Shown piece after piece: positions 1-64,000 of a stretch of 64,000 bases of DNA. Location of the stretch: NCBI GenBank assembly GCA_023150615.1, contig JAKLKO010000011.1, positions 62,001-126,000 on the forward strand. Direction: 5' to 3'. Made by a program: the position numbers and the translations under genes. The stretch comes from Phycisphaerae bacterium (GTDB lineage: Bacteria; Planctomycetota; Phycisphaerae; UBA1845; UTPLA1). Every line of letters starts with the position of its first letter. Position 1 is the first letter of the stretch. Below the pieces are notes generated by a model. That model was given only the letters and a program-made list of their open reading frames with translations, did not search any database and was not told the origin of the DNA.

Positions 1-194
1 AGCGGCTGGCCCACGACGGCTACGACCCCGTCTTCGGCGCGCGGCCGCTCAAGCGGTTGATCCAGCAGGAGGTCGAGAACCCGCTGGCGCGGCGGCTGCT
101 TTCCGGCGAATTCGGGCCGGGCGACTCGATCGACGTGGAGGTGTCGGGCGACGGTTATCGCTTCGTTCGCAGCGGCGCAGTGACGGCGGTGTAG
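1..194 (+). CDS. clpB: ClpB disaggregase, C-terminal end (partial)
   Basis: The reading frame is open from the left edge and stops at 192-194, giving the last 63 residues of an AAA+ chaperone. The segment [17 protein letters not shown] followed by [13 protein letters not shown] is the standard C-terminal small-domain signature of ClpB/ClpA-type Hsp100 proteins. ClpB works with DnaK to pull aggregated proteins apart in the cytoplasm using ATP. The end is short and lacks the extension seen in ClpC, which favours ClpB. ATPase motifs lie outside the window, so ClpB versus a related Hsp100 rests on the C-terminus alone. Confidence 0.85.
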
Positions 195-309
195 CGCGAT
201 TGCGGATTCGCCGTTGCCTCGCCACGGGCTTCCGCGTATGAAATCGGCCGACGGACCGCACCCGGCGGTCGCCATGGAAGGAACCGGACGCGGAAGGAGC
301 CGTTGCCCA

Positions 310-2916
310 ATGCCTTCAGCGCATGCGAAGAACTGTCGCGACGCGCGTGGACTGCGCGGCGGGCGGCTTTCTGCGCAGGCGCGACGATTCGGGCGGCTCG
401 CGGCGTTCGCGGCGTTCGCCGGGCTTTCGGGCTGTTCACTCTTTCAGCAGACCTACGTCGCCCGCTACCACGGCGACGACCGCATTCTGGTCATCGAAGT
501 CCTCGAAGACGATCTGGTCCGGTTTGAACTGCTGCATGTCTCCGACGCTGCCGGCGTTGCCGGTCGGATTCCCGTGACGCCGATGGTCGAGCGGCGCTCT
601 TTTCGTGGTCCGGCGAGATTGCGCGACAATCGTCGCGGGATGATCGAGACTGCGGACCTGCGGATCGAGGTGGACGAGCCATCGCTGGCGGTCACGATCT
701 CGGCGCGGTCCGATCGCCGGGACGCCGAGCGCGTCACGATGTTTCCGCTTGAATCGGGCAACGGCCGGCTTCGCCTCGGCCTGCGCGCCGACTGGGTCCG
801 GCACGCGTACGGTCTGGGTCAGCAATTCCTGGAACCCGGGCGGACCGACGGAGACTGGCTCGGCCAGGTTCGCCGTCCGGCGTCGAGCTTCGGCAACGGG
901 CTGGTGAAGTTCAACGGCGGATCGGTCGGGAACACGCAGTTCCCGATCCTGATTGCCGAAGGTCCGCGCGGGGCGTTCGGCGTGTTCGTGGATGACGTTC
1001 ACGCGCAGATGTGGGACTTCACAAAATCGCCGTGGGACGTGCAGATCGCCTGCGACGTCACGGCGTGGTACTTCCTCGGCGGCGACGATCTGCGCGACAT
1101 CCGGCGCGACCAGATGGAGCTCGTCGGGCGGCCACCCGTCCCGCCGCGGAAGATGTTCGGCCTGTGGGTCTCGGAATACGGCTACGACGATTGGGCCGAA
1201 CTCACTGCGGCGCTCGCATCGCTGCGCTCGAACGGCTTTCCGGTCGACGGTTTCGTGCTCGATTTGCAGTGGTTCGGCGGCATCGCGAAGGAATCGGAGT
1301 TGAGCCGCATGGGCCGGTTGGCGTGGGACGAGTCGCGTTTCGTCGATCCGGCGGGTCGGGTGGCGGCGCTGGAGCAGGAACACGGCGTCGGTCTGATGCT
1401 GATCGAGGAGTCGTACGTCAGCCGCGGACTGTCGGAATACGAGGTGCTGCGGAAGCACGGCTGCCTCGTGCAGCGTTGCGATACGGATGAGCCCGTCGAT
1501 TTCGTCGACTGGTGGGGCGCGGGCGGCATGCTGGACTGGATCAACGATGCCGGGGCCGACTTCTGGCATGACTGGAAGCGACTGCCGCACATCGAGATGG
1601 GCGTGCTCGGGCACTGGACCGATCTCGGGGAGCCGGAGCGGTTCGATCCGCGCGGCTGCTACTTCGGCGGCGAGGATCGGCCGAAACGCCCGCACGCGGC
1701 GGTGCACAATCTCTACAACTTCAAGTGGGCCGAGAGCATCGCCCGCGGGTATCGACGGCACGGCCTGACGCGGCGGCCGTTCATCCTGACGCGTTCGGGC
1801 ACGAGCGGGGTTCAGCGCTTCGGCGCGGCGATGTGGTCCGGCGACATCGCGTCGAATCTCTCGAGCCTAGCGGCGCACCTTCAGGCGCAGATGAACATGT
1901 GTATGTCGGGCGTCGACTACTACGGCTCGGACATCGGCGGGTACTACCGTCCGGCGCTCGATGGCGACGCGAACGAGTGCTACACGCGCTGGTTCGCGCA
2001 CGGAGCGCTGTTCGACGTCCCGGTGCGCCCGCACACGGCGAATCTCGAGGACCGGTACGAGACCGCGCCGGACCGCATCGGCGACGTGCGATCCAATCTC
2101 GCCAGTCTCCGGCGGCGCTACGAGCTGATCCCATACCTCTATTCGCTGGCGCACCGCGCGTGGCGCGACGGCGAGCCGGTGTTTCCGCCGGCGTTTCACG
2201 AGTTTGGACGCGACAGCCTGCTGGCCGGAGTCGGCAGTCTCAAGATGATCGGCCGCGACGTGCTGGTGGCCTGCGTGCCGGAGTACCACCTGGACACGCA
2301 CGATGTCTACCTGCCCGCCGGGCGCTGGTACGACTACGACTCGCACGACGTCTTTGACAGCGATGGGGGCGTCGTGCCGGACGTACCGCTGCGGCGCGAC
2401 GGGCTGTTCCGACTTCCGATGTTCGTCCGCGCCGGGGCGATCCTGCCGCTGATGTACGTGGATGAGAAGACGATGAACGCCTTCGGCCGGCGGACCGACG
2501 GGACGGTGCGCGACGAGCTTCGGGTCCGCGTGTACGGCGATGCACGGAGTAGCTCGTTCACGCTGTTCGAGGACGATGGTCGAACGATCGGCTATCAATC
2601 CGGCGCGGTCCGCGCGACGGAGATCACGCAGGTCCGGCGCGAACAGCGGGTCCGCGTGACGATCGGGCGGGCCGAGGGCACGTACGAAGGAGCGCCGGTC
2701 GATCGCGACAACGTGGTGATTCTCGTGACGGACGCGGCGGCGCGGGTCTCGGCTGTGCAACTCGACGGCCGCGAGCTGCCGCGGTGGGCAACCGACGCCG
2801 AGTTCGACGGCGCGCCGCGTGGCTGGCATCAGCCGGACGCCGGACCGGCGAAGGCCAAGTCCGGCCGCATGCCGGTGCGCGATCGCAAGGTCTTCGACTT
2901 CGAGTTGGGGGGCTGA
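310..2916 (+). CDS. GH31 family alpha-glycosidase, lipoprotein
   Basis: About 868 residues. The start at 310 is chosen because AAGGAG (294-299) sits 10 bases upstream; the frame is open back to 214. The N-terminus has an Arg-rich stretch, a hydrophobic segment and a lipobox ending LSGC, so the protein is probably a membrane-anchored lipoprotein. The family is shown by WTDLGEP with the expected nucleophile Asp near residue 438, and by AMWSGDIAS with the expected acid/base Asp near residue 512. Both match the GH31 catalytic pair in the (beta/alpha)8 barrel. A C-terminal beta-sandwich follows (VRAGAILPL region onward). GH31 enzymes cleave alpha-glucosides or alpha-xylosides; the substrate cannot be told from sequence alone. 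It appears monocistronic, between clpB and the flagellar block. Confidence 0.9.
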   Translation: MPSAHAKNCRDARGLRGGRLSAQARRFGRLAAFAAFAGLSGCSLFQQTYVARYHGDDRILVIEVLEDDLVRFELLHVSDAAGVAGRIPVTPMVERRSFRGPARLRDNRRGMIETADLRIEVDEPSLAVTISARSDRRDAERVTMFPLESGNGRLRLGLRADWVRHAYGLGQQFLEPGRTDGDWLGQVRRPASSFGNGLVKFNGGSVGNTQFPILIAEGPRGAFGVFVDDVHAQMWDFTKSPWDVQIACDVTAWYFLGGDDLRDIRRDQMELVGRPPVPPRKMFGLWVSEYGYDDWAELTAALASLRSNGFPVDGFVLDLQWFGGIAKESELSRMGRLAWDESRFVDPAGRVAALEQEHGVGLMLIEESYVSRGLSEYEVLRKHGCLVQRCDTDEPVDFVDWWGAGGMLDWINDAGADFWHDWKRLPHIEMGVLGHWTDLGEPERFDPRGCYFGGEDRPKRPHAAVHNLYNFKWAESIARGYRRHGLTRRPFILTRSGTSGVQRFGAAMWSGDIASNLSSLAAHLQAQMNMCMSGVDYYGSDIGGYYRPALDGDANECYTRWFAHGALFDVPVRPHTANLEDRYETAPDRIGDVRSNLASLRRRYELIPYLYSLAHRAWRDGEPVFPPAFHEFGRDSLLAGVGSLKMIGRDVLVACVPEYHLDTHDVYLPAGRWYDYDSHDVFDSDGGVVPDVPLRRDGLFRLPMFVRAGAILPLMYVDEKTMNAFGRRTDGTVRDELRVRVYGDARSSSFTLFEDDGRTIGYQSGAVRATEITQVRREQRVRVTIGRAEGTYEGAPVDRDNVVILVTDAAARVSAVQLDGRELPRWATDAEFDGAPRGWHQPDAGPAKAKSGRMPVRDRKVFDFELGG

Positions 2917-3031
2917 CGATCGGTTGCGCCGCACTGGCGAAACCGGCCGCGGCGGCGGTATTTCCTGCGCATGATGCGGTGCGCTCCGGGGAGGCGGTGA
3001 GAGCGCCCGCCGGCATGAGTTCTGCGTTCCG

Positions 3032-3068
3032 GTTAAATCGTAAAGCATTTTAAATTAAGTACTTACGA
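3032..3068. other. AT-rich patch upstream of the flagellar promoter
   Basis: A run of about 37 bases that is strikingly AT-rich for this genome, including TTTTAAATTAA. It holds a weak inverted repeat, CGTAA at 3039-3043 and TTACG at 3063-3067. It ends about 50 bases before the candidate sigma-54 promoter at 3117. That is where IHF-like bending or activator binding would be expected. Its function is inference; only the composition and repeat are seen. Confidence 0.35.
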
Positions 3069-3116
3069 TCGGATGGCTGGGTTTGCGCACGCGGCTGGAC
3101 GGTCCCGGCTGACTCG

Positions 3117-3131
3117 TGGCATGGGGGTTGC
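3117..3131 (+). promoter_or_regulatory. Candidate sigma-54 (-24/-12) promoter for the flagellar block
   Basis: The sequence TGGCATGGGGGTTGC matches the sigma-54 consensus TGGCAYG-N4-TTGC, with GG and GC separated by exactly 10 bases (GG at 3118-3119, GC at 3130-3131). Transcription would start near 3143, about 250 bases before flgF. No comparable site was found elsewhere in the block. An activator of the FlrC/FleQ/NtrC type would be required; none is encoded in the window. Confidence 0.6.
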
Positions 3132-3183
3132 CAAGTGGCCCGCGTCGCCGCGGTGCAATGCGCCGGCAGGAGGCATGGCGACG

Positions 3184-3396
3184 GTGCGGTTGGAGACGCG
3201 ATTGAACTTCGTTCGAGCCGACGCGATTGACGCGCACAGTCCGGCGCCGCTCCCGACACTCGCCTGGGACCGGCTCGGGGCTCGCATTCGTGCGTGCGCG
3301 TTTCTGGCGACGACGTGGCGACTCGCCGACGCCACGAAGCTCTCGAACGCCGCGGTGTCGGAGGCGCCGCGGAACGATGCGGTGGAACTCGCATGA
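3184..3396 (+). CDS. Possible small protein coupled to flgF
   Basis: An open frame of about 70 codons lies between the sigma-54 site and flgF. The GTG at 3184 has AGGAGG (3168-3173) 10 bases upstream. An in-frame ATG at 3175 lies only one base after that motif, so it is a poorer start. The stop overlaps the flgF start as ATGA (3393-3396), the arrangement seen again at flgA/flgH and flgJ/flgN. Third-position G+C is about 80 percent, similar to the flanking genes. No family was recognised and no signal peptide or motif is evident. It could instead be a non-coding leader. Confidence 0.33.
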   Translation: MRLETRLNFVRADAIDAHSPAPLPTLAWDRLGARIRACAFLATTWRLADATKLSNAAVSEAPRNDAVELA

Positions 3397-4151
3397 TCTA
3401 CGGCATCTGGCATTCGGCGGCCGGCATGCAGGTACAGGAGTACCGCCAGGCCGTCATTGCGAATAACCTCGCGAACGTCGACACGCCGGCGTACAAGCCG
3501 GACGTCGTCGCGATTGTCGAGCGCCCGGTGGCATCCGCCACGGGCGCGATCCCCGGCGCGCGCCATCCGATCCTCGACCGCCTCACGGGCGGGTTGTTCG
3601 AGACGCCGACCCGCACGGACTTTTCGGCGGGAGCGATTGAACCCACGCACAACGCGCTCGATCTCGCGATCATTGAGGACGGTTTCTTCCGCGTCGAAAC
3701 CGTCGACGGGCCGCGACTGACGCGCGATGGCCGGCTCACGGTGCGCGATGATGGAACGCTCGTGACCGTCGCCGCCGGGCTGCCGATCCTCGATCGCGCC
3801 GGCCAGTCGATCCGGGTCAATGCGCGCGACGCGTCGGCCGTGCGGATCGACGACGCCGGGACGGTCCGGCAGGGGGCCGCCGTGCTCGGTCGGCTCGATC
3901 TGGTCGGCGTCGCCGATCCGCAGCAGCTCACGAAGGTCGGGCGCAATCTTTTCGACTCAGGGACGCAACGGCTCGATCCGGCGGGCGGTGTGATTCGCTC
4001 GAATGCGGTGGAGCAGTCAGCGGCCAGTCCGGTCACGAGTCTGGTGCAGATGATCGCTGCGTCGCGCGCGTACGAGTTGAACGCAACGATGATCTCGATG
4101 CAGGACGCGACGCTTCAGCGCGTGGTGAACGACCTGGGCCGGCTGGGGTGA
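3393..4151 (+). CDS. flgF: Flagellar basal-body rod protein FlgF
   Basis: 252 residues, starting MIYGIWHSAAGMQVQ. FlgF is a proximal-rod subunit exported through the flagellar type III apparatus. The N-terminal rod motif ANNLANVDTPAYK is clear, as are the central LDLAIIEDGFFRVE segment and the C-terminal coiled helix ending LNATMISMQDATLQRVVNDL. Both termini form the D0 coiled coil. It precedes flgG by 31 bases and is shorter than FlgG, which is the usual FlgF/FlgG order and size relation. The longer open frame back to 3294 is not needed, because family N-termini begin at this Met. Confidence 0.9.
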   Translation: MIYGIWHSAAGMQVQEYRQAVIANNLANVDTPAYKPDVVAIVERPVASATGAIPGARHPILDRLTGGLFETPTRTDFSAGAIEPTHNALDLAIIEDGFFRVETVDGPRLTRDGRLTVRDDGTLVTVAAGLPILDRAGQSIRVNARDASAVRIDDAGTVRQGAAVLGRLDLVGVADPQQLTKVGRNLFDSGTQRLDPAGGVIRSNAVEQSAASPVTSLVQMIAASRAYELNATMISMQDATLQRVVNDLGRLG

Positions 4152-4182
4152 TCGCCGGTCGCGGTGAAAGGGCAGGACTCGC

Positions 4183-4992
4183 ATGGGCATTCAGGCGCTG
4201 TACACGGCCGCGACGGGCATGCAGGCGCTCGACTTCAAGCTCAACGTGGTGGCCAACAACCTCGCCAATATCGAGACGGTCGCGTTCAAGAAGTCGCGCG
4301 TCAACTTCGAGGACATCTTCTACCAGGCCCTCGAAGAGCCTGGGAAGCGCAACGCCCTCGACGCTCCGACGCCGACGGGCAAGCTCGTCGGACTCGGCGT
4401 GCAGGTCTCCGGCACGCAACTCGACTTCCGGCAAGGCTCGTTCGACATCACGAGCCAGGCGCTCGATCTCGCGATTCAGGGCGACGGGCTGTTCCAGGTC
4501 CAGGCGATCCTCGACGGCCAGGAGCAGATCGCCTACACGCGCGCCGGCAACTTCACGCTCAATGCCCTCGGGGAGATCGTGCTCGCCAACAGCGTCGGCT
4601 CGCGTCTCGAGCCGGTCATCACGATCCCGCAGGACGCCGTCGAGATCGTGGTCAACCAGCAGGGGCTCGTGCAGGTGCGGACGCAAGGCTCGGCGCAGTT
4701 CTCCGACGTTGGACAGATTCAGCTCGCGCGGTTCATCAACTCCGCGGGGCTCAAGCAGGTCGGGCGGAACCTCTTCCAGGAGACCGAGGCCTCCGGCCCC
4801 CCGATCCTCGGCAACCCGACGCAGGACGGCCTGGGCGAGATCCAGCAGGGTCAGCTCGAGCTGTCGAACGTCGATCCGGTCCGCGAGTTGGTGGAGCTGA
4901 TCCGCACGCAGCGATCGTTTGAGTTGAACTCGCAGTCGATCCAAAGCTCGGACCAGGTGCTCCAGACGATCAACAACCTCCGGCGGTTCTAA
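4183..4992 (+). CDS. flgG: Flagellar basal-body rod protein FlgG
   Basis: 269 residues, close to the usual FlgG length of about 260. FlgG forms the distal rod that crosses the periplasm and both rings. Evidence is the canonical start MGIQALYTAATGMQA, the rod motif VVANNLANIETVAFKKS, the LDLAIQGDGLFQV segment, and the C-terminal IRTQRSFELNSQSIQSSDQVLQTINNL helix region. The region around residues 45-65 (FEDIFYQ, then a loop) is the FlgG-specific insertion that distinguishes the straight rod from the hook. It follows flgF in the same transcript and is 18 bases before flgA. Confidence 0.95.
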   Translation: MGIQALYTAATGMQALDFKLNVVANNLANIETVAFKKSRVNFEDIFYQALEEPGKRNALDAPTPTGKLVGLGVQVSGTQLDFRQGSFDITSQALDLAIQGDGLFQVQAILDGQEQIAYTRAGNFTLNALGEIVLANSVGSRLEPVITIPQDAVEIVVNQQGLVQVRTQGSAQFSDVGQIQLARFINSAGLKQVGRNLFQETEASGPPILGNPTQDGLGEIQQGQLELSNVDPVRELVELIRTQRSFELNSQSIQSSDQVLQTINNLRRF

Positions 4993-5010
4993 CGCGGAGT
5001 CGAAGTCAGG

Positions 5011-6141
5011 ATGACGAACCGACGCATGAACAGCACGCTGCGAACCGCGGTCCGATGGCTCATCGCCGCCGCCGGACTGTTCGGCGCATCGTACGCGATC
5101 GGCCAGGAGGTCCGGATCTGGCCGACGGCCGTCGTTTCCGCGCCCGAGGTTCGCCTTCGCGACGTGGCGTCGATCCGCGGCGGAAACGCGTGGACCGCGG
5201 CGCGACTCGCCGAGGTCGTCGTGAATCCGCAGCCGCCCGAGTACGGCATGATCGTCGTCGATCTGGCCGCGGTTCGGTCGGCGATCGCGGGATCGAAGCT
5301 CAATGCGGCGCACGTCCGGCTGATCGGCGCAAGCGCGTGCGCGGTGCGCTGCATTCGACGGGAGCCGGGCGATCCGCCCGCTGCGCCGAGCGCGGATGCG
5401 GTGCCGACCGTGGAATCGCCGCCGATCGCATCGGCCGAGGCGCCGCGCGAACCGGCCGCCGCGCCGGTCACGTTTGACGGGCCGCCGGCCGCGGCGAACT
5501 CGCTCGAGGCGGCCGTTCGCGAGTTCGTGGCGCGGCGTTTGCCGATCGACGGGGGGCGCGTGTCGATCCGCTTCAGCGCGGCGTCGGCCTCGAATCTCCG
5601 GCAGGCCGAAGTCGGCGCGCGGTTCAACGTGCGATCGCGCGAGCGCTTGCCGCTCGGGCTTGTCGGGTTCGACGTGACGGTCGAGCGCGCGGCGCAGCGG
5701 GACCAAGCGCTGAGCGTGTTTGCGGAAGTGTCGCTGACGCGGCCGGTCGTGGTCGCGCGGCGCGCGATCAACCGCGGGCGCGTGATTTCATCGGACGACG
5801 TCGCGCTGGAGGAGCGGACGTTTGCCCGCGCCGACGACCTGGGCATTACGGACGCGCGGGTCGCACTGGGGCAGGAGGCGAAGAACTTCATCCGCCCGGG
5901 CGGTCTGGTCCTGGTCCGGGACCTGCGGCACGCGCCGCTCGTCCGCCGCGGCGATCTTGTTCACGTCATCAGCCGCCGCGGCGCGCTGACCATCAAGTCG
6001 GTTGCCCGTGCCGTAGGCGAAGGGGGCCTGGGCGACGCCGTCACGGTGCGTAACGACGCGACGCGCGAATCGTTCGAGGCCACGGTCGCGGGGGAGCGCC
6101 TGGTCTGCATCGGATCGCCGTCGGAGGTTGCGTCGCAATGA
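5011..6141 (+). CDS. flgA: Flagellar P-ring assembly chaperone FlgA
   Basis: 376 residues. A signal peptide is visible at about residues 10-32 (RWLIAAAGLFGASYAIGQ), so the product is periplasmic, as expected for the FlgI chaperone. The C-terminal third contains the SAF/FlgA domain, beginning PVVVARRAINRGRVISSDD and followed by FIRPGGLVLVRDLR and a conserved end region with GDAVTVRND. The protein is longer than the roughly 220-residue enterobacterial FlgA. A Pro/Ala-rich linker (about residues 120-165) separates an N-terminal domain from the SAF part. The last bases overlap the flgH start (ATGA), suggesting coupled translation. Confidence 0.9.
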   Translation: MTNRRMNSTLRTAVRWLIAAAGLFGASYAIGQEVRIWPTAVVSAPEVRLRDVASIRGGNAWTAARLAEVVVNPQPPEYGMIVVDLAAVRSAIAGSKLNAAHVRLIGASACAVRCIRREPGDPPAAPSADAVPTVESPPIASAEAPREPAAAPVTFDGPPAAANSLEAAVREFVARRLPIDGGRVSIRFSAASASNLRQAEVGARFNVRSRERLPLGLVGFDVTVERAAQRDQALSVFAEVSLTRPVVVARRAINRGRVISSDDVALEERTFARADDLGITDARVALGQEAKNFIRPGGLVLVRDLRHAPLVRRGDLVHVISRRGALTIKSVARAVGEGGLGDAVTVRNDATRESFEATVAGERLVCIGSPSEVASQ

Positions 6142-6917
6142 AACGCATCCACTGGAAGTCCGAACTTGCGGCCGGCGCCGTCGTCATCGCGGCGCTGTGG
6201 TTCCTGATCACGGTGGCCGCGCACGGCCAGACTTCGTCGCTGTACCTGCGGGCGCAGGCCGACGCAATGGTCCGGGCCGCGGCGACGACGCAACCCGTCG
6301 CGCCGGACGGCGGCATCCCGGTCGACGCCGGCGCGCTGCAACCCGTCGATCCGAACTCCAACGTGGTGCTTCAGTCGCAGTCGTACATCTCCGTGCTGCC
6401 GCCCGAGCCGCGGCGGTTCAAGGTGCATGACCTGGTCAACATCGTCGTGCGGCACCAGCTCCGCTATCGCGCCGACGGCCGGCTGGAGCAGAACCGCACG
6501 TGGAAGTTCGAGGCCGAGCTTGCCGAGTGGTTCCGGATCCACGACCGGAAGTGGCAGCAGCAGGAGTTTCCGACGGGCAATCCGCAGGTGGATTTCGAGT
6601 TGACGGACAATCGGCGCAGCACGGGCCGCAATCAGCGCCAGGACGAACTCACGACGCGGATCGCGGCGGAGGTCGTCGACGTCAAGCCGAACGGCACGCT
6701 CGTGTTGCAGGCTACGGCGAGGTACCGGCACGAGGAGGAGGACCAGACGATTACGCTGACCGGGATCTGCCGCAGCGAGGACATCAGCGCCGACAACTCG
6801 ATCCTGAGCGACAAGATCGCGAACCTCGACGTGTCGACGGTCAACGAAGGTTCGGTGCGCGATACGACGAAGCGCGGCATCATCCCGCGCGTCTTTGACC
6901 TGGTGAAGCCGTTCTGA
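6138..6917 (+). CDS. flgH: Flagellar L-ring protein FlgH, apparently not a lipoprotein
   Basis: 259 residues. FlgH forms the outer-membrane L ring around the rod. The family part is clear: LYLRAQADAM near residues 35-44, a central VHDLVNIVVRHQ segment, ELTTRIAAEVVDVKPNGTLVLQA, and the ending RGIIPRVFDLVKPF. The N-terminus has a hydrophobic segment (about 11-28) but no cysteine, whereas most FlgH proteins carry a lipobox Cys at this point. A Thr-Thr-Gln-Pro linker lies at residues 50-53. The start overlaps the flgA stop, and the stop overlaps the flgI start by one base. Confidence 0.9.
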   Translation: MKRIHWKSELAAGAVVIAALWFLITVAAHGQTSSLYLRAQADAMVRAAATTQPVAPDGGIPVDAGALQPVDPNSNVVLQSQSYISVLPPEPRRFKVHDLVNIVVRHQLRYRADGRLEQNRTWKFEAELAEWFRIHDRKWQQQEFPTGNPQVDFELTDNRRSTGRNQRQDELTTRIAAEVVDVKPNGTLVLQATARYRHEEEDQTITLTGICRSEDISADNSILSDKIANLDVSTVNEGSVRDTTKRGIIPRVFDLVKPF

Positions 6918-7996
6918 TGCGAGGACGCATGGACACCCTCCGACTCCGAACTGCGGCGCTGATCGCTGTTGCGATCGCCGTGCCCGCCGAGGCGACGCGC
7001 ATCGGCGACGTGACGCACCTCAAGGGGCGGCGCGACAACAAGCTTCAGGGCCTGGGGCTGGTGATCGGCCTGCCGGGCACCGGCGACGGCGGCAAGTACG
7101 CGCCGTCGATTCAGGCGTTGGCGTCGATGCTGCAGAAGTTCGCGAATCCGGTCGCGCCGGAGCTGCTCAAGGACACCAAGAACGTCGCCATCGTCGCGGT
7201 CGAGGTGGTCCTGCCCGAGAACGGCGTCCGCGAGGGCGACCGCGTCGATGCGCAGGTCTCCGCCATCGGCGCGGCGAAGAGCCTTTCGGGCGGGCGGCTG
7301 CTGCTGGCACCGCTTCAGGGGCCGGACCTCGGCGCGGTATTCGCCTTCGCCAGCGGGCCGGTCGTCGTCGGCGATCCGAAGGCCGGCACGACGGGCGTCG
7401 TGCGGCAGGGCGCAACGATGGAGGCGGACGTCACGCATTTCTACATCGACGACGACCGCGTCACGCTCGTGCTCGAGGATGCGCACGCGAGCTGGGCGCT
7501 GGCCGCGACGATCGCGCAGCTCGTCAACGAGGAACTTTCGCCGCCGGGACAGGTCCAGCCGATCGCCCGCGCGATCGACCCGAAGAATGTCGAGGTCATC
7601 ATTCCGCCGGCGGAGCGTTCGTCGCCGGCGGCGTTCATCGCGGCAGTCGAGACGATCGAGCTTCTCGTTCCGCCGAGCGAGGCGCGCGTGACGATCAATC
7701 GCCGCAAGGGCACGGTGGTCATTACGGGCGAGGTGGAGATCGGTCCGGCGCTGATCTCGTACAACGGTATGACGATCAGCACGGTGCAACCCGCGCCGGT
7801 CGGCACGCCCGATGCGCCAGTCGTGACGGAGAAGACGGTCGCCGTGCTTGATCCCGGTCGCCGGGGCGGCGCGCGGTTGCGCGATCTGGTCGATGCGCTC
7901 AACGCGCTGCACCTGCCCGCGCGGGACCTGATTGCCATCATCGAAGACCTGAAGCGCAGCGGAAAGCTGCACGCGAAGCTGATTGTCGAGGAGTAG
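6917..7996 (+). CDS. flgI: Flagellar P-ring protein FlgI
   Basis: 359 residues, the usual FlgI length. FlgI forms the periplasmic P ring in the peptidoglycan layer. A signal peptide ends near PAEATRIGD. The hallmark GLGLVIGLPGTGDGGKYAPS follows, and the C-terminus has the typical DLVDALNALHLPARDLIAIIEDLKRSGKLHA pattern. The first ATG (6917) overlaps the flgH stop as TGATG. A second in-frame ATG at 6929 lies close behind a GAGGA and is an equally possible start, giving a shorter signal peptide. It lies between flgH and flgJ in the same orientation. Confidence 0.95.
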   Translation: MRGRMDTLRLRTAALIAVAIAVPAEATRIGDVTHLKGRRDNKLQGLGLVIGLPGTGDGGKYAPSIQALASMLQKFANPVAPELLKDTKNVAIVAVEVVLPENGVREGDRVDAQVSAIGAAKSLSGGRLLLAPLQGPDLGAVFAFASGPVVVGDPKAGTTGVVRQGATMEADVTHFYIDDDRVTLVLEDAHASWALAATIAQLVNEELSPPGQVQPIARAIDPKNVEVIIPPAERSSPAAFIAAVETIELLVPPSEARVTINRRKGTVVITGEVEIGPALISYNGMTISTVQPAPVGTPDAPVVTEKTVAVLDPGRRGGARLRDLVDALNALHLPARDLIAIIEDLKRSGKLHAKLIVEE

Positions 7997-8006
7997 CGCA
8001 CACGCG

Positions 8007-8435
8007 ATGGACGCCCGTTTTCACAGCCCGTCGATGCTGAACGTGACAACGCCGTACGCGCTGCGGACGGGGATGCACGGTGCGCTGCGGCCGCCCGCGT
8101 CGAGAAGCGCCGGGGATGACGCAGCGCCGCCGTCGGGCGTGCCGGGCGACAAGTCGGGCATCGCCGCGGCGCAGGCGGCGCTGCTGCGCCGCCGGATCGG
8201 CGAGCTGTCGGGCACGGTGTTCTACACGACGCTCATCAAGGAAATGGAGAAGAGCACTTTCCGCACGAAGCTCATGCACGGCGGACGCGGCGAAGAGGCG
8301 TTTCGGGGACAGCTCGCGCTGGAACTCGGCAAGTCGATCGGCGGCGCGGCGAACGACCCGGTCGCCCAACGGCTCTATTCGGCCGCGAAGCGCCAGTTGA
8401 CGCGCGCGGCGCCGGCCGGGGAGAAGCGTGCATGA
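8007..8435 (+). CDS. flgJ: FlgJ-type rod-binding protein (N-terminal domain only)
   Basis: 142 residues. This is the rod-capping domain of FlgJ without the C-terminal muramidase domain of enterobacterial FlgJ, so peptidoglycan would have to be opened by a separate enzyme. The core FYTTLIKEMEKSTF, then GEEAFRGQLALELGKSI, is typical of the rod-binding family (PF10135). The start at 8007 is 10 bases after the flgI stop; a TTG at 7983 inside flgI was judged less likely. Its stop overlaps flgN as ATGA. Confidence 0.85.
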   Translation: MDARFHSPSMLNVTTPYALRTGMHGALRPPASRSAGDDAAPPSGVPGDKSGIAAAQAALLRRRIGELSGTVFYTTLIKEMEKSTFRTKLMHGGRGEEAFRGQLALELGKSIGGAANDPVAQRLYSAAKRQLTRAAPAGEKRA

Positions 8436-8947
8436 CCACGGTTGCCGCGACATGGGACTCGGTCGCGCTCGCCGAGCTGCTGCGCGGACTGACGTCGCTC
8501 CAGGAGGAGCTGACGACCGTGCTGGAGAGCAAGCTGGACGCCATGCGCCGCGCCGATACGCCCGCAATGCAGTCCGCGACCGCGCACGAGCGCCGGTTGC
8601 TGGACCGGCTGACGCAGCTTGACATCGAGCGGCACGCGATCGTCGCCCGCGCGGCCGAAGCGCTCGGGCTTCCCGATCGGGCGGGGCTGACCGTTCGTCG
8701 TGTCGCCGAGTCCTGCGGTGAGCCGGACCGAAGTCGTCTACTCGTTCTGGCCGAGGGGTTGCGGCAGAAGATGCTCCGCGTGGCCGAGCTGAATCGCGTC
8801 ATCGCCCTCGTGACGGGCGAGATGCTCGCGCATTACCGAACCGTCTTCACCGCCATGGCCCGCGGCGGGGAGGACTCCGGCGGGTATTCGCACCGCGGCC
8901 GGCCGCAGTCGGCTGCGGCGGTGCGTGTGCTCGATGCAGTGGGTTGA
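8432..8947 (+). CDS. flgN: FlgN-type chaperone for hook-filament junction proteins
   Basis: 171 residues, mostly helical with Leu/Glu heptads. The pattern LLRGLTSLQEELTTVLESKLDAMRR, followed by HERRLLDRLTQLDIERHAIV, fits the FlgN family. FlgN binds the C-termini of FlgK and FlgL in the cytoplasm and delivers them to the export gate. Position supports the call: it sits just before flgK (3 bases) and overlaps flgJ by 4 bases. FlgN proteins are poorly conserved, so the identity rests partly on context. Confidence 0.75.
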   Translation: MTTVAATWDSVALAELLRGLTSLQEELTTVLESKLDAMRRADTPAMQSATAHERRLLDRLTQLDIERHAIVARAAEALGLPDRAGLTVRRVAESCGEPDRSRLLVLAEGLRQKMLRVAELNRVIALVTGEMLAHYRTVFTAMARGGEDSGGYSHRGRPQSAAAVRVLDAVG

Positions 8948-8950
8948 ACC

Positions 8951-10663
8951 ATGGGACTGACGACCTCGGCATTGCAGATCGGACGCTCGGCGCTGCTGAG
9001 CTATCAGTCCGCGCTCCAGATCGCCGGCAACAACATCGCGAACGTCGGCAACCCGGACTACACGCGGCAGTCGGCGGCCCTCGTCGCGCTGCCCGGTCAA
9101 CCCGGTACGACGTACTCCCTCGGGAACGGTGTGACGCTCGGCGCGATCCGGCGCAACATCAGCGAGGCGGTGGAGGCGCGGCTGCGGCTGGCGGTCTCCG
9201 ACCGCGCCTCGGCCGACGCGGAGCGCAGCGGGCTGCTGCGGCTGGAGTCGGCGATCAATCTGCTCGGCGACACGAACCTCGGCACGCAGATCGAGTCGTT
9301 CTTCAACGCGTTCGCCGCGCTTCAGAACTCGCCCGACGACCTTGCCGCGCGGCAGCTTGTCATCACGCAGGGTCAGCGCATCAGCGAGGCCGTCCGCCGA
9401 CAGCGGAGCGACTTCCTCGCCATTCGCGACGACGCGATCACCGAGATCGAAAACGTCGTTGTGCGCGCGGACGCGATCGCGTCCGAGATCGCCGCGCTCA
9501 ACGTGCAGATCGTCGCCGCGGAGGCCGGCGCGGGCAGTCCGTCGGGGCCGCTCCGCGACCAGCGCGATGCCCTGCTGCGGGAGCTGGCCGATGTCCTGCC
9601 GGTCACCGTCCGCGAGCAGCCGAGCGGCGCGATCAACGTGTACATCGGCAGCGAGCCGCTCGTGCAGGCCGGTACGTCCGCCGGGCTGGAGACGGAGCGT
9701 ACGACGGATGCGAACGGCTTCGCGACCATTGAGGTGCGATTCAAGAGCAATCGCCACCTCGTCTCGCTGTCGAGCGGCCGGCTGGAGGGCCTCGCCGTGA
9801 CGCTCGATCAGCACTCGACGACTCAGCTCCTGCGGCTCGACCAGGTGGCGCAGGCGATCATCCGCGAGGTCAACCGCGTGCACGCGTCGGGGCAGGGCCT
9901 GCGCGGGTTCGCGTCGCTGGCCGGCGCCGGCCGCGTGGCCGACGCGAGCGTCGCGTTGAATTCCGCGGCGGCGGGGCTGGCGTTTCCGCCGAGGTCCGGC
10001 ACGTTTTTCATCGACGTGAAGGACCCGACGTCCGGCGCGGTGACGCGGACGCAGATTCACGTCGACCTCGACGGCATCGGCGCGCCGGACACGACGCTCG
10101 GTTCGCTGGCCGCCGACATCTCGGCGAATGTGCCGGGCGTGACCGCGACGGTCCAGCCGGACGGGACGCTGCGGCTGACCGCCTCCGGCGGCGCGACGTT
10201 CACCTTCGCCGACGATACGTCGGACGTGCTCGCGGCGCTGGGCCTGAACACGTTCTTCACGGGCGCGGATAGCACGGACGTGGCCGTCAACCCGTTGATT
10301 GCGTCGAATCCCGACTTTGTGGCCAGCGCGCTGACGGGCCTGCCCGGCGACGGCGACAACGCCGGCCGGCTCGCCGGAATCGTCAGCAAGGCGCTCGACG
10401 CGCTCGGCGGCGCATCGATCGCGGAATTCCAGAACGCCAGCGCGACGATCCAGGCCGTCGGTTCGTCGGCGGCCGGGAACGCGCTGACCGCGTCGGAGGC
10501 GATTCTGTCATCGCTACAGGCGCAGCGGGAGGGCGTGGCGGGCGTGAACCTCGACGAAGAGACCGTTCGGCTGATTACGTATCAACGCGGTTTTCAGGGC
10601 GCGGCGCGCTATCTGACGGTCGTGGACGAGATGTTGCAGACGCTGTTGGGACTCGTGCGGTAG
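8951..10663 (+). CDS. flgK: Flagellar hook-associated protein 1, FlgK
   Basis: 570 residues, near the usual size of about 550. FlgK forms the first of two junction layers between hook and filament. The N-terminal D0/D1 region has the rod/hook motif AGNNIANVGNPDYTRQSA, and the C-terminal helix ends TYQRGFQGAARYLTVVDEMLQTLLGLVR, both diagnostic. The middle contains a variable beta-rich region with a DIDGIG/ADISANV-type Hook_IN-like segment. It follows flgN directly, and flgL starts 34 bases downstream. Confidence 0.95.
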   Translation: MGLTTSALQIGRSALLSYQSALQIAGNNIANVGNPDYTRQSAALVALPGQPGTTYSLGNGVTLGAIRRNISEAVEARLRLAVSDRASADAERSGLLRLESAINLLGDTNLGTQIESFFNAFAALQNSPDDLAARQLVITQGQRISEAVRRQRSDFLAIRDDAITEIENVVVRADAIASEIAALNVQIVAAEAGAGSPSGPLRDQRDALLRELADVLPVTVREQPSGAINVYIGSEPLVQAGTSAGLETERTTDANGFATIEVRFKSNRHLVSLSSGRLEGLAVTLDQHSTTQLLRLDQVAQAIIREVNRVHASGQGLRGFASLAGAGRVADASVALNSAAAGLAFPPRSGTFFIDVKDPTSGAVTRTQIHVDLDGIGAPDTTLGSLAADISANVPGVTATVQPDGTLRLTASGGATFTFADDTSDVLAALGLNTFFTGADSTDVAVNPLIASNPDFVASALTGLPGDGDNAGRLAGIVSKALDALGGASIAEFQNASATIQAVGSSAAGNALTASEAILSSLQAQREGVAGVNLDEETVRLITYQRGFQGAARYLTVVDEMLQTLLGLVR

Positions 10664-10697
10664 GCGCGACGGACGCCGCCACCGCGGGAAATCGAAC

Positions 10698-12656
10698 ATG
10701 GCGATCAACCCGGTTACTGCGAGCCGCGTGACGCACCGCCTTCAGACGGGCGCTCTGCTCGAGCAGCTCCGCGCCAACAGCCTGCGCCTGTTCAATCTGC
10801 AGCAGCAGCTCTCGACCGGCCGGCGACTCCTCACGGCCGGCGACGATCCGGTCGGCGCGAGCCGCGTCGTCCGCTACGACCAGTTGCTGACGCGGCAGGA
10901 CCAGATCCTCGCGAACCTCACGGCCGCGGACAAGTTCCTCTCCGCCACCGACGCGGCGATCACGGACGTGAGCGGCCTGCTGATCGAGGCGGCCGGGATC
11001 GCGAGCGAGCAGGTGGGTTCGTTCCAGAGCGCCGATCAGCGGGCGGCGGCGGCGACGCTGGTCGATGGCATCATCACGCAGCTCGAGGCGATCGGAAACC
11101 GCGAGTTCCAGGGCCGCTACCTCTTCGCCGGTCGACAGGCGCAGCAGCGCCCGCTCGACTCGATTCTCGGCCGCGTCACGCTTCGCGGCGACCGGGGCGA
11201 CCTGCGGACGCGCGCCGCGATCGATACGACGGCCACAGCCGGCAGCGATCCGTTGCTGGCGTACAACCTGACCGTGGATCGGCTCTTCGATCTGGCGTCC
11301 GCGCCGATCGCGGCCTCGGCCGATCTCGATCCGATTTTGACGTCGGACACGCGGATTGCCGATCTCGGCGGCGCGCTCGGACAGGGCGTCCGGCCCGGCA
11401 CCATTCGATTCACCGAGCAGGCCGGACCCGATGTCACCTTCGACGTCGATTTGACGGGCGTCGATACCGTCGGCGACCTGATCGCACGATTCAACCAGGC
11501 AGCGCTCGACTCCGGCTCGACGCTGACGCTCTCGATTTCCGGCAATCACCTGCGCCTCGACTCGGGCGGCGGCTTCAACGTCGTCGTCGCCGACGTCGGC
11601 GACGGCTTCGCCGCCGACGATCTCGGGCTGACGACGAACGGCTCAGCATCGCCGTTCGACGGCGCTGACACGCAGCCGGCTCTGCGGTTGACGACGGGGC
11701 TGGCCGACCTCTACGGCGGCGCGGGACTGGCGCTGGCCTCCGGCGTTCGCATCACCAACGGCGGCCTGTCGGGCACCGTCACATTCGCCGGTGCGACGAC
11801 GGTGCAGGACGTGATCAACCGGCTGAACTCCGCGAACCTCGGCATTCAGGCGCGGATCAACGACGCTGGAACGGGCATCGACGTGCTCAATCTCGTCTCG
11901 GGCGCCGACCTGCGGATCGGCGAGAACGGCGGCAACGACGCCGCGCGGCTCGGCATCCGCACGCTGAACGGTAGTACGCGCCTGGCGGACCTCAATGGCG
12001 GCCGCGGCGTCACGACGGTCGCGGGGGACGACCTGCTCATCACCGACGGCACGGGCCTGAGCTTCGGCGTCGATCTGAGCAGCGCCGTCACGGTCGACGA
12101 CGTGATCGCGGCCATCAACGCCGCGGCCGCGGGGGCGGGATCGACACTTACGGCCGGCCACGCGCTGATCGGCAACGGGTTGCGCCTCGGCGACGCGTCG
12201 GGGACGACGGCGATTCGGGTCGAGCGGGCGAACCTGTCCGCCGCGGCCGACGACCTCGGCCTGCTCGCTTCGCCGGGCACGGCGACGGAACTCATCGGCG
12301 CGGACGTGCATCCGCGTCGCGCCAGCGGCGTCTTCTCAGCGCTGTACGAACTTCGCGATTCGCTGCTGACCAACGACACGAAGGGCATCACGTCGTCGGG
12401 CGAGAAGCTCGCGTCGCTGCAGCGGTACGTCGCATCGGTGCAGGGCGGTGTGGGCAGCCGCGCGGCGAGCGTCCGCGAACGGATTTCGCTCACGGAGGAC
12501 GCGGTCGCCGCGACGCGCATCCTGCTGTCGGAGGTGAAGGACGTCGATTTCACGGAGGCGGTGACACGATTTCAACAGGCCCAGGTCGCGTTGCAGGCGA
12601 ATCTGCAGACCGGCTCGGCCGTGCTCAATCTCTCGCTGTTGGACTTTCTGCAATGA
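10698..12656 (+). CDS. flgL: Flagellar hook-associated protein 3, FlgL (enlarged)
   Basis: 652 residues, about twice the enterobacterial FlgL (317). The flagellin-like N-terminus (LQQQLSTGRRLLTAGDDPVGASR) and C-terminus (KDVDFTEAVTRFQQAQVALQANLQ...SLLDFLQ) define FlgL. The extra length lies in the middle, where three similar Hook_IN-like units can be seen near residues 242-270, 358-378 and 455-478. Each has a beta hairpin followed by TVGDLIARFN, TVQDVINRLN or TVDDVIAAIN. These probably form additional surface-exposed domains. It closes the junction-protein genes before fliW. Confidence 0.93.
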   Translation: MAINPVTASRVTHRLQTGALLEQLRANSLRLFNLQQQLSTGRRLLTAGDDPVGASRVVRYDQLLTRQDQILANLTAADKFLSATDAAITDVSGLLIEAAGIASEQVGSFQSADQRAAAATLVDGIITQLEAIGNREFQGRYLFAGRQAQQRPLDSILGRVTLRGDRGDLRTRAAIDTTATAGSDPLLAYNLTVDRLFDLASAPIAASADLDPILTSDTRIADLGGALGQGVRPGTIRFTEQAGPDVTFDVDLTGVDTVGDLIARFNQAALDSGSTLTLSISGNHLRLDSGGGFNVVVADVGDGFAADDLGLTTNGSASPFDGADTQPALRLTTGLADLYGGAGLALASGVRITNGGLSGTVTFAGATTVQDVINRLNSANLGIQARINDAGTGIDVLNLVSGADLRIGENGGNDAARLGIRTLNGSTRLADLNGGRGVTTVAGDDLLITDGTGLSFGVDLSSAVTVDDVIAAINAAAAGAGSTLTAGHALIGNGLRLGDASGTTAIRVERANLSAAADDLGLLASPGTATELIGADVHPRRASGVFSALYELRDSLLTNDTKGITSSGEKLASLQRYVASVQGGVGSRAASVRERISLTEDAVAATRILLSEVKDVDFTEAVTRFQQAQVALQANLQTGSAVLNLSLLDFLQ

Positions 12657-12729
12657 ATGGACTCATTGCAAACCGCGGGAGACGCCATGGACCACGAGTT
12701 CGCCGCAGCGGCGAACGGGAGCGTGTGGC

Positions 12730-13182
12730 ATGATCATCAAGACGTCCCGGTTCGGCGGAATCGAAGTCGATTCCCAGCTCTTTCTGAACTTCCCGAAGGG
12801 CCTGCTCGGCTTTCCGGACGACCACGAGTTCGCGCTGATCCAGACCGGCGAGAACAGCGGGTTCTACTGGATGCAGAGCGTCGGACGGCCCGACCTGGCC
12901 TTCGTCGTTTGCGATCCGCGCTTGTTCGTGCCGGACTACAAGCTCAGCATCAAGCCGGACGATCTCGCGGCGATCGGCCTGACGGACGCGGAGGGCTGCC
13001 AGGTTTTCGTCATCGTAAACAAGGTGAACGACGTCCTGACGGGCAACCTTCAAGGCCCGCTGGTCGTCAACGTCTCCACGCGCGTCGGGCGGCAGCTCGT
13101 CCTGGCAGACAAGCGCTATACGACCCGGCATTCGCTGATGCGGATTCCGTCGCGTCCGGAGCAGGTGTCCAAGACCGCGTAA
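12730..13182 (+). CDS. fliW: FliW, flagellin-binding antagonist of CsrA
   Basis: 150 residues. The FliW family is shown by FPKGLLGFPDDHEFALI near the start and by FVVCDPRLFVPDY in the middle. In the characterised Bacillus system FliW binds flagellin or CsrA. When flagellin is secreted, FliW is freed to sequester CsrA and so relieve repression of flagellin translation. A GGGAG lies about 8 bases before the ATG. csrA and flagellin follow immediately, so all three partners of the switch are adjacent here. The C-terminal extension after HSLMRIP is short and unremarkable. Confidence 0.93.
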   Translation: MIIKTSRFGGIEVDSQLFLNFPKGLLGFPDDHEFALIQTGENSGFYWMQSVGRPDLAFVVCDPRLFVPDYKLSIKPDDLAAIGLTDAEGCQVFVIVNKVNDVLTGNLQGPLVVNVSTRVGRQLVLADKRYTTRHSLMRIPSRPEQVSKTA

Positions 13183-13223
13183 GTGTGGTCGTGATTGGAC
13201 GGTATTGCCCGGTCCGAGTCGCG

Positions 13224-13229
13224 TATAAT
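13224..13229 (+). promoter_or_regulatory. Candidate -10 element before csrA-flagellin
   Basis: A perfect TATAAT within otherwise GC-rich DNA, 167 bases upstream of csrA and 42 bases after fliW. No -35 box is found at 16-18 bases: TTGCCC at 13205 is too close (13) and TTGGAC at 13195 too far (23). It may give csrA and flagellin a transcript separate from fliW. Confidence 0.4.
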
Positions 13230-13395
13230 AGAAGAATCACAGACTCGCCTGGCGGCGATCCGTTCCGCGTCACGGGGCCGTTTTCACAGGCTCGCCGGTC
13301 GAACCGACGGCCGCGTAGTGCCCATTCAGCGTTCGGGCACGCTGCTCCCGTGAAATGGTAGTAACGCATCGGCATGGCCCAGGAAGGAGCCGCGG

Positions 13396-13653
13396 ATGTT
13401 GGTGCTTTCCAGACAACGTGACGAGACGATCATGATCGGCGACGACGTCGAGATCACGGTCGTCGACATCCGGGGTGACAAGGTGCGACTCGGCATCACC
13501 GCGCCGCCCCATATCCCCGTGCATCGCAAGGAAGTGTACGACGCGATTCAACGCGAGAATCGCGCCGCCACAAACGTTCGACCCGAAGACCTCCCGCAGT
13601 TGCCGCCCGACGGGACTGCGGGTCGCGGTCCGGATCCGTCGCGACCGCGCTAG
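13396..13653 (+). CDS. csrA: CsrA translational regulator
   Basis: 85 residues. It starts MLVLSRQRDETIMIGDDVEI and contains VRLGITAPPHIPVHRKEVY, which are the two RNA-contacting strands of CsrA, including the Arg near residue 44. CsrA dimers bind ANGGAN hexaloops in mRNA leaders and block ribosome access. The C-terminal tail after about residue 60 is Pro/Arg-rich and longer than in E. coli (61 residues). Its own leader has AGGAAGGAG at 13381-13389, a good ribosome site. Located between fliW and flagellin, it probably represses the latter through the hairpin at 13729-13748. Confidence 0.95.
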   Translation: MLVLSRQRDETIMIGDDVEITVVDIRGDKVRLGITAPPHIPVHRKEVYDAIQRENRAATNVRPEDLPQLPPDGTAGRGPDPSRPR

Positions 13654-13728
13654 GACCACGGACCCCGCGGCCGGGCGACGTCCCCGCCCGGCCTGACACG
13701 CGGCGCACTCGCCGGCGCCGGACTTGGC

Positions 13729-13748
13729 TGCAATCAGGGAGGATTGCG
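13729..13748 (+). promoter_or_regulatory. CsrA-type hairpin covering the flagellin ribosome binding site
   Basis: GCAATC (13730-13735) and GATTGC (13742-13747) form a perfect 6-bp stem, extended by a U-G pair. The loop is AGGGAG (13736-13741), exactly the ANGGAN hexaloop preferred by CsrA. The loop and 3' stem contain the Shine-Dalgarno AGGGAGGA, and the flagellin ATG is at 13751. CsrA bound here would directly occlude the ribosome. The fold is read by eye; binding is inference from the known CsrA consensus. Confidence 0.7.
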
Positions 13749-13750
13749 AC

Positions 13751-15190
13751 ATGGCGCGTATTAACTCGAACATCTCGGCCCTGACCGCGCAGAGGCAGCT
13801 CTCGCGCTCCTACGACCGGCTCGGCACGACGCTCGAGCGGCTCTCGACCGGTCTGCGCATCAATCACGGCTCCGATGATCCGGCCGGATTGATCGTTTCG
13901 GAGACGCTGCGCGCCGAAATCGCCGGCGTGCGGCAGGCCATCACCAACTCCCAGCGCGCCAGCAACATCGTCGCCACGACCGAGGCGGCCCTCAGCGAGG
14001 TCGCGGCGCTGCTCAACGATGTTCAGGATCTCGTTGTCGAGGCGGCCAACTCGGGGGCGATTTCCGAGGACGAGATCCGCGCCAACCAGGTGCAGATCGA
14101 CTCGGCCATTGAGTCCATCACGCGGATCGCCAACACGACCACGTTCGCCGGGCGAAAGCTGCTCGATGGATCGCTCGACTATGTGACGAGCGGCGTCGAT
14201 CCTGCGACGATCGAGGTGCTCGAGGTCCGCGCCGCGGCCTTCGGCAACCAGTCCTTCATCCCCGTGACGGTCAACGTGACACAGTCCGCGCAGCACGGCG
14301 AGCTGCTGTTCGCCACGAGCCAGATCAACCAGTCGGTCACGATCGAGGTCGCCGGAAACAACGGCGTCGTCGCGCTGTCGTTCATCTCCGGCACGACCGC
14401 GAGCGCCATCGCCGCGGCCGTCAACGTCGTCTCCGATGCGACGGGCGTTGCGGCACGGCTCATCAACGCCGGAAACGCGCAGTCCGGCATCGTGCTCGAG
14501 AGCCTCGGCTTCGGCTCGGACACGTTTGTCCAGGTCGACGTCCTGCCCTCCAGCGCCGGGACGTTCGTCACGACCGGCGCGGGCGGCGCGCCGACCAAGC
14601 GCGACCAGGGCCGCGATGCGTCGGCCACGATCAACGGCGCGGTGTCGATCGGCCGCGGCCGCGAGCTGATCCTCAATACGACCGGGCTGAACGTCGCACT
14701 GACCATCACTGAGGCCGCGAACACCATCGGCTCGACGACCTTCGCCATCACCGGCGGGGGCGCGCTCTTCCAACTCGGGCCGGGGATCAGCACCAACCAG
14801 CAGGTCAACTTCGGCGTGCGGTCCATCGCCGCCTCGCGACTCGGAAACGGGACCGTCGGTTTCCTCTCGCAGATCGGGACCGGTCACGAATTCTCGCTCG
14901 TCAACGGCCAGTCGGCCCGCGCCGGGCAGATCATCGGCGAGGCGATCCGGCAAGTCTCGCTGCTGCGCGGCCGGCTCGGCGCGTTCGAGAAGAACACGAT
15001 CGATACGAACGTGAATCAGCTCCAGATCACGCTGGAGAACCTGACCTCGAGCGAATCGGCGATCCGCGATGTCGACTTCGCCGCCGAGACGAGCGAGCTG
15101 ACGCGCAACCAGATCCTCGTGCAGGCCGGCACGAGCGTGCTCGCGCTGGCCAACCAGACGCCGCAATCCGTCCTCGCGCTGCTCCGCTAA
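13751..15190 (+). CDS. fliC: Flagellin
   Basis: 479 residues. This is the filament subunit, exported by the flagellar type III system. The N-terminal D0/D1 (MARINSNISALTAQRQLSRS, then LSTGLRINHGSDDPAG) and the C-terminal D1/D0 (LTSSESAIRDVDFAAETSEL, then LALANQTPQSVLALLR) are classical. The centre, about residues 150-400, replaces the D2/D3 domains with a Hook_IN-like unit (GTTASAIAAAVNVVSDATGV) and beta-rich sequence. The start is set by AGGGAGGA 8 bases upstream; the frame extends back to 13724 but family members begin MARINSN. It is the last gene of the flagellar block. Confidence 0.97.
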   Translation: MARINSNISALTAQRQLSRSYDRLGTTLERLSTGLRINHGSDDPAGLIVSETLRAEIAGVRQAITNSQRASNIVATTEAALSEVAALLNDVQDLVVEAANSGAISEDEIRANQVQIDSAIESITRIANTTTFAGRKLLDGSLDYVTSGVDPATIEVLEVRAAAFGNQSFIPVTVNVTQSAQHGELLFATSQINQSVTIEVAGNNGVVALSFISGTTASAIAAAVNVVSDATGVAARLINAGNAQSGIVLESLGFGSDTFVQVDVLPSSAGTFVTTGAGGAPTKRDQGRDASATINGAVSIGRGRELILNTTGLNVALTITEAANTIGSTTFAITGGGALFQLGPGISTNQQVNFGVRSIAASRLGNGTVGFLSQIGTGHEFSLVNGQSARAGQIIGEAIRQVSLLRGRLGAFEKNTIDTNVNQLQITLENLTSSESAIRDVDFAAETSELTRNQILVQAGTSVLALANQTPQSVLALLR

Positions 15191-15387
15191 GCCGGCGCGT
15201 CCGGACGATCGGATGACGTTTCACGGCGTGCGGATCGCGCAGCCCCGCGTCGCGGAGCGCGCCCGCGCCTGACTCCGCTTCGATCCCGTCGGTCGCGAAT
15301 AACGGTGTCCGATCTCGCCGGGGTCGGTCCCCGCGGATGAGGCGTCGGCGCGCTGAACATCCCCCGCTGCGGCCGGCCGGACTGCTG

Positions 15388-15415
15388 TTGCGTCACCGCG
15401 CACGGCGGCTACACT
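15388..15415 (+). promoter_or_regulatory. Candidate promoter for the PpiD/SurA-like gene
   Basis: TTGCGT (15388-15393) and TACACT (15410-15415) are separated by 16 bases and lie about 55 bases upstream of the ATG at 15471. Both boxes are only partial matches to the sigma-70 consensus. Confidence 0.33.
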
Positions 15416-15470
15416 GTTGGGCTCGCGCCCAGCGCCGCACCGGCGTCGGCCGATTCGAGGACCGCCCGTC

Positions 15471-17558
15471 ATGATGAAGTTCCTTCGCAAGTACAATCGC
15501 CGCATCCTGGCGATCGTCGTCATTCTCGTGCTCGTGAGCTGGCTGATCGGCGCGCCGCTCCGCGAACTGCTCAGTCCGGACCCCTCGAAGCAGCCCGTCG
15601 GCACCGCCTTCGGCGCGACGATCCTCTCGCGCGACCTGCATCCGGCGTCGAACGATACGATCCTGCTTGATGAACTCGGCATTCCGTGGCGAACGCCGTC
15701 GCTGTTCCCGGTTCCGGATGCCCGGCCGCTTCAGATCCTGCACTGGCACCTGCTCGTCGAGGAGGCGCGCCGCGCCGGCATCGTGGTCCCGGACGCCGAC
15801 ATCGATGAGTTCTTCCAGCTCCGCGGCATTCAACCCGTGCAGATCGACGCGATTCGCCGGGAGCGCTCCGTCTCGCCCCGGCAGATCCGCGCCGCGATCG
15901 CCGACTATCTCGCGGTCCTGCGCTGCGGTGCGATGGCCACGGCCGTTACCGCGCCGACAGATCGGCAGATCCGTCACTTCATCCGTGACACGAAGGACAA
16001 GATCGACGTCCGCGCGATCCTCTTCCGCGCCCGCAACTTCGTGAACAACGACGATCCGCTGGCGCCCGAGGCGTTGCAAGCCCACTTCGACGCGCACAAG
16101 GACCGGCTGCCCGCCGAGGACGAGATGGGCTTCGGCTACAAGTGGCCGCGACGCGTCCGCGTCGAGTACATCGCCGCGCGCGTCGCCGAGGTCACGCCGC
16201 TGATCCAGGTGACCGACGACGAGATCCGCCAGTACTATCGCAAGAACAAGGACAAGCCGGAGTTTTCGCGGCGCGAGCGGAAGATGCCGACCACGACGCA
16301 GGCGGCCACGACGGCGCCGACTGCGCCCGAGTGGGTGACGCGCCAGATGACCTACAGCGAGGCCCGTGATCAGATCGAACGGACCCTCAAGGAGAACGCC
16401 GCGATCGCGCGGATCAACGCCGCCATGGAGGCCCTCGCCGCCGAGCTTGCGCGGCCGTGGTCCGCCGTTCCGCGCGGCCAGGACGGCTACAAGCAGGCGC
16501 CGCCCGAGGTCATGGCCCCGGACTACCTGCCGGCGCTGAAGGAGCGCTTCGAGAAGCAGTTCGGCCTGCCGCTGACGTTCCGCCAGACCGACCTGCTGAC
16601 CGAGGAGACCGCGCGGCGCGAGGAGTTGATCGGCACGGCGTCGACGACCGGCGAGGGGCAGGACCGTCTCACGTTCGCCGAGTACGCGTTTCGCGTGCCC
16701 GGCTTCTTCGAAGCGACGACGGCCGGCGAGACCGCGCTTCGGCTCGCTCGCTACCAGACGCCGGACACGCCGCTGATCAACACGAGCCGCGGACGGTCGT
16801 GGGATCGCTTCATCTTCCGCGTGGTGGACATCCGCCCGCCCGAGGTGCCGCAGTCGATTGATGAGGTCCGCGCCAAGGTTGAGCAGGACCTGCGCGAGCG
16901 GCGGGCCTACGACGTCGCGGCCGCCCGCGCGAAGGAGTTCTATCACTCGGCCCGCAACGTGGGCGTCGATGCCGCGTTCGAGGCGGCGGCCGACCTCCGC
17001 GATCCGAGGATCAAGAACGCCGTTCAGCCGGTGACGCTGCCGAACCTGGTCCGCCGCGAGTCGATGATGGTCTCGAACACGAACGAGTTCACTGCGGCGG
17101 CGGTCGCCGGCAAGTCGACGCTGCAACCGCCGTTCATCTCGCCGCTGCTGGAGCGCAGCGCGCTGTTCGCCGACAAGTGCTTCGAGATGGTCTCGCCACT
17201 CTTTTCGCCGCCGGACGTCGAGCTGCCGCCCACGACGCGGCCGGTCGCCTCGGCGCCGCCGGCTGAGGCGTCGAAGCGGACCGTGACGGTCTTCGCGATC
17301 CCGAAGCATCGTGCCTGGGCCGTCGCCGAGCTGACCAGCGCGCGGCCCGTCCGCGAGGATGAGTTTCAGTCGACGGCATTCGACGAAGCGCGGCAGATGC
17401 TGACGATGGAACGGATGGTGGCGTTGCGGGCGATGTGGTTCTCGCCGGAGGCAATCCAGAAGCGCTGCCAGTTCGTACCGGCCAAGACGGCGGAGGGCGA
17501 AGAGGTCGAGGCCGTGCCGCACAAGCCGCAGGTCGAGCATCCGGGCGGGTACTTCTGA
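15471..17558 (+). CDS. PpiD/SurA-like membrane-anchored periplasmic protein
   Basis: 695 residues. A basic N-terminus (MMKFLRKYNRR) and one membrane segment (about residues 12-31) anchor a large periplasmic part, as in PpiD. The next region, with WHLLVEEARRAGIVVPDADIDEFF followed by a helix pair, resembles the SurA/PpiD chaperone domain. I see no clear parvulin (PPIase) domain, so catalysis is doubtful. A stretch with VTDDEIRQYYRKNKDKPEF is typical of this superfamily, as are Pro/Thr linkers (TTTQAATTAPTAP, PPTTRPVAS). A role in folding exported envelope proteins is inferred. The preferred start has no strong ribosome site; a second Met follows at once. Confidence 0.65.
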   Translation: MMKFLRKYNRRILAIVVILVLVSWLIGAPLRELLSPDPSKQPVGTAFGATILSRDLHPASNDTILLDELGIPWRTPSLFPVPDARPLQILHWHLLVEEARRAGIVVPDADIDEFFQLRGIQPVQIDAIRRERSVSPRQIRAAIADYLAVLRCGAMATAVTAPTDRQIRHFIRDTKDKIDVRAILFRARNFVNNDDPLAPEALQAHFDAHKDRLPAEDEMGFGYKWPRRVRVEYIAARVAEVTPLIQVTDDEIRQYYRKNKDKPEFSRRERKMPTTTQAATTAPTAPEWVTRQMTYSEARDQIERTLKENAAIARINAAMEALAAELARPWSAVPRGQDGYKQAPPEVMAPDYLPALKERFEKQFGLPLTFRQTDLLTEETARREELIGTASTTGEGQDRLTFAEYAFRVPGFFEATTAGETALRLARYQTPDTPLINTSRGRSWDRFIFRVVDIRPPEVPQSIDEVRAKVEQDLRERRAYDVAAARAKEFYHSARNVGVDAAFEAAADLRDPRIKNAVQPVTLPNLVRRESMMVSNTNEFTAAAVAGKSTLQPPFISPLLERSALFADKCFEMVSPLFSPPDVELPPTTRPVASAPPAEASKRTVTVFAIPKHRAWAVAELTSARPVREDEFQSTAFDEARQMLTMERMVALRAMWFSPEAIQKRCQFVPAKTAEGEEVEAVPHKPQVEHPGGYF

Positions 17559-17652
17559 CGCCGGCGGCTGCGCGACTCGATCGAGCGTGAGTGCTGAGAT
17601 GCTGTGAGCGTGCGGACCGCGCTTCGCGATGCGCGATGCGCGGCGCCGCGGA

Positions 17653-18471
17653 CTATCCCGCCGTGCCGCGCTGCGACCAGGCCCACCCCAGCACGGCCAG
17701 TCCGAGGATGACGCGATAGACGGCGAAGACGCGGAATCCGTGCCGCTTCACGAAGCGCATGAACCCGTCGATGACCAGCAGGGCGACGATGAACGCCACC
17801 GCGAATCCCGCGGCCAGCATCGCCGCGTCGCTGCCGCGCAGGTGCTCGCGATGCTTGACGACCTTGAGCATTCCCGCGCCGAGCAGCGTCGGGATCGCCA
17901 GGTAGAACGAGAACTCGGTCGCGGTCGCCCGCGGCAATCCGACCAGCAGTCCGCCAAAGATCGTGGCCATGGCCCGAGACGTACCCGGCACGATGCTGAC
18001 GACCTGCGCGACGCCGATCAGGATCGACTGCCGCAGCGTCACGTCGCGGACGCCGGACAGCGCCCGCGAGTGCCGGCGCCGCTCGATCCACTCCATTGCG
18101 CCCGCGCCGACGATCAGCGCGCAGGCGACGAACACCGGCGTCTCCAGATGTCGCTCGACCCAGTCGTTCAGCGGCAATCCGACCGCCGCCGCGGGAACCG
18201 TGGCCGCCGCCAGCTTCACCAGCAGATGATCGCTCCAGCCGCCGGCCGGGCGGTGGAAGATCTCGCGGATCAGCGTGCGGCCGAAGTATACGACGACCGC
18301 CAGGATCGCGCCGATCTGGATGAAGTAGAGGAACGCCTTCCACTCGGGGCGCTCGGCGTCGATCCGCAGCCAGGGCATGGCGAGGATCATGTGGCCGGTG
18401 CTGGAGACGGGCAGGAATTCGGTGAGCCCTTCGACGACACCCAGGATGGCGGCCTTGACGACGTCGGTCAT
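17653..18471 (-). CDS. uppP: Undecaprenyl-diphosphatase UppP
   Basis: 272 residues, typical for UppP/BacA. The enzyme dephosphorylates undecaprenyl pyrophosphate to recycle the lipid carrier for peptidoglycan and O-antigen synthesis. Motif 1, EGLTEFLPVSSTGH (14-27), is intact. Motif 2 reads VPGTSRAMAT (161-170); most family members have PG-x-SRSGAT, so the Ser-Gly after the essential Arg166 is changed to Ala-Met. Multiple hydrophobic helices are visible. It lies 22 bases downstream of pgsA on the minus strand, probably in one operon of envelope lipid genes, and converges with the PpiD-like gene. Confidence 0.93.
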   Translation of the reverse strand: MTDVVKAAILGVVEGLTEFLPVSSTGHMILAMPWLRIDAERPEWKAFLYFIQIGAILAVVVYFGRTLIREIFHRPAGGWSDHLLVKLAAATVPAAAVGLPLNDWVERHLETPVFVACALIVGAGAMEWIERRRHSRALSGVRDVTLRQSILIGVAQVVSIVPGTSRAMATIFGGLLVGLPRATATEFSFYLAIPTLLGAGMLKVVKHREHLRGSDAAMLAAGFAVAFIVALLVIDGFMRFVKRHGFRVFAVYRVILGLAVLGWAWSQRGTAG

Positions 18472-18493
18472 GAATCGCTCGGCAGGGGGAATC

Positions 18494-19102
18494 CTACGCC
18501 GCGGCGGACGCCCGCAGCATCGACCGCGCGCCGGAGAGGTAGGCGAAGATTGACGCGGTCGTGATGAGCACCGTCGCCCAGATCAGCACCGTCCGGCCGA
18601 TGATCCACGGCTCCCAGCTTCGGCCGTGCGTGAGGCTGACGAGGATCCATCCGATCGTCACCGACTGCACCGCCATCTTGGCCTTGCCGACGATGTTGGC
18701 GGCGTAGACCTGTCCGCTGGCCTCCGAGAACCCGCGCAGTCCGGAAACGAGCAGCTCGCGGGCGAGGATCACCACGACCATCCACGCCGACAGGCCTGTG
18801 ACGTTCCGGCCGGTGGCTGGCTCGACGAAGTTGGGCCCGAGCAAGAGCACGAACGCGCCGCAGACGAGCACCTTGTCGACGAACGGGTCGAGGATTCGTC
18901 CGAGCAGCGTGACCTGGTTTCTGCGCCGCGCGAGGTAGCCGTCGATGATGTCGCTGACGCCGGCGACGATGAAGAGCGCGAGGCCGACGTCGAGGAGCCA
19001 GCCGCCGCGCTCGCGTTCGCGGACGTCGAACTCGCTGAGCAGGGCGCAGAAGACAATGGTCAGCAGCAGGCGCACGAGCGTGATCTGGTTGGGGAGGTTC
19101 AT
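18494..19102 (-). CDS. pgsA: CDP-diacylglycerol-glycerol-3-phosphate 3-phosphatidyltransferase
   Basis: 202 residues. The CDP-alcohol phosphatidyltransferase motif D-x2-DG-x2-AR-x8-G-x3-D-x3-D is complete: D51, D54-G55, A58-R59, G68, D72 and D76. The start MNLPNQITLVRLLL matches PgsA proteins. It makes phosphatidylglycerol phosphate at the inner membrane, the first committed step to phosphatidylglycerol. Six or so hydrophobic helices are present. uppP follows at 22 bases. Other CDP-alcohol transferases share the motif, but the N-terminal sequence and length favour PgsA. Confidence 0.92.
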   Translation of the reverse strand: MNLPNQITLVRLLLTIVFCALLSEFDVRERERGGWLLDVGLALFIVAGVSDIIDGYLARRRNQVTLLGRILDPFVDKVLVCGAFVLLLGPNFVEPATGRNVTGLSAWMVVVILARELLVSGLRGFSEASGQVYAANIVGKAKMAVQSVTIGWILVSLTHGRSWEPWIIGRTVLIWATVLITTASIFAYLSGARSMLRASAAA

Positions 19103-19201
19103 CCGGTCAACCGTGCGCCGGCCGCGCGACGTGCCGTGCGGGCGGTCCCGGCCGAAGTCCGCGACCGCGGGCCGAACCGCTCGAACGATCGGCGTGCCAG
19201 T

Positions 19202-19507
19202 TTACCGCGCGTCGGGAAGAAAACGAGGGGCGGGCAATTGTCGACGTTTGGTCGTTCGATCGAGTTGACGGCAAGCAGGAGGACGTCGCCGGATGCCGTC
19301 GACACCGGCCGATTGGCGAGCGTCGACGTCGCCGACCGTGGCCAACGCATGGACGAGCCCGCGGTCGGCCTTGTCTTGCGGTTCGTCGAGGTGTCGGATC
19401 GTTGCCGGCGTCAGGCGCAGCTCCGACGGGTTGGCGTCCGGGACGGCGGCATCGACCTCGACGCGAACGACGCAGGGGGCCGCGTAAATCCAGCGCTCGA
19501 TGCGCAC
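19202..19507 (-). CDS. Small hypothetical protein, possibly degraded
   Basis: About 101 residues from a GTG at 19507; the frame is open back to a TTG at 19555 with no ribosome site. The first 60 residues look like real protein: VRIERWIYAAPCVVRVEVDA, then a Pro/Asp turn and a Lys/Glu/Asp-rich helix. The last 40 are Arg/Pro/Gln-rich and look like non-coding drift or a lost frame. No function is recognised. It lies 99 bases upstream of pgsA and downstream of the aldehyde dehydrogenase gene on the same strand. It may be a remnant. Confidence 0.4.
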   Translation of the reverse strand: MRIERWIYAAPCVVRVEVDAAVPDANPSELRLTPATIRHLDEPQDKADRGLVHALATVGDVDARQSAGVDGIRRRPPACRQLDRTTKRRQLPAPRFLPDAR

Positions 19508-19590
19508 CTTCCGGCCCGCAAGCTCCGTCGATTCACGGGTCGACGAAATGCGCAACGGATGTCATCGGCCAGCGCGGCCGACCGAGCGCC

Positions 19591-21072
19591 CTACAGCTTC
19601 ACCGTCACCGTCTTCACCTCGGTGTAGTTCGCCAGGCCGTACTCGCCCAGCTCGCGGCCGATGCCCGACATCTTGTACCCGCCGAACGGCGCCGCCGCGT
19701 CGAACACGTCGTAGCAGTTCACCCAGACCGTGCCGGCCCGCACACCGTTGGCGATCGCATGCGCCTTCGAGATGTCCCGCGTCCAGACGGCGGCGGCCAG
19801 GCCGTAAATCGTCCGGTTCGCGCGCTCGATCACGTCGTTGAGGTCCTTGAACTTGATGATGCTCATCACCGGGCCGAAGATCTCCTCCTGCGCGATCTTC
19901 ATGTCGTCCTTCACGTCGGCGAACACGGTCGGTTCGATGAAGTAGCCGCGATTACCAACGCGGTTGCCGCCGACGGCAAGCTTCGCCCCTTCCTTCTTGC
20001 CCGCCTCGATGTAGCTCATCACCTTGTTGAACTGCTCCTGGTCGACCTGCGGTCCCTGCTCGACGCCGCTGGAGAACGGATCGCCGACTTTGCGCTTCTT
20101 GGCGCGCTCGACGCTCCTGGCGACGAATTCGTCGTAGCAGCGCTCTTCGACGAAGAGCCGCGAGCCGGCGCAGCAGCACTGCCCCTGGTTGAAGAAGAGC
20201 GCGAAGTGCGCGCCTTCGATCGCCGCGTCGAGGTCCGCGTCCGCGAAAACGATGTTCGGACTCTTGCCGCCCAGCTCGAGCGTCACGCGCTTGAGGTTGC
20301 TCTTTGCCGCCGCCTCCATCACCAGCTTGCCCACCTCGGTCGAGCCGGTGAACGCCACCTTGTCGATCTCGAGGTGATTGGCGATCGCCGCGCCGGCCGT
20401 CGGGCCGTAGCCCGGCAGGATGTTCACCACGCCCGGCGGGAAGCCCGCCTCGACGATCAACTCGCCGACCCGCAGGGCCGTCAGCGGCGTCTGTTCGGCC
20501 GGCTTGAGGATGACCGTGCAGCCGCAGGCCAGGGCAGGACCGAGCTTCCACGCCTGCATCAGCATCGGGAAGTTCCACGGGATGATTTGGCCGCAGACGC
20601 CGACCGGCTCGTGGCGCGTGTAGCAGAAGTACGGGCCGTTCACCGGGATCGTCTTGCCGTGAATCTTGTCCGCCCAGCCGGCGTAGTAGCGATAGCACGC
20701 CACGGTCAGCGGCACGTCGGCCTTGAGCGAGTCGTTGAACGGCTTGCCGTTGTCGAGCGTTTCGAGCCGGGCAAGTCCCTCGGCGTTCTGCTCGATCAGG
20801 TCGGCCAGCTTGTGCAGCAGCGCCCCGCGGCGCGTCCCCGACATCTTCCGCCACTTGCTCGTCGGCTCGAAGGCGGCCCGCGCGGCCTTCACCGCCTTGT
20901 CAACGTCCGCCCGGTCGGCCTCGGCGAGGGACGTGATGACCTCGCCCGTCGCGGGGTTGATCGTGTCGAACGTCTTGCCCGACGCGGCGCTGACCCATTC
21001 GTTGTTGATCAGCAGCTTCGTCGGTCCGATCGTCACCTTCATGTCGCTCGCGGTCATCGTCGCCGTCGTCAT
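19591..21072 (-). CDS. NAD-dependent aldehyde dehydrogenase
   Basis: 493 residues. It oxidises aldehydes to carboxylic acids with NAD(P). The active site [13 protein letters not shown] has three consecutive Cys at 299-301, with C300 the expected nucleophile. The general base Glu is in [10 protein letters not shown] near residue 266. The cofactor site shows [20 protein letters not shown] and FTGSTEVGK. The triple-Cys and C-terminal [11 protein letters not shown] make it closest in style to the ALDH1/ALDH2 (class 1/2) group rather than succinate-semialdehyde enzymes. A GGAGGAG lies just upstream of the ATG, and a possible -10 (TAGAAT, complement of 21121-21126) lies about 50 bases upstream. Substrate unknown. 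Confidence 0.93.
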
Positions 21073-21238
21073 GGTCAGGCTCCTCCGGGTTGACCCAGTT
21101 GAATCTCTCCGATCGCCCGTATTCTAACGGCCGTGGCCGGTCCCGGCACGCGCGATCCGACCCGGTTCGGGGCCGAAAATCCGGAGCGCCAGTGGCCGAT
21201 TCGTTGTAAAATACGTCTTCTTCGGAGGAGGATTGGGA

Positions 21239-23179
21239 ATGCGACGACGCGCGAAATCCGTTTACGGCCTGGCATGCCTTTTGCTGACATTCGGGGCGGC
21301 TGCGGCTCAGACGACGTACGTCGTCGATACGCCCCTTGACGAGGTTGACATCGTTCCCGGCGACGGCCTCTGCCTGACGCCGAACGGCAACTGCTCGCTC
21401 CGTGCCGCGTTCATGGAGGCCAACGCCAACAGCGGCATCGTCAACATCGTCTGCAACGTGGCGCAGCCGATCGTCCTGACCATCGGCGGATCGGACGATA
21501 CTTGCCTCGCGGGCGATCTGGACGTCAATCCGACCGCGCCGCTGTCCGATCTGCGCCTGTTCGGCGCCGGCGTGCAGGCCACCGTCATCGAGACCTCGTT
21601 TCCCGCAGGCTCGACGGAACGCATCCTCGACATCACCGGCGGAGCGACCAACGTCGCCGTCACCGTACAGGGCCTGACGATGCGACTCGGTCAGGATTCG
21701 TCCGGCGCGGGCGGCGGCGCGATCCTGCACAACGGTGGTTCGCTCAGCCTGATCGACGTCGACCTCAGCGACAACTCGACGACCAACCACGGCGGCGCGG
21801 TCCGCGCCAACCGGCCCGTCAGCATCGACAACTGCGGCTTTGTCTCCAATTCCGCCTCGGGCGACGGAGGCGGGCTTTACGTCGCCAGCGGACTGATCGT
21901 GCCCATCAGCAGCTTTACGCGATTCGAGAGCAACCTGGCGAACCGCGGTGGCGGCCTCATGGTCGCCTCGGGCGCGGCCGTCTCGATGGTCGGCGGCGAT
22001 TTCGCCTTCAACGATGCGACGCAGGGCGGCGGACTGCGCAGCCTCGGCACGATCGACGTCTTCGACGTCCTCTTCTACCGCAACCGCGCCCTCGGCGGCG
22101 GGAACGGCGGCGCGATCGCCGTTCAATCCCCCGGCACCGTCAACGTCTGGCGCTGCATCCTCGAATCCAACACGGCCGAGAACGGCGGCGGGGCGATCAA
22201 CAACCAGTTTTCCGGCGTCCTTCGGGTGACCGATTCGGCGTTTCTGCTGAACGCGGCCACGAACCTCGGCGGCGCGATCAGCAACGCCGGCGACGCGACC
22301 GTCGATCGCTGCGAGTTCACCAGCAACCGCTCCGACGGAACGGTCGCCAACGCGGCGGGCGGCGGTGCTGTCTACAACCAGAACGCGGCCGGCATCTTCC
22401 TCGCCGTCAATTCCACATTCTCGGGCAACACCGCGGTCTTCGGGTACGGCGGCGGGATCTGCAACGACTTTGCCGCGACGGTCGAGCTGAGCGCCTGCAC
22501 GCTCCTGCACCACGGCGCGCAAACCGGCAACAGCCTCTTCAACGGAAACACCCTCGGCACGACCAGCATCATGCGGATCATCGGCTCGGTCATCGACGAC
22601 ACGGCCGCGCCGCCCGGTGCGTTCGACAACATCGTCGCCGCGTCGCCCATCACCTCGTTCGGATACAACATCAACGGCGACGGCACCGGAATGCTCCCAG
22701 TCGCCGGCGATCAGTTCGGCACACCGGCGATGCCGCTCGATCCGATGCTTGGACCGCTCCAACTCAACGGCGGACCGACGCGAACGCATGAACCGCTGGC
22801 GGGCAGCCCGGCCATCGACCGCGGCATCTGCTCCGACGCAGCGGGCAACGTCATCACCGTCGATCAGCGCGGGTTCGTGCGGCCCGAGGACGGCGACGGC
22901 AACGGCTCGTTCGACTGTGACGTCGGCGCGGTCGAAGCACCGACCATCACGATCCCCCTCTGCGGCACCTGCCCCGGCGACATGGATGGCGACAACGACG
23001 TCGACGGCGGCGATGCGCAGGGCTTCATCGCCTGCTGGTTCGGCGGGACGCCCGCCGCGCCCGGCTGCGCGTGCAGCGACATGAACGGAAACGGCGTCTT
23101 CGATCCGGGCAACGTCGATCTCACGCTGTTCGCCGACAAGGTGCTCGGGATCAGCGACCCGATCCCGGCCTGCCCCTGA
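21239..23179 (+). CDS. Secreted beta-helix protein with CSLREA-type N-terminus and dockerin-like end
   Basis: About 646 residues. GGAGGAGG 8 bases before the ATG at 21239 fixes the start. A signal peptide ends near AAAAQTTYVV. Then come a CSLREA-like motif (GLCLTPNGNCSLRAAFMEAN), a long right-handed beta-helix built of Asn/Gly-rich rungs with repeated GG-G units (about residues 120-430), and a choice-of-anchor Q-like segment (LNGGPTRTHEPLAGSPAIDRG). The end holds two dockerin-like calcium motifs, DMDGDNDVDGGD and DMNGNGVFDPGN. It is probably an extracellular or surface adhesion/scaffold protein. The next gene also ends in dockerin-like repeats. No enzymatic residues are evident. Confidence 0.8.
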   Translation: MRRRAKSVYGLACLLLTFGAAAAQTTYVVDTPLDEVDIVPGDGLCLTPNGNCSLRAAFMEANANSGIVNIVCNVAQPIVLTIGGSDDTCLAGDLDVNPTAPLSDLRLFGAGVQATVIETSFPAGSTERILDITGGATNVAVTVQGLTMRLGQDSSGAGGGAILHNGGSLSLIDVDLSDNSTTNHGGAVRANRPVSIDNCGFVSNSASGDGGGLYVASGLIVPISSFTRFESNLANRGGGLMVASGAAVSMVGGDFAFNDATQGGGLRSLGTIDVFDVLFYRNRALGGGNGGAIAVQSPGTVNVWRCILESNTAENGGGAINNQFSGVLRVTDSAFLLNAATNLGGAISNAGDATVDRCEFTSNRSDGTVANAAGGGAVYNQNAAGIFLAVNSTFSGNTAVFGYGGGICNDFAATVELSACTLLHHGAQTGNSLFNGNTLGTTSIMRIIGSVIDDTAAPPGAFDNIVAASPITSFGYNINGDGTGMLPVAGDQFGTPAMPLDPMLGPLQLNGGPTRTHEPLAGSPAIDRGICSDAAGNVITVDQRGFVRPEDGDGNGSFDCDVGAVEAPTITIPLCGTCPGDMDGDNDVDGGDAQGFIACWFGGTPAAPGCACSDMNGNGVFDPGNVDLTLFADKVLGISDPIPACP

Positions 23180-23290
23180 CGGCCGCCGAGATTCGGCGCG
23201 ATCGCGGCGGGCGGCGGGTCTTCGGACACCTGGTAACCGGCAATAATGCGCCCGGTTCAACGTTTTCCGCCGGGGGAGGAGGAGCGCGCC

Positions 23291-24529
23291 GTGTCCGCCC
23301 GATTCACTGCTCTCCGCGTCGCGGCGGTCGCCGTCGCCGCTGTCCTATTCCTGATGGTCCAATCCGTACCCGCCGCGGACTGCACGCAGACCTCTGTCGG
23401 CCTCACGCCGCTGCCAGAGCTGGGAGCGGGCCTCTATCTCGGACTCTACGAAGGCGGCCTCTATCCCGGCGGCTCGAACGACGTCCCGCCCGCGCACGCG
23501 GCCGAAGGTCTGATCCGCGCTGCCGCGTTGCAGCCTCTCAGCACGACGGGTCAGCCGGATGCAAACGGCAAGATCGTCCTGCTCTCGATCGGCATGTCGA
23601 ACACGACGCAGGAATTCTGCGCGCCCAACTCCGACATTCAGCCCTGCACGCCGTGGAGCTTCATGGGGCAGGCGGCCGTCGATCCGCGCGTCAACCACTC
23701 CACGCTGGTGATCGTCAACGGCGCCCGCGGCGGACAGGTCGCCACGTCGTGGGACTCGCCGACCGATCCCAACTACGACCAGGTCCGCGACACGCGGCTC
23801 GCGCCGTCCGGCGTCACCGAGGCGCAGGTGCAGGCCGCATGGGTGAAGGTCGCGCAGGCCCAGCCGAGCGTCTCGCTGCCGGCCGCGAACGCCGATGCCA
23901 ACACGCTGTTGGTTGCGATGGGCGGGATCGCCCGCGCGCTCAAGGGCCGCTATCCGAACATCCAGGTCGCGTTCTACTCGAGCCGCATCTACGCGGGCTA
24001 CGCGAACAACACGTCGACGCTCAACCCCGAGCCGTACGCCTACGAGTCCGGGTTCTCGGTCAAGTGGCTCGTCGAGGCGCAGATCGAGCAACTGGCCGGC
24101 GGGCCGGTCGATCCGCAGGCCGGGGATCTCGCGCTGTCGGTCGCGCCGTGGGTCGCGTGGGGGCCGTACATCTGGGCCGACGGGATCAACCGCAACGACG
24201 ACGGTCTGTACTACGTCTGTGCCGATCTGACGAATGACGGCACGCACCCGTCGCCGTCGGGCCAGGGTAAGGTGGGCACGAAGCTGCTGGACTTCTTCCT
24301 GCACTCGCCGTTCGCCGTGCCTTGGTTCCGCGTGCCGGGTTCGTGCATCGTCGCGGACGTGAACGACGACGGGCGCATCAACGGCGGAGACGTCCGGCCG
24401 TTCGTGGCGACGCTGCTCGATCCGCCGGGCGCGACGGACGTGGAGCGCTGCGCCGCGGACGTGAGCGATGACGACCAGGTCACGCTGGCCGACGTGGGAC
24501 CGTTCATCGATCGGCTGCTGGGGTTGTAA
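23291..24529 (+). CDS. Secreted SGNH-hydrolase-like protein with dockerin-like repeats
   Basis: About 412 residues from the GTG at 23291, preceded by GGGGGAGGAGGAG; the frame is open back to 23246. A signal peptide ends at SVPAADC. Possible SGNH blocks are LLSIGMSNT (nucleophile Ser), VNGARGGQ (oxyanion Gly) and DGTHPSPSGQ (D-x-x-H). The first block deviates from GDS, so activity is uncertain. A C-terminal pair of dockerin-like motifs (VADVNDDGRINGGDV and ADVSDDDQVTLADVG) matches the preceding gene. It may be a secreted esterase or acetylhydrolase. The two genes lie 111 bases apart on the same strand and may be co-expressed. Confidence 0.65.
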   Translation: MSARFTALRVAAVAVAAVLFLMVQSVPAADCTQTSVGLTPLPELGAGLYLGLYEGGLYPGGSNDVPPAHAAEGLIRAAALQPLSTTGQPDANGKIVLLSIGMSNTTQEFCAPNSDIQPCTPWSFMGQAAVDPRVNHSTLVIVNGARGGQVATSWDSPTDPNYDQVRDTRLAPSGVTEAQVQAAWVKVAQAQPSVSLPAANADANTLLVAMGGIARALKGRYPNIQVAFYSSRIYAGYANNTSTLNPEPYAYESGFSVKWLVEAQIEQLAGGPVDPQAGDLALSVAPWVAWGPYIWADGINRNDDGLYYVCADLTNDGTHPSPSGQGKVGTKLLDFFLHSPFAVPWFRVPGSCIVADVNDDGRINGGDVRPFVATLLDPPGATDVERCAADVSDDDQVTLADVGPFIDRLLGL

Positions 24530-24550
24530 TCGGGCGTGGCGCATCGCACG

Positions 24551-24603
24551 TCGCATGCTTCAGCGGAGGATTGCACGCTCACTCCGAGCGCGAGAGCATG
24601 CGA
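24551..24603. repeat. 9-bp inverted repeat with nested hairpin
   Basis: TCGCATGCT (24551-24559) and AGCATGCGA (24595-24603) are perfect inverted repeats around a 35-base interval. Inside it CGCTC and GAGCG form a second 5-bp hairpin. It starts 22 bases after the stop of the SGNH-like gene. No T-run follows, so a simple intrinsic terminator is doubtful. Confidence 0.45.
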
Positions 24604-24636
24604 CTCGCCGGGGGATGGTCATCGAGGAAATCCCAG

Positions 24637-24669
24637 TAGGTGGTGTATCTAATCAGGGACAGCCACCTA
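24637..24669. repeat. REP-like palindrome containing GGGACAGCCACC
   Basis: TAGGTGG (24637-24643) pairs with CCACCTA (24663-24669), with a loop that includes AATCAGGGACAG. The block GGGACAG followed by CCACC resembles the short imperfect palindromes found next to RAYT (REP-associated tyrosine) transposases in many genomes. No transposase is present here, so it would be a solitary copy or remnant. The comparison is from memory of that family, not a search. Confidence 0.4.
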
Positions 24670-24810
24670 GTTCTCGACGCGCGGCCGCTACAGGGTTCGG
24701 CCTGCCTCGGCGTTGTCTGGGCCCGGCCGGGTCATCCGCCCCATCCGACGCAGCCTCCTCGACCGACGGGACGTCCGCGGTAAGATATCCACATTCGCCG
24801 GAGAAGACGG

Positions 24811-25293
24811 ATGGCCAAGGCCGCGAAGAAGTCATCGAAGGTCTGGGCGACACGCCGTACACGTTCCCGTCCGGGACCGCCGTCGAACGGATCGCCGACG
24901 GCGATCCCTGCGGACATTCGCGCATACAACGCGGCGCAGTCCGGAGGCAACAAGCGCATCTGCGACGCCCTCGCCGGTGCGATCGTTCGACATCTGCGGG
25001 ATGCGGAGGGCAAGATCTGGCACGGGCATCCCGTGTGGTTCCTCGACGGCAACCCGATCGTCGGCTACAGCAAACTCAAGGACTGCATCCGCCTTCTATT
25101 TTGGAGCGGTCAGTCGTTCGACGAGCCCGGCCTTGCATCCGAGGGCAGCTTCCGGGCGGCCGAGGCGCGGTTCACGGCCGCCGATCAGATTCCCGCGAAC
25201 GACCTTCAGCGGTGGCTGAGGAAGTCGATCGCGATCCAGTGGGATTACAAGAACATTGTGAAGCGCAAGGGCCGGCTCGAACGACTGAAGTAG
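24811..25293 (+). CDS. DUF1801 (YdhG-like) protein
   Basis: 160 residues. The core KIWHGHPVWFLDGNPIVGYSK followed by a strand with IRLLFWSGQSFDE matches the DUF1801/YdhG fold, a small cytoplasmic alpha/beta domain sometimes annotated as an iron chaperone. The biochemical role is unknown. The N-terminus is basic and low-complexity (AKAAKKSSKVWATRRTRSRPG). A GGAGA lies about 8 bases upstream of the ATG. The gene stands alone between repeats and faces the KimA-like gene tail to tail. Confidence 0.75.
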   Translation: MAKAAKKSSKVWATRRTRSRPGPPSNGSPTAIPADIRAYNAAQSGGNKRICDALAGAIVRHLRDAEGKIWHGHPVWFLDGNPIVGYSKLKDCIRLLFWSGQSFDEPGLASEGSFRAAEARFTAADQIPANDLQRWLRKSIAIQWDYKNIVKRKGRLERLK

Positions 25294-25648
25294 GACTGGC
25301 AGGTGCGGGCTGCTTTCCGGGGGCGTGAAGCCCGTGGCAAGTGCGGTGCGCCCTTCGGGGAAGAACCTGCGCGGGTGCGTCGCCACTTGGTCTGGGGCAA
25401 CTTTCCGTCCGTCTCCGTGCTCCTCGCGGACGAAAAGACTCCGCACCAGCGCGTCCCCTCCCGGCCTGTCGCATCGTCCTGACCGCAGGGCGGACGGTGG
25501 TTGCCAGTGACTTCAGTTACTGGTACACGCTCGTGCGCCCGACCGGGCGAGGAAGTACCTGTTCCGACTGGGGAAGGAATAGAGCGATCGTACCTCGCTG
25601 CGCCGTCCGGGTGCGGATCGAGGCGGGACGTTTTAGTGCCTGGAGTTC
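25294..25648. other. Gap between convergent genes with hairpins
   Basis: About 355 bases without a convincing gene. It holds an imperfect 9-bp hairpin at 25503-25523 (CCAGTGAC with GTTACTGG, loop TTCA) and short GC hairpins such as CGGGCT/AGCCCG near 25310-25340. These may end transcripts arriving from both sides, though no clear T-tract is seen. Confidence 0.35.
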
Positions 25649-27643
25649 CTACACGCGGATCGGCAGGATCACGAGCGGCACGCCGCGGTGATAGAAGCGC
25701 TGCTGCAGCGAGAAGATCGTGTAGTTGTGCAGCAGCCGCGAGAGGAACGTCTCTTCCGGAAAAACGAGCTGGCCGCCGAAGAGGACCGACTTCGGGAACC
25801 GCTTCAGCGTCTCCTCGACGAGCGGCAGGACTTCTTCCGCCACGTCCGTGCCGAACGCGCACACGCCCTCGGCGTAGCAGCCCTGTCGGTTCATGAACGC
25901 GACGTACCGGTCGAGGTCGCTGCGGACCTTTTCCTCCAGCCGCTTGATCTCGTCGGAGCCTTTGAACACACCCGCGTCGACCACTCCGACCTGCACGAAG
26001 ACGAAGTTCGCAAACGTGTTGCCGAAGAGCCGGAAGATGTTCAGCAGCGTGTGCAGGCCCAGTCCGTTGAACCCATTCACGAGCAGTACGGCCGTCTTGG
26101 CCTGCGGATCGCACGGGGGGACGGAGACGTCTGGGGCGGAGGGCGCCTTTCCGCCGGGTCGTTCGGCCGTCTTGACGAGGTCGTCGAGCCGGCCGAGGAG
26201 GCGGAACGTCCGCTCGTAGTGACGGCGGATGAACAGGGCGAGGACGATGAGGCCGCCGGTGACGAGGATCGTGATCCAGCCGCCCTCGTTGAACTTGATG
26301 ATGATGACGGCGACGAGGATGAAGGCGGTGAGCATCAGGGCGGCGCCGTTGATGGCGAGCTTCTTTTGCCAGCCGCGCGCGCGGTTGTACGGGCGGAGCC
26401 AGTGCCGCACCATGCCGAGCTGTGAGAGCACGAACGTGACGAAGACGTTTATGCTGTAGAGCACGACGAGGAAACGCACCGATCCGCCGGTGAACAGCAT
26501 CATCCCCGCGGCCGCAGCGCCCATGAGCAGGATGCCGTTCTGCGTCACGAGTCGGTCGCTGAGCATGGCAAAGCGCGTCGGAAACCAGCGGTCGGTCGCC
26601 ATGTTCGCGAGCACGCGCGGGCCGGGGATGAACCCCGATTGCGCCGCGACGAACAGGATCGCCGCCTCGGAGACCAGCGTGATCAGCACGAAGCCGTATG
26701 AGAGCTTCGGCGGCCAGGAGTGGGTTACGCTCTGAAACAGCACGGCGTTGAGCGTCTTGCCCGGCGTGTGTTCGACGCGGAAGAGCAGGTAGCCGATCAT
26801 CAGGCCGACGACCGTGAACGCAAGCGAGGCGGCCATGTAGCGCATGGTCCGCTTGCCGGTCTGCACCTTCGGATCGCGCAAGACGGGCAGGCCGTTGCTG
26901 ACGGCCTCGATGCCCGTGAAGGTGCCGGCGCCCATGCTGTACGCGCGGAGGATGAGGGCGAGGACGCCGAATAAGCCGACCTCGGCGTGCAGGCTGCGGA
27001 GCTCGAGCATTGTTTCGTCGACCACGCGCGGCATCTCGGGGGCGTGGTGGATCACGGCGTAGAAGATGATGATGGCGTGCGTGATGAGGAAGGTCAGGAA
27101 GATCGGCACGAGAGGGATGACCGATTCCTTCACGCCGCGGAGGTTGAGCGTCGTCAGGACCGCGACACCCGCCATGGCGAACGTGAAGCGGTAGGGCAGC
27201 CACTCGGCGGGCAGGCTGCTGAAGAGCGCATCCGCGCCGCTGGCGATCGAGATCGTGATCGTCAAGACGTAGTCGATCAGCAGCGCGCAGCCGGAGATCA
27301 GCCCTGCCTTCGGCGTCAGGAGCTTGCTGGCGACGAGGTAGCCTCCGCCGCCGGTCGGAAACAGCTCGATGATCTGCGAATAGCTCGCGCTGAGGATGAT
27401 GATCGTCAGGCCGGCGGCCAGCGCGACGAAGATGCCCAGCGCCTTGTGCGGACCGAGGGCGAGGAACGCCTCTTCCGGTCCGTAGCAGGAAGACGAAAGG
27501 CCGTCGGCGCCCAGTCCGATCCAGGCGAAGAAGGCGATCAGCGAGACGTGGTGAAAGACGGCGCGGTCCAGCGGGTCACGGGGCTGTCCGATGATGAGCG
27601 TTCGGATTCGCTGGCGAATTCCAGGAGCTTGCTGGGAGTCCAA
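25649..27643 (-). CDS. APC-superfamily permease, KimA-like potassium transporter
   Basis: 664 residues. Twelve or so membrane segments occupy the first 470 residues, followed by a soluble C-terminal domain of about 190 residues. GADGLSSSCYGPEEAFLALG, FPTGGGGYLVASKLL and FTGIEAVSNGLP resemble the KimA/YdaO group, which imports K+ and is a c-di-AMP target in Firmicutes. The C-terminal part (KTAVLLVNGFNGLGLHTLLN...) has an alpha/beta pattern like the universal-stress-type domain of KimA. Potassium as substrate is inferred by similarity; an amino-acid permease role cannot be excluded. I see no recognisable c-di-AMP riboswitch upstream. Confidence 0.7.
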   Translation of the reverse strand: MDSQQAPGIRQRIRTLIIGQPRDPLDRAVFHHVSLIAFFAWIGLGADGLSSSCYGPEEAFLALGPHKALGIFVALAAGLTIIILSASYSQIIELFPTGGGGYLVASKLLTPKAGLISGCALLIDYVLTITISIASGADALFSSLPAEWLPYRFTFAMAGVAVLTTLNLRGVKESVIPLVPIFLTFLITHAIIIFYAVIHHAPEMPRVVDETMLELRSLHAEVGLFGVLALILRAYSMGAGTFTGIEAVSNGLPVLRDPKVQTGKRTMRYMAASLAFTVVGLMIGYLLFRVEHTPGKTLNAVLFQSVTHSWPPKLSYGFVLITLVSEAAILFVAAQSGFIPGPRVLANMATDRWFPTRFAMLSDRLVTQNGILLMGAAAAGMMLFTGGSVRFLVVLYSINVFVTFVLSQLGMVRHWLRPYNRARGWQKKLAINGAALMLTAFILVAVIIIKFNEGGWITILVTGGLIVLALFIRRHYERTFRLLGRLDDLVKTAERPGGKAPSAPDVSVPPCDPQAKTAVLLVNGFNGLGLHTLLNIFRLFGNTFANFVFVQVGVVDAGVFKGSDEIKRLEEKVRSDLDRYVAFMNRQGCYAEGVCAFGTDVAEEVLPLVEETLKRFPKSVLFGGQLVFPEETFLSRLLHNYTIFSLQQRFYHRGVPLVILPIRV

Positions 27644-27857
27644 CGCGATCGGCCCTCGTGCCGGGGTCGATTATGCGCGCGGCTCGGCGGCGTGTCTCTA
27701 GGCTCGACCGTCGGTGGATGCCGACGTCGAAGTCGGGTTGTGGTCTGTCGTCTTAACTCCGGCTGAATGCGAAGGTTCGGAGTGGTATTCGCGGCGCGAA
27801 AGAAAACGACGAGGCGCGCCCCATTCCATGCGCCTCGTCGCCCCCACCGACCGAAAT

Positions 27858-27883
27858 GTCCTTCAGCCGGCGGCTGAAAGGAC
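27858..27883 (-). terminator. Possible terminator hairpin
   Basis: GTCCTTCAGCC and GGCTGAAAGGAC form an 11-bp stem with one bulged A and a 3-base loop. It lies about 100 bases past the stop of the coiled-coil gene (27984), in the direction of its transcription. The trailing sequence on the minus strand has only a short T-run (ATTTCGG), so strength is uncertain. The rest of 27644-27983 shows no gene. Confidence 0.4.
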
Positions 27884-27983
27884 GGCTGCATTCTGGATTC
27901 GACTCGCCCGTCCTGGCAGTAGGTTGAGTCATGTCCCCCGTGTAGCCGATCCCCCCAGTTTCCCGGACCAGTTCAGGTGGATG

Positions 27984-28250
27984 TCATTCCCCGCCCGGCT
28001 GCTCCTCGAGCATCTTGCGGAGGTAGTTGTTCTCGCGCCGTGTCGCCTCGAGATCGAAAATCAGGTACTTGATCGCCAGCCGCAGGTAATCGATGTGCTC
28101 TTGCAGGCTGCTCATCGTCTGCTTGAGCTTCTGATGTCGTTGCTTGGTCTCTTCGGCCAGCAATTCCAGTTTCGCGCGCTCGTCTTCCGGCAAGGTCCCG
28201 ATCTCCGCGACGAGTTCGGCGAGCTTCTTCTGAAAGGTCTGCTCGTCCAC
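27984..28250 (-). CDS. Small coiled-coil protein
   Basis: 88 residues from a GTG at 28250, preceded by GGGGGAGGG at a 6-base spacing. The longer frame back to 28835 is Arg-rich and not credible. The protein is almost wholly helical with strong heptads: QTFQKKLAELVAEIGTLPED, then AEETKQRHQKLKQTMSSLQ, then YLIFDLEATRRENNYLRKML. No cysteine, membrane segment or enzyme motif is present. The pattern suggests a dimeric structural or adaptor protein of the cytoplasm. The function is not recognised. It is divergent from leuS. Confidence 0.7.
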   Translation of the reverse strand: MDEQTFQKKLAELVAEIGTLPEDERAKLELLAEETKQRHQKLKQTMSSLQEHIDYLRLAIKYLIFDLEATRRENNYLRKMLEEQPGGE

Positions 28251-28806
28251 GTGCGTCCCTCCCCCAGCGTGCCGCCGCATGGGTCGAATCCGTCTCCAAC
28301 CGCCGCGTTCCGGCACCCCCTCAACGCGACTCCTCCGGTCGCCCCCGGGGAGGAGCAAGCCCCGTGCCAGCGGGCGGCGCGATTCGGTCGCGCGCGCTGC
28401 GTGGCTCGCGCGGGCGCTAAAAAGCGCGGTTGTGAGCGCGCGACACGGGTTCAGCTCGCGAATCGCAATCGCGGTGAACGCTTCCGCCTGTAGCGGCGCG
28501 TTGCCGCCGGTCAACACCGCGCGCTGCGATGCATCGACACGCATCGGATAAGCCGTGTTCCGGAGGCCGGTTGCGCGATCGGGCCGTTGCGCGGCGATCA
28601 CGTCGGCGGCGCTGCGTTCCGGCAACGGTACGGGAGCTTGAGGCCGCGAGCGGCGTCCGGCAGAATGCGATCGTCTGATAACCGCTGACGTGCGGAGGCG
28701 ATGATTCGAGGCGGCGGGTTGAGGGCCGCGCTGCTGCCCGAGTCGGGCCGACGGTCGTTCGAGTCGCCGCCCGGATGAACGGCCGCGGTTAAGGGAGCCA
28801 TCACGG
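28251..28806. other. Divergent intergenic region, no gene recognised
   Basis: About 556 bases between the coiled-coil gene and leuS. Open frames here are Arg/Pro/Ser-rich shadows. It must contain promoters for both genes, but no convincing -35/-10 pair was found; TGATAACC near 28676 is the only AT-rich stretch. Confidence 0.5.
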
Positions 28807-31683
28807 ATGAATGGGCAGTACGACTTTGCGGCCATCGAGCCGAAGTGGCAGCGTTACTGGGACGAGCACCAGACGTTTCGCGCTGTCGGACCGGGCGACG
28901 CGGGCTTCGATGCCGCGCGGCCGAAGTACTACGTGCTCGACTTCTTCCCCTATCCGAGCGGCGCAGGCCTGCACGTCGGTCATCCGGAGGGCTACACGGC
29001 GACGGATATCCTGGCGCGCTATCGGCGGATGTGCGGCTACAACGTGCTGCATCCTATGGGCTGGGACGCGTTTGGCCTGCCGGCCGAGCAGTACGCGGTG
29101 GAGACGAACACGCATCCGCGGCTCACGACCGAGGCGAACATCGCGCGGTTCCGCACGCAGCTCAAGCGACTTGGATTCTCGTACGACTGGTCGCGCGAGC
29201 TGGCGACGACCGATCCGGACTACTACCGCTGGACACAGTGGATCTTCCTGAAGCTGTACGAGAGCTACTACGACCGCGCGGAGGACCGCGCGCGGCCGCT
29301 GTCGGACCTCGTGCAGCAGCTTGAAGCCGAGCGGCGCGTCGTGCGCTTCGACGGTGAGATTGTCTCGGCGGGCGATCCGGGCATGCAGCAGTTGGGCGGG
29401 ATCCCGGCCGGCACGCGCTTCTGGCATCAGCTCAGCGCCGAGGAGCAGCGCGACGTACTGGATCGTCAGCGCCTTGCGTACCTGGCCGAGGTCCGCGTGA
29501 ACTGGTGCCCGGCGCTGGGCACGGTTCTTTCCAATGAGGAGGTCACGAGCGAAGGCCGGAGCGAGCGCGGCAATCATCTCGTGTTCCGTCGCCCGCTTCG
29601 GCAGTGGATGCTGCGGATCACGGCGTACGCGGACCGGCTGGAGCGTGATCTGGAGCCGCTGGACTGGCCGGAATCGGTCAAGTTGATGCAGCGGAACTGG
29701 ATCGGTCGCAGCGAGGGGGCGGAGGTGGAGTTCGCGGTCGAGGATCGCGAGGATTCGATCACGGTCTTCACAACGCGGCCGGACACGTTGTACGGCGCGA
29801 CGTACATGGTCCTTGCGCCGGAACATCCGCTGGTCGAGCTTGTCACGACACCGTCTCAGCGCGACGCGGTCCGCGCCTACGTCGCCGCGGCGGTCAACAA
29901 GAGCGAATTGGCGCGGACGGCCGAGACGAAGACCAAGAGCGGCGTGTTCACGGGCGGGTACGCGATCAATCCCGTCTGGCCGGCGGGCGATCCGCGGGCG
30001 CGGATCCCGATCTGGATCGCGGACTACGTGCTGCTGGGCTACGGCACGGGCGCGATCATGGCCGTTCCGGCGCACGACACGCGCGACCTGGAGTTTGCGG
30101 AACAGTTCGCGCTGCCGGTGCTTCAGGTGGTGCAGCCGCCGGACGGTTTCGACTGGCGCGGCTACGTGGAGGAAGGCACGGCGATCAACTCGCCGCCGCC
30201 GGGCACCGCGGCGGGCGGTTGCGATTTCAACGGGCTTGCGACGCCCGAGGCGAAGCGACGGATCATCGCCTGGCTGGAGGCTCGCGATTGCGGTCGCGGG
30301 CGCGTTCAGTATCGCCTGCGCGACTGGCTGTTTTCGCGGCAGCGCTACTGGGGAGAGCCGTTTCCGATCGTGCATTGCGGCGCGTGCGGGACGGTGGCGC
30401 TCGGCGAAGACGCGCTGCCGGTCCGACTGCCGGACATCGACAACTTCATGCCCACGCCGCTGCCGGAGGATTCCACCGCCGATCCGGAGCCGCCGCTGGC
30501 CCGCGCGAGCGACTGGGTTCGAACGACCTGTCCGCGCTGCGGCGGCGTGGCGCGGCGGGAATTGAACACGATGCCGAACTGGGCCGGCTCGTGCTGGTAC
30601 TACCTGCGCTTCATGGATCCGCACAACGAGCGTGAGTTCTGCTCGAAGCAGGCGGAGCGCTATTGGATGCACTCGCTGCGAGAGGACGGCCGGCCGCACG
30701 TCGGCGGGGTCGATCTTTACCTCGGCGGGGCGGAACACGCCGTGCTGCATCTTCTGTACGCGCGCTTCTGGCACAAGGTGCTCTACGACCTCGGGTACGT
30801 GAGCACGCCCGAGCCGTTCGGTCGGTTGTTCAACCAGGGCATGATCCGCGCGTTCGCGTATCGCGACTCGCGCGGCGTGCCGGTGGGCTACGACGAGATC
30901 GACTTCCGCGACGACGACGCGTACCTGAAGGCGACGGGGGAGCGGCTGGAAGGCGCGGTCGAGAAGATGAGCAAGAGTCTCAAGAACGTGATCAACCCGG
31001 ACGAGGTCGTGGCGGAGTACGGCGCGGACTCGCTTCGGTTGTACGAGATGTTCATGGGGCCGCTCGAAGCGAGCAAGCCGTGGAACCCGCGCGACGTGCC
31101 GGGTGTGCTGCGGTTCCTGCAACGCGCCTGGCGGCTCGTCGTCGATCCGCAGACGGGCGGTCTGTCGGGTCGCATCCGGCCCGGGCCGGCGTTGGCGGAG
31201 CCCGAGGCGGAGCCGATCGAGCGCGCGCTGCACCGCATGATCAGAAAGGTGACGGAGGACCTCGGTCGCATGGCGTTCAACACGGCCATCGCGGCGATGA
31301 TGGAGTTCGTCAACGAGGCCACGTCGGCGCCCGTGCTGACGCGCGATCAGCTCGAGCGGTTCGTGCTCATCCTGTCGCCGTTCGCGCCGCACATCGCCGA
31401 GGAACTGTGGCAGCGGCTCCGCAGGACGGAGTGGAAGTGCAGCCTCGCGTGCGAGCGCTGGCCAACGTACGACGCGTCGCGGGTGGTCGAGTCGCAGATC
31501 GAGATCGCCGTGCAGTTGAACGGCAAGCTGGTGGCGACGGTGGTGGTGCCGGCGGATGCGGATGAGGATGCGATGAGATCAGCGGCGCGTGGCGAAGCGA
31601 GAGTGTCGGCGCGGCTGGCGGGCCGGACGATCCGCAAGGAGATCGTGGTCAAGGGACGGCTCGTGAATATCGTCGTTGGATGA
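28807..31683 (+). CDS. leuS: Leucyl-tRNA synthetase
   Basis: 958 residues, versus about 860 in E. coli. It charges tRNA-Leu. The HIGH-type signature is HVGH (56-59) in [15 protein letters not shown], and the KMSKS motif is exact (720-724, EKMSKSLKN). The CP1 editing domain shows [19 protein letters not shown]. Oddities: roughly 65 extra residues (about 157-222) interrupt the catalytic core after LKLYESYYD. The zinc-binding Cys cluster usually found after the NWCP..TVL(S/A)NEEV segment is absent. A second Cys set (HCGACG and CPRCGG) remains in the later insertion. The start at 28807 fits the family N-terminus. Confidence 0.97.
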
Positions 31684-31730
31684 GGGCGGCTCTCGGCGAC
31701 GTTGCGGAGAAACGGTTGGGACGCGGGTCG

Positions 31731-32294
31731 ATGGAAATCGAGGCGAAGTTCGCCGTGCCGACGTTCGACGCGGTCCGCGCCGCGCTCCACGCCGCCGGGG
31801 CGACGCACGTCGGCCGCGTGCTTGAGACCAATCGCTTTTTCGATCGGCCAGACGGGTCGTTGCGTCAATCAGGCTGCGGGCTGCGCGTCCGCGCGCTTCA
31901 GACGCTCGACGGTCCGGCGCGCGGATCGTCGATCACGTTTAAGGGACCCCTCGCGCCCGGACCGCTCAAGATGCGTCCGGAGTACGAGGTGCAGGTGGAC
32001 GACGCGGGGAGCGCTGCGGCACTGCTCGCGCAGCTCGGGTTCGTCGAGTTCTTCGCGTTCGAAAAGCGGCGCGAGAGCTGGCGGCTCGGCGCGTGCGAGA
32101 TCGAGCTGGATGAACTGCCGCATCTCGGCTGCTACGTCGAGGTCGAAGGTCCGTCGACCGAGCGGATCGAGGAGGCGCGGCGACTTCTCAGCCTCGAAAC
32201 GGTCGACAACATCCGCGCCAGCTACCTCGGCCTGCTTGTGCGCCACTGTCAAACGGCCGGTATCACGTCGCGCCACATCACGTTTTCATCTTAG
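31731..32294 (+). CDS. CYTH-domain protein (CyaB/ThTPase-like)
   Basis: 187 residues. The N-terminal MEIEAKF is the E-x-E-x-K signature of CYTH tunnels, which bind triphosphates with divalent metals. Further charged strands follow: GLRVRALQ, SITFKGP, RPEYEVQV and CEIELDELPHLGCYVEVEG. Members include class IV adenylate cyclase (CyaB) and thiamine or inorganic triphosphatase; which one applies cannot be told. The family motif sets the start at 31731. An upstream ATG at 31680 overlaps the leuS stop (ATGA) and would add 17 residues. Probably co-transcribed with leuS. Confidence 0.85.
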   Translation: MEIEAKFAVPTFDAVRAALHAAGATHVGRVLETNRFFDRPDGSLRQSGCGLRVRALQTLDGPARGSSITFKGPLAPGPLKMRPEYEVQVDDAGSAAALLAQLGFVEFFAFEKRRESWRLGACEIELDELPHLGCYVEVEGPSTERIEEARRLLSLETVDNIRASYLGLLVRHCQTAGITSRHITFSS

Positions 32295-32331
32295 GAGAAT
32301 CGACGACCGAACGCGTCGGAAACGTCCGTCC

Positions 32332-32360
32332 TTGACGGGCACGCGCGACGCACGTACAGT
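32332..32360 (+). promoter_or_regulatory. Sigma-70-type promoter for the SDR gene
   Basis: TTGACG (32332-32337) and TACAGT (32355-32360) are separated by 17 bases. The predicted transcription start is near 32367, about 23 bases before the ATG at 32390. Confidence 0.55.
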
Positions 32361-32389
32361 CAGGCGTTTTCACCGATTCGGGAGTCGGC

Positions 32390-33418
32390 ATGAATCTTGT
32401 TACGGGCTCGACCGGTCTTCTGGGCAGTCACATCGTCGAGCAGCTTCGGCGGCGCGGACGGCCGGTGCGCGTGCTCGTCCGGCCGGGCGCGGACATGCGC
32501 TGGCTGGCCACGCAGGGCGTGGAGATCGCGACCGGGGACCTGACGGACCGCGCCTCGGTCGATGCGGCGTGCGCGGGCGTGACGGCCGTGTTTCACGCGG
32601 CGGCGCGTGTCGGTGACTGGGGTCCGTGGGAGGAGTTTCAGCGGATCACGATCGACGGCAGCCGCAACCTGTTCGACGCCATCGAGCGCGCGAAGGTCGC
32701 GCGGCTGGTGCACATCAGCTCGATCAGCGTCTACGGGCACGTGAACGGCGAGGGCAAGGTGTTCGACGAGTCCGCGCCGCTCGGGCAGAACGTGCACCGC
32801 TGGTCGTACTACACACGGGCCAAGGTGGCTGTCGAGGAGATGCTCTGGGCGCGGCGCGAGCGGTTGGCGTTCACGGTCATCCGGCCGAGCTGGCTGTACG
32901 GCCCGCGGGACCGCGCGACGATCGCGCGGATGGTGAACCTCGTCCGCAGCGGCCGGGCCAAGCTGCTGGGGGACGGTGAGAACCGGCTGAACATGGTCTA
33001 CGCGGGCAACGTGGCCGAGGCGTGCATCCTTGCGGCGGATTTGCCGACGGCCGTGCACGAGGCGTACAACGTCAGCAACGACGGCGTCATGACGCCGAAG
33101 CGCTACTACGAGCTGATGGCCCGGGCGCTGGATTGCCCGCCGGTCACGCGGCACGTGCCGTACGGTGTGGCGTATGGGGTGGCGTTCGCGCTGGAAGTGA
33201 TCGGACACGCGCTGCGTCTCAAGCGCCCGCCGATGATCACGCGCTACGCGGTGTGGCTGATGGGTCGCCGCGCGTTTTTCTCGGCCGAGAAGGCGCGGCG
33301 CGAGCTGGGCTGGAAGTCGACCGTCTCGTACGAGGAAGGCATTCCGATGACCGTTGGCTGGTATCTCGATCACTTCGAGTCGGCGCGGCAGCCTTCCGGA
33401 TCGCTGGTCCGAGCCTGA
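32390..33418 (+). CDS. NAD(P)-dependent epimerase/dehydratase (extended SDR)
   Basis: 342 residues. The Rossmann motif [11 protein letters not shown] is at the N-terminus, with the VFHAAA strand following. The catalytic pattern is HISSISVYG with YYTRAK (Y-x3-K). The C-terminal half has [11 protein letters not shown] and VYAGNVAEA, typical of the 3-beta-HSD/dihydroflavonol-reductase-like branch of extended SDRs. It acts on a sugar nucleotide, steroid-like or other small alcohol; the substrate is not identifiable. It has its own promoter and precedes the cyclophilin gene by 60 bases. Confidence 0.85.
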
Positions 33419-33478
33419 CACCGAATCATCCGCGCGGTGCCGAGGGTCGGATCGGACGCGGCGCGCAGGAGCTTGCAC

Positions 33479-33970
33479 ATGGCGAAACAGGCGCTGATTC
33501 GCACCAACCTCGGCGACATGCGCGTGAAGTTTTTCCCGGACAAGGCGCCGAACCACGTCGAGAATTTCCTGGAGCTGGCCGAGAGCGGCTTTTACCGCGG
33601 ACTGCGGTTCCATCGCATCATCCGGGGCTTCGTCATCCAGGGCGGATGTCCGCGCGGCGACGGAACGGGCAACGGTCCGCGCCGACTTCGCGCGGAATTC
33701 AACGACGTGAAGCACGTCCGCGGCGTGCTGTCGATGGCCCGCGCCAACGATCCCAACTCGGCCAGTTGCCAGTTCTTCATCTGCCTCGATGAGTGTCCGA
33801 ACCTCGACGGGCTGTACACGGCGTTCGGCACGCTGATCGACGCGGAGTCCTTCGAGACGCTCTCGCGTATCGAGTCCGTCCCGGTCCGTGACAACGGCTA
33901 CGGCGAGCATTCGGCTCCTACCGAGCCGGTTGAGATCGAATCTGTCGTCGTTGAGACCGTGCCCAACTGA
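33479..33970 (+). CDS. Cyclophilin-type peptidyl-prolyl isomerase
   Basis: 163 residues, the size of bacterial cyclophilins. It speeds cis-trans isomerisation of X-Pro bonds. The active-site Arg is in FHRIIRGFVIQGGCPRGDGTG, and GVLSMARANDPNSASCQFFICL follows with the usual Gln-Phe-Phe. AGGAG lies 8 bases before the ATG. No signal peptide is seen, so it is cytoplasmic. The C-terminus is slightly acidic. The canonical Trp for cyclosporin binding is replaced (CPNLDGLYTAFG), as in many bacterial members. Confidence 0.93.
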   Translation: MAKQALIRTNLGDMRVKFFPDKAPNHVENFLELAESGFYRGLRFHRIIRGFVIQGGCPRGDGTGNGPRRLRAEFNDVKHVRGVLSMARANDPNSASCQFFICLDECPNLDGLYTAFGTLIDAESFETLSRIESVPVRDNGYGEHSAPTEPVEIESVVVETVPN

Positions 33971-34002
33971 ATCCACGGATCGCTGCGCGGGCGCTCGGCG
34001 GC

Positions 34003-34032
34003 TTGTCACCGCGCGTCGCGGCCCGCTATAGT
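34003..34032 (+). promoter_or_regulatory. Sigma-70-type promoter for the Nudix gene
   Basis: TTGTCA (34003-34008) and TATAGT (34027-34032), spacer 18. Both boxes match the consensus at 5 of 6. The ATG at 34064 is 31 bases further on, with GGGAG between. Confidence 0.6.
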
Positions 34033-34063
34033 CCGCCCGTTTCGGCGGGAGCCGCGGGCGGCG

Positions 34064-34471
34064 ATGGGCGAACGCTACACAATCGAAAACCCGATGCGCG
34101 GCGTGATCGGCGTGCTGCGGCGCGAGGATCGGTTTCTGCTGATCCAGCGCGGTAATGTCGATCGAGCGCCGTATCAGTGGTGCTTTCCGGGCGGGGGAAT
34201 CGAGGAGGGCGAGTCGGAGCGTGATGCGCTGGTCCGCGAGATGCGCGAGGAGCTGTCGGTCGGCGTCGAGCCGCTGGAGCGGTTATTCGTGCAGACCAAG
34301 CACGGCGGCCGGCTGCTGCTCTACTGGTGGTCGGCGCGGCTGATTGGCGGGGAGCCGGTGGCCAACCCGTCCGAGGTCGCGGCGTTCGCGTGGCTGACGC
34401 CGGACGAAGTCCGCGGCCGATCGGACGTGATTCCGGGGACCGACGCGATCTTTACGCACTTCGGCGTGTAG
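34064..34471 (+). CDS. Nudix hydrolase
   Basis: 135 residues. The Nudix box is complete: GGGIEEGESERDALVREMREELSV (G-x5-E-x7-REMREEL). It hydrolyses a nucleoside diphosphate linked to some moiety X with Mg2+; substrate choice (8-oxo-dGTP, ADP-ribose or other) is not clear. It has its own promoter. Its 3' end overlaps that of the MFS gene on the other strand by 20 bases. Confidence 0.88.
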   Translation: MGERYTIENPMRGVIGVLRREDRFLLIQRGNVDRAPYQWCFPGGGIEEGESERDALVREMREELSVGVEPLERLFVQTKHGGRLLLYWWSARLIGGEPVANPSEVAAFAWLTPDEVRGRSDVIPGTDAIFTHFGV

Positions 34472-35804
34472 CGCGCCGCTCGTCTCGGGCGAGGCGGCGG
34501 AACAGGACCATGCCGGTCGTGGCCGAGGCGAACGCGACGACGAAGACCAGCCAGTCGATGTAGTGGTAGAGCAGCGCGCCGGCGAACGGGGCGACGAGTC
34601 CGCGCAGTCCGGTCAGCGAGACGTGCACGCCCATGTAGAGATCGGCGCGTTCATCGCGCGCGAAGTGGAGGTGGCCGATGTTCCAGGCGATCGCGCCGCC
34701 GCCCTGCGCGAGGCCGTCGATGATCCGCCCGACCGCGTAGATGCCGACGGCGACGGGGAAGATTCCGGGCGCGTCGCCGACCTGGTGCGCGAGCAGCGCG
34801 CCGGCGCCGCAGAAGAGCATCGACCCGGACCAGCAGAGGGAGTTGAGGACGCGGAATCGCAGGACGCCCACGCGGTCGAAGAGGTTCGCCCAGAGCGGGA
34901 GCATGAGCAGCATGGCGATTCGCGGCAGGATGTCGGTCTGGAGGTTGCTGGCGGTGTAGGAGAGCTTCAGCACCTTCGTGAGGACAATCGTGTTGACCGG
35001 CATCGCCATGAGGTTGGCGCAGCCGATGCACATCTGCGCCGTGCAGTAGCGCGCGAAACGCGGATCGGCGAGCAGCGTTTCGGCCATGCGCGACAGGAGC
35101 ATCCGCGGCGACATGAGCGAACCGAGCGTGAACGGCTCGATGCGGTCGGCGTCGTCCATCGCGCGGTCCGCGCTGTTCTGAGCCAGCGCGAGCATGCGGC
35201 GTTCGCCGCGGACGTGGCTGCGCTGCATCCAGAGGATGCCCGCCGCGCCGAGGGCCGCGACGAGCGGATAGAGCCAGCGGTATGACAGCGGCTGGAAGTC
35301 GAACAGCAGGCCGGTGCCGATGATGACCGGCAGGCCGGTCAGCGCGCGAACCAGTTGCAGGCGCGCCGTGATGCGACCGCGATGCGACGCGGGATAATTG
35401 CGGTTCCAGAGGCTCGCCCGCGACGTTACGACGCCCGACATGAAGGCGCGCGACAGGGCGATCTGTGCGGCGAACAGCCAGCCGGCGGCGGGCGTCGGCG
35501 GCGTCATGCCGACCGAGGCCGTGGCAAGGATGCAGCCCGCGGCGAGGAGCGTGAGCACGCGGAGCTTCGGACGGCCGACGAGCAGCGCGCCCCAGACCAG
35601 GCTGACGAGGTTGGCGAACGCGGGCGTGGCCTGCACGACGGTGATGAGCAGGTTTCCGGCGTCGAAGGTCTTGCTGACGATGACGGCCGAGACGGTGCCT
35701 TCGACGAGGCCCGCGAGCATGCCCCAGAGCAGCAGGTGCTGCATCTCGATGACGTAGTTGCGGCGGGTCATGTATGGGAGCGATCGCGCCGCGAGCAGGT
35801 CCAC
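34452..35804 (-). CDS. MFS-type transporter
   Basis: About 450 residues with 11-12 hydrophobic segments, such as HLLLWGMLAGLVEGTVSAVIV and PVIIGTGLLFDF. The fold pattern and lengths fit the major facilitator superfamily. A central cytoplasmic loop (about residues 195-240, rich in Arg/Glu/Asp) divides two halves. The GTG at 35804 has GGAG about 9 bases upstream and is preferred; an ATG at 35771 lacks a ribosome site, and the frame runs back to 35867. Substrate unknown. It is convergent with the Nudix gene. Confidence 0.75.
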   Translation of the reverse strand: MDLLAARSLPYMTRRNYVIEMQHLLLWGMLAGLVEGTVSAVIVSKTFDAGNLLITVVQATPAFANLVSLVWGALLVGRPKLRVLTLLAAGCILATASVGMTPPTPAAGWLFAAQIALSRAFMSGVVTSRASLWNRNYPASHRGRITARLQLVRALTGLPVIIGTGLLFDFQPLSYRWLYPLVAALGAAGILWMQRSHVRGERRMLALAQNSADRAMDDADRIEPFTLGSLMSPRMLLSRMAETLLADPRFARYCTAQMCIGCANLMAMPVNTIVLTKVLKLSYTASNLQTDILPRIAMLLMLPLWANLFDRVGVLRFRVLNSLCWSGSMLFCGAGALLAHQVGDAPGIFPVAVGIYAVGRIIDGLAQGGGAIAWNIGHLHFARDERADLYMGVHVSLTGLRGLVAPFAGALLYHYIDWLVFVVAFASATTGMVLFRRLARDERRATRRSA

Positions 35805-35933
35805 CGGGTTCGTCTCCGTGGCTGTAAAAAGGGGGCGCAGCGTACGCCGCGCCGCGCCGGCGGGCAACTCCGATTCGGTCGCGCGGCGCCTCCGACCGAT
35901 GGAAATGACGTCGCGGCCGTGCGAACTCGGCGG

Positions 35934-35962
35934 TTGCCGACGTGTGGCGGCAGGAGTATATT
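35934..35962 (+). promoter_or_regulatory. Promoter of tRNA-Ala
   Basis: TTGCCG (35934-35939) and TATATT (35957-35962) with the ideal 17-base spacer. The predicted start near 35969 gives a 45-base leader before the tRNA at 36014. Confidence 0.55.
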
Positions 35963-36013
35963 CTCATGTTGCATGGATCGGCGGCGGTCGCGCGGCCGAT
36001 ATGTGAGACATAC

Positions 36014-36086
36014 GGGGACGTAGCTCAGTTGGGAGAGCGGTGCGTTCGCAATGCACAGGTCAGGGGTTCGAACCCCCTCGTCTCCA
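36014..36086 (+). tRNA. tRNA-Ala (anticodon CGC)
   Basis: A complete 73-base cloverleaf. The acceptor stem is GGGGACG/CGTCTCC, with a G3-U70 wobble (36016 and 36083), the classical alanine identity element, and discriminator A. The D arm has GCTC/GAGC. The anticodon stem GTGCG/TGCAC carries loop TTCGCAA, anticodon CGC reading GCG. The T arm is AGGGG-TTCGAAC-CCCCT. The 3' CCA is not encoded. Its 3' end is adjacent to the TraB-like gene. Confidence 0.95.
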
Positions 36087-36102
36087 TTGCCGACCTGAGG
36101 GG

Positions 36103-37206
36103 CTGACGGCCTCATCTCCAACGACCACCGGATCGCGTTCAAACGTCGGCCGCGGCGCGCGGCGGGTCGCGGCGCTGCTCGTCGCGCTGTTCGCCGTTTC
36201 CACGGCTGGGGATGCGATTCTGCTGCGCGACGGAACGCTGATCGAAGGCAAGATCCTCCGCGAGCGCCGCAGCGAGGTGTCGTTCGAGCCGCGTGGCGGC
36301 AAGCGGTACACGCTGCCACGAAAGGGCGTCGTTCTCGGTTGCCGGCCGGAGGAGTTGGAGTTCGTCCGGTACGGCGGTCGGACGCGGCTTCGGACGGGCG
36401 GATTGCAGACGAGCGTCGCGGTCTTTGTGCATCGCGACCGGGACAAGGTTGTGAGCCTCGTCTCGGCGATCCACGTTGCCGACGCGGCGTATTACCGCGC
36501 GCTGTCGCGTGTACTCGCCGCGCACGACCGCGTGCTGTACGAGCTGGTGACGGGGGCGAAGGATGACGAGTTCGCTGACTCGCTGCGGACGCTGTACGGA
36601 ATGCTGGCCGAGCTGTTGCAGCTCGACAGCCAGCGGCGCGTGGTGGAATACGACGATCCGCCGGCGAACTGGGTGCACGCGGACCTGTCGTGGGAGCAGA
36701 TCGTCAAACAGTTAAAGGCGCGGAAGCTGCCGCCGCCGAGTGGTCCGCCGCGCGAGGTGGTCGAGGAGGCGCGGGCGTTCATCGAGCGCTATCGGGCCGC
36801 GGTACCCGCGTCGGGGGCGCGGGCATTCAACGCGCGGCTGCTGAAGATGGTCTTCGGGCGGGTGCTGGGCGCCGGGCCGGAGAAGCTGGAGCGGGTGGTG
36901 CTGTCCGGTCGCGGCGCGCGGCGGTTCCGCGACTCGATGACGGTGACGCAGGCCCTGCGGAACCGCCAGGCGATGAAGGTGCTGCGGCGCGAGCTGGCGG
37001 GGGAGCATCGGACGTTCGTGCTCTTTTTCGGCGCGGCGCACCAGCCGTACTTTGCGCGCGAACTGAAGCGGATGGGGTTCGAGTACGTGGGGATCGACTG
37101 GCTCACGGCGTGGAACACGGACGAGGACCGCCCGGGGACGGAGTCCGACGACCCTCCGAAACGTGAGGCGGGCGAGGGGCGATCCGGTCGCGCGGCATCT
37201 CGCTAG
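36103..37206 (+). CDS. TraB/GumN-like exported protein with unclear start
   Basis: About 367 residues. A signal peptide-like segment (RRVAALLVALFAVSTAGDA) is followed by a DGTLIEGKILRERRSEV strand repeat. A TraB/GumN (Tiki-type) domain comes next, with VSAIHVADAAYYRALSRVLAAHDRVLYE and later FFGAAHQPYFARELKRMGF. TraB-family proteins are proposed metal-dependent proteases or signalling regulators. Upstream of the signal peptide the frame contains no ATG, GTG or TTG except a GTG at 36040 inside tRNA-Ala. I set the start at an in-frame CTG (36103), which is a guess. The stop shares CTAG with the convergent CHAT gene. Confidence 0.6.
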   Translation: MTASSPTTTGSRSNVGRGARRVAALLVALFAVSTAGDAILLRDGTLIEGKILRERRSEVSFEPRGGKRYTLPRKGVVLGCRPEELEFVRYGGRTRLRTGGLQTSVAVFVHRDRDKVVSLVSAIHVADAAYYRALSRVLAAHDRVLYELVTGAKDDEFADSLRTLYGMLAELLQLDSQRRVVEYDDPPANWVHADLSWEQIVKQLKARKLPPPSGPPREVVEEARAFIERYRAAVPASGARAFNARLLKMVFGRVLGAGPEKLERVVLSGRGARRFRDSMTVTQALRNRQAMKVLRRELAGEHRTFVLFFGAAHQPYFARELKRMGFEYVGIDWLTAWNTDEDRPGTESDDPPKREAGEGRSGRAASR

Positions 37207-40200
37207 TCCGGGCTGCCGACCATCACGAACGCGGCCCAGTAGTAGGGGTGCCGGTAGGGTCGGGTCGCAAGTCCTCCGGCATGCGGCGCGGTCGTCGCGA
37301 CGCGTCGGAGACCCCGCGACGCGGTCTGATCCTTCGGCGCTCCGATGTCGGCGAGGCGTGCCCGAATCACCTCGATCGTCATGTCTCGCAGCGCCCGCTT
37401 GGCAGCGCGGAGCGCTTCGGCCTTGGGCAGGCCGCGGCGCACCCGATTCACATAGAACTCATGCATCAGCAGCGCCGTGGCCGTGTCATCGACCTTCCAG
37501 AGCGACGCGACGACGGTCGGCGCGCCGGAGAATACGAAGGCCCATGGCAGCGCGAGCACGCTGTCGCCGCTGCGAACACCGCGCTGTGTTTCGCACGCCG
37601 AGAGCACGACGAGGTCGCAGTCGGCGAGCTTCCCACGCCAGCGCCGCACGAGATGTTCAAACGTGAGAAACCCGAAGTCATCCGGCGTCGGCTCGGGCGG
37701 CGGCGTGAGCGCCAGGCTTGCGTCATACGGTCGGTCGCGAGACCCGGTCAGTCCGTGCGTGGCGAGATGCACGATCGCCCGCCCGGCGACTTCGGATTCG
37801 AGCCGAGTGACGCTCGCGTCTTCACCGAGGAGCAGCGCGACGCGCGCGCCGTCCGCATTTGGCGATCCGCCGAGCAGGCGCGCGACGTGGCGGGCTTCCC
37901 ACTCGGTCCCGGGCAGCGGCGTCAGTGCATCGCCGTACAGCCGAACCTGGTCCATTGCGCTGATCTCGGCTTCGACCGAGTCCGGTCCGCGGCGGCGGAG
38001 TTCGGCCAGTTGCGTTGTCGCGCCGCGTTGGGCGGGACTCGAAAAGGCAGGGTTGCCCAGCACGAGCGCTGATTCGGCGGCGACGCGCGGCGATCGTTTC
38101 GTGCGCGCCCGGCAATGGCGATAGAGCGTTCCGGAGTCGGAATAGACCAGGGCCGGGCCGGCATCGAGCCACTGGCCAGGCTCGTCGATCCAGTTCAGCG
38201 CTTCGAACGGCAGCGCGTGCAATGGACCATCGGGGATGACGATGACGCGCTTCGAACAGCGAAGCCGGGCCCTCCAGTCGCGCGGAACGATCGCGTTCGA
38301 GATCGCCCGGAGCGCGTCCTCGAGACGCTGTTCCGGTTCGCCGGACTCGATCGGCCGCGACATCGCCGCGCGGGCTTGCTCGACCTGCTGCTCGAACCGC
38401 CGAAGTGCATCGGCGCCGGCGATCAGTTCGCAGGCTGCGACGGCGTCGCCACCGGCGGGCGGAACAAGGACCGCGGACAAGGAACGATTTGTGGCGACGT
38501 AACAGAGCAGCAGTTCGTCCGGAGCGAGCTCACTGCGGATTTCGTCCGGGGCATCGGCGTCGGCCTCGGGCCAGACGCCGCGGAGCAGCGCAATCGTTTC
38601 CGCCTCGGCGTCCGCGAGTCGCCGGCGGGCTTGCTCGACGACGTTGCGTAGCTCCTCGATGCGTTGCCGCCGCTCGTCATCGGCTAGTGCGGGGTCCTTG
38701 GGCAGTGCTCCAAGCGTGACTTCGGCACGGGTCTGGTGGATCCGAAGCCGCCGTTCCCTTTCCAGCGCATTGGCAAGCGGCGACTCCGTATCACGCGCTC
38801 CGGATTCGGCTGCGACCTCCAGGATGTCGCGGCTGCTCCGCGCCAGCAGGTCGAGCAGCGCGCGGCAGCGGCTCCGTTCGAGCGTTGCAAAGGCGTCCTG
38901 CGGTTTTCCGAGTCGAATCTGAGTGGCCGCCAGCTTCGCGCCGATGCTCCGCAGGCCGAGTCGTTCGGAGTATCCGGCGCGTTCGCGCTCGGCGCCAAGA
39001 ATCGCGGCGCGCTGCGCTTCGATGATCCGGAGTGCGTCGAGGTCCAGGGATTCGGCGTCGTCGTCGCGATGCTCGCGCTCGGCGACGGTGGCCCGTTCGC
39101 TGAGCGTGGCGGCCACGAGCACGTGTCCCGGGCCGAGCCGGTCGCGACGGATCCGCAGCGCTTCGTCGAGGCAGGCACGGGCCTCGTCCGGTCGTGACGC
39201 GTCGAGCAGCGCGAGCCCGAGGTTGTGCGTGATGAGCGCCGTCTGGATCGGATCGGTCTTGAGTTCGCGGAAGATGTCCCGCGCTTCCGTGAACAATGCC
39301 ACGGCGCGAGCCGTTTCGTCGCGTCGCCGCGCCACCAGTGCGAGGTTGTTCAGCGTCGAGGCGACTTCCGGATGCCGGTCGCCGAGCTTGGCGCGACGGA
39401 TCTTCAGCGAATGCTCAAACAACTCGGCCGCTTGGGCGAGCTTTCCGCGGTCCTGAAGGACCATGCCGAGCATGTTCAGGCTCTGAGCCGTGTCGATGTG
39501 TTCGGGCCCGAGGAGTTCGGTGCGCATTGCGAGCGCTTCGCGGTGCGTGGCTTCCGCCCCGGCGAGGTCGCCCTTCGTGCGGAGGAACCCGGCGAGATTG
39601 GCCAGCGACAGCGCGAGTTCCGCGTCATGACCCGGCCGGCTTCGCAGAAGCGAGGCGGCCTCACGCGCCATCCGCTCGGCCGACTGCATGTCGCCGCGGG
39701 TCGCGCGAAGCAGCGCGTAGTTGTTCAGGATGGTCGCTTCGTCGACGACGCGATCCCGTACGGAAGAGTCGTCGGTTCGCCGGCGAGTGAGTTCCAGTGC
39801 CTGGCGGTAGTTGCGTTCGGCGCCCTCCAGGTCGCCGAGGTCGTCGAGGATCGACGCGATGTTCTGGCAGTGCGTTGCCTCGATCGCGGGTTCGTCGGCG
39901 AATTCCGGGTTCGAGCGGGTCATCTCCCGCGCGCGTTCCGCAAGGGCGAGTGCGCGGACCGAGTCGCCGCGCGACCGGTAGATGTCGGAGAGGTAATTCA
40001 CGGCGATGAACCCGAACGTCTCACGCGCATCGGGCGTAGCCCGTTCGGTAAGGGCCAGTGTTTCGTTTGCGTAGCGCTCGGCGGAGGCAGGCTCGCCCGC
40101 AGCATCCGCCAGCCGGGAGAGGAGCGCGGTCACCATGATGGTGTGCCAGTGATGCGGGCCGCGCGCGTCGCGATAAATGTCGCGCGCTTCGCGCAGAATG

Positions 40201-40745
40201 GGCTCGGCCTTCGCGAAATCGTAGCGGTCGGCGATGAAGCTGCCCTGCATCACCAGGCCGTCTGCGACCCAGTCGTGCCGCGGTCCGAGGTGACGGCGGC
40301 GTATTTCGACGACGTCGTCGACCCTGGGTTCGAGTTGGCCGATACGTTCCGTTCCCACGGCCGCTTCGAGCTCATGTTCGTAGCGGTCCGCCTTCGCCAA
40401 CTCCTTCTGGACGGTCTCGGGCGCTGCGGCGATGAAACGGATCGAGTTCAGTTCGCGCTGGGCGTCGCGCGTGTCTTCCGCATCGGGGCCGAGGTTTCGG
40501 CGATGGACGTCGAGCACCTGTTCGGCGAGCGGCACCGCCTTCGCATACTCGCCCTTGCGCGAAAGCTGGTCGATCTTCTCCTCGAGCCGGTCGACCTTTC
40601 GCCGGGCAAAATAGCCGAGCTTGCGGACGGCCGGCCGAGTCGTCGGTTGTGATGGGGCGGTTGAGTGACGATCGGCCGGTTCGGCCGAGACGGAGGACGC
40701 CGCACTCGCGCCGAGGACCAGAACGGCGCAGAGCGTCGTCGCCAT
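37203..40745 (-). CDS. Exported TPR-CHAT protein
   Basis: About 1180 residues from the ATG at 40745; a GTG at 40775 is an alternative. A signal peptide ends near SSVSAEPADR, followed by a PTTRPAV linker. About eight or more tetratricopeptide units (A-x-L-x-R-x-R with ALNNLALV-type helices) fill residues 60-640. A linker helix region comes next, then a C-terminal CHAT (caspase HetF-associated) domain. The CHAT dyad is visible: His in IVHLATHGL (about H997) and Cys in VLSACETQRG (about C1051). Other TPR-CHAT proteins act as caspase-like proteases, some in Craspase-type immunity. This copy is predicted to be exported, which suggests an envelope role. The AAA gene lies upstream. Confidence 0.88.
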   Translation of the reverse strand: MATTLCAVLVLGASAASSVSAEPADRHSTAPSQPTTRPAVRKLGYFARRKVDRLEEKIDQLSRKGEYAKAVPLAEQVLDVHRRNLGPDAEDTRDAQRELNSIRFIAAAPETVQKELAKADRYEHELEAAVGTERIGQLEPRVDDVVEIRRRHLGPRHDWVADGLVMQGSFIADRYDFAKAEPILREARDIYRDARGPHHWHTIMVTALLSRLADAAGEPASAERYANETLALTERATPDARETFGFIAVNYLSDIYRSRGDSVRALALAERAREMTRSNPEFADEPAIEATHCQNIASILDDLGDLEGAERNYRQALELTRRRTDDSSVRDRVVDEATILNNYALLRATRGDMQSAERMAREAASLLRSRPGHDAELALSLANLAGFLRTKGDLAGAEATHREALAMRTELLGPEHIDTAQSLNMLGMVLQDRGKLAQAAELFEHSLKIRRAKLGDRHPEVASTLNNLALVARRRDETARAVALFTEARDIFRELKTDPIQTALITHNLGLALLDASRPDEARACLDEALRIRRDRLGPGHVLVAATLSERATVAEREHRDDDAESLDLDALRIIEAQRAAILGAERERAGYSERLGLRSIGAKLAATQIRLGKPQDAFATLERSRCRALLDLLARSSRDILEVAAESGARDTESPLANALERERRLRIHQTRAEVTLGALPKDPALADDERRQRIEELRNVVEQARRRLADAEAETIALLRGVWPEADADAPDEIRSELAPDELLLCYVATNRSLSAVLVPPAGGDAVAACELIAGADALRRFEQQVEQARAAMSRPIESGEPEQRLEDALRAISNAIVPRDWRARLRCSKRVIVIPDGPLHALPFEALNWIDEPGQWLDAGPALVYSDSGTLYRHCRARTKRSPRVAAESALVLGNPAFSSPAQRGATTQLAELRRRGPDSVEAEISAMDQVRLYGDALTPLPGTEWEARHVARLLGGSPNADGARVALLLGEDASVTRLESEVAGRAIVHLATHGLTGSRDRPYDASLALTPPPEPTPDDFGFLTFEHLVRRWRGKLADCDLVVLSACETQRGVRSGDSVLALPWAFVFSGAPTVVASLWKVDDTATALLMHEFYVNRVRRGLPKAEALRAAKRALRDMTIEVIRARLADIGAPKDQTASRGLRRVATTAPHAGGLATRPYRHPYYWAAFVMVGSPD

Positions 40746-40770
40746 CTGTCGGGGGTGCGCACGGCCCGTT

Positions 40771-40806
40771 CGCACGGCACGATATCGTACCCGAACGGCA
40801 CGATCT
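40771..40806. repeat. Tandem 15-bp direct repeat, operator-like
   Basis: Two copies of CG-x-ACGGCACGAT-x-T start at 40771 and 40792. They are 21 bases apart (two helical turns) and differ at 2 of 15 positions. They lie in the short gap between the AAA gene stop (40822) and the CHAT gene start (40745). They could bind a regulator of the CHAT gene. Confidence 0.35.
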
Positions 40807-40821
40807 TCTGTCTTGAGGATA

Positions 40822-42165
40822 TCACATGACCGTGAAATACATCGACGCCGCGAAGTCGAAGTGTTCGGGCGTCAGCTCCAGCGGCTTGCCCGCGTAGCGG
40901 CACAAGTTGCGGATCTGCAACAGGATGTCGCGCGGCTGGCAGCACCGGAACGGCCGGCCGGTCTTGCGGTAGTGCGTCTCGATGAGGTGGTCGATCGCGG
41001 GCTTGTTGAGCTCGAAGCCCATCCCGGGCGCGACGATCTCGAATAGCTTGCGGAACTCGTCCTCGCTGGGGTCGGGGACGTTGATTTTGTAGGGAATCCG
41101 CCGCAGGAACGCGTCATCGACGAGGTCCTTCGGCTCGAGGTTGGTCGAGAAGATGATGAGCTGATCGAACGGGATGCGGACCTTCTTGCCGTTGGGCAGC
41201 GTCAGGTAGTCGTAGCGCTTTTCGAGCGGGACGATCCAGCGGTTGAGCAGTTCGATCGGCCGCATGCGCTGTCGCCCGAAGTCGTCGATGACGAAGGTGC
41301 CGGCGTTGCTCTTCATCTGGAGCGGCGCTTCGCAGATCTTCGTCGTCGCGTTGTACTGCACCTCCAGCGCATCCATCGTCAATTCGCCCCCGACGATGAT
41401 GGTCGGCCGCCGGATGCGGATCCAGCGTTCGTCGGCTTGGGCGGTGCGGAAAATGCTGGAGGCCGGCGCTTCGACCGGTTCGTGGGCTTCCATGTCGAAG
41501 AGCTTGATGATGACGCCGTCGACGACGACGGCTTTGGGGATGTAGACGGTGTCGCCGAAGCAGCGGGTGATGCGCTCGGCGATGCTGGACTTGCCGTTTC
41601 CGGGGAAGCCGTAGAGGAACATGCCTCGGCCGGAGTTGATGGCGGGTCCGAGCGTCTGGAACATGCGATCGTTGATGAGCAGGTCGCTGAAGGCCTCGCG
41701 GAGCTGGTGCGCCTGCGGTTGCAGTTTGCTGATGGTCTGTGCCGTCACTGCGGCGATGTACTGCTCGACCGGGACGGGCGCGGCGCCGACGTACATGTTC
41801 TGTTCCATGTAGCGGCGGGCCTTCTCGCGGCCCGCGTCGGTGAGCGTATAGGTGAAGTCGCCGGCGCTGCCCGCGCCGACGTAGCCGATGATCTGCTGGC
41901 TCTTGAGCTGCGCGAGCAGCTCGATGACCGGCGCGTTCGGCAGGCACAGCTCCTTGGCGATCGCGCCGCCCGTGGCCGAGCCGCACGAGAGCAGGAACTT
42001 GAGGATAAGCGATTCGACGAGGACCTCGTTCAGCCCGGCATCGCGGAAGTTCCGCGGCGGCTTGGGGATGAACGGCGGGATGGGCGTCGCGGCGGCGTCG
42101 GGCGATTTCCCCGGCGTCGCGGGCGATGATGGTGCGGCGCTCGGCGCGGTCAGCGTCTGGGTCAC
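40822..42165 (-). CDS. AAA-family ATPase with winged-helix-like N-terminus
   Basis: About 447 residues from GTG 42165, which has GGAG 8 bases upstream. The ATG at 42270 would overlap the aroC start and is less likely. A Pro/Ala-rich segment is followed by a winged-helix-like region (VLVESLILKFLLSCGSATGGAIAKELCLP), then a nucleotide-binding core with Walker A GFPGNGKSS, Walker B-like GTFVIDDFG, and sensor LIIFSTNLEPKDL. The C-terminal lid includes FRCCQPRDIL. Its partner or target is unknown. In planctomycete genomes similar ATPases occur near secretion and pilus genes, but nothing here shows that. It lies upstream of the CHAT gene on the same strand, 76 bases away. Confidence 0.8.
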   Translation of the reverse strand: MTQTLTAPSAAPSSPATPGKSPDAAATPIPPFIPKPPRNFRDAGLNEVLVESLILKFLLSCGSATGGAIAKELCLPNAPVIELLAQLKSQQIIGYVGAGSAGDFTYTLTDAGREKARRYMEQNMYVGAAPVPVEQYIAAVTAQTISKLQPQAHQLREAFSDLLINDRMFQTLGPAINSGRGMFLYGFPGNGKSSIAERITRCFGDTVYIPKAVVVDGVIIKLFDMEAHEPVEAPASSIFRTAQADERWIRIRRPTIIVGGELTMDALEVQYNATTKICEAPLQMKSNAGTFVIDDFGRQRMRPIELLNRWIVPLEKRYDYLTLPNGKKVRIPFDQLIIFSTNLEPKDLVDDAFLRRIPYKINVPDPSEDEFRKLFEIVAPGMGFELNKPAIDHLIETHYRKTGRPFRCCQPRDILLQIRNLCRYAGKPLELTPEHFDFAASMYFTVM

Positions 42166-42252
42166 GGTGAAACTCCGCTCAGGCTCGATGTCGCGGTCCG
42201 GGTGATGCGCGGCCGACCCGTCGGCGAACCGCGCGCAGTCGCGACTCGCCGC

Positions 42253-42258
42253 TATAAT
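42253..42258 (+). promoter_or_regulatory. -10 element for aroC, leaderless transcript likely
   Basis: TATAAT at 42253-42258, with the aroC ATG at 42269. Transcription would start around 42265-42269, leaving almost no 5' leader, and no Shine-Dalgarno precedes the ATG (AATCGGCCGCTTC). The -35 box is weak. Confidence 0.55.
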
Positions 42259-42268
42259 CGGCCGCTTC

Positions 42269-43471
42269 ATGGCGACGCTTGATTATCGAACCGCGGGAGA
42301 ATCGCACGGGCCGTGTGTGCTCGTGCTGATTGAGGGATTACCGGCCGGTCTGCGGGTCGATCTGCAACGGATCAACGCGGAGCTGCGCCGTCGGCAGGGC
42401 GGCTACGGTCGCGGGGCGCGGCAGCGGATCGAGCGCGACGAGGCGCAGGTGCTGTCGGGCGTGCGGCGCGGGATGACGATCGGCTCGCCGGTCGTGCTTC
42501 AGATCGTCAACCGCGATTCGCGCCTGGACCAGGCTCCCGCGCTACACCGGCCGCGGCCGGGCCACGCCGACTACGCCGGTGCGATGAAGTGGCTGACGAC
42601 GGATTGCCGCGAGACGCTCGAGCGCGCCAGTGCGCGGGAGACGGCGGCGCGCGTCGCGGCGGGCGCACTGGCGTCGTGCCTGCTGGCGGAATTCGACATC
42701 GATGTGGTCGGGTTCTCGCGGCAGATCGGGGCGATCGCGGCGCGGGTTCCGGACGGGGCGACGGCGGCGATGCTGCGGCGGGCGCGGGATGCAAACGACG
42801 TGTATTGTCCCGACCGCGCGTGCGTTGCGACGATGCGCGCGGCGATCCGCCATGCGAAGATCGATCGCGATACGGTGGGCGGCGTGGTCGAGGCGCGCGT
42901 GTTCGGCGTTCCGGTCGGACTGGGGTCGTGCGCCCGGTGGCAGGACAAGCTGGATGGGCGGCTGATGGGGGCGGTGGGGTCGGTCCAGGCGATCAAGGGC
43001 GTGGAGATCGGACTGGGCTTTGGCAGCGCGGCACGGGCAGGCAGCGCGGTGCACGACGAGATCGACTTCGTGGCGTCGCAGCGCGGGCGGGCGAACCTGG
43101 GTTTCGTGCGGCGGACGAACAACGCTGGCGGCCTGGAGGGCGGCATGACGAACGGCATGCCGATCGTCGTGCGGGCGGCGATGAAGCCGATCAGCACGCT
43201 GCTGCGCGGACTGGACAGCGTGAATTTGCGGACGCTGCAGCCGGAGCGAAGCGACTACGAGCGGAGCGATGTATGCGCGGTGCCGGCGGCGAGCGTCGTC
43301 GTGCAGAACGTGGTGGCGTTCGAAATCGCCCGCGTCCTCGTTGACAAGTACGGCGGCGACACGCTCCGTGAGGTCCGCGCCGCGCACGAGTTTCATCTGC
43401 GGGCGGCGCGGGCCCTGCCAATGGCGTCGGCGATCCGGCGTCGCGGAACGCTGCGCCGAGCACGGCGATGA
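42269..43471 (+). CDS. aroC: Chorismate synthase
   Basis: 400 residues. It catalyses the last shikimate step, EPSP to chorismate, using reduced FMN. All signatures are present: the start YRTAGESHGPCVLVLIEG with the catalytic His in GESHG, then RRQGGYGRGARQRIERDEAQVLSG, GHADYAGAMKW, ASARETAARVAAGA, TNNAGGLEGGMTNGMPI, and DVCAVPAASVVVQN with the second Asp. Length is typical for the bifunctional-type N-terminus with an extended loop. It is divergent from the AAA gene; a membrane protein gene follows at 33 bases. Confidence 0.97.
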   Translation: MATLDYRTAGESHGPCVLVLIEGLPAGLRVDLQRINAELRRRQGGYGRGARQRIERDEAQVLSGVRRGMTIGSPVVLQIVNRDSRLDQAPALHRPRPGHADYAGAMKWLTTDCRETLERASARETAARVAAGALASCLLAEFDIDVVGFSRQIGAIAARVPDGATAAMLRRARDANDVYCPDRACVATMRAAIRHAKIDRDTVGGVVEARVFGVPVGLGSCARWQDKLDGRLMGAVGSVQAIKGVEIGLGFGSAARAGSAVHDEIDFVASQRGRANLGFVRRTNNAGGLEGGMTNGMPIVVRAAMKPISTLLRGLDSVNLRTLQPERSDYERSDVCAVPAASVVVQNVVAFEIARVLVDKYGGDTLREVRAAHEFHLRAARALPMASAIRRRGTLRRARR

Positions 43472-43504
43472 GGCGGCGCTGCGCCGCCGCGGGCCCAGGT
43501 CTCC

Positions 43505-45067
43505 ATGCGAAAGCACCGGCGGTACCTCTTCCTGTTCTGCTGGCTCGTCGTCGGCGGATCGCTGGCGGCGACGCTCGCGTACGGCTGGCGATTGCGCAGC
43601 GACGGCTATCGCCGGCACGTCGAGGAACGCCTGAGCCGTCTGCTGGAGATGCCGTGCGAGATCGGGACGGTTCGGCCGCTGACGTTTTCGAGCCGGGCGT
43701 TCGACGATGTGTCCGTGTGGCTGCCGAATCGTCGGGCGCAGATCTTCCGCTGCGAGCGCGCGGTCTGGCACGAGTACGACGCCGAACTGCGCGAGCAGTT
43801 CGATCTCGATCTCTATCGCGGGACGCTTTCCGTGGCGTCGGACCGCTGGCGTCGGGCGGACTATGAGCAGGTGCTGCGGTCGGGGCTGGGGCAGGACTTC
43901 GACGCCCTCAAGCTGGGCGAGGTCCGCGTGCACGATTTCGATCTGGAACTGACGCACGGGGCGTTCCGGCTGGCGTGTCAAGGCGCTGACGGGGTGATGA
44001 CGCTGCACCCGGACGGCGACGGCGTCGCGCGGCTGACCGCGCCCTCGCTGAACGGGCACGCGACGATCGAGCCGGTGCAGGTCCACGCGACGTTTTCGCC
44101 GGAGCGGGGCGTGGACGTGCGCGAGGTCGTGCTCATCGTCCCGGAGATTCCGCTGACGGCACTCGGCGCGGCGACGCTCCTGCCGGTGGCGCCGACGCAC
44201 GGACGCTTCGCGGGACGAATCGAGTATCGCAATCAGCGACCTCACGCGATCTTGACGATGGCCGGGCGGGCGATGGACGTGGCGCTGGAAGAAGTGACGT
44301 CCGGCCTGCCGTTCGGACCGGTTCACGGTTCGCTCGACGTCGTGCTGGAGCGTGCGGCGGTTCAGGACCGGCTGCTGACGGAGATCGTGGGCCGGGGCGA
44401 GATTCGCGCTCTGCGGCTGACCGACCTCGCGCCGCTCTTCGGGCGGCGGTTGATCTCCGGTCGCGCCGATCTGCACGTGCGGATCATCGACGCGGCCATG
44501 GGGCACGTGCGGCGGCTGGTGCTCGACGGGTCGCTGTCCGGTGCATCGTTGGCGGAATGGACCGGCCTGCTCGGTCACGGCCACGCCAGCGGCCGTCTGG
44601 AGGTGGCGATCCTGTCGCTGCGGGTCGAGGACGATCGAATCAGTTGGGCGGACATCGAGGTGCGGGCGTTCCCGCCGGCCGGAGCGGCGGCGGGCACGAT
44701 CGACCGCGAGTTCCTGCTCGGCAGCGCGGAGGAGCTGCTGGACTTTTCGTGGCCGGAGTCGATCCCGAAGGCGGTGCTGCCGGAGCGGATCGAGTACGCG
44801 CGGTTCGGCATGCGACTGCTGATCCGCGACAACCGGCTGCGAATCCTCGGCGATCACGGGCCGCGGCAGGACACGATCCTGACGGTGCGGCTGTTCGGGC
44901 AGGAGATCGGCCTGGTCAAGAGCCTGCGTCAAGAGCTCGACCTGACGGGCTACCTCGCGATGCTCCGCGAGCAGATGTTGACGCGCGACGCCGAGGAGTT
45001 GCGGACGTGGTGGCGCGCGCGGGCCGGGGCGATGCGACCGGGTCCGGCGACGAAGTCGGAGCCATGA
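43505..45067 (+). CDS. Membrane-anchored AsmA-like protein of unknown function
   Basis: 520 residues. The N-terminus RKHRRYLFLFCWLVVGGSLAATLAYGWRL is a signal anchor. The rest is a long series of beta strands with an early region like AsmA/YhdP proteins (YRRHVEERLSRLLEMPCEIGTV followed by paired strands DVSVWLPNRRAQIFRCERAVW). AsmA-type proteins span the periplasm and move lipids to the outer membrane, but this similarity is weak. No catalytic motif is seen. It follows aroC and may be co-transcribed. Confidence 0.55.
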   Translation: MRKHRRYLFLFCWLVVGGSLAATLAYGWRLRSDGYRRHVEERLSRLLEMPCEIGTVRPLTFSSRAFDDVSVWLPNRRAQIFRCERAVWHEYDAELREQFDLDLYRGTLSVASDRWRRADYEQVLRSGLGQDFDALKLGEVRVHDFDLELTHGAFRLACQGADGVMTLHPDGDGVARLTAPSLNGHATIEPVQVHATFSPERGVDVREVVLIVPEIPLTALGAATLLPVAPTHGRFAGRIEYRNQRPHAILTMAGRAMDVALEEVTSGLPFGPVHGSLDVVLERAAVQDRLLTEIVGRGEIRALRLTDLAPLFGRRLISGRADLHVRIIDAAMGHVRRLVLDGSLSGASLAEWTGLLGHGHASGRLEVAILSLRVEDDRISWADIEVRAFPPAGAAAGTIDREFLLGSAEELLDFSWPESIPKAVLPERIEYARFGMRLLIRDNRLRILGDHGPRQDTILTVRLFGQEIGLVKSLRQELDLTGYLAMLREQMLTRDAEELRTWWRARAGAMRPGPATKSEP

Positions 45068-45095
45068 GGCGAACCATGCCGCCGGGCGGGGGGCG

Positions 45096-45785
45096 TTACC
45101 TCGCCGCGATCGTTCGGAGGCGACGCTGATTCTGATCCAGCTCGCGGATGAGCGGCACGACGCGGCAGCGATACGCCTCGTCCATGTCGCGAACGCTTAG
45201 CCGTCCGGCGTCGAGCTGATCTCCGATCTGCTGCACGACGCGGCCAAGGGCCATGAGCTGTCGGGTGAACTCGGGGTCGGTGCCCTGCGGGACGTAGAGC
45301 CAGCGTCCGTCGCGGCGTTCAAACGTCTCGCGGACGAGCGGCACGTGATCGAGCTCCTGGATCGTGGCGACCAACTGCGGACCGTTCTGTTCGCAGCCGA
45401 TCAGCCGGATCGAGTCGGAGAGGATGCCGAGGTTGTTGCGGATCGTGGCGAGGTCCCAGATGACCGCCATGCCGCGGCCGAGCTTGCGGTTGGCGATGTC
45501 CTGGATGCGGCGATTGGCGGACAGCAGCTGATCAACGGCGAGCAGGAGATCGGTAACGTCGCTGCGGCGCTCCGGGACGACGAGGCGCTCCAGCTCGCTG
45601 TAGAGTCGCGCGGACCGCAGGGCGTGGATTCGCTCGATGGTCTCTTCGATCGTCGTCGGTTCCGGCGCGGCGGGGAGTCGTGATGCGGCCGGCGGCGCGG
45701 CGGAATCCGGCGCGGATGGTTTGCAGCCGGCGAATACGCCCGCGAGCGCGCCTGCGGCGGCGATCGTCAAAGCAGCGCGAAGCAT
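45096..45785 (-). CDS. Lipoprotein of unknown function
   Basis: 229 residues from ATG 45785, with AGGAGG 8 bases upstream; the longer frame to 46229 runs into the divergent gene. The lipobox is VFAGCKPS. After a Pro/Ala-rich linker (PSAPDSAAPPAASRLPAAPEP) the chain is helical with ERIHALRSARLYSELERLVV and a VDQLLSANRRIQDI helix. One Cys occurs in the mature part (IGCEQNG). No family recognised. It shares a 133-base divergent region with the phosphodiesterase gene and converges with the AsmA-like gene. Confidence 0.7.
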   Translation of the reverse strand: MLRAALTIAAAGALAGVFAGCKPSAPDSAAPPAASRLPAAPEPTTIEETIERIHALRSARLYSELERLVVPERRSDVTDLLLAVDQLLSANRRIQDIANRKLGRGMAVIWDLATIRNNLGILSDSIRLIGCEQNGPQLVATIQELDHVPLVRETFERRDGRWLYVPQGTDPEFTRQLMALGRVVQQIGDQLDAGRLSVRDMDEAYRCRVVPLIRELDQNQRRLRTIAAR

Positions 45786-45918
45786 GAGGGCGCCTCCTGT
45801 CGTTTCTATCGGAAGAACCGGTCGCGCCGCTGGAGCGAGGCATGCGCGCTTGCTGGAGCCGCGTCGACGGCGGCCGTATAGTCCGTCATTTCGCGCGGCG
45901 GACGGCCGCGGAGTCGTG

Positions 45919-47586
45919 ATGAGGGCGCCGGACGTGTTGAGGCATACATGCCGAAGATGGTGGGCCGCCGGCGCGGCGATCGTCGTCGGAGCGGCAGCGT
46001 TCGGAGGCGGCGGGTGCGCGGCGGATCGCGCGCTGAACGTCCGCGTCGACGCGGACGTACACCGCCCCGCTCGATGCGCGGTGCTCCTCTTCGTCGATGG
46101 GTTCGGACGGGCGTCGTTCGACCGTGCCCGGGCGGCGGGCGAGATTCCGAACATCGAACGGCATCTGCTGGCGCGCGGCGTCTCGGTCGATGCGGCCGTC
46201 GCGGCGCTGCCCTCGATCACGTACTCCAACGCGGTGACGTTCCTGACGGGCCGGTATCCGGGGCACCACGGGATCGTCGCGAACCGCTGGTTCGATCCGA
46301 TCGAGGGTCGCGCGCGGGACTACACGCTGATCAAGACGTACCAGCGAGTTGACTCGGACTACTTCGCGACGACGATCCACGACCTGCTGACCGACGAGGA
46401 CTCGACGAGTTTTCAGGCCGCCCAGCGCCGCGGGGCGGACTACGCGATCGACAACTGGGCCACGAGCGGGATCAACTGGTTCTTCGGGAATCACTCGGGT
46501 GTCGATTGCCTCGTCGCGCAGGACCTGGAAGTGATCGCCGAGCAGCACGTCCGGCCGCGGAAGCGCTGGCCGGCGTTCATCTTCGCTTACTTTCCAGGGG
46601 TCGACCACGCGGGGCACGAACACGGCACGCGATCGGAGGCGTATCGACGCGCGGTGCGAAACCTCGATGCGCAGATCGGGCGCTTCTGCGAGGGGTTGCG
46701 TCAGGCGCGTGTGTACGACTCGACGCTGCTCGTGCTGGCGTCCGATCACGGGATGGTGGAAGTCGGGCACGATCGCGCGCTGGACATCCCGGCCAGCCTG
46801 CGGGCGAACTCCGGCCGGCCGGTGGCGACGGCGGTCGAGGTTGCGGCCGATCCGCGGCGGGCGCTTGCGGTTGACGCGATCTGTGCGGTGACGGCGTCGC
46901 GCTGGGCGGCGATCTACTTCCGCAGCAGCGCGACGTGGTCCGATCGTCCCGTCACGGGTTGGGGTAATGCGGCGTGGTTGCAGTCGTGGCTGACCGGTTC
47001 GGGCGGGTCGCTGCTCGATCATGAAGCGATCGAGCTGGCGGCAGGTCGCGCCGGCCCCAACGCGGCGTGGCTGCGAAGTCGCCGCGGCGTGAGCATCGTG
47101 GAGCGCGAGGGCGCGGGCCGTGATCGGCGCTACCGGTATCGCGCGGTTCGCGGAGATGCGCTGGGTCTGATGGACGATGCAACGCTGCGGGAGTGCGTCG
47201 GGGCGTCGGCAATGCCGGATCGCGCGTGGCTGGAACGATCGGCGGCGAGCCGCTACCCGGACCTCGTGCCGCAGATCGTGGAGATGTTTGACTCGCCGCG
47301 CGCCGGCGATATCGTACTCTTCGCTTCCGCGGGCTGGGATTTCTCGGCGGAAGACCCCGCGGCGGGTCATGGTTCCGTCCTGGCGGACGAGATGCTCGTA
47401 CCGATGGTGTTTGCCGGTCCCGGGATTGGCCGCGAGGCGACGATCCGCGTTGCGCGCAACTGCGACGTCATGCCGACGATCGCCGACTGGCTCGGCGTGC
47501 TGGAGCGTCACCCCGCTCCCGCGTCGCTGGATGGGATCAGCCACCTGCCGGCGCTGCGGCCGGCGGGGCAGGTGAGCCGCCGATGA
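45919..47586 (+). CDS. Alkaline phosphatase-fold phosphodiesterase/nucleotide pyrophosphatase
   Basis: 555 residues from ATG 45919 (GGAG 6 bases upstream). The N-terminus has a hydrophobic segment ending GGGGCAAD, a likely lipobox. The core VLLFVDGFGRASFDRA holds the first metal Asp, and SITYSNAVTFLTGRYPGHHGI holds the nucleophile Ser/Thr. PGVDHAGHEHG and LASDHGMVEVGHD provide the remaining metal ligands. This is the type I phosphodiesterase branch of the alkaline phosphatase superfamily, which cleaves nucleotide or phospholipid-like diesters. It overlaps the next gene by 4 bases (ATGA). TATAGT at 45877-45882 is a possible -10 without a good -35. Confidence 0.88.
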   Translation: MRAPDVLRHTCRRWWAAGAAIVVGAAAFGGGGCAADRALNVRVDADVHRPARCAVLLFVDGFGRASFDRARAAGEIPNIERHLLARGVSVDAAVAALPSITYSNAVTFLTGRYPGHHGIVANRWFDPIEGRARDYTLIKTYQRVDSDYFATTIHDLLTDEDSTSFQAAQRRGADYAIDNWATSGINWFFGNHSGVDCLVAQDLEVIAEQHVRPRKRWPAFIFAYFPGVDHAGHEHGTRSEAYRRAVRNLDAQIGRFCEGLRQARVYDSTLLVLASDHGMVEVGHDRALDIPASLRANSGRPVATAVEVAADPRRALAVDAICAVTASRWAAIYFRSSATWSDRPVTGWGNAAWLQSWLTGSGGSLLDHEAIELAAGRAGPNAAWLRSRRGVSIVEREGAGRDRRYRYRAVRGDALGLMDDATLRECVGASAMPDRAWLERSAASRYPDLVPQIVEMFDSPRAGDIVLFASAGWDFSAEDPAAGHGSVLADEMLVPMVFAGPGIGREATIRVARNCDVMPTIADWLGVLERHPAPASLDGISHLPALRPAGQVSRR

Positions 47587-48770
47587 CCGCACTGGCCCGA
47601 ATCCTGACCGCCGCGGCGGCCGTCGTCGCGGCCGTCTTGCTGGTCGATCCGCCGCCAGGCGAGAAGGCGCCCGGTCCGAGTCCGTTGCCGGCGTCGCGGC
47701 CGGCGCGGGTGTTCGACCGGCCTTACCACGGCATGGCGGTGCAACTGCACGGAGGGGCGGCGTACGTCCCGATCTTCGAGCGGATGATCGAGGAGGTGGC
47801 GCAGCTCGGGGCGGACACGGTGATGCTGGTGACGCACGGCTGGCAGACGCACGGGGGGACGTGCGACATTCACTTCGACGCCGGCCGCAATCCGAGCCTG
47901 ACGGACCTTGGGCGTCTGTGCGCGAAGGCGCACTCGGTGGGGCTTCGCGTTGTGGTGATGCCGGTGGTGCTGCTGTCGGCGCCGCGGAACACGGAGTGGC
48001 GCGGGCAGATCGATCCGACCGCGGGCTGGGACGAGTGGTTCCAGCGCTACACGCAGTTCATCCTCGAGATCGCGAAGGTCTGCGAGCGCGAAGACGTTGA
48101 ACTGCTGATGGTCGGCTCCGAGCTGATCAAGTCGGAGAAGCACACCGAGCGCTGGCGGCAGTTGATCGGTGAGGTGCGGCAGTTCTACCGCGGGCAGCTC
48201 GGGTACTCGGCGAACTGGGACCACTTCTCGACGGAGAAGATCAAGTTCTGGCCGCAGCTCGATATTGTCGGCATGACGAGCTATTACACGCTCGCGTCCG
48301 GGCCGAAGCCGACGCTGGACGAGGTGCTGCGCCGCTGGGGGCCGATACGGCGGCGGATTGAGAAGTTCCATGAGGAGGTGCAGCGGCCGATCTTGTTCAC
48401 CGAGGTGGGTTGGTGCAGCCAGGAGGGCGCGGCGTCCGAGGCGTGGAACTACTACCACAACCAGGTGGCGACGAAGGAAGGGCACGAGGAACAGTTGACG
48501 TGCTACCGCGCGTTCATGCGGACGTGGGAAGGCGCGCCGTGCCTGGGCGGGGCGATCTGGTGGGAATGGACCGAGGCCGGCGGCGAGGACGACTTCAACT
48601 ACACACCGAAGGGCAAGCCGGCCGAGAAGCTGCTGCGGCAGTGGTTTCATCGCCAGCGGGCGCGAACAGCGATGCAGGCTGTCGGCGCGCCCGGCGCGTT
48701 GTCGCCGGCCAAGCCCGTTGACGGAGCCTCCGGACGCGGACCGTCGCCGACCCAAGGTGGGCGGCCGTGA
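47583..48770 (+). CDS. GH113-like glycoside hydrolase, exported
   Basis: 395 residues. The first 25 are hydrophobic (signal peptide or anchor, then a Pro linker). The barrel shows LVTHGWQTHGGTCDIHFD, VVVMPVVLLSAPRNTEWRG, and LLMVGSELIKSEKH with the probable acid/base Glu. ILFTEVGWCSQEGA follows with the probable nucleophile Glu, then IWWEWTEAGGEDDFNY. This pattern fits GH113 (beta-mannanase-type) TIM barrels. Activity on mannan is inferred, not shown. It is translationally coupled to the phosphodiesterase, so the two may act on the same envelope or exopolymer. Confidence 0.75.
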   Translation: MTALARILTAAAAVVAAVLLVDPPPGEKAPGPSPLPASRPARVFDRPYHGMAVQLHGGAAYVPIFERMIEEVAQLGADTVMLVTHGWQTHGGTCDIHFDAGRNPSLTDLGRLCAKAHSVGLRVVVMPVVLLSAPRNTEWRGQIDPTAGWDEWFQRYTQFILEIAKVCEREDVELLMVGSELIKSEKHTERWRQLIGEVRQFYRGQLGYSANWDHFSTEKIKFWPQLDIVGMTSYYTLASGPKPTLDEVLRRWGPIRRRIEKFHEEVQRPILFTEVGWCSQEGAASEAWNYYHNQVATKEGHEEQLTCYRAFMRTWEGAPCLGGAIWWEWTEAGGEDDFNYTPKGKPAEKLLRQWFHRQRARTAMQAVGAPGALSPAKPVDGASGRGPSPTQGGRP

Positions 48771-48821
48771 ATCCCCAACGGTAGCGCCGTCGGCCGTCGG
48801 CCGGATTGCGGCGTCCGCGCC

Positions 48822-50255
48822 CTACGGCCCGACGTGACCGAGGCGGCCGGGCATGTCGGCCAGCACATACGACATCACGGCCATGGCGGCGACGCACTGC
48901 GAAAGCTCGTCGGGGCGAACCTTGTCGAGCGTGTCGGCGTGCGAGTGGTGGTAGTCGAAGTAGTGCGTGCCCTCCACGTCGAGGCCGAGGAGCGGGACGT
49001 TGGCCGGTTTCATGGGGCTGATGTCCGCTCCGCCGCCGCCGGGCGACATCGTCGTCGCGTCGAGCGGCGCGAAGAGCCGCGCGAGATCGGCCATTTGCCG
49101 CACGGCGACGGCCTGCATGTCGGGATCGTTGATCTCGTAACCGAATCCGCGCGGGGCGAATCCGCCCGAGTCGGCCTCGATCGCGGCCACGTGCTTGTGC
49201 AGTTCGGGCGCGTGCGTTTCGGCGTACGATTTGCCGCCGGCGAGGCCGTTCTCCTCGTTGGTAAAGAGCACGACGCGGATCGTGCGACGCGGAATCAGGT
49301 TCAGTCGCCGCAGGACGCTGATCGCTTCCATCGCCATCACGCAGCCGGCGCCGTCGTCGTGCGCGCCGTGCCCGACGTCCCACGAGTCGAGGTGGCCGCC
49401 GATGAGCACGATCTCGTCGGGTTTCTCGCGGCCGCGCAGCTCGCCGACGACGTTCGCGGAGGGGACCATGCCCTCATCGCGGGCCTCCATGGACAGCCGT
49501 GCGACGACGCGGACGCCCTGGCCGCGCAGCCGGGCGATCATCATCGCGTCCTCGATCGAGACGGCGGCGGCGGGGATCTTGCGCGGGGCGTCCTTGTAGC
49601 TCATCGCGCCGGTGTGGGGCGAACGGAGGCTATGGGCCGTGACGGAGCGGACGAGGCAGGCGACGGCGCCTTTTTCGGCGGCGATCCGCGCGCCCTTGTG
49701 GCGGAAGCGAACGGACGAGCCGTAGTACGCCCCGTGCTCGGGGTCGTAGGGCGGCATGGGGTTGTTGAAGAGGATGATCTTGCCGCGGGCGCGGTCGCCG
49801 AGGGCGTCGAGCGCGGCTTCGTCGGCGACGACTTCGACCTCAGCCGTGAGTCCTTCGGGCGGCGTGCCGATCGAGCCTCCGAGGCCGAGCATGGCGACGT
49901 CGTGGTCGCGCGGCTCGATGAGGGTCAGGGATTCGCGTCCGCGCACCCAGCGCGCGACCTGCACCGGCTCGGCGCGGACGTTGTCGTGTCCGTCGCGCTT
50001 CATGGCATCCTGCGTCCACGCGATGGCGCGCTCGAGCTGCGGCGAGCCGCTGAGACGGTGTCCGATGTGATCACAGAGGTAGCTCAGCTTGGCGTAGGCG
50101 TCGTTCCGCTTCAGGGCGGCGTCGATGATGCGCTGTGCGACGGGGGCGTATTGCGTCGCGATCGGTCCGGGGAGCGTCAGGAGCGTCGAGGGCGGTTGCG
50201 TCGCGCTGCAACCGGCGACCAGCAGCGCGCCGGCGATAAGGAGGCTTCGTGACAT
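48822..50255 (-). CDS. M28 family zinc aminopeptidase, lipoprotein
   Basis: 477 residues. The lipobox is LLVAGCSA at 11-18. A PA (protease-associated) domain lies in the middle (about residues 140-250). The catalytic domain has the metal ligands in order: His and Asp in GGHLDSWDVGHGAHDDGAG, catalytic Glu in LFTNEENGLAGG, Asp in AIEADSGGF, and His in YFDYHHSHADT. M28 peptidases trim N-terminal residues from peptides at the cell surface. It is divergent from the YggS gene. Confidence 0.93.
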   Translation of the reverse strand: MSRSLLIAGALLVAGCSATQPPSTLLTLPGPIATQYAPVAQRIIDAALKRNDAYAKLSYLCDHIGHRLSGSPQLERAIAWTQDAMKRDGHDNVRAEPVQVARWVRGRESLTLIEPRDHDVAMLGLGGSIGTPPEGLTAEVEVVADEAALDALGDRARGKIILFNNPMPPYDPEHGAYYGSSVRFRHKGARIAAEKGAVACLVRSVTAHSLRSPHTGAMSYKDAPRKIPAAAVSIEDAMMIARLRGQGVRVVARLSMEARDEGMVPSANVVGELRGREKPDEIVLIGGHLDSWDVGHGAHDDGAGCVMAMEAISVLRRLNLIPRRTIRVVLFTNEENGLAGGKSYAETHAPELHKHVAAIEADSGGFAPRGFGYEINDPDMQAVAVRQMADLARLFAPLDATTMSPGGGGADISPMKPANVPLLGLDVEGTHYFDYHHSHADTLDKVRPDELSQCVAAMAVMSYVLADMPGRLGHVGP

Positions 50256-50399
50256 AGGACGGAACTTCCGGGGTTCAGGTTCGATTCGGCCCGTCGCCGG
50301 TCGATCCGGCGAAACGGCCGGATGCTACCGCGCGCGGGCCGTCTGACCAACGGCGCGGAGGGGCGACGAGCGGTCTTGCGGATCGGGAGCTGGGGGCTA

Positions 50400-50408
50400 T
50401 GGTATAGT
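50400..50408 (+). promoter_or_regulatory. Extended -10 promoter for the YggS gene
   Basis: TGGTATAGT at 50400-50408 is an extended -10 (TG-n-TATAGT) lacking a -35. It lies 27 bases before the ATG at 50436. Confidence 0.5.
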
Positions 50409-50435
50409 ACGCCGCGGGATGTCGGAGCGGGCGCA

Positions 50436-51233
50436 ATGATCAGCAATCTACCGAGTGTACGCCGGCGGCTTGCGGAGAACCTCAAGCGGCTCCGGGAGCG
50501 GATCGAGAAGGCGTGCGCGGCGGCGAAGCGCGATTCGAAGGAGATTACGCTGGTTGCGGTGACGAAGGCGGTCGAGATCGACGTGCTCCGGCAGGCGCTG
50601 GAGGCGGGGCTGGTCGATCTGGGGGAAAACCGCGCGCAGCAGCTCAACCAGCGCGCGGGGATGATGCACGAGTTCATCGAGCGCCGGGCGGTCCTGACGG
50701 GCCGGAGCGAGAAGCCGCTGCCGCGGCCGCGCTGGCACATGATCGGGCACTTGCAGCGGAACAAGGCGAAGCTCGTGCTGCCGTGGGCGGAGTTGATTCA
50801 CTCGGTCGACAGCCTGCGCCTGGCGGAGGAGCTGGCGCAGCAGGCGTCGAAGGTCGGGCGGACGGTCGACATTCTGCTGGAGGTGAACGTCAGCGGCGAG
50901 CGGAGCAAGTTCGGCGTGGCGATCGGCGCAGCGCCGCACCTGGCCGAGCAGTTTGAGCCGTGGACGGGCATTCGGCTGTGCGGGCTGATGACGATGCTGC
51001 CGATCGATGCGACGCCGGGCGAGCAGCGGCTGTACTTTGATCGCCTGCGCGAAGTGTTCGACGACATGAAGGCCGAGAAGGTCGTGGGGACGCACTTCCG
51101 GCATCTGTCGATGGGGATGAGCAACGACTTCGAGGCGGCGATCGCGAGCGGTTCGACGATGCTGCGGATCGGCACGTCGCTTTTTGCGGGGCTGATGAGC
51201 GCTCAGCCGCCGCCGCCCGAGGATGCGGATTGA
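50436..51233 (+). CDS. YggS-family PLP-binding protein
   Basis: 265 residues; start chosen at 50436 with GGAG 9 bases upstream. The PLP lysine is in EITLVAVTKAVEIDVL, and LGENRAQQLNQRAG, WHMIGHLQRNKAKLV and LSMGMSNDFEAAIASGSTMLRIGTSLF are all diagnostic. This protein binds and buffers pyridoxal phosphate and has no known turnover. The insertion GRSEKPLPRPR before WHMIG is longer than usual. It is followed by a 90-residue membrane protein overlapping by 4 bases. Confidence 0.95.
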   Translation: MISNLPSVRRRLAENLKRLRERIEKACAAAKRDSKEITLVAVTKAVEIDVLRQALEAGLVDLGENRAQQLNQRAGMMHEFIERRAVLTGRSEKPLPRPRWHMIGHLQRNKAKLVLPWAELIHSVDSLRLAEELAQQASKVGRTVDILLEVNVSGERSKFGVAIGAAPHLAEQFEPWTGIRLCGLMTMLPIDATPGEQRLYFDRLREVFDDMKAEKVVGTHFRHLSMGMSNDFEAAIASGSTMLRIGTSLFAGLMSAQPPPPEDAD

Positions 51234-51502
51234 GCGCGGCCGATCTCGATCTCTTCGACGTCTGGCGCTGGATGCTGGCGCTGTTGTGCACGACGTACGC
51301 GGTGGTCGTGACGCTGCGGACGGCGTGGGACTGGATCGTGTTTCTGTCGGGCACGGGCCGCGACCGCGTTCTGATTCGGAACTACGCGCTCGTGCTGCTC
51401 CTGCGAATGCGCTGGCGTCCGTTCGCGTGGGAGCTGGCGGGCATCGCCGTGTGGTCGGTGGTGCTGGGCGTGCTGCTGTGGGCGCACGTGCGGATTCTGT
51501 GA
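51230..51502 (+). CDS. Small two-segment membrane protein
   Basis: 90 residues from TTG 51230, which overlaps the yggS stop (TTGA). Two hydrophobic stretches (WRWMLALLCTTYAVVVTL and LAGIAVWSVVLGVLLWAHV) flank a basic loop (RDRVLIRNYALVLLLRMRWRP). Position after yggS recalls YggT/YlmG, but the Pro-rich YlmG motif is missing. Function unknown. Start codon TTG is rare and reduces certainty. Confidence 0.55.
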   Translation: MSAADLDLFDVWRWMLALLCTTYAVVVTLRTAWDWIVFLSGTGRDRVLIRNYALVLLLRMRWRPFAWELAGIAVWSVVLGVLLWAHVRIL

Positions 51503-51557
51503 TCGTTCGGCGCGGGCGGTTGCGCCGCGGGTCGGGCGCGAGGAGCCAACGGTTGAG

Positions 51558-52775
51558 ATGATGGCGGTGTATCTGGCGGGCGGCATTCTGGGCGTGGTTG
51601 CGCTGATCTGGCTCTCGCGTCATCGTGAGATCAGCCGGGGCGACCGGCTCGTGCCGCGCCTGAGTTCGGGCAGCTATCCGGGGTCGGTTTCGGCGGGGCT
51701 GCCGCGGATCAGCGTGATCGTGGCGGCGAAGGACGAGGAGGCGAGCATCGAGCGCTGCGTGCGCTCGTGGCTGACGCAGGACTACCCGGACTTCGAGGTG
51801 ATCGTGGTGAACGATCGCAGCGGCGATCGCACCGGGACAATCATTGATGCGCTCGCCGGCGAGGATGCGCGGGTCCGCCCGGTGCATGTGACGGAGCTCC
51901 GCGCGGGCTGGTTCGGCAAGAACAACGCGATGCGCGAGGGCGTGGCGCGGGCGTCGGGGGCGTGGTTGTGCTTTTCGGATGCGGATTGCTGGCAGACGTC
52001 GGCGCGGAGCCTGTCGGTGGCGATGGCAGATGCACGGCAGTCCGGTGCGGACTTCCTGTCCGTGCTGCCCGTGCTCGAGACGTGCAGCGTGTGGGAGCGG
52101 ATCATTCAGCCCGCGTGTGGCGCGGTGATGATGCTGTGGTTCAATCCGCTGAAGGTGAACGATCCGCGCTCGTCGGCGGCCTACGCCAACGGCGCGTTCA
52201 TGCTGATGAGCTTGCGGGCGTACGAAGCGATCGGCGGGCATGAGCCTGTCAGGGCCGAGGTCAACGAGGACGTGCACATGGCGCGACGCGCGAAGGAGGC
52301 CGGGCTGCGGCTGCGCGTCGCGTCGAACACCGACCTGTACCGCGTGCGGATGTACGACGGGTTCCGGCAGGCGTGGCGCGGCTGGAGCCGGATCTTCTAC
52401 GGCTGCTTCGGGACGCTCGGCCGGCTGCTCGCGTCGCTCGGGATGGTCACGCTGCTCAGCCTGTCGCCGTGGTTGGTGCTGCTCGGCGCGGCGGCGGTTC
52501 GGCTGACGAGCGGCGAACTCGGCCGCGGCGGGTCGATCGTCGCGTTTGTCGCAGCGGCCGCGGGGATGATGCAACTCACGGTCATCTGGCGCTTCTATTC
52601 GATCAGCCGGTTGAATCCGCTGCTGTCGTTGACGTATCCGTTCGGCGCGGCGATCGCCTCGGGGATGCTGATCAGCGCGATCCGGCGGCTCGGCGGACGC
52701 GGGACGACGACGTGGCGCGGCACGACGTATCGCGGCGACCGCGTCGAGAGCGGTCAGCCGGTAGCGGCGAAGTAG
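51558..52775 (+). CDS. Family 2 glycosyltransferase, membrane-bound
   Basis: 405 residues. An N-terminal membrane helix (MAVYLAGGILGVVALIWLS) precedes a GT-A domain: RISVIVAAKDEEASIERCVRSW, DFEVIVVNDRSGD, CFSDADCW (DxD), NEDVHMARRAKEAGL and the RAWRGWSRIFYG region (QxxRW-like). Two to three C-terminal helices follow. Order and motifs resemble HpnB/CrtQ-type transferases, which add sugars to isoprenoid lipids. The acceptor is not identifiable. GAGGAG lies 11 bases before the start. Confidence 0.85.
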   Translation: MMAVYLAGGILGVVALIWLSRHREISRGDRLVPRLSSGSYPGSVSAGLPRISVIVAAKDEEASIERCVRSWLTQDYPDFEVIVVNDRSGDRTGTIIDALAGEDARVRPVHVTELRAGWFGKNNAMREGVARASGAWLCFSDADCWQTSARSLSVAMADARQSGADFLSVLPVLETCSVWERIIQPACGAVMMLWFNPLKVNDPRSSAAYANGAFMLMSLRAYEAIGGHEPVRAEVNEDVHMARRAKEAGLRLRVASNTDLYRVRMYDGFRQAWRGWSRIFYGCFGTLGRLLASLGMVTLLSLSPWLVLLGAAAVRLTSGELGRGGSIVAFVAAAAGMMQLTVIWRFYSISRLNPLLSLTYPFGAAIASGMLISAIRRLGGRGTTTWRGTTYRGDRVESGQPVAAK

Positions 52776-52791
52776 CTTCCGGCGGGGGCGG

Positions 52792-53481
52792 CTATGGCGC
52801 GTCGGACTGGCTGATGAACTTCAGCAACTCGGTGGTCGCGAAGCGCTGCGCGATGCGGACGCGCTCGATCACGACGTCGGGGGACCAGGCGGTCGGCGTG
52901 CCCCATTTCGCGTCGAGTTCCACGAAGATCTGCCGCACGTCCTCCAGCAGCGACTCGACCTTCACCTCGGCGTGCCACGTTGGCTGACCCTCGGCCGAGA
53001 TCGGCGGCAGGATCAGCTTGAGCCCGACGCCGTGGACCGGCCGTCCCAGTACGGCGAGCTTCTCCGAAAGGCGCAGGTAGCGGTTGCCGAGAAAGACGCG
53101 TGCGTCTCCCCCCTCGGCCTCGAGCGTCATGCGGATGAGCGTTCCGCTGCCGAGGATGATCCGCGGGGAGAACACGCCGGCGACCTCGTTGAGCACGAGC
53201 CGGAGGTTGTCGAGGAAGACGTCCAGCGTCGCGACGGGGAAGAACTCCTCGAAGTTGAGCAGGTCGGGCTGGAGCGTGAGCTTCATGTGGCTGCGCGGAT
53301 CGCCCTCGGCCTGGGGCGACGAGAGGACCCACATGCGTTCGGCGAATTCCTGGTGACGCCAGTCGAAGCCCTGCGAAAGCCGGAGCTGGAACTCCTGGCG
53401 GTGGACCTTGTCGAAGACGGCGGGCGGCGCGAATCGCACGCCGACGTGGTGGCCGCGGGTTTTGAGCGAGTGTTCGATCAT
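52792..53481 (-). CDS. Conserved-looking hypothetical protein
   Basis: 229 residues from the ATG at 53481; upstream sequence in the frame is Arg/Pro-rich and not coding. The chain is a mix of helices and strands: [51 protein letters not shown]. No signal peptide, membrane segment or motif. Balanced composition supports a real cytoplasmic protein. Function not recognised. It follows the TPR-like membrane protein gene by 46 bases on the same strand. Confidence 0.65.
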
Positions 53482-53527
53482 CGTCTCGTTCGGACGTGCG
53501 CCGGCGACCGGAGCCGGATCGTGCGCG

Positions 53528-54232
53528 TCAGGGCGTCGGCTGCGTTGCGGCCGGCATCGTCGAGGGCGCGCCGGTCGCGGGCTGCGTCGTCGAGAAGGGC
53601 GCGGTGGTCGGCAACGGCGGCGGAAACTCGATCGCGGCGCTCCATTCATCGAGGTGATTGAGGCGGTACTCGGCCTGACTGCGGACGGGCAGGGCGGCGA
53701 ATCGCTCGTTGTCGAGGATGAAGCGAAAAGCGTCGCGGGCGGCCTGCAAGTCGCCGCGATTCTCGGCGATCAGGCCGAGGGACAGCTTCGCGATGCCGAC
53801 GGGCATGGCCAGGTCGGGGAATTCGTTGAGGACCTGCTGGAAGGCCTGCTCGGCCTGACGGTTCCAGTCGTCGCGCTGCGCCGGGGCATTGCGGGGCACG
53901 ATCGACTCGCGGAGGCAGATCTCGCCGATGCGGATCAGGGACATCGCCGAGAGCATCGGCTCGAGCTTCCGATCATAGATCTTTCGAAAATAGCTGACCT
54001 GGTCGGGCACCGGCAGGCCGGTCTGCGAGCGGACGTCGTACAGTTCGGCCCAGCCCTTGCGAAGCTCGGCGCGCTTGCCGCTGACGTAGAGATATCCGCC
54101 GACGAGGATGACCGCGGCGGCGATGATCGCGCCGGCGATCTCGCGGCCGTGTCGACGCGAGAAGAGAACGATCTCCTCGATCTGCGTGGCGAGGTCGTTG
54201 GTGCGGAGTTCCTGTCGTCGGGCGGTCTTCAT
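53528..54232 (-). CDS. Membrane-anchored TPR-like protein
   Basis: 234 residues. One membrane helix (about 32-51, [20 protein letters not shown]) and a periplasmic helical region ([56 protein letters not shown]) resemble YfgM-type proteins associated with the Sec translocon. The C-terminus is a Thr/Pro/Ala tail ([19 protein letters not shown]). The role in export quality control is an analogy only. Small lipoprotein gene 24 bases upstream. Confidence 0.65.
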
Positions 54233-54256
54233 GCTCGGGGCCTTACGTCGCGCGGA

Positions 54257-54670
54257 TCAGCGGCTTTCGATCACGCAGCGGATCTCCGTGGGCGGGCTCC
54301 AGTTGGTTCCGGTCTTCTTGCTGATGGTCACGGTGCAGGTCTCGGAGCCCTTGGTGAAGGTGAGAGTATAGACGCTGCCGGAGAGGGTCTCGCCGGCGGG
54401 GGTCCATTTCTGGGCCGGCATGTTGGTGATGTAGAAGTTTCGCACCTTGATCGTGTGGGCGCGGCCCTCGTAGACGTCGATGATGCGGCGGCTCGTGCCG
54501 TCGGACGTGTAGCTGGACTCCCGGTCGTTGCGCTCGAATCCCTGTGGCAGGGGGAGATCGACGACATACTGGTTGGTGCGCGGGGCGAGTTGCGTGTCCA
54601 TTCCGGCGCAGCCGCCGAGCAGCGACGAGGCAACGACGAGTGCGATGGCGAAGAATCGTTGTGCAGACAA
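54257..54670 (-). CDS. Small lipoprotein of unknown function
   Basis: 137 residues. Signal peptide with lipobox SSLLGGCAG. The mature part has charged beta-like segments: [56 protein letters not shown]. One Cys in the mature part. No family recognised. It probably sits in the outer membrane. It heads a minus-strand group with the TPR-like and hypothetical genes. Confidence 0.7.
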
Positions 54671-54994
54671 CGGGTTCTCCCTTGCGACGCGCCGAAACGC
54701 GGGGTCGGCCGGCCCCTCTGGATGCGCGTGCCGGAATCGAAGCGCGAATCACCCGGCAGGCGCGCTGCCAGACGCGGCACCGTATCGGGGCGGTCCGGGG
54801 TTGTCAATCGACCCGGCGAAGGCGGTTCGAACGCTAAAGGCTCGGGCATGCGAGGGTTGGAGCCGACGGTGGCGCGGTGGCGTCGCGTCCTCGCGCGGGC
54901 TAGAGGCCGGGGTCGAGTTGGAGTATCTTCCGCTGCAAACGTCGCGTCGGCGGTGTCCCGTCGCATCGCGAGCGGCGACGGGGAGCATTCTGGC
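54671..54994. other. Divergent gap upstream of sucD
   Basis: About 324 bases without a credible gene. It should hold promoters for the small lipoprotein and sucD. I see no clear -35/-10 pair. Confidence 0.45.
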
Positions 54995-55888
54995 ATGAGC
55001 ATCCTGGTGGATCGCACGACGCGCGTGATCTGTCACGGCATCACGGGCAACGCAGGGGCGTTTCATACGGCACAGTGCCTCGAGTACGGCACGCAGATCG
55101 TCGGCGGCGTCGTTCCGGGTAAGGGCGGTACGAAGAGCGAGCACGGGCTTCCGGTCTTCAACAGCGCGTTTGACGCGGTCCGCGAGACCGGCGCGAACTG
55201 CTCGATGGTCTTCGTCCCGGCGGCGTTCGCGGCCGACAGCGCGATGGAAGCGGCGGCGGCCGGCATCCGGCTGGTCGTGCTCATCACCGAGGGCGTTCCG
55301 ACGCTGGACATGGTGCGCTGCCGGAAGTATCTCGACGAGCGGGGCACGCAACTCATCGGCCCGAACTGCCCGGGGATCATCACGCCCGGCCAGGCGAAGA
55401 TCGGGATCATGCCGGGCTACATCCACAAGCCGCCGGCGGCAGGGACAAAGAACATCGGGCTGATTTCGAGGAGCGGGACGCTGACGTACGAAGCGGTGTG
55501 GCAGTGCACGACGCGCGGCATCGCGCAGACGACGTGCGTGGGGATCGGCGGTGATCCGGTCAAGGGGCTGAACTTCATCGAACTGCTGGCAATGTTCGAG
55601 AAGGACGCGGAGACGCACGCGATCATCCTGATCGGCGAGATTGGCGGCACGGACGAGGAGGCCGCAGCGGCGTACATCCGCGCGAACGTCCGCAAGCCGG
55701 TCGTCGCGTTCATCGCCGGACAGACCGCGCCGCCGGGCAAGCGCATGGGGCACGCCGGGGCGATCATCAGCGGCGGCGAGGGCACGGCCGCGAGCAAGAT
55801 CGCCGCGCTCAAGGAAGCGGGGATTCACGTCGCGACATCGCCGGCCGAGATCGGCTCGACGATGGCGAAAGTGCTGTCGGTCGCGTGA
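54995..55888 (+). CDS. sucD: Succinyl-CoA ligase alpha subunit
   Basis: 297 residues from the ATG at 54995; the frame is open much further back (53408) but there it overlaps other genes. SucD with SucC makes succinyl-CoA or, in reverse, ATP/GTP in the TCA cycle. Evidence: CoA-binding [57 protein letters not shown], and the phosphohistidine H253 in [15 protein letters not shown]. No sucC gene is next to it on either side in this window, which is unusual. It converges with folP with a 12-base gap. Confidence 0.96.
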
Positions 55889-55900
55889 TCGGCGGAGCGC

Positions 55901-56773
55901 TCAGCCGCAGGGGCGGCCCGCGCGTGCGATCGCGTGACAGGCATCGACGACGTGCCGCATCTCGCGGACATCGTGGACGCGGACGATCTGCACGCCGGCG
56001 AGGGCACACGCCGCAACGGTCGCGGCCGTGGGCATGAGGCGCGCCGCCGGGTCATCGGTTCCGTCGCCCGGGCTGAGGAACCGCTTCCGCGACGTGCCGA
56101 TGAACACGGGTCGGCCGAGCGCGTGCAGTTCCGCGACGCGGGCGAGCAGCTCCCAGTTGTGCGCGGCAGTCTTTCCGAAGCCGATGCCGGGATCGACGAT
56201 GATGCGCTCGCGCGCTATACCCGCCGCGACAGCGGCCTCGATTCGCCGTGCAAGGAACGCGCGTATTTCGCCGACCACATCGCCATAGCGCGGGTCGGCC
56301 TGCATGGTCTTCGGCGTTCCGAGCATGTGCATGAGCACGATGGGCACGCTGCGCCGTGCGACGAGTTCCGCCAGGGTCGGGTCGTCTTGAAGTGCCGAGA
56401 CATCGTTGACCAGGTCGGCGCCGGCATCGAGCGCGGCCCCTGCGACTGACGCAAGACGCGTGTCGATCGAGACCGGCCGCGTGATTCCAGCGCGACGGAT
56501 GGCTTCGATGATCGGGACGACGCGGCCGATCTGCTCGTCGGCGGGCACGGCGTCGCTGCCGGGTCGCGTGGATTCGCCGCCGACATCGATCAGGTCCGCG
56601 CCGTCGGCGGCCATGCGACGGGCGTGGGCGACGGCGGCTGGCGGCTCGACGTAGCGGCCGCCGTCGCTGAAGCTGTCGGGCGTGACGTTGAGGATTCCGC
56701 ACACGAGCGTACGGCCGCCGAACACGAGCGGTCCGTGCGGCGTTTCGATCTGTCCGCGGAAGGGCGTGGGCAC
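55901..56773 (-). CDS. folP: Dihydropteroate synthase
   Basis: 290 residues. It joins p-aminobenzoate and dihydropterin pyrophosphate in folate synthesis. The motifs are complete: GILNVTPDSFSDGGRY, DVGGESTRPGSD, VSIDT, VNDVSAL, IVDPGIGFGKT, and PVFIGTSRKRFLS. The GTG at 56773 is the start, because it matches family N-termini and lies just after a -10 box (TATAGT on the minus strand). Insertions are minor. Confidence 0.97.
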   Translation of the reverse strand: MPTPFRGQIETPHGPLVFGGRTLVCGILNVTPDSFSDGGRYVEPPAAVAHARRMAADGADLIDVGGESTRPGSDAVPADEQIGRVVPIIEAIRRAGITRPVSIDTRLASVAGAALDAGADLVNDVSALQDDPTLAELVARRSVPIVLMHMLGTPKTMQADPRYGDVVGEIRAFLARRIEAAVAAGIARERIIVDPGIGFGKTAAHNWELLARVAELHALGRPVFIGTSRKRFLSPGDGTDDPAARLMPTAATVAACALAGVQIVRVHDVREMRHVVDACHAIARAGRPCG

Positions 56774-56781
56774 GTCGCGCG

Positions 56782-56810
56782 ACTATAGGCGCGGGCGCGG
56801 TTCCGGTAAA
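56782..56810 (-). promoter_or_regulatory. Promoter for folP, leaderless transcript likely
   Basis: On the minus strand TTTACC (complement of 56805-56810) and TATAGT (complement of 56782-56787) are 17 bases apart. The GTG start of folP lies only 8 bases downstream, so the transcript may begin at or near the start codon. No Shine-Dalgarno is visible. Confidence 0.55.
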
Positions 56811-59335
56811 TGATCCATCGAATGCGAGCGAGCACCGCGCTGCGCAAGACCCGGTCGATCGCGTCGTTGCCGTGGGTGGCGATGGCGTTCGCTGCGGCGC
56901 TGGCCGTCATTGCAGGATGGCCGACGCGCTTCGGGGCGTTTCTGGCCGGCGATGATCGCAACCTGGTGCTCGATCACGTCCTGATCAACCATCCGACGTG
57001 GGCGCACGCGTGGAGACTGCTCTGGATGGTGCACGGCGATCTGTATCAGCCTGTCCCGATGCTGTCGCTGCAGTTGAACTTCGCGCTGTTCGGCGCAGAG
57101 GCGTACGGTTATCACCTGACGAACATCGCGCTGCACGCGGTGAACGCCGGGCTGGCTACGGCGCTGGCCTTTGCGCTTTCGCGCGACCGGCGCGCGGCGG
57201 CCATCGCGGGGATGCTGTTCGCGTGTCACCCGCTGGCGATCGAGCCGGTGGCGTGGGTCACGGGGCGGATGATCCTGTTCGCGGCGTTGTTCGGCCTGAC
57301 GACGTTGAATGTCTTCGCATACCGCGGCCCGCAGGCGACGCCGCGATTCGCGATCGCGGCGGTGGTGTGCTGGCTTTTGGCGCTCGTGTCGAAGGTCCTG
57401 CCGAGCGTGCCGCTCGCCGCCGCGTGGGTCGATGCAAGCGTGCACGGGCGCGAGCCGGGTCCGTGGGGGCGGTCGCGGCGATGGTGGGCCGCGTTTGGCG
57501 CGATGCTGGCGCTGACCGCGGTGTTCACGCTCTGGGCGATCCGCACGACGAAGGAAACGAAGGTCATCGACATCATCAACGCTGAGATTCGCACGCCCGC
57601 GGCGGTGCGCATGGTCCTCGCGGCCCGTTATTACATCGAGGGTTATATCCGGCCGACGCGGTTGTGCGCGTGGTCGCCGCCGCCGCGCGATCTGCCCGCG
57701 GCGTCGGCGCCGGTGGCGATCGCCGTGGTCGAACTGGCCGCGCTCACCTGCGTCGCGTTGGTACTGCGACGGCGCTGCCGCCCGGCGTGGGACGGACTGC
57801 TGTTGTTCGCGATCCTGCTCGCGCCGTTCATCGCGGCGGTCAAGGCGCGGAACTTCCTGACGGCCGATCGCTACATGTACCTGCCGATGGTCGGGTTGAA
57901 TGTGGCGGTCGGTGCGATGCTGGTGGCGGCAGCGGACGGGCTGTCGGCACGGTTCGGCCGGCGCGCGTTGCGGCTTGCGCCGATCGGTGCGGCGGTCATG
58001 CTGGCGATCCCGCTGTTGATGCAGGGTCGCGTGCTGGCCGACGCATGGCGCGACAACGTGGCGCAGGCGCGTCGCGTCGTGTCGCTGCACCGGGACGACG
58101 TTCGCGCGTGGGTCGAGCTGGCAAAGGCGCAGTTGTTCGAAGGTCGGCCGCGCGAGGCGCTCGAGACCGTGCGGACCGCGCGGACACGCTGGCCGGACGA
58201 ACCGAGCCTGGCGTCGGAGGCGGGCGAGGCGCAGTGGCAACTGGGGGCGTGGACGGAAGCGGTGCGGGAGCTTTCCGCGGCGGCGGGGCGGCTGCCGATC
58301 AGTCATCGTTGTCATTACTACCTCGGCCTGGCGCTGGAGAAGCTGGACCGGTCGCGGGAGGCGCGGGCGAAGTTCGCGGCGATCCTTGCGGACCGCGAGA
58401 ACATGGTCCCCGCGGCGACGGCGCTGGCGCGGAACTTCCGCGACGCGGGTGAGCTCGAGGAATCGCTTCGCTGGTACGACCATGCGGTCCGCATGAACCC
58501 GCACCATCGCAACGCGCTGTTCGAGTCGGCGGAGCTGCGGATGCGGTTGGGCCGCTACGAGGAGGCGAGCGCGGCGCTGCAACGCATCCTGTCGTTCTTG
58601 CCGGAAGATCAGCCGGCGCGGTTGAACCTCGGCGTCTGCCTGCTGCGCCTCGGCGATCCGCAGGGGGCGCTGCGAGCCTACGACGAACTGCTCGCGTCGG
58701 GCGCGACGTCGCCGGTCGTGCGAGTCAATCGCGCCGAGGTTCTCGCGGCGCTGGGCCGCGCCCGCGACGCGGAGGCGGAGTACCGGCGGGCGATGGGCGA
58801 TGATCCGCGGATGCGCGCAGCGCTGGTCGGGCTGAGTCTGTTGCTGCAATCGCAGCATCGGTACGCCGACATGGCCGCGGCGTGGCAGGAGTTCGGCCCG
58901 CGCACGGTGGGTGCGGAGGAGTCCGGGGCGTGGGTGGACTGGAGCCGGCGATTGGAGGGCCGGGCGATTTTCGCTGCGCCGGCGAGCCGGCCGTCGGCCG
59001 CACCGGCCGGGGCGGCCCGATACCTGCGCTCGTTTGCTGGCGCGTGGGCGCTGCGAACACCGGACGAGCTTCGCGGACTGACGGAGTTGCCCGGGGCGAC
59101 GAACGACGCCGATCGCGATGCGCTGCGGGCCGTCATCGCGGCGCTGACGGACTTGGGCGTTTCCGCGCCGCAGGACCCGCCGCTGCTCTACAAGACGGCG
59201 GCGGCGCTGGGATTGCGGGGCGACTTCGAGCTGGCGCGACGCTTCGCAGAGCGGCTGCGCGCGGTCGACGATCCGGGCTGGGCAGGGACGGCGGCGGAGC
59301 TGAAACGTTGGATCGCGGAGCGCGGCGGCGGTTGA
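56810..59335 (+). CDS. TMTC-like membrane protein with TPR domain
   Basis: 841 residues. The N-terminal half (about residues 20-400) has roughly ten membrane helices with FLAGDDRNLVLDH, YQPVPMLSLQLNFALFG, YHLTNIALHAVNAGLA, FACHPLAIEPVAWVTGR and LTADRYMYLPMVG. These match TMTC-type (DUF1736) proteins, related to O-mannosyltransferases of the GT-C fold. The C-terminal half (about 410-730) contains several TPR units, for example ELAKAQLFEGRPREALETV and AEYRRAMGDDPRM. Eukaryotic TMTCs O-mannosylate Ser/Thr; this activity here is an inference. Start choice between 56810 and 56822 is open. Confidence 0.75.
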   Translation: MIHRMRASTALRKTRSIASLPWVAMAFAAALAVIAGWPTRFGAFLAGDDRNLVLDHVLINHPTWAHAWRLLWMVHGDLYQPVPMLSLQLNFALFGAEAYGYHLTNIALHAVNAGLATALAFALSRDRRAAAIAGMLFACHPLAIEPVAWVTGRMILFAALFGLTTLNVFAYRGPQATPRFAIAAVVCWLLALVSKVLPSVPLAAAWVDASVHGREPGPWGRSRRWWAAFGAMLALTAVFTLWAIRTTKETKVIDIINAEIRTPAAVRMVLAARYYIEGYIRPTRLCAWSPPPRDLPAASAPVAIAVVELAALTCVALVLRRRCRPAWDGLLLFAILLAPFIAAVKARNFLTADRYMYLPMVGLNVAVGAMLVAAADGLSARFGRRALRLAPIGAAVMLAIPLLMQGRVLADAWRDNVAQARRVVSLHRDDVRAWVELAKAQLFEGRPREALETVRTARTRWPDEPSLASEAGEAQWQLGAWTEAVRELSAAAGRLPISHRCHYYLGLALEKLDRSREARAKFAAILADRENMVPAATALARNFRDAGELEESLRWYDHAVRMNPHHRNALFESAELRMRLGRYEEASAALQRILSFLPEDQPARLNLGVCLLRLGDPQGALRAYDELLASGATSPVVRVNRAEVLAALGRARDAEAEYRRAMGDDPRMRAALVGLSLLLQSQHRYADMAAAWQEFGPRTVGAEESGAWVDWSRRLEGRAIFAAPASRPSAAPAGAARYLRSFAGAWALRTPDELRGLTELPGATNDADRDALRAVIAALTDLGVSAPQDPPLLYKTAAALGLRGDFELARRFAERLRAVDDPGWAGTAAELKRWIAERGGG

Positions 59336-59354
59336 TGCGCCGCTGCTTCGATCG

Positions 59355-60578
59355 TCACTGCCCGCGGATGAGGGCGGCATCGAGCAGGTCGACGCGGTCG
59401 TCGATGTCGCCGTGCGCGGCGTACTCGATCCGGATCGTAAGCATGTTCGCGCCGCGGACATCGACATCGATGGGCTGCGGTGGTTCGCCGCGCCGGACAT
59501 GATCAATGCGGGCCACCTCGCGGTCGTCGGCGAGGATGCGGACGTCCGCATCGGCCCAGTCGCCGGCGGAGTCGTCGATGGCGACGGCGGCGCGGAATCG
59601 ATCGAAGTCGCCCTGAAGCGCGTAGGTGACGCGCGCGGCGGAGTGCAGCGCGACGCCGCGTGCGTACTCGCGGCCGTGCGCGCGGAGTGGAAGGTCGTTC
59701 GGCCCGCGGTCGCGCCCGAGCGGCCAGCGCGGTCCGAACAGCGGTCGCGAGTCGTGGGAGACGGGCGGGAGATCGCTGAGCCAGATGCGCCGGCCGGTGT
59801 TCCATTCCGCGCGGGCGATCGCGTCGATGGGGAGCTGCACGCGCTGCCCGGCGAGGACGCGGGCCTCGATTGAGGTTTCGCTCCAGCGCAGCTCGTTCGC
59901 GATGATGCGCGAACCACCGACCAGATCGATGCGGACGAACTTGCCCGGCGGCGTGGCGTCCTCGGCGGCCGCCAGCTCGATCCGCCGGATGCGTTCCCAC
60001 GGGATCGTGCGCGACTCGTCGTTGATTTGGACGGCGATGTCGGTTCGTGTCGCAACCGTGATCAGTCCGCGGAGCACGTCTCCGTTGGCCAGTTCGATGA
60101 CGTCGTGTTCTTCCTCGGCCGGGAGCGGCGCCTGCGGCGCGTCGGCGCGGGTGATCCGCGTGAGGCGATCGAGCGGGATTCGGAGCGCCGACAGCGCTGG
60201 ATGATGGGCCAGCAGCGATTCGCCCTCGTGGCCGACGAACTCCGCACGGAGGCGCTCGCCGCTGCGAAATTCGAGCAGCCACGGTGCATCCGATGCATCC
60301 TGCGGCTTCCGCGGCGCGATCCGGGTCAGGGTGTCCAGCTCGTCCGGCTCGATTTCGATCGTCCGCGTCGTTTCACCCGGCGGAAGTTGCAGCACGACGC
60401 CATGGTCGTGCGATGCGCGGAGGACGATGCCGGTCAATCGACGACCGTCGATCGCGCGCGCGTCGAATTGGGCCGGCGTGCTCGACTCCGCGAGGGCGAC
60501 GGTCGTCGCGATGCACGCCAGCGCCCCGGCCGCGCGGGCGGCGGCGGTTGCAACCGGCATGGATTGGCGCGTGCTCAT
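59355..60578 (-). CDS. Exported protein with NPCBM domain
   Basis: 407 residues. Signal peptide (ALACIATTVALAESSTPAQF). Residues 40-240 contain two similar strand-rich segments with DARAIDGRRLTGIVL and LANGDVLRGLITVATRTDIAVQINDES, each an RNA-chaperone-like small beta-barrel pattern. The C-terminal 140 residues (PLRAHGREYARGVALHSAARVTYALQGDFDRF) form an NPCBM/NEW2 carbohydrate-binding-like domain. Probably periplasmic or surface-bound glycan-binding. The stop of the upstream gene overlaps its ATG (ATGA). Confidence 0.8.
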   Translation of the reverse strand: MSTRQSMPVATAAARAAGALACIATTVALAESSTPAQFDARAIDGRRLTGIVLRASHDHGVVLQLPPGETTRTIEIEPDELDTLTRIAPRKPQDASDAPWLLEFRSGERLRAEFVGHEGESLLAHHPALSALRIPLDRLTRITRADAPQAPLPAEEEHDVIELANGDVLRGLITVATRTDIAVQINDESRTIPWERIRRIELAAAEDATPPGKFVRIDLVGGSRIIANELRWSETSIEARVLAGQRVQLPIDAIARAEWNTGRRIWLSDLPPVSHDSRPLFGPRWPLGRDRGPNDLPLRAHGREYARGVALHSAARVTYALQGDFDRFRAAVAIDDSAGDWADADVRILADDREVARIDHVRRGEPPQPIDVDVRGANMLTIRIEYAAHGDIDDRVDLLDAALIRGQ

Positions 60579-61678
60579 CGTTGAAAGATCGGCATCGAGC
60601 GATTCGGCATCTGAAGAATGATCAGGGCCATCGCCGTTCCGTAGTCCTGACCCGCCTGTCCACGCCAGGAGCCGTCGGCGCCTTGCTTGGCGACGAGTTC
60701 ATCGCGGATGGCGGGCCACCATTTCTGCCAGTGCGGTCCGCCGGCGATGAACGTGGCCTGCACGGCGTAGTAGTGGCCGTAGAAATAGTGCGTTTGCTCC
60801 TGCGTCAGCCCGGGTCGGAACCGGTGGAGGTAGGCCAGTCCGCGCTCGATCTCGCGGCCTTCGTAGACGCCGGAATAGTACAGCGCCGCGACGCCCGCGG
60901 CGGATCGCGCGAACATCGACCCGGCCGAGTCGAGCATGTAGCGAAAGCCTCCGTCCGGGTTCTGACTCTTGCGGACGTAGCGGATGGCGCGGTCGATCGT
61001 CGACTTGGGCACGTCGAGTCCGGCGTTCCGCGCAGCCCGCAGCGCCATGACCTGGCAGATCGTCACGGACAGATCGGCGTCGGCCTTGACGGGGTGATAA
61101 CGCCAGCCACCCTGTTCGTTTTGCGTGCGGACGATGAGCAGGACGGCCTTGCGGAGTTTCTCCCGAAGATCGGGATGGGGGGACATGCCGTACATCTCGG
61201 CGAGAAACAGCGTGGCGAAGCCGTGGCCGTACATTGGGCCGTACGACGTTTCGGCCGCGATCAGGCCGGACTGCTCGGCAGTCGAGTCGAGGATGAACTG
61301 TAGCGCGCGTTCGACGTTTCGCGCATAACGGCCGCGGCCGGGGACGCTGCCGTCGCCGACAAAGGCCATTCCGGCGAGGGCGGTGATGCCGACGTGGCGG
61401 CCGTACTGCGAGCTTCCGCCGAAGGAGCCGTCTTCGGCCTGCTGCGAAGCGAGCCATTCGAGGCCGCGGGCGATGGCGCTGCGCGCTGCGGGCGTAAGTT
61501 CGTCATCGCCGCTGTCGGGCGCGGGTTGCGTGGTCGGTGCGGCCGGTGCGGACGCGGGCGGACCGCCGGATCGGTCGGAGCCGACGCGTCGCAGGAACTG
61601 CGCGCGGCAGACCGCGGCGTTGCCGAGGAGGACGGCGGCGAGTGCGGCGACGGTCGTAATGGCGGACGTCCGCGTCAT
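60575..61678 (-). CDS. Exported terpene-cyclase/prenyltransferase-repeat protein
   Basis: 367 residues. Signal peptide up to about 27, then a PTTQPAPDSGDDE linker. The rest is an (alpha/alpha) toroid with repeated SQQAEDGSFGG, EQGGWRYHP, QNPDGGFRYM and QGADGSWRGQ motifs (QW-like repeats). Squalene-hopene cyclases have this fold, but the DxDD catalytic motif is absent and the protein is exported. It may be a structural, peptide- or glycan-binding member. It overlaps both neighbouring genes by 4 bases. Confidence 0.8.
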   Translation of the reverse strand: MTRTSAITTVAALAAVLLGNAAVCRAQFLRRVGSDRSGGPPASAPAAPTTQPAPDSGDDELTPAARSAIARGLEWLASQQAEDGSFGGSSQYGRHVGITALAGMAFVGDGSVPGRGRYARNVERALQFILDSTAEQSGLIAAETSYGPMYGHGFATLFLAEMYGMSPHPDLREKLRKAVLLIVRTQNEQGGWRYHPVKADADLSVTICQVMALRAARNAGLDVPKSTIDRAIRYVRKSQNPDGGFRYMLDSAGSMFARSAAGVAALYYSGVYEGREIERGLAYLHRFRPGLTQEQTHYFYGHYYAVQATFIAGGPHWQKWWPAIRDELVAKQGADGSWRGQAGQDYGTAMALIILQMPNRSMPIFQR

Positions 61679-62373
61679 GGTGCCGGTGGCTCCTCGGCGA
61701 TCGATCGGTAGTAGTCTTCGATGTAGTCGCGGTAGCGCATGGGAAACTCCTCGTCGAGGCCCTGGAGGATTTCCTCTCGGTCGCGCTGCGGGAGCGCGCC
61801 CCAGCGCCGTTGGAGGTCGGCGGCGTCGTGAAGTCCGCGGCGGTCCTTCGCGCCAGGGCCTTCGTTGGCGGCGGTCCGCGCGGGCTGCGCCTTGCCGGCG
61901 CGACCCGCCTCACGACCGTCGGCCGGCCGCGATTGCGGGCGTGCCGAGGTGCGGCCTTGGCGAGCTGCGCCGGCCTGCTGCTGCTGCGACGGGGATTCGT
62001 TGGATTTCGCGAGTTCGATGAGTTCGTCGATGGCGGCGAGCGAGCGGCGGAGCGCATCGTGCGTCTCGACGCCGTTGTCGGCCTCGTCGAGCAGGCGACG
62101 CTGCGCCTCGGCCATCGCGGCGAGCAGCTTCTCGTGGACGAGTACGTCGCTCGATCGGCCTTCGAGCAATCGCCGCGTGAAGTCGTCGGTTGGGCGCGTC
62201 GTGGCCGGTTTGGCGATTCCGCCCGAAATGCGACCGGTCCCGGCGGGCTGCGAGGCGGATGGATCGTGTCGCAACGTGTGCGGCAGTTGCGACACCGTTT
62301 GCGACAGCGCGGCCGAGGCCACGCACACCGACAGCAGGGCGACCCACCGCAGGCTGGCATCAGCGCGTCGCAT
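61675..62373 (-). CDS. Exported protein of unknown function
   Basis: 232 residues from ATG 62373, with GGGGAGG upstream. Signal peptide (RWVALLSVCVASAALSQTVS). A TTRP linker, a helix pair around LLAAMAEAQRRLLDEADNGVE, and a Gln/Ala/Arg-rich low-complexity middle (SQQQQAGAARQGRTSARPQ). The C-terminus DREEILQGLDEEFPMRYRDYIEDYYR is acidic and aromatic, and more conserved-looking. No family recognised. Overlaps the next upstream gene by 14 bases. Confidence 0.65.
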   Translation of the reverse strand: MRRADASLRWVALLSVCVASAALSQTVSQLPHTLRHDPSASQPAGTGRISGGIAKPATTRPTDDFTRRLLEGRSSDVLVHEKLLAAMAEAQRRLLDEADNGVETHDALRRSLAAIDELIELAKSNESPSQQQQAGAARQGRTSARPQSRPADGREAGRAGKAQPARTAANEGPGAKDRRGLHDAADLQRRWGALPQRDREEILQGLDEEFPMRYRDYIEDYYRSIAEEPPAP

Positions 62374-64000
62374 CGGGAGCCTCCCCCGCGTCGCGACGGG
62401 CGTTTGAGATGAGCCGCTCGGCCAGCTCGCGGATGTCGCGCTGGCGGTCGCCGAGTTGAGTGATCGTCGATGGATCGTCGGCGATTTGCAGTTCTTCGGT
62501 AGACGGCGCGGCATTCGCGGCGTCGTCGTTCAGTTCGGCCTGCATCGCGCGAAGCACAAGCAGCTCGGCCAGCGGTGGAACGGGTCGGTCGGGCGTCGGC
62601 TGGCCCGGACCACCGGGAGGTCCGCCGGCGGCCTGGAACTGCTCCTTGGGCGGCTGCTCGATGGCGAGCGCGCCGATCAATCGGTCGAGTTCGCGCACGG
62701 CGCGGCGCTGCCTGGCGGCGGCGGCGGTGAGGTCTTGCGCTTCGAGCAGATCCGCCGCGCTTCGCATGTGCTGCTCGATCTTCTGGCAGACGTACTGATA
62801 GACGACGGCGGATTGGAGTCGTTCGTCCAGGGCCGCGATGCCGTCGGCCAGCGCAGTCTGGCTCTTTCGCATGGTGGGGAGCTTGGCGCGGTCGGTGCGC
62901 GACAGGCGTTGTGAATCGCCGCGGCGTTTCTCCAGTTCGGCGACCGAGTCAAGCAAGCGCGACTGCGCTGCGCGGATCTTCGTCAGCGCCTCCCGAATCC
63001 GCGCCATGGCCTGCTCGGCCTGTTCGCGCTCGGCGCGGGCTTCGAGCTGCTCCAGCGTCCGGCGCGCCGACTGAAGTGCGGCGAGCGCGGCTTCCTGCGC
63101 GGCGTCGGCGGGCGCCATCCGGACGGCCGACAGGTTCGTGGCGGCGGCCGCCATGTGCTCGGCGGCAGCGCGAAGCTGGTTTCGCGCCGCCTCGACGCCG
63201 GGCAGGTCGGCGGGGGCGGCGCGGATGCTCTGTCGGGTCGTGGTTCGCAGGCTGAGTTGCCGTTCAGCGAGTCGCCGCGCGAGGTCGCGTTGTTCAGTCT
63301 GGTCCTGCGCCGAGCGCGTGTCGGTACGGAGTCGCTGCTGCGCGGCGATGATGCGGTCGAGCCGCGCGAAGATGTCGCGGAGCTGCTTCGACAGGGCCTC
63401 CAGCCGCCGCTCGGACGGACGCCGCAGGGCGTCGAGCATCGCGCGGAGCGCGGCCTCGGAAGCGAGCTGCGCGTCCTGCGCGCGGTTGAGCCGGTTCGCA
63501 TCGACGTGGCGCGCCGCGTCGGCGAGTTTCTCGATGAGGCCGAGCGCTTCGGCGGATCGAATCGCGCGGCGGATTGACTCGGCCGACGCGGCGTCGCGCG
63601 ACTCGAGCGCGGCGGCCAGGTCTCGCAGCCGCGTGAGCACGGCGTCGGCGTCCTGTGACAGTCGCTGCTGGTCGGTTGCGACCGAGCGGAGCCGCTGGCG
63701 CTGCGGGTCGGACAACTGCTCGACGTCCAGTCCGGCCAGTTGTCGCGCGAGCGCGGCGGCGCGTCGCGTGAGGACTTCCTGCCGGTCGAGCAGGTCCTGT
63801 CCCTTGCGCGCGGCGTCGTGCAGATCGTTCCATTGATCCACGACGGCGACGAGGCGGCGGAGCTGCTCGACCGTTTCGAGCTGCTGCGCGGCGGCATCGG
63901 CAAGGGCGTCGGTGCGCGCGGGGGCGTTGGGACGTTCCGCCGCGCGGTCGAGCGCGGCGGCGCTGTCGTTCATCGGCCCTTCGGTCGTCGCGCCCAGCCC
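62360..64000 (-). CDS. Long coiled-coil protein, 5' end outside window
   Basis: At least 546 residues; the frame is open to the window edge, so the true start is beyond 64000 (an ATG at 63973 may be internal). It is dominated by Ala/Arg/Gln/Leu heptads from residue 20 to 450, then a Pro/Gly linker and an acidic helix region near the C-terminus. It may be the soluble part of a larger membrane protein of the DUF4175 type, which often accompany such operons in planctomycetes. It is the first visible gene of the minus-strand operon with the three genes that follow. Confidence 0.65.
   Translation of the reverse strand, partial: GLGATTEGPMNDSAAALDRAAERPNAPARTDALADAAAQQLETVEQLRRLVAVVDQWNDLHDAARKGQDLLDRQEVLTRRAAALARQLAGLDVEQLSDPQRQRLRSVATDQQRLSQDADAVLTRLRDLAAALESRDAASAESIRRAIRSAEALGLIEKLADAARHVDANRLNRAQDAQLASEAALRAMLDALRRPSERRLEALSKQLRDIFARLDRIIAAQQRLRTDTRSAQDQTEQRDLARRLAERQLSLRTTTRQSIRAAPADLPGVEAARNQLRAAAEHMAAAATNLSAVRMAPADAAQEAALAALQSARRTLEQLEARAEREQAEQAMARIREALTKIRAAQSRLLDSVAELEKRRGDSQRLSRTDRAKLPTMRKSQTALADGIAALDERLQSAVVYQYVCQKIEQHMRSAADLLEAQDLTAAAARQRRAVRELDRLIGALAIEQPPKEQFQAAGGPPGGPGQPTPDRPVPPLAELLVLRAMQAELNDDAANAAPSTEELQIADDPSTITQLGDRQRDIRELAERLISNARRDAGEAPDATR

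Follow-up and report, generated by a model that had tools for sequence, protein, structure and literature searches.

A conserved, well-supported sigma-54 promoter ahead of the rod-ring flagellar genes of a Phycisphaerae bacterium, with a probable bend-type palindrome and a small gene in front of flgF

In a stretch of 64,000 nucleotides from a Phycisphaerae bacterium (the window), a block of flagellar genes follows a gene for a GH31 glycosidase, and the question arises from which promoter the block is transcribed and how far the transcript extends. An earlier note had proposed that a sigma-54-dependent activator turns on all twelve genes up to flagellin, or at least the rod-ring part. The block is composed of the following genes:

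3393-4151, plus strand: flgF (NCBIfam FlgEFG subfamily; the flgF model itself stayed below its cut-off)
4183-4992, plus strand: flgG (NCBIfam)
5011-6141, plus strand: flgA (Pfam ChapFlgA)
6138-6917, plus strand: flgH (profile match)
6917-7996, plus strand: flgI (profile match)
7983-8435, plus strand: ORF without family, between flgI and flgN, at the position of flgJ
8432-8947, plus strand: flgN (profile match)
8951-10663, plus strand: flgK (profile match)
10698-12656, plus strand: flgL (profile match)
12730-13182, plus strand: fliW (profile match)
13396-13653, plus strand: csrA (profile match)
13751-15190, plus strand: flagellin (profile match)

Relatives of flgF were present in 59 of the 61 genomes searched. 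The ORF at 7983-8435 yielded no match in Pfam or NCBIfam. The region ahead of flgF contains the following elements:

2967-2979, plus strand: GCGCATGATGCGG, an imperfect copy of GCA-N5-TGC (one mismatch) and a candidate activator site, which lies 150 bp ahead of the sigma-54 site
3037-3069, no strand: AT-rich palindrome ATCGTAA-N19-TTACGAT, with the conserved and phased core GTAA-N19-TTAC at 3040-3066 (27 bp)
3117-3131, plus strand: sigma-54 -24/-12 element TGGCATGGGGGTTGC (TGGCATG-GGGG-TTGC), from sequence match, weight matrix, genome control and conservation
3143, plus strand: predicted transcription start, about 12 bp past the -12 GC, placed by sigma-54 promoter geometry
3168-3173, plus strand: Shine-Dalgarno sequence AGGAGG of the small ORF, from the sequence
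3175-3396, plus strand: conserved small gene starting with ATG at 3175 (73 aa) or GTG at 3184 (70 aa), its stop overlapping the flgF start (ATGA)

The proposed -24/-12 element, TGGCATG-N4-TTGC at 3117-3131, was borne out by the sequence: the GG and GC dinucleotides of TGGCATGGGGGTTGC are spaced 10 bases apart, and the element agrees with TGGCAY-N5-TTGC. Its spacer and -12 flank were uninformative. The counting of mismatches was uninformative as well (220 matches with 3 mismatches versus 259 expected), and therefore a weight matrix, a genome control and conservation were used in its place. With the matrix, which was built from general consensus frequencies and gives relative scores only, the element reached 16.0 bits and ranked second among the plus-strand scores of the window. 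This score was reached at three of about 128,000 positions on both strands, and comparable matches occurred about once in every 40 kb of strand. In the 4.1-Mb genome TGGCAYGN4TTGC was found 11 times, versus once for the reversed control, and several of these matches lie shortly ahead of genes, e.g., groES. These counts and the placement ahead of genes indicate that strong matches are few and that most of them carry meaning. The earlier claim that the block holds no other such site was nearly right, as the next best match, at 5528 inside flgA, scored 12.3 compared to 16.0. Elsewhere in the window, strong sigma-54-like matches were observed at 21270-21284 (plus strand), within the start of a gene for a secreted protein, and at 28355-28369 (minus strand), about 700 bp ahead of a minus-strand transporter gene. 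A scan of positions 2700-4400 for sigma-70 promoters and terminators found none, and an Rfam search revealed one tRNA elsewhere and nothing more.

The closest relatives that bear a name belong to the Phycisphaerae. The DNA preceding flgF was compared in 54 genomes of Phycisphaerae type, including the genome under study. In a pattern search, 52 of the 54 loci had a sigma-54 site that precedes flgF in the same orientation, mostly 190-450 bp upstream, while two loci (L020 and L026) had no site by this pattern. About 37 loci had a score of at least 12, a level that was reached by 2% of shuffled regions, and named loci, some of them outside the first set, agreed on a site at this place. The comparison lends good support to the view that a real sigma-54 promoter, preserved in evolution, lies at 3117-3131. 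In one related family (L030, L032, L036, L038, L039, L040, L064 and L065) a reverse-strand sigma-54-like sequence, AGCAATT-N3/4-TGCCG, is kept about 25 bp ahead of the forward site, which suggests sigma-54 promoters in divergent orientation or, alternatively, an overlap with a regulatory site.

The AT-rich patch next to the promoter, which had also been pointed out before, is real (GC content 0.53 compared to about 0.68), but its palindromic nature had been missed. Of 52 loci examined, 26 had the core, in the form GTAA-N19-TTA[CG], at 56-79 bp ahead of the sigma-54 site, versus 2.8 expected. In 61 whole genomes it was found 40 times at 25-50 bp ahead of TGGCAC, compared to 5 times in the control; a minority of the 40 matches lie at flgF, and most lie at groES, groEL, hsp20-like and other genes, the names of which were assigned by reading translated starts. 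The distances between core and site grouped at 52-56, 63-68 and 76-78 bp, i.e., with a period of about 11, and the p-value of this phasing is optimistic since related genomes were treated as independent. In the genome under study the combination of the palindrome with TGGCAY is unique. When both halves of the box interiors were read against the IHF consensus WATCAANNNNTTR, the agreement was 3.54 of 6 bases versus 2.50 in shuffled interiors; in the box ahead of flgF, one half has 5 of the 6 WATCAA bases plus TTA. Two members of the HU/IHF family are encoded in the genome, and an IHF site placed between the activator sites and the sigma-54 promoter is an established layout (PMC7962754, PMC3897727). 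Because of the phased recurrence at other sigma-54 promoters, the IHF-like interior, the HU/IHF genes and this layout, the patch is read as a probable symmetric IHF-type bend site for activator looping. A flagellum-specific activator site was rejected as an explanation because of the recurrence at chaperone genes, and CIRCE was rejected because its half-sites differ.

Two other explanations bear on these sequences. According to the first, the sigma-54 match would be a chance occurrence in a GC-rich genome, and the AT-rich patch would contain a housekeeping or sigma-28 promoter that serves flgF. The match frequency in the window would allow this, a fliA gene is encoded, and GTAA-N19-TTAC is spaced like a -35/-10 pair. 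However, relatives keep both the sigma-54 site and the box at fixed spacing, the scan around flgF revealed no sigma-70-type promoter, and the box, a palindrome, is found again at other sigma-54 promoters, so that a chance match is regarded as highly improbable. According to the second, the palindrome would be the site of a specific dimeric regulator, either activator or repressor, instead of a bend site. Its strict dyad symmetry and its helical phasing, which would also suit an activator touching the polymerase, are in accordance with such a regulator. In contrast, the class-wide occurrence ahead of genes as unrelated as those for chaperones, hsp20 and flgF fits a general architectural protein, and the interior matches WATCAANNNNTTR; a specific regulator is thus deemed somewhat unlikely, and the bend site remains the preferred reading. 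At six loci of relatives (L177, L178, L180, L184, L200 and L204) groES, groEL and hsp20-like genes were found with a sigma-54 site and a phased palindrome, which suggests that heat-shock genes are under sigma-54 control in this group.

Further upstream, an exact GCA-N5-TGC palindrome was found in 40 of 52 regions preceding flgF, versus 4.1 in shuffles, and tandem copies 19-22 bp apart occurred in 19 of 52 regions, versus 0.005 in shuffles. In the relatives the tandem copies lie upstream at distances of about 150 and 170 bp. When whole genomes were searched for such pairs at 110-140 bp ahead of TGGCAC, 22 matches were obtained, 17 of them at flgF, compared to 10 in the control. This excess at flgF makes GCA-N5-TGC the best candidate for the site of the flagellar activator, and the tandem copies are likely to be its binding sites. 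The copy in the genome under study, GCGCATGATGCGG, has a mismatch and is thus a weak candidate only. The proteins required for such a system are encoded: the genome contains rpoN and 15 matches to Sigma54_activat, 10 of them strong. One of these genes adjoins flgBC on contig C11 and encodes a receiver domain, the AAA+ domain Sigma54_activat with GAFTGA, and the Fis-type helix-turn-helix domain HTH_8; it is preceded by a gene for a HisKA/HATPase histidine kinase. From a reading of its ORFs, this cluster contains fliE to flhA and more.

The distance between the sigma-54 site and flgF, which had been given as about 250 bases and taken as a leader, is 261 bp, but it is not empty and consists mostly of a small ORF. 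Codon usage between the site and flgF favours the frame of this ORF. In the relatives an ORF of 60-100 aa with the core DWxxLGxRIRxAAxxAxxxH is found at the same place, often starting 63-72 nt past the sigma-54 T, and its stop overlaps flgF as ATGA in 24 of 46 cases. With a profile HMM that was built without the sequence under study, its frame (E=1.9e-5) ranked first when all six frames of the window were searched. In non-duplicate named loci the profile matches were always on the plus strand and directly ahead of flgF, and the profile search did not find the ORF in the Planctomycetia, spirochaete and Bacillota loci examined. In all of 11 pairs pN was smaller than pS (pooled 0.26 versus 0.40). 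It could be argued that the ORF is a leader that is open by chance, as long open frames are usual in GC-rich DNA, the ends of the ORF are variable and its overall identity is low. Against this stand the conserved core DWxxLGxxIRxxA, the recovery in independent loci always at the same position, the pN/pS result, the codon bias and the frequent ATGA coupling. A chance frame is considered very unlikely, and computational analysis marks the small ORF as a coding, conserved gene. No family match was obtained in Pfam or NCBIfam. The structure model contains one confident helix (residues 31-63), while the remaining chain has low confidence, and it was too simple for a fold search; the protein is predicted to be a single soluble helix. 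FlgV, a small flagellar protein that has been reported in Phycisphaerae too, has two transmembrane helices (PMC11607428), and because of this difference in topology it was rejected as the identity of the small protein. As a guess, the small protein could act as an accessory factor when the rod is assembled, and less likely as a regulator.

The computational results demonstrate conservation and phasing; they also show that the small ORF is coding and that the genes are present. An explanation with a probability of roughly 85% is that the small ORF, flgF, flgG, flgA, flgH, flgI and the following genes to flgL share an RpoN promoter that is served by an NtrC-family activator and an HU/IHF bend. 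RNA polymerase with RpoN would bind at 3117-3131, and the activator, most likely the one encoded beside flgBC with its kinase, would bind about 150 bp upstream. A protein of the HU/IHF family would bend the DNA at 3040-3066 and bring the activator onto the polymerase, which would lead to melting of the promoter. The first product would be a helical protein of 70-73 aa, translationally coupled to flgF, and one RNA would give rise to this small protein as well as to FlgF to FlgL.

Control of basal-body genes by sigma-54 is widely known and common among swimming bacteria. In Vibrio and Pseudomonas, the middle flagellar genes are under sigma-54 control of the FlrBC/FleSR type. The genome under study shares with these systems a kinase and an NtrC-type regulator (GAFTGA) in an early flagellar cluster as well as a sigma-54 promoter ahead of rod, ring and hook-junction genes; here the host is of Phycisphaerae type, and to our knowledge neither the binding-site motif nor the small first gene has been described for FlrBC/FleSR. 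For the phylum, basal-body flagellar genes (in Planctomycetia) and chaperones have been predicted to be under sigma-54 (PMC12316311). Therefore, the promoter itself is ordinary and of a known type, and the new parts would be the small protein and the symmetric box. The study of the phylum does not appear to report the architecture of the flgF operon, the box, the tandem sites or the small ORF. The layout of distant activator sites, an intervening bend-type site and a -24/-12 element resembles the known UAS - IHF - sigma-54 arrangement (PMC7962754, PMC3897727). Unlike in those systems, the IHF-like consensus seems to be present on both halves of the 27-bp palindrome, an arrangement suited to a homodimer. 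A literature search did not find the symmetric phased box or the small protein family, which is no proof of novelty. The odds appear about even for the joint proposal that Phycisphaerae-type bacteria have a class-wide sigma-54 promoter grammar, with a phased palindrome bent by a homodimeric HU/IHF relative, and that an undescribed small protein family, made together with FlgF, stands first in their rod operon. The results would extend the sigma-54/NtrC flagellar cascade, with concrete sites, to a poorly studied planctomycete class, offer a testable architectural element common to the sigma-54 promoters of flagella and chaperones, and enlarge the list of flagellar parts by a small protein that is conserved and unannotated.

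The two versions of the earlier proposal fared differently. Taken together, the conserved site, the regulators with rpoN and the NtrC-type activator, the bend-type box and the tandem activator sites of the relatives give good support to sigma-54 control of the rod-ring genes. The strong version, a single sigma-54 transcript that spans all twelve genes to flagellin, is unlikely. All genes are on one strand, those from the small ORF to flgL follow one another closely, and the gap to fliW is 74 bp. However, fliW and csrA are separated by 213 bp (13183-13395) with a TATAAT-like sequence at about 13226, and the genome has a gene for a FliA-type sigma factor. Because of this gap, it is doubtful that the sigma-54 transcript reaches flagellin, and csrA and flagellin are probably transcribed separately, possibly from a promoter of their own in 13183-13395. 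In the flagellar cluster on contig C11, a scan revealed no strict match to a sigma-54 site. A weak sigma-54-like sequence, CGGTACGGTCGTTGCA (C11:108524-108539, minus strand, L087), is located just ahead of flgB; its score of 12.4 is not beyond chance, and it might be a second flagellar sigma-54 promoter.

Follow-up and report, generated by a model that had tools for sequence, protein, structure and literature searches.

A MoxR–DUF58–VWA operon of Planctomycetota with a conserved exported toroid protein

Operons of the MoxR–DUF58–VWA kind are widespread, but their targets beyond the cytosol have yet to be established. In Rhizobium leguminosarum, loss of the RL3499-RL3502 (cmdA-D) operon affects membrane integrity and morphology, and RL3499, which is such a MoxR, is important for both, according to the accessible parts of the reports (PMC3893208, PMC5700661). 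The Bat operons of Bacteroides, Leptospira and Borrelia have MoxR, DUF58 and BatA-type VWA membrane proteins in common with the locus described here; they add BatD, TPR and SH3 parts, as far as the available text of PMC5700661 goes, whereas our locus carries a DUF4175-like coiled-coil protein (COIL), a small exported protein (SMALL), an exported toroid (TOR) and an NPCBM protein instead. The MoxR–vWA ternary conflict systems (VMAP, iSTAND, FtsH, beta-propeller) likewise combine MoxR with VWA proteins, but the operon here has DUF58 and membrane and exported partners, and no matching third component was seen in it. To our knowledge, cmdA-D include no toroid, SMALL motif protein or NPCBM protein.

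Gene layout and the MoxR core

The window, i.e., the whole stretch of 64,000 nucleotides analysed, ends within the COIL gene (Table 1). The initial annotation had described an overlapping operon of four genes for an NPCBM protein, a DxDD-less toroid, a small exported protein and a coiled-coil protein; all four were found, their ORFs overlapping by exactly 4, 4 and 14 bases. MoxR and VWA genes had been expected beyond the window edge, and genes for MoxR, DUF58, a BatA/VWA protein and a second VWA membrane protein (VWA2) indeed lie just to its right, spaced, from COIL upstream, by 4, -4, 12 and 40 bases, the last between DUF58 and MoxR. It is well supported that an eight-gene operon, MoxR–DUF58–BatA–VWA2–COIL–SMALL–TOR–NPCBM, has the four genes of the window as its distal half.

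Table 1. Operon genes inside the window and beyond its edge. A position in locus L002 is the window position minus 57000.
Gene	Window position	L002 position	Strand	Product or remark	Basis
NPCBM	59355..60578		-	407 aa	ORF, Pfam
TOR	60575..61678		-	367 aa	ORF, Pfam, predicted structure
SMALL	61675..62373		-	232 aa from ATG at 62373	ORF
COIL	62360..64000 in window; whole gene 62360-65878	5360-8878	-	1172 aa; runs past window	
VWA2		8883-11255	-	beyond window, upstream of COIL	
BatA/VWA		11252-13420	-	beyond window	
DUF58		13433-14347	-	beyond window	
MoxR ATPase		14388-15443	-	beyond window	

The core of the operon is of the known MoxR–DUF58–VWA (Bat/cmd) kind, as it combines a Walker-intact MoxR, an adjoining DUF58 and a BatA-type double-TM VWA protein with the metal-site motif. 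In Pfam scans, MoxR exceeded the cut-off for AAA_3 (212 bits), as did DUF58 for its domain (170.5 bits) and the VWA domains of the operon for theirs, and the BatA/VWA protein carries BatA (60.3 bits, above cut-off) and two_anch (70.1 bits). Walker-type motifs are present in 19/19 MoxR sequences, and the motif D-x-S-x-S in 19/19 sequences of DUF58, 20/20 of VWA2 and 19/20 of BatA. No Pfam match to BatD, TPR or SH3 partners was obtained for the operon at the window edge; TPR_6 just passed its cut-off (26.7 against 26.3 bits) in the SMALL protein of a second operon described below. The proposal of an undescribed system thus did not stand for the core, which is known and has published envelope phenotypes (PMC3893208, PMC5700661); it stood for the exported toroid/SMALL/NPCBM part, for which no description was found in the open-access literature searched.

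The partner proteins and the toroid

COIL had been counted among four exported proteins. The toroid and SMALL are exported, but COIL is probably membrane-anchored and not simply exported, because it has hydrophobic segments at residues 32-50 and 154-172. Its in-window part has no Pfam match above cut-off. The likeness to DUF4175 (PF13779) comes from its relatives, of which 11/29 match at E <= 0.01 (best 3.1e-11), whereas the window COIL itself reaches 13.2 bits, below the cut-off of 27.3, and a DUF4175 profile search of its own genome gave no match. A literature search for DUF4159 returned nothing. SMALL, also devoid of Pfam matches above cut-off, consists of a helical part, a low-complexity linker and a C-terminal motif whose residues W191, G192, P195, R199 and Y221 are kept in 23/23 rows; its second-operon counterpart bears the same motif.

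Behind a hydrophobic segment at its N-terminus, the NPCBM protein carries small beta-barrel repeats (about residues 35-260), which by our own reading of the model may be four in number and SH3/KOW-like, and a C-terminal NPCBM/CBM51 domain at 264-403. This domain is recognized both by Pfam (95.9 bits, cut-off 23.9; found in 12/15 relatives) and by fold (CBM51 structure 2vmg, rmsd 2.2, TM 0.84 by target), but it is joined here to beta-barrel repeats and not to a glycoside hydrolase. It is the one feature from which we infer a surface-glycan link of the operon. NPCBM is the least conserved operon part, and a gene of its type was not counted next to TOR in 6 of 74 loci, therefore glycan binding may be peripheral; one of these six loci (L132) does have NPCBM and was missed through an ORF-sorting artefact.

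TOR is a single alpha/alpha toroid of the squalene-hopene-cyclase fold with a signal-type N-terminus (model pLDDT 94.5), and its Pfam matches above cut-off are SQHop_cyclase_C, SQHop_cyclase_N and Prenyltrans. Among solved structures, squalene-hopene cyclases come closest to it (profile E 2.2e-14; fold search Z 27.9, rmsd 2.6, 280 residues aligned), with a match spanning cyclase residues 8 to 627, a range consistent with the DxDD-bearing domain, which we take to combine both ends of the chain. With squalene-hopene and other type II terpene cyclases it shares the alpha/alpha toroid with QW-type repeats; unlike squalene-hopene cyclase it is one toroid and not two, is exported, lacks DxDD and probably has a conserved His in its place. 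DxDD occurs in 0/43 rows of the toroid alignment, the window TOR included, and membership of the type II terpene cyclases was rejected for this reason despite the fold. An alpha-2-macroglobulin thioester (TED) protein was also rejected, the CxEQ motif (searched as C[GLV]EQ) being absent from 43/43 rows and TED_complement staying below the Pfam cut-off. Besides the toroid of the window, the alignment comprised 42 toroids from the 80 named loci (the best 80 of at least 546), L143, L147 and L163 being left out; the tree took in 15 of 43 operon-A rows. Sugar epimerases, GH76, MmpH and AprG also appear in the fold-search lists at Z 22-25, which reflects a shared fold class and not function.

According to a gapless extension of the profile alignment combined with the usual cyclase numbering, and not superposed coordinates, the DxDD position is probably occupied by Met-Tyr-Gly-His, without an acid, with His152 located there. 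His152 is kept in 87/88 toroids, the exception being a Gln in one of five PD40-fused toroids, and an acidic residue (Asp/Glu) at 202, Ser204 and Tyr304 in 88/88. At a mean identity of 66%, TOR is nearly as conserved as MoxR (68%), whereas the other exported parts reach only 29–31%.

Conservation, second operon and distribution

All eight genes stand in the same order in 18/22 related (operon-A) loci, so the lack of conserved order that the initial annotation had named as evidence against its proposal was not found. Among the named loci, which were gathered through the toroid and are the best 80 of at least 546, so that rarer loci outside Planctomycetota would be lost, SMALL lies directly upstream of TOR in 72/75 with enough upstream DNA, an NPCBM-type gene was counted next downstream in 68/74, and the series BatA–VWA2–COIL–SMALL–TOR is kept in 51/56 that are long enough. 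The grouping of these genes is not chance. Moreover, a second, rearranged operon with all eight parts is present in the same genome, and this arrangement is complete in 9/12 loci. The toroid also occurs apart from the core: 7/20 distant toroid loci, covered for about 9-10 kb on each side (L169 is cut on one), gave no match to MoxR, DUF58, BatA, VWA2 or COIL, and the same holds for two loci of one genome, L059 and L084. Mis-binning may explain two short contigs, one of 3.1 kb labelled Betaproteobacteria (L160) and one of 6.3 kb labelled Kuenenia (L156).

A possible envelope machine and competing readings

We hypothesize that the eight genes encode one envelope machine, a Planctomycetota elaboration of the Bat/cmd operons that serves as an ATP-driven chaperone or maturase for an envelope-active toroid and is kept for envelope integrity; to this we give about an even chance. 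The cytosolic ring ATPase MoxR would, jointly with DUF58, act on BatA and VWA2, which would sit in the inner membrane with their VWA domains towards the periplasm. Membrane-anchored COIL could then pass conformational work outwards via a long helical arm, with SMALL docking by its conserved C-terminal motif and the NPCBM protein holding the assembly on glycan. As the exported component, TOR would do the actual work: its polar pocket at one barrel mouth (His152, Asp202, Ser204, Tyr304) may bind or chemically alter an envelope glycan or lipid, this substrate and reaction being what we infer; the pocket could also bind a ligand without catalysis.

Three HtrA-type (trypsin-like PDZ) protease genes directly follow the second operon of the same genome, and three distinct ones are found in 9/11 second-operon loci (two in L080; L083 is truncated by the end of its contig). 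They favour a periplasmic protein-quality or maturation machine in which exported proteins would be folded, or proteins delivered to periplasmic proteases, by the VWA proteins together with COIL and TOR, with TOR as a peptide-binding adaptor and not a glycan enzyme. We consider this unlikely, as such proteases occur in 0/22 operon-A loci, which reach about 1.5-2.4 kb past NPCBM, and in 0/80 of the named loci (the best 80 of at least 546), 58 of which extend beyond TOR by over 8 kb; in addition, the fold of NPCBM is a sugar-binding one, and the pocket residues of TOR are fixed, unlike those of a broad peptide adaptor. A Bat-like system guarding against oxidative or other stress, its exported parts merely structural, would agree with the BatA domain and with the core shared with the Bat operons of Bacteroides and spirochaetes (PMC5700661, accessible part). 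Hydrazine alters the expression of the Kuenenia MoxR gene of an "aerotolerance operon", although what the available text of PMC12053348 reports for this anammox gene is down-regulation by hydrazine only, which lends no support to an envelope role; the available text of PMC7203096 contains no MoxR. We regard a stress function as rather improbable, since deletion of batABD in Leptospira biflexa left oxidative tolerance and growth unchanged, as stated in the accessible part of PMC3557215, and the fixed TOR pocket would be left unexplained.

The proximity of TOR to squalene-hopene cyclases could mean that it is itself a genuine type II terpene cyclase that is sent to the periplasm, has MoxR as activase and uses a polyprenyl lipid as substrate. 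This is very unlikely in view of the missing DxDD, the probable lack of an acid at its position and the signal-type N-terminus; we know of no terpene cyclases that are exported. The slightest chance is given to a counter-invader function, as in the MoxR–vWA conflict systems described by Kaur et al. 2020. In its favour, MoxR also passes the cut-off for bpMoxR (38.8 against 27 bits), a MoxR type reported (PMC7159879, available part) from the beta-propeller ternary systems of planctomycetes and other groups, and several distant loci have PQQ-type propellers placed between VWA2 and TOR, one of them with TPRs (L172). However, the AAA_3 score is far higher, Pfam scans of the operon matched no third component (VMAP, iSTAND, FtsH pair, propeller protein with TPR), and the genes keep a fixed order, with exported products at the distal end. 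PADLOC found nothing at E 0.01 in 8/8 proteins, by which anti-phage defence was rejected as well.

As an extension of the envelope machine, possible but doubtful, TOR could represent a new class of envelope enzyme in which DxDD is replaced by His–Asp/Glu–Ser–Tyr and which is matured or powered by MoxR via the VWA proteins, its PD40-fused form being coupled to an ExbB/ExbD-type proton motor. PD40-fused toroids stand beside ExbB/ExbD and M56 genes in the one locus scanned. A toroid centre coupled to MoxR and, when fused, to ExbB/ExbD would therefore serve two energy sources as a common periplasmic output module in Planctomycetota. Many essential genes of planctomycetes are of unknown function (PMC10632474, accessible part), and MoxR, squalene and von Willebrand go unmentioned in the main text of the Planctopirus limnophila essential-gene paper. 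In the operon described here, the probable exported partners are encoded alongside the core in a fixed order, and the toroid, held about as strictly as the ATPase and having a candidate active site, provides a single testable protein for the question of what MoxR machines of this kind target. The answer would bear on planctomycete envelope biology in general, since toroid relatives are present in 104/119 genomes drawn from the phylum, its own genome included.

An eight-gene operon across the window edge

The four genes at the right edge of the window are the distal half of an eight-gene operon (operon A), in which they follow MoxR, DUF58, BatA and VWA2. The initial annotation had described them as an overlapping set, which was confirmed as open reading frames with overlaps of 4, 4 and 14 bases between the genes for the NPCBM protein, the exported toroid TOR, the small exported protein SMALL and the long coiled-coil, probably membrane-anchored protein COIL. 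The MoxR and VWA genes that it forecast past the edge are indeed there as MoxR, DUF58, BatA/VWA and VWA2, read from the 135,807-base contig of which the window is part. Spacing from COIL through VWA2, BatA and DUF58 to MoxR is 4, -4, 12 and 40 bases, and fpg lies divergently 151 bases upstream of MoxR. The Pfam family VWA_2 exceeded its cut-off in three operon proteins; NCBIfam gave no match over cut-off for the NPCBM protein, TOR, SMALL or COIL. Convergent with the operon end is a gene for a multi-TM protein with C-terminal TPRs (Pfam; 56810-59335, +), and a pterin-binding enzyme of the dihydropteroate synthase family is encoded at 55901-56773 (-; Pfam 280 bits).

Genes of operon A (window positions) and the protease genes of the second operon
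Feature	Position	Strand	Evidence
NPCBM protein	59355-60578	-	ORF; NPCBM 95.9 bits (Pfam)
TOR	60575-61678	-	ORF; SQHop_cyclase and Prenyltrans above Pfam cut-off
SMALL	61675-62373	-	ORF; no Pfam family above cut-off
COIL	62360 to past window edge	-	1172 aa full length; in-window part without Pfam match above cut-off
VWA2	right of window, upstream of COIL	-	790 aa
BatA/VWA	right of window, upstream of VWA2	-	722 aa; BatA 60 bits
DUF58	right of window, upstream of BatA/VWA	-	304 aa; 170 bits
MoxR	right of window, first of eight genes	-	AAA_3 212 bits
Three consecutive HtrA-type PDZ protease genes	L073:15395-19223		directly behind second operon

A known core with an exported half

The reading of the locus as an envelope system is supported. 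Hydropathy places membrane segments in BatA, VWA2 and COIL, a single N-terminal hydrophobic segment in each of SMALL, TOR and the NPCBM protein, and none in MoxR or DUF58; the VWA domains would face the periplasm, because positive charges lie between the two N-terminal segments. DUF4175 matched 11 of 29 COIL relatives, the window COIL falling under the cut-off. In its model (pLDDT 85.2), the NPCBM protein has small beta-barrel repeats in front of a CBM51 fold (rmsd 2.2 and TM 0.84 by target against 2vmg), and Pfam NPCBM was found in 12/15 of its relatives.

Published reports ascribe to MoxR ATPases a presumed role in maturing or activating particular complexes, and state that the Rhizobium MoxR RL3499 matters for membrane integrity and morphology (PMC3893208). 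The cmdA-D operon kind is linked to Bat operons (PMC5700661). MoxR is proposed to load metal into the VWA metal site, and batABD deletion in Leptospira is reported to have had no oxidative or growth effect (PMC3557215). Because of these reports, we place the MoxR–DUF58–VWA core of operon A in the cmdA-D/Bat kind, which it resembles. The earlier description of the system as undescribed therefore holds, as far as searched, for the exported half only and not for the core. No description of the exported half was found in the open-access papers searched, which is weak evidence of novelty, and a search of these papers, partly by title, found no report of a MoxR and DUF58 operon in planctomycetes. 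The planctomycete papers mentioning MoxR that it did find were on conflict systems or on anammox. We hypothesize that the exported half could be the planctomycete output of the MoxR core, in which COIL would form the arm and SMALL would connect it to TOR, the presumed working head, with the NPCBM protein as a putative glycan anchor.

Operon A contains one sharply testable protein. AlphaFold models TOR with confidence as one toroid built from twelve helices (pLDDT 94.5, pTM 0.93), and among solved structures it comes nearest to squalene-hopene cyclases (profile E 2.2e-14; Foldseek E 7.5e-8; Z 27.9, rmsd 2.6, 280 aligned). Neither the terpene-cyclase motif DxDD nor the thioester motif CxEQ occurs in any of 43 aligned toroids. 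Across 88 toroids drawn from every kind, 87 have His152 and one PD40-fused copy has Gln instead, position 202 is always acidic (Asp 66, Glu 22), Ser204, Tyr194, Tyr247 and Tyr304 are invariant, and Thr348 is present in 83. In the model's secondary structure, His152, Asp202, Ser204, Tyr304 and Thr348 each sit no more than two helical turns from the N-terminal end of helix four, six, ten or twelve. By alternation these are predicted to be inner helices, and from the known fold we take their N-terminal ends to share one barrel mouth. Gapless extension of the alignment suggests that Met-Tyr-Gly-His, ending at His152, occupies the cyclase DxDD position. Mean pairwise identity over 18 operons ranks MoxR 0.68, TOR 0.66, DUF58 0.55, VWA2 0.40, BatA 0.32, COIL 0.31, SMALL 0.31 and NPCBM 0.29, the pattern that would be expected if TOR were the chemically working part.

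Conservation of operon A

Toroid relatives occur in 57 of 61 close genomes, and toroids of at least 60% identity, taken as the marker of operon A, in 27 of the 61; by a hand count from the list, these are 13/17 genomes of the own family (own genome counted) and 14/44 of the order. Gene order was examined by tblastn in 22 of the 27 places, and 18 hold all eight genes complete and in order. The other loci are L035, where the operon runs into the contig edge, L045, where NPCBM was not found, L047, where SMALL and TOR alone were found, and L050, where MoxR and DUF58 were not found within the 4.4 kb upstream searched. Four own-family genomes (G006, G011, G014 and G016), of which three belong to genus g7 and one to g12, carry other toroids, all below 60% identity, perhaps through loss of operon A; G011 and G016 are just 85-87% complete.

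Among the best 80 of at least 546 named loci (77 planctomycete titles, two 'bacterium', one Betaproteobacteria), counted where flanking DNA sufficed, SMALL immediately precedes TOR in 72/75, the run is kept from COIL in 58/62, from VWA2 in 53/60 and from BatA in 51/56, and NPCBM is next downstream in 68/74; of the six misses, that in L132 is an ORF-sorting artefact. These loci were retrieved via TOR, and the counts state how often it keeps its neighbours, not the frequency of the operon. Toroids on two short contigs labelled Betaproteobacteria (L160) and Kuenenia (L156) may be mis-binned planctomycete DNA or reflect a wider spread.

Second operon and other toroids

On another contig (L073), the same genome carries TOR2–MoxR–DUF58–BatA–VWA2–COIL-N–COIL-C–SMALL–NPCBM followed by three trypsin-like PDZ (HtrA-type) protease genes. 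Its SMALL shares the C-terminal motif of the window SMALL and differs elsewhere; W191, G192, P195, R199 and Y221 are kept in 23/23 rows, this protein included. The arrangement is complete in 9/12 loci (L080 is rearranged, L083 cut, and L084 has TOR alone), and three distinct protease genes were present in 9 of 11 loci searched, two in L080 and none in the cut L083. Such proteases were found in none of 22 operon-A loci, within about 1.5-2.4 kb past NPCBM, and in none of the best 80 of at least 546 named loci, 58 of which extend more than 8 kb past TOR; the proteases thus belong to the second operon only.

At a threshold of E 1e-40, a toroid is present in 104/119 genomes across the phylum, own included. 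Thirteen of 20 distant loci have some of MoxR, DUF58, BatA, VWA2 or COIL near the toroid, six of them with two or three toroid ORFs; none of these five genes was found in the other seven, in two of which NPCBM still adjoins TOR. Toroid genes stand in tandem in L176 and L179. Where VWA2 and TOR stand apart, in five distant planctomycete loci (L170, L171, L172, L175 and L183), seven nearby proteins were scanned; five gave strong PQQ_2/BamB-type propeller matches, one a weak match and one none. A third kind of toroid (five examples, L067-L071; e.g. L069:6327-11222) lies at the back of a fused protein, preceded by a PD40 propeller as well as TM segments and a proline-rich linker. At L069, the sole fused locus with neighbours scanned, the adjoining genes code for ExbB/TolQ and ExbD/TolR homologues, a long protein with TPRs and an M56 (BlaR1-type) protein; here another type of inner-membrane motor seems to be coupled to the toroid. 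In a tree of 60 toroids, including 15 of 43 operon-A rows, the PD40-fused forms are one clade, and operon-A and second-operon toroids fall in separate well-supported parts, neither pure, with some distant rows among them.
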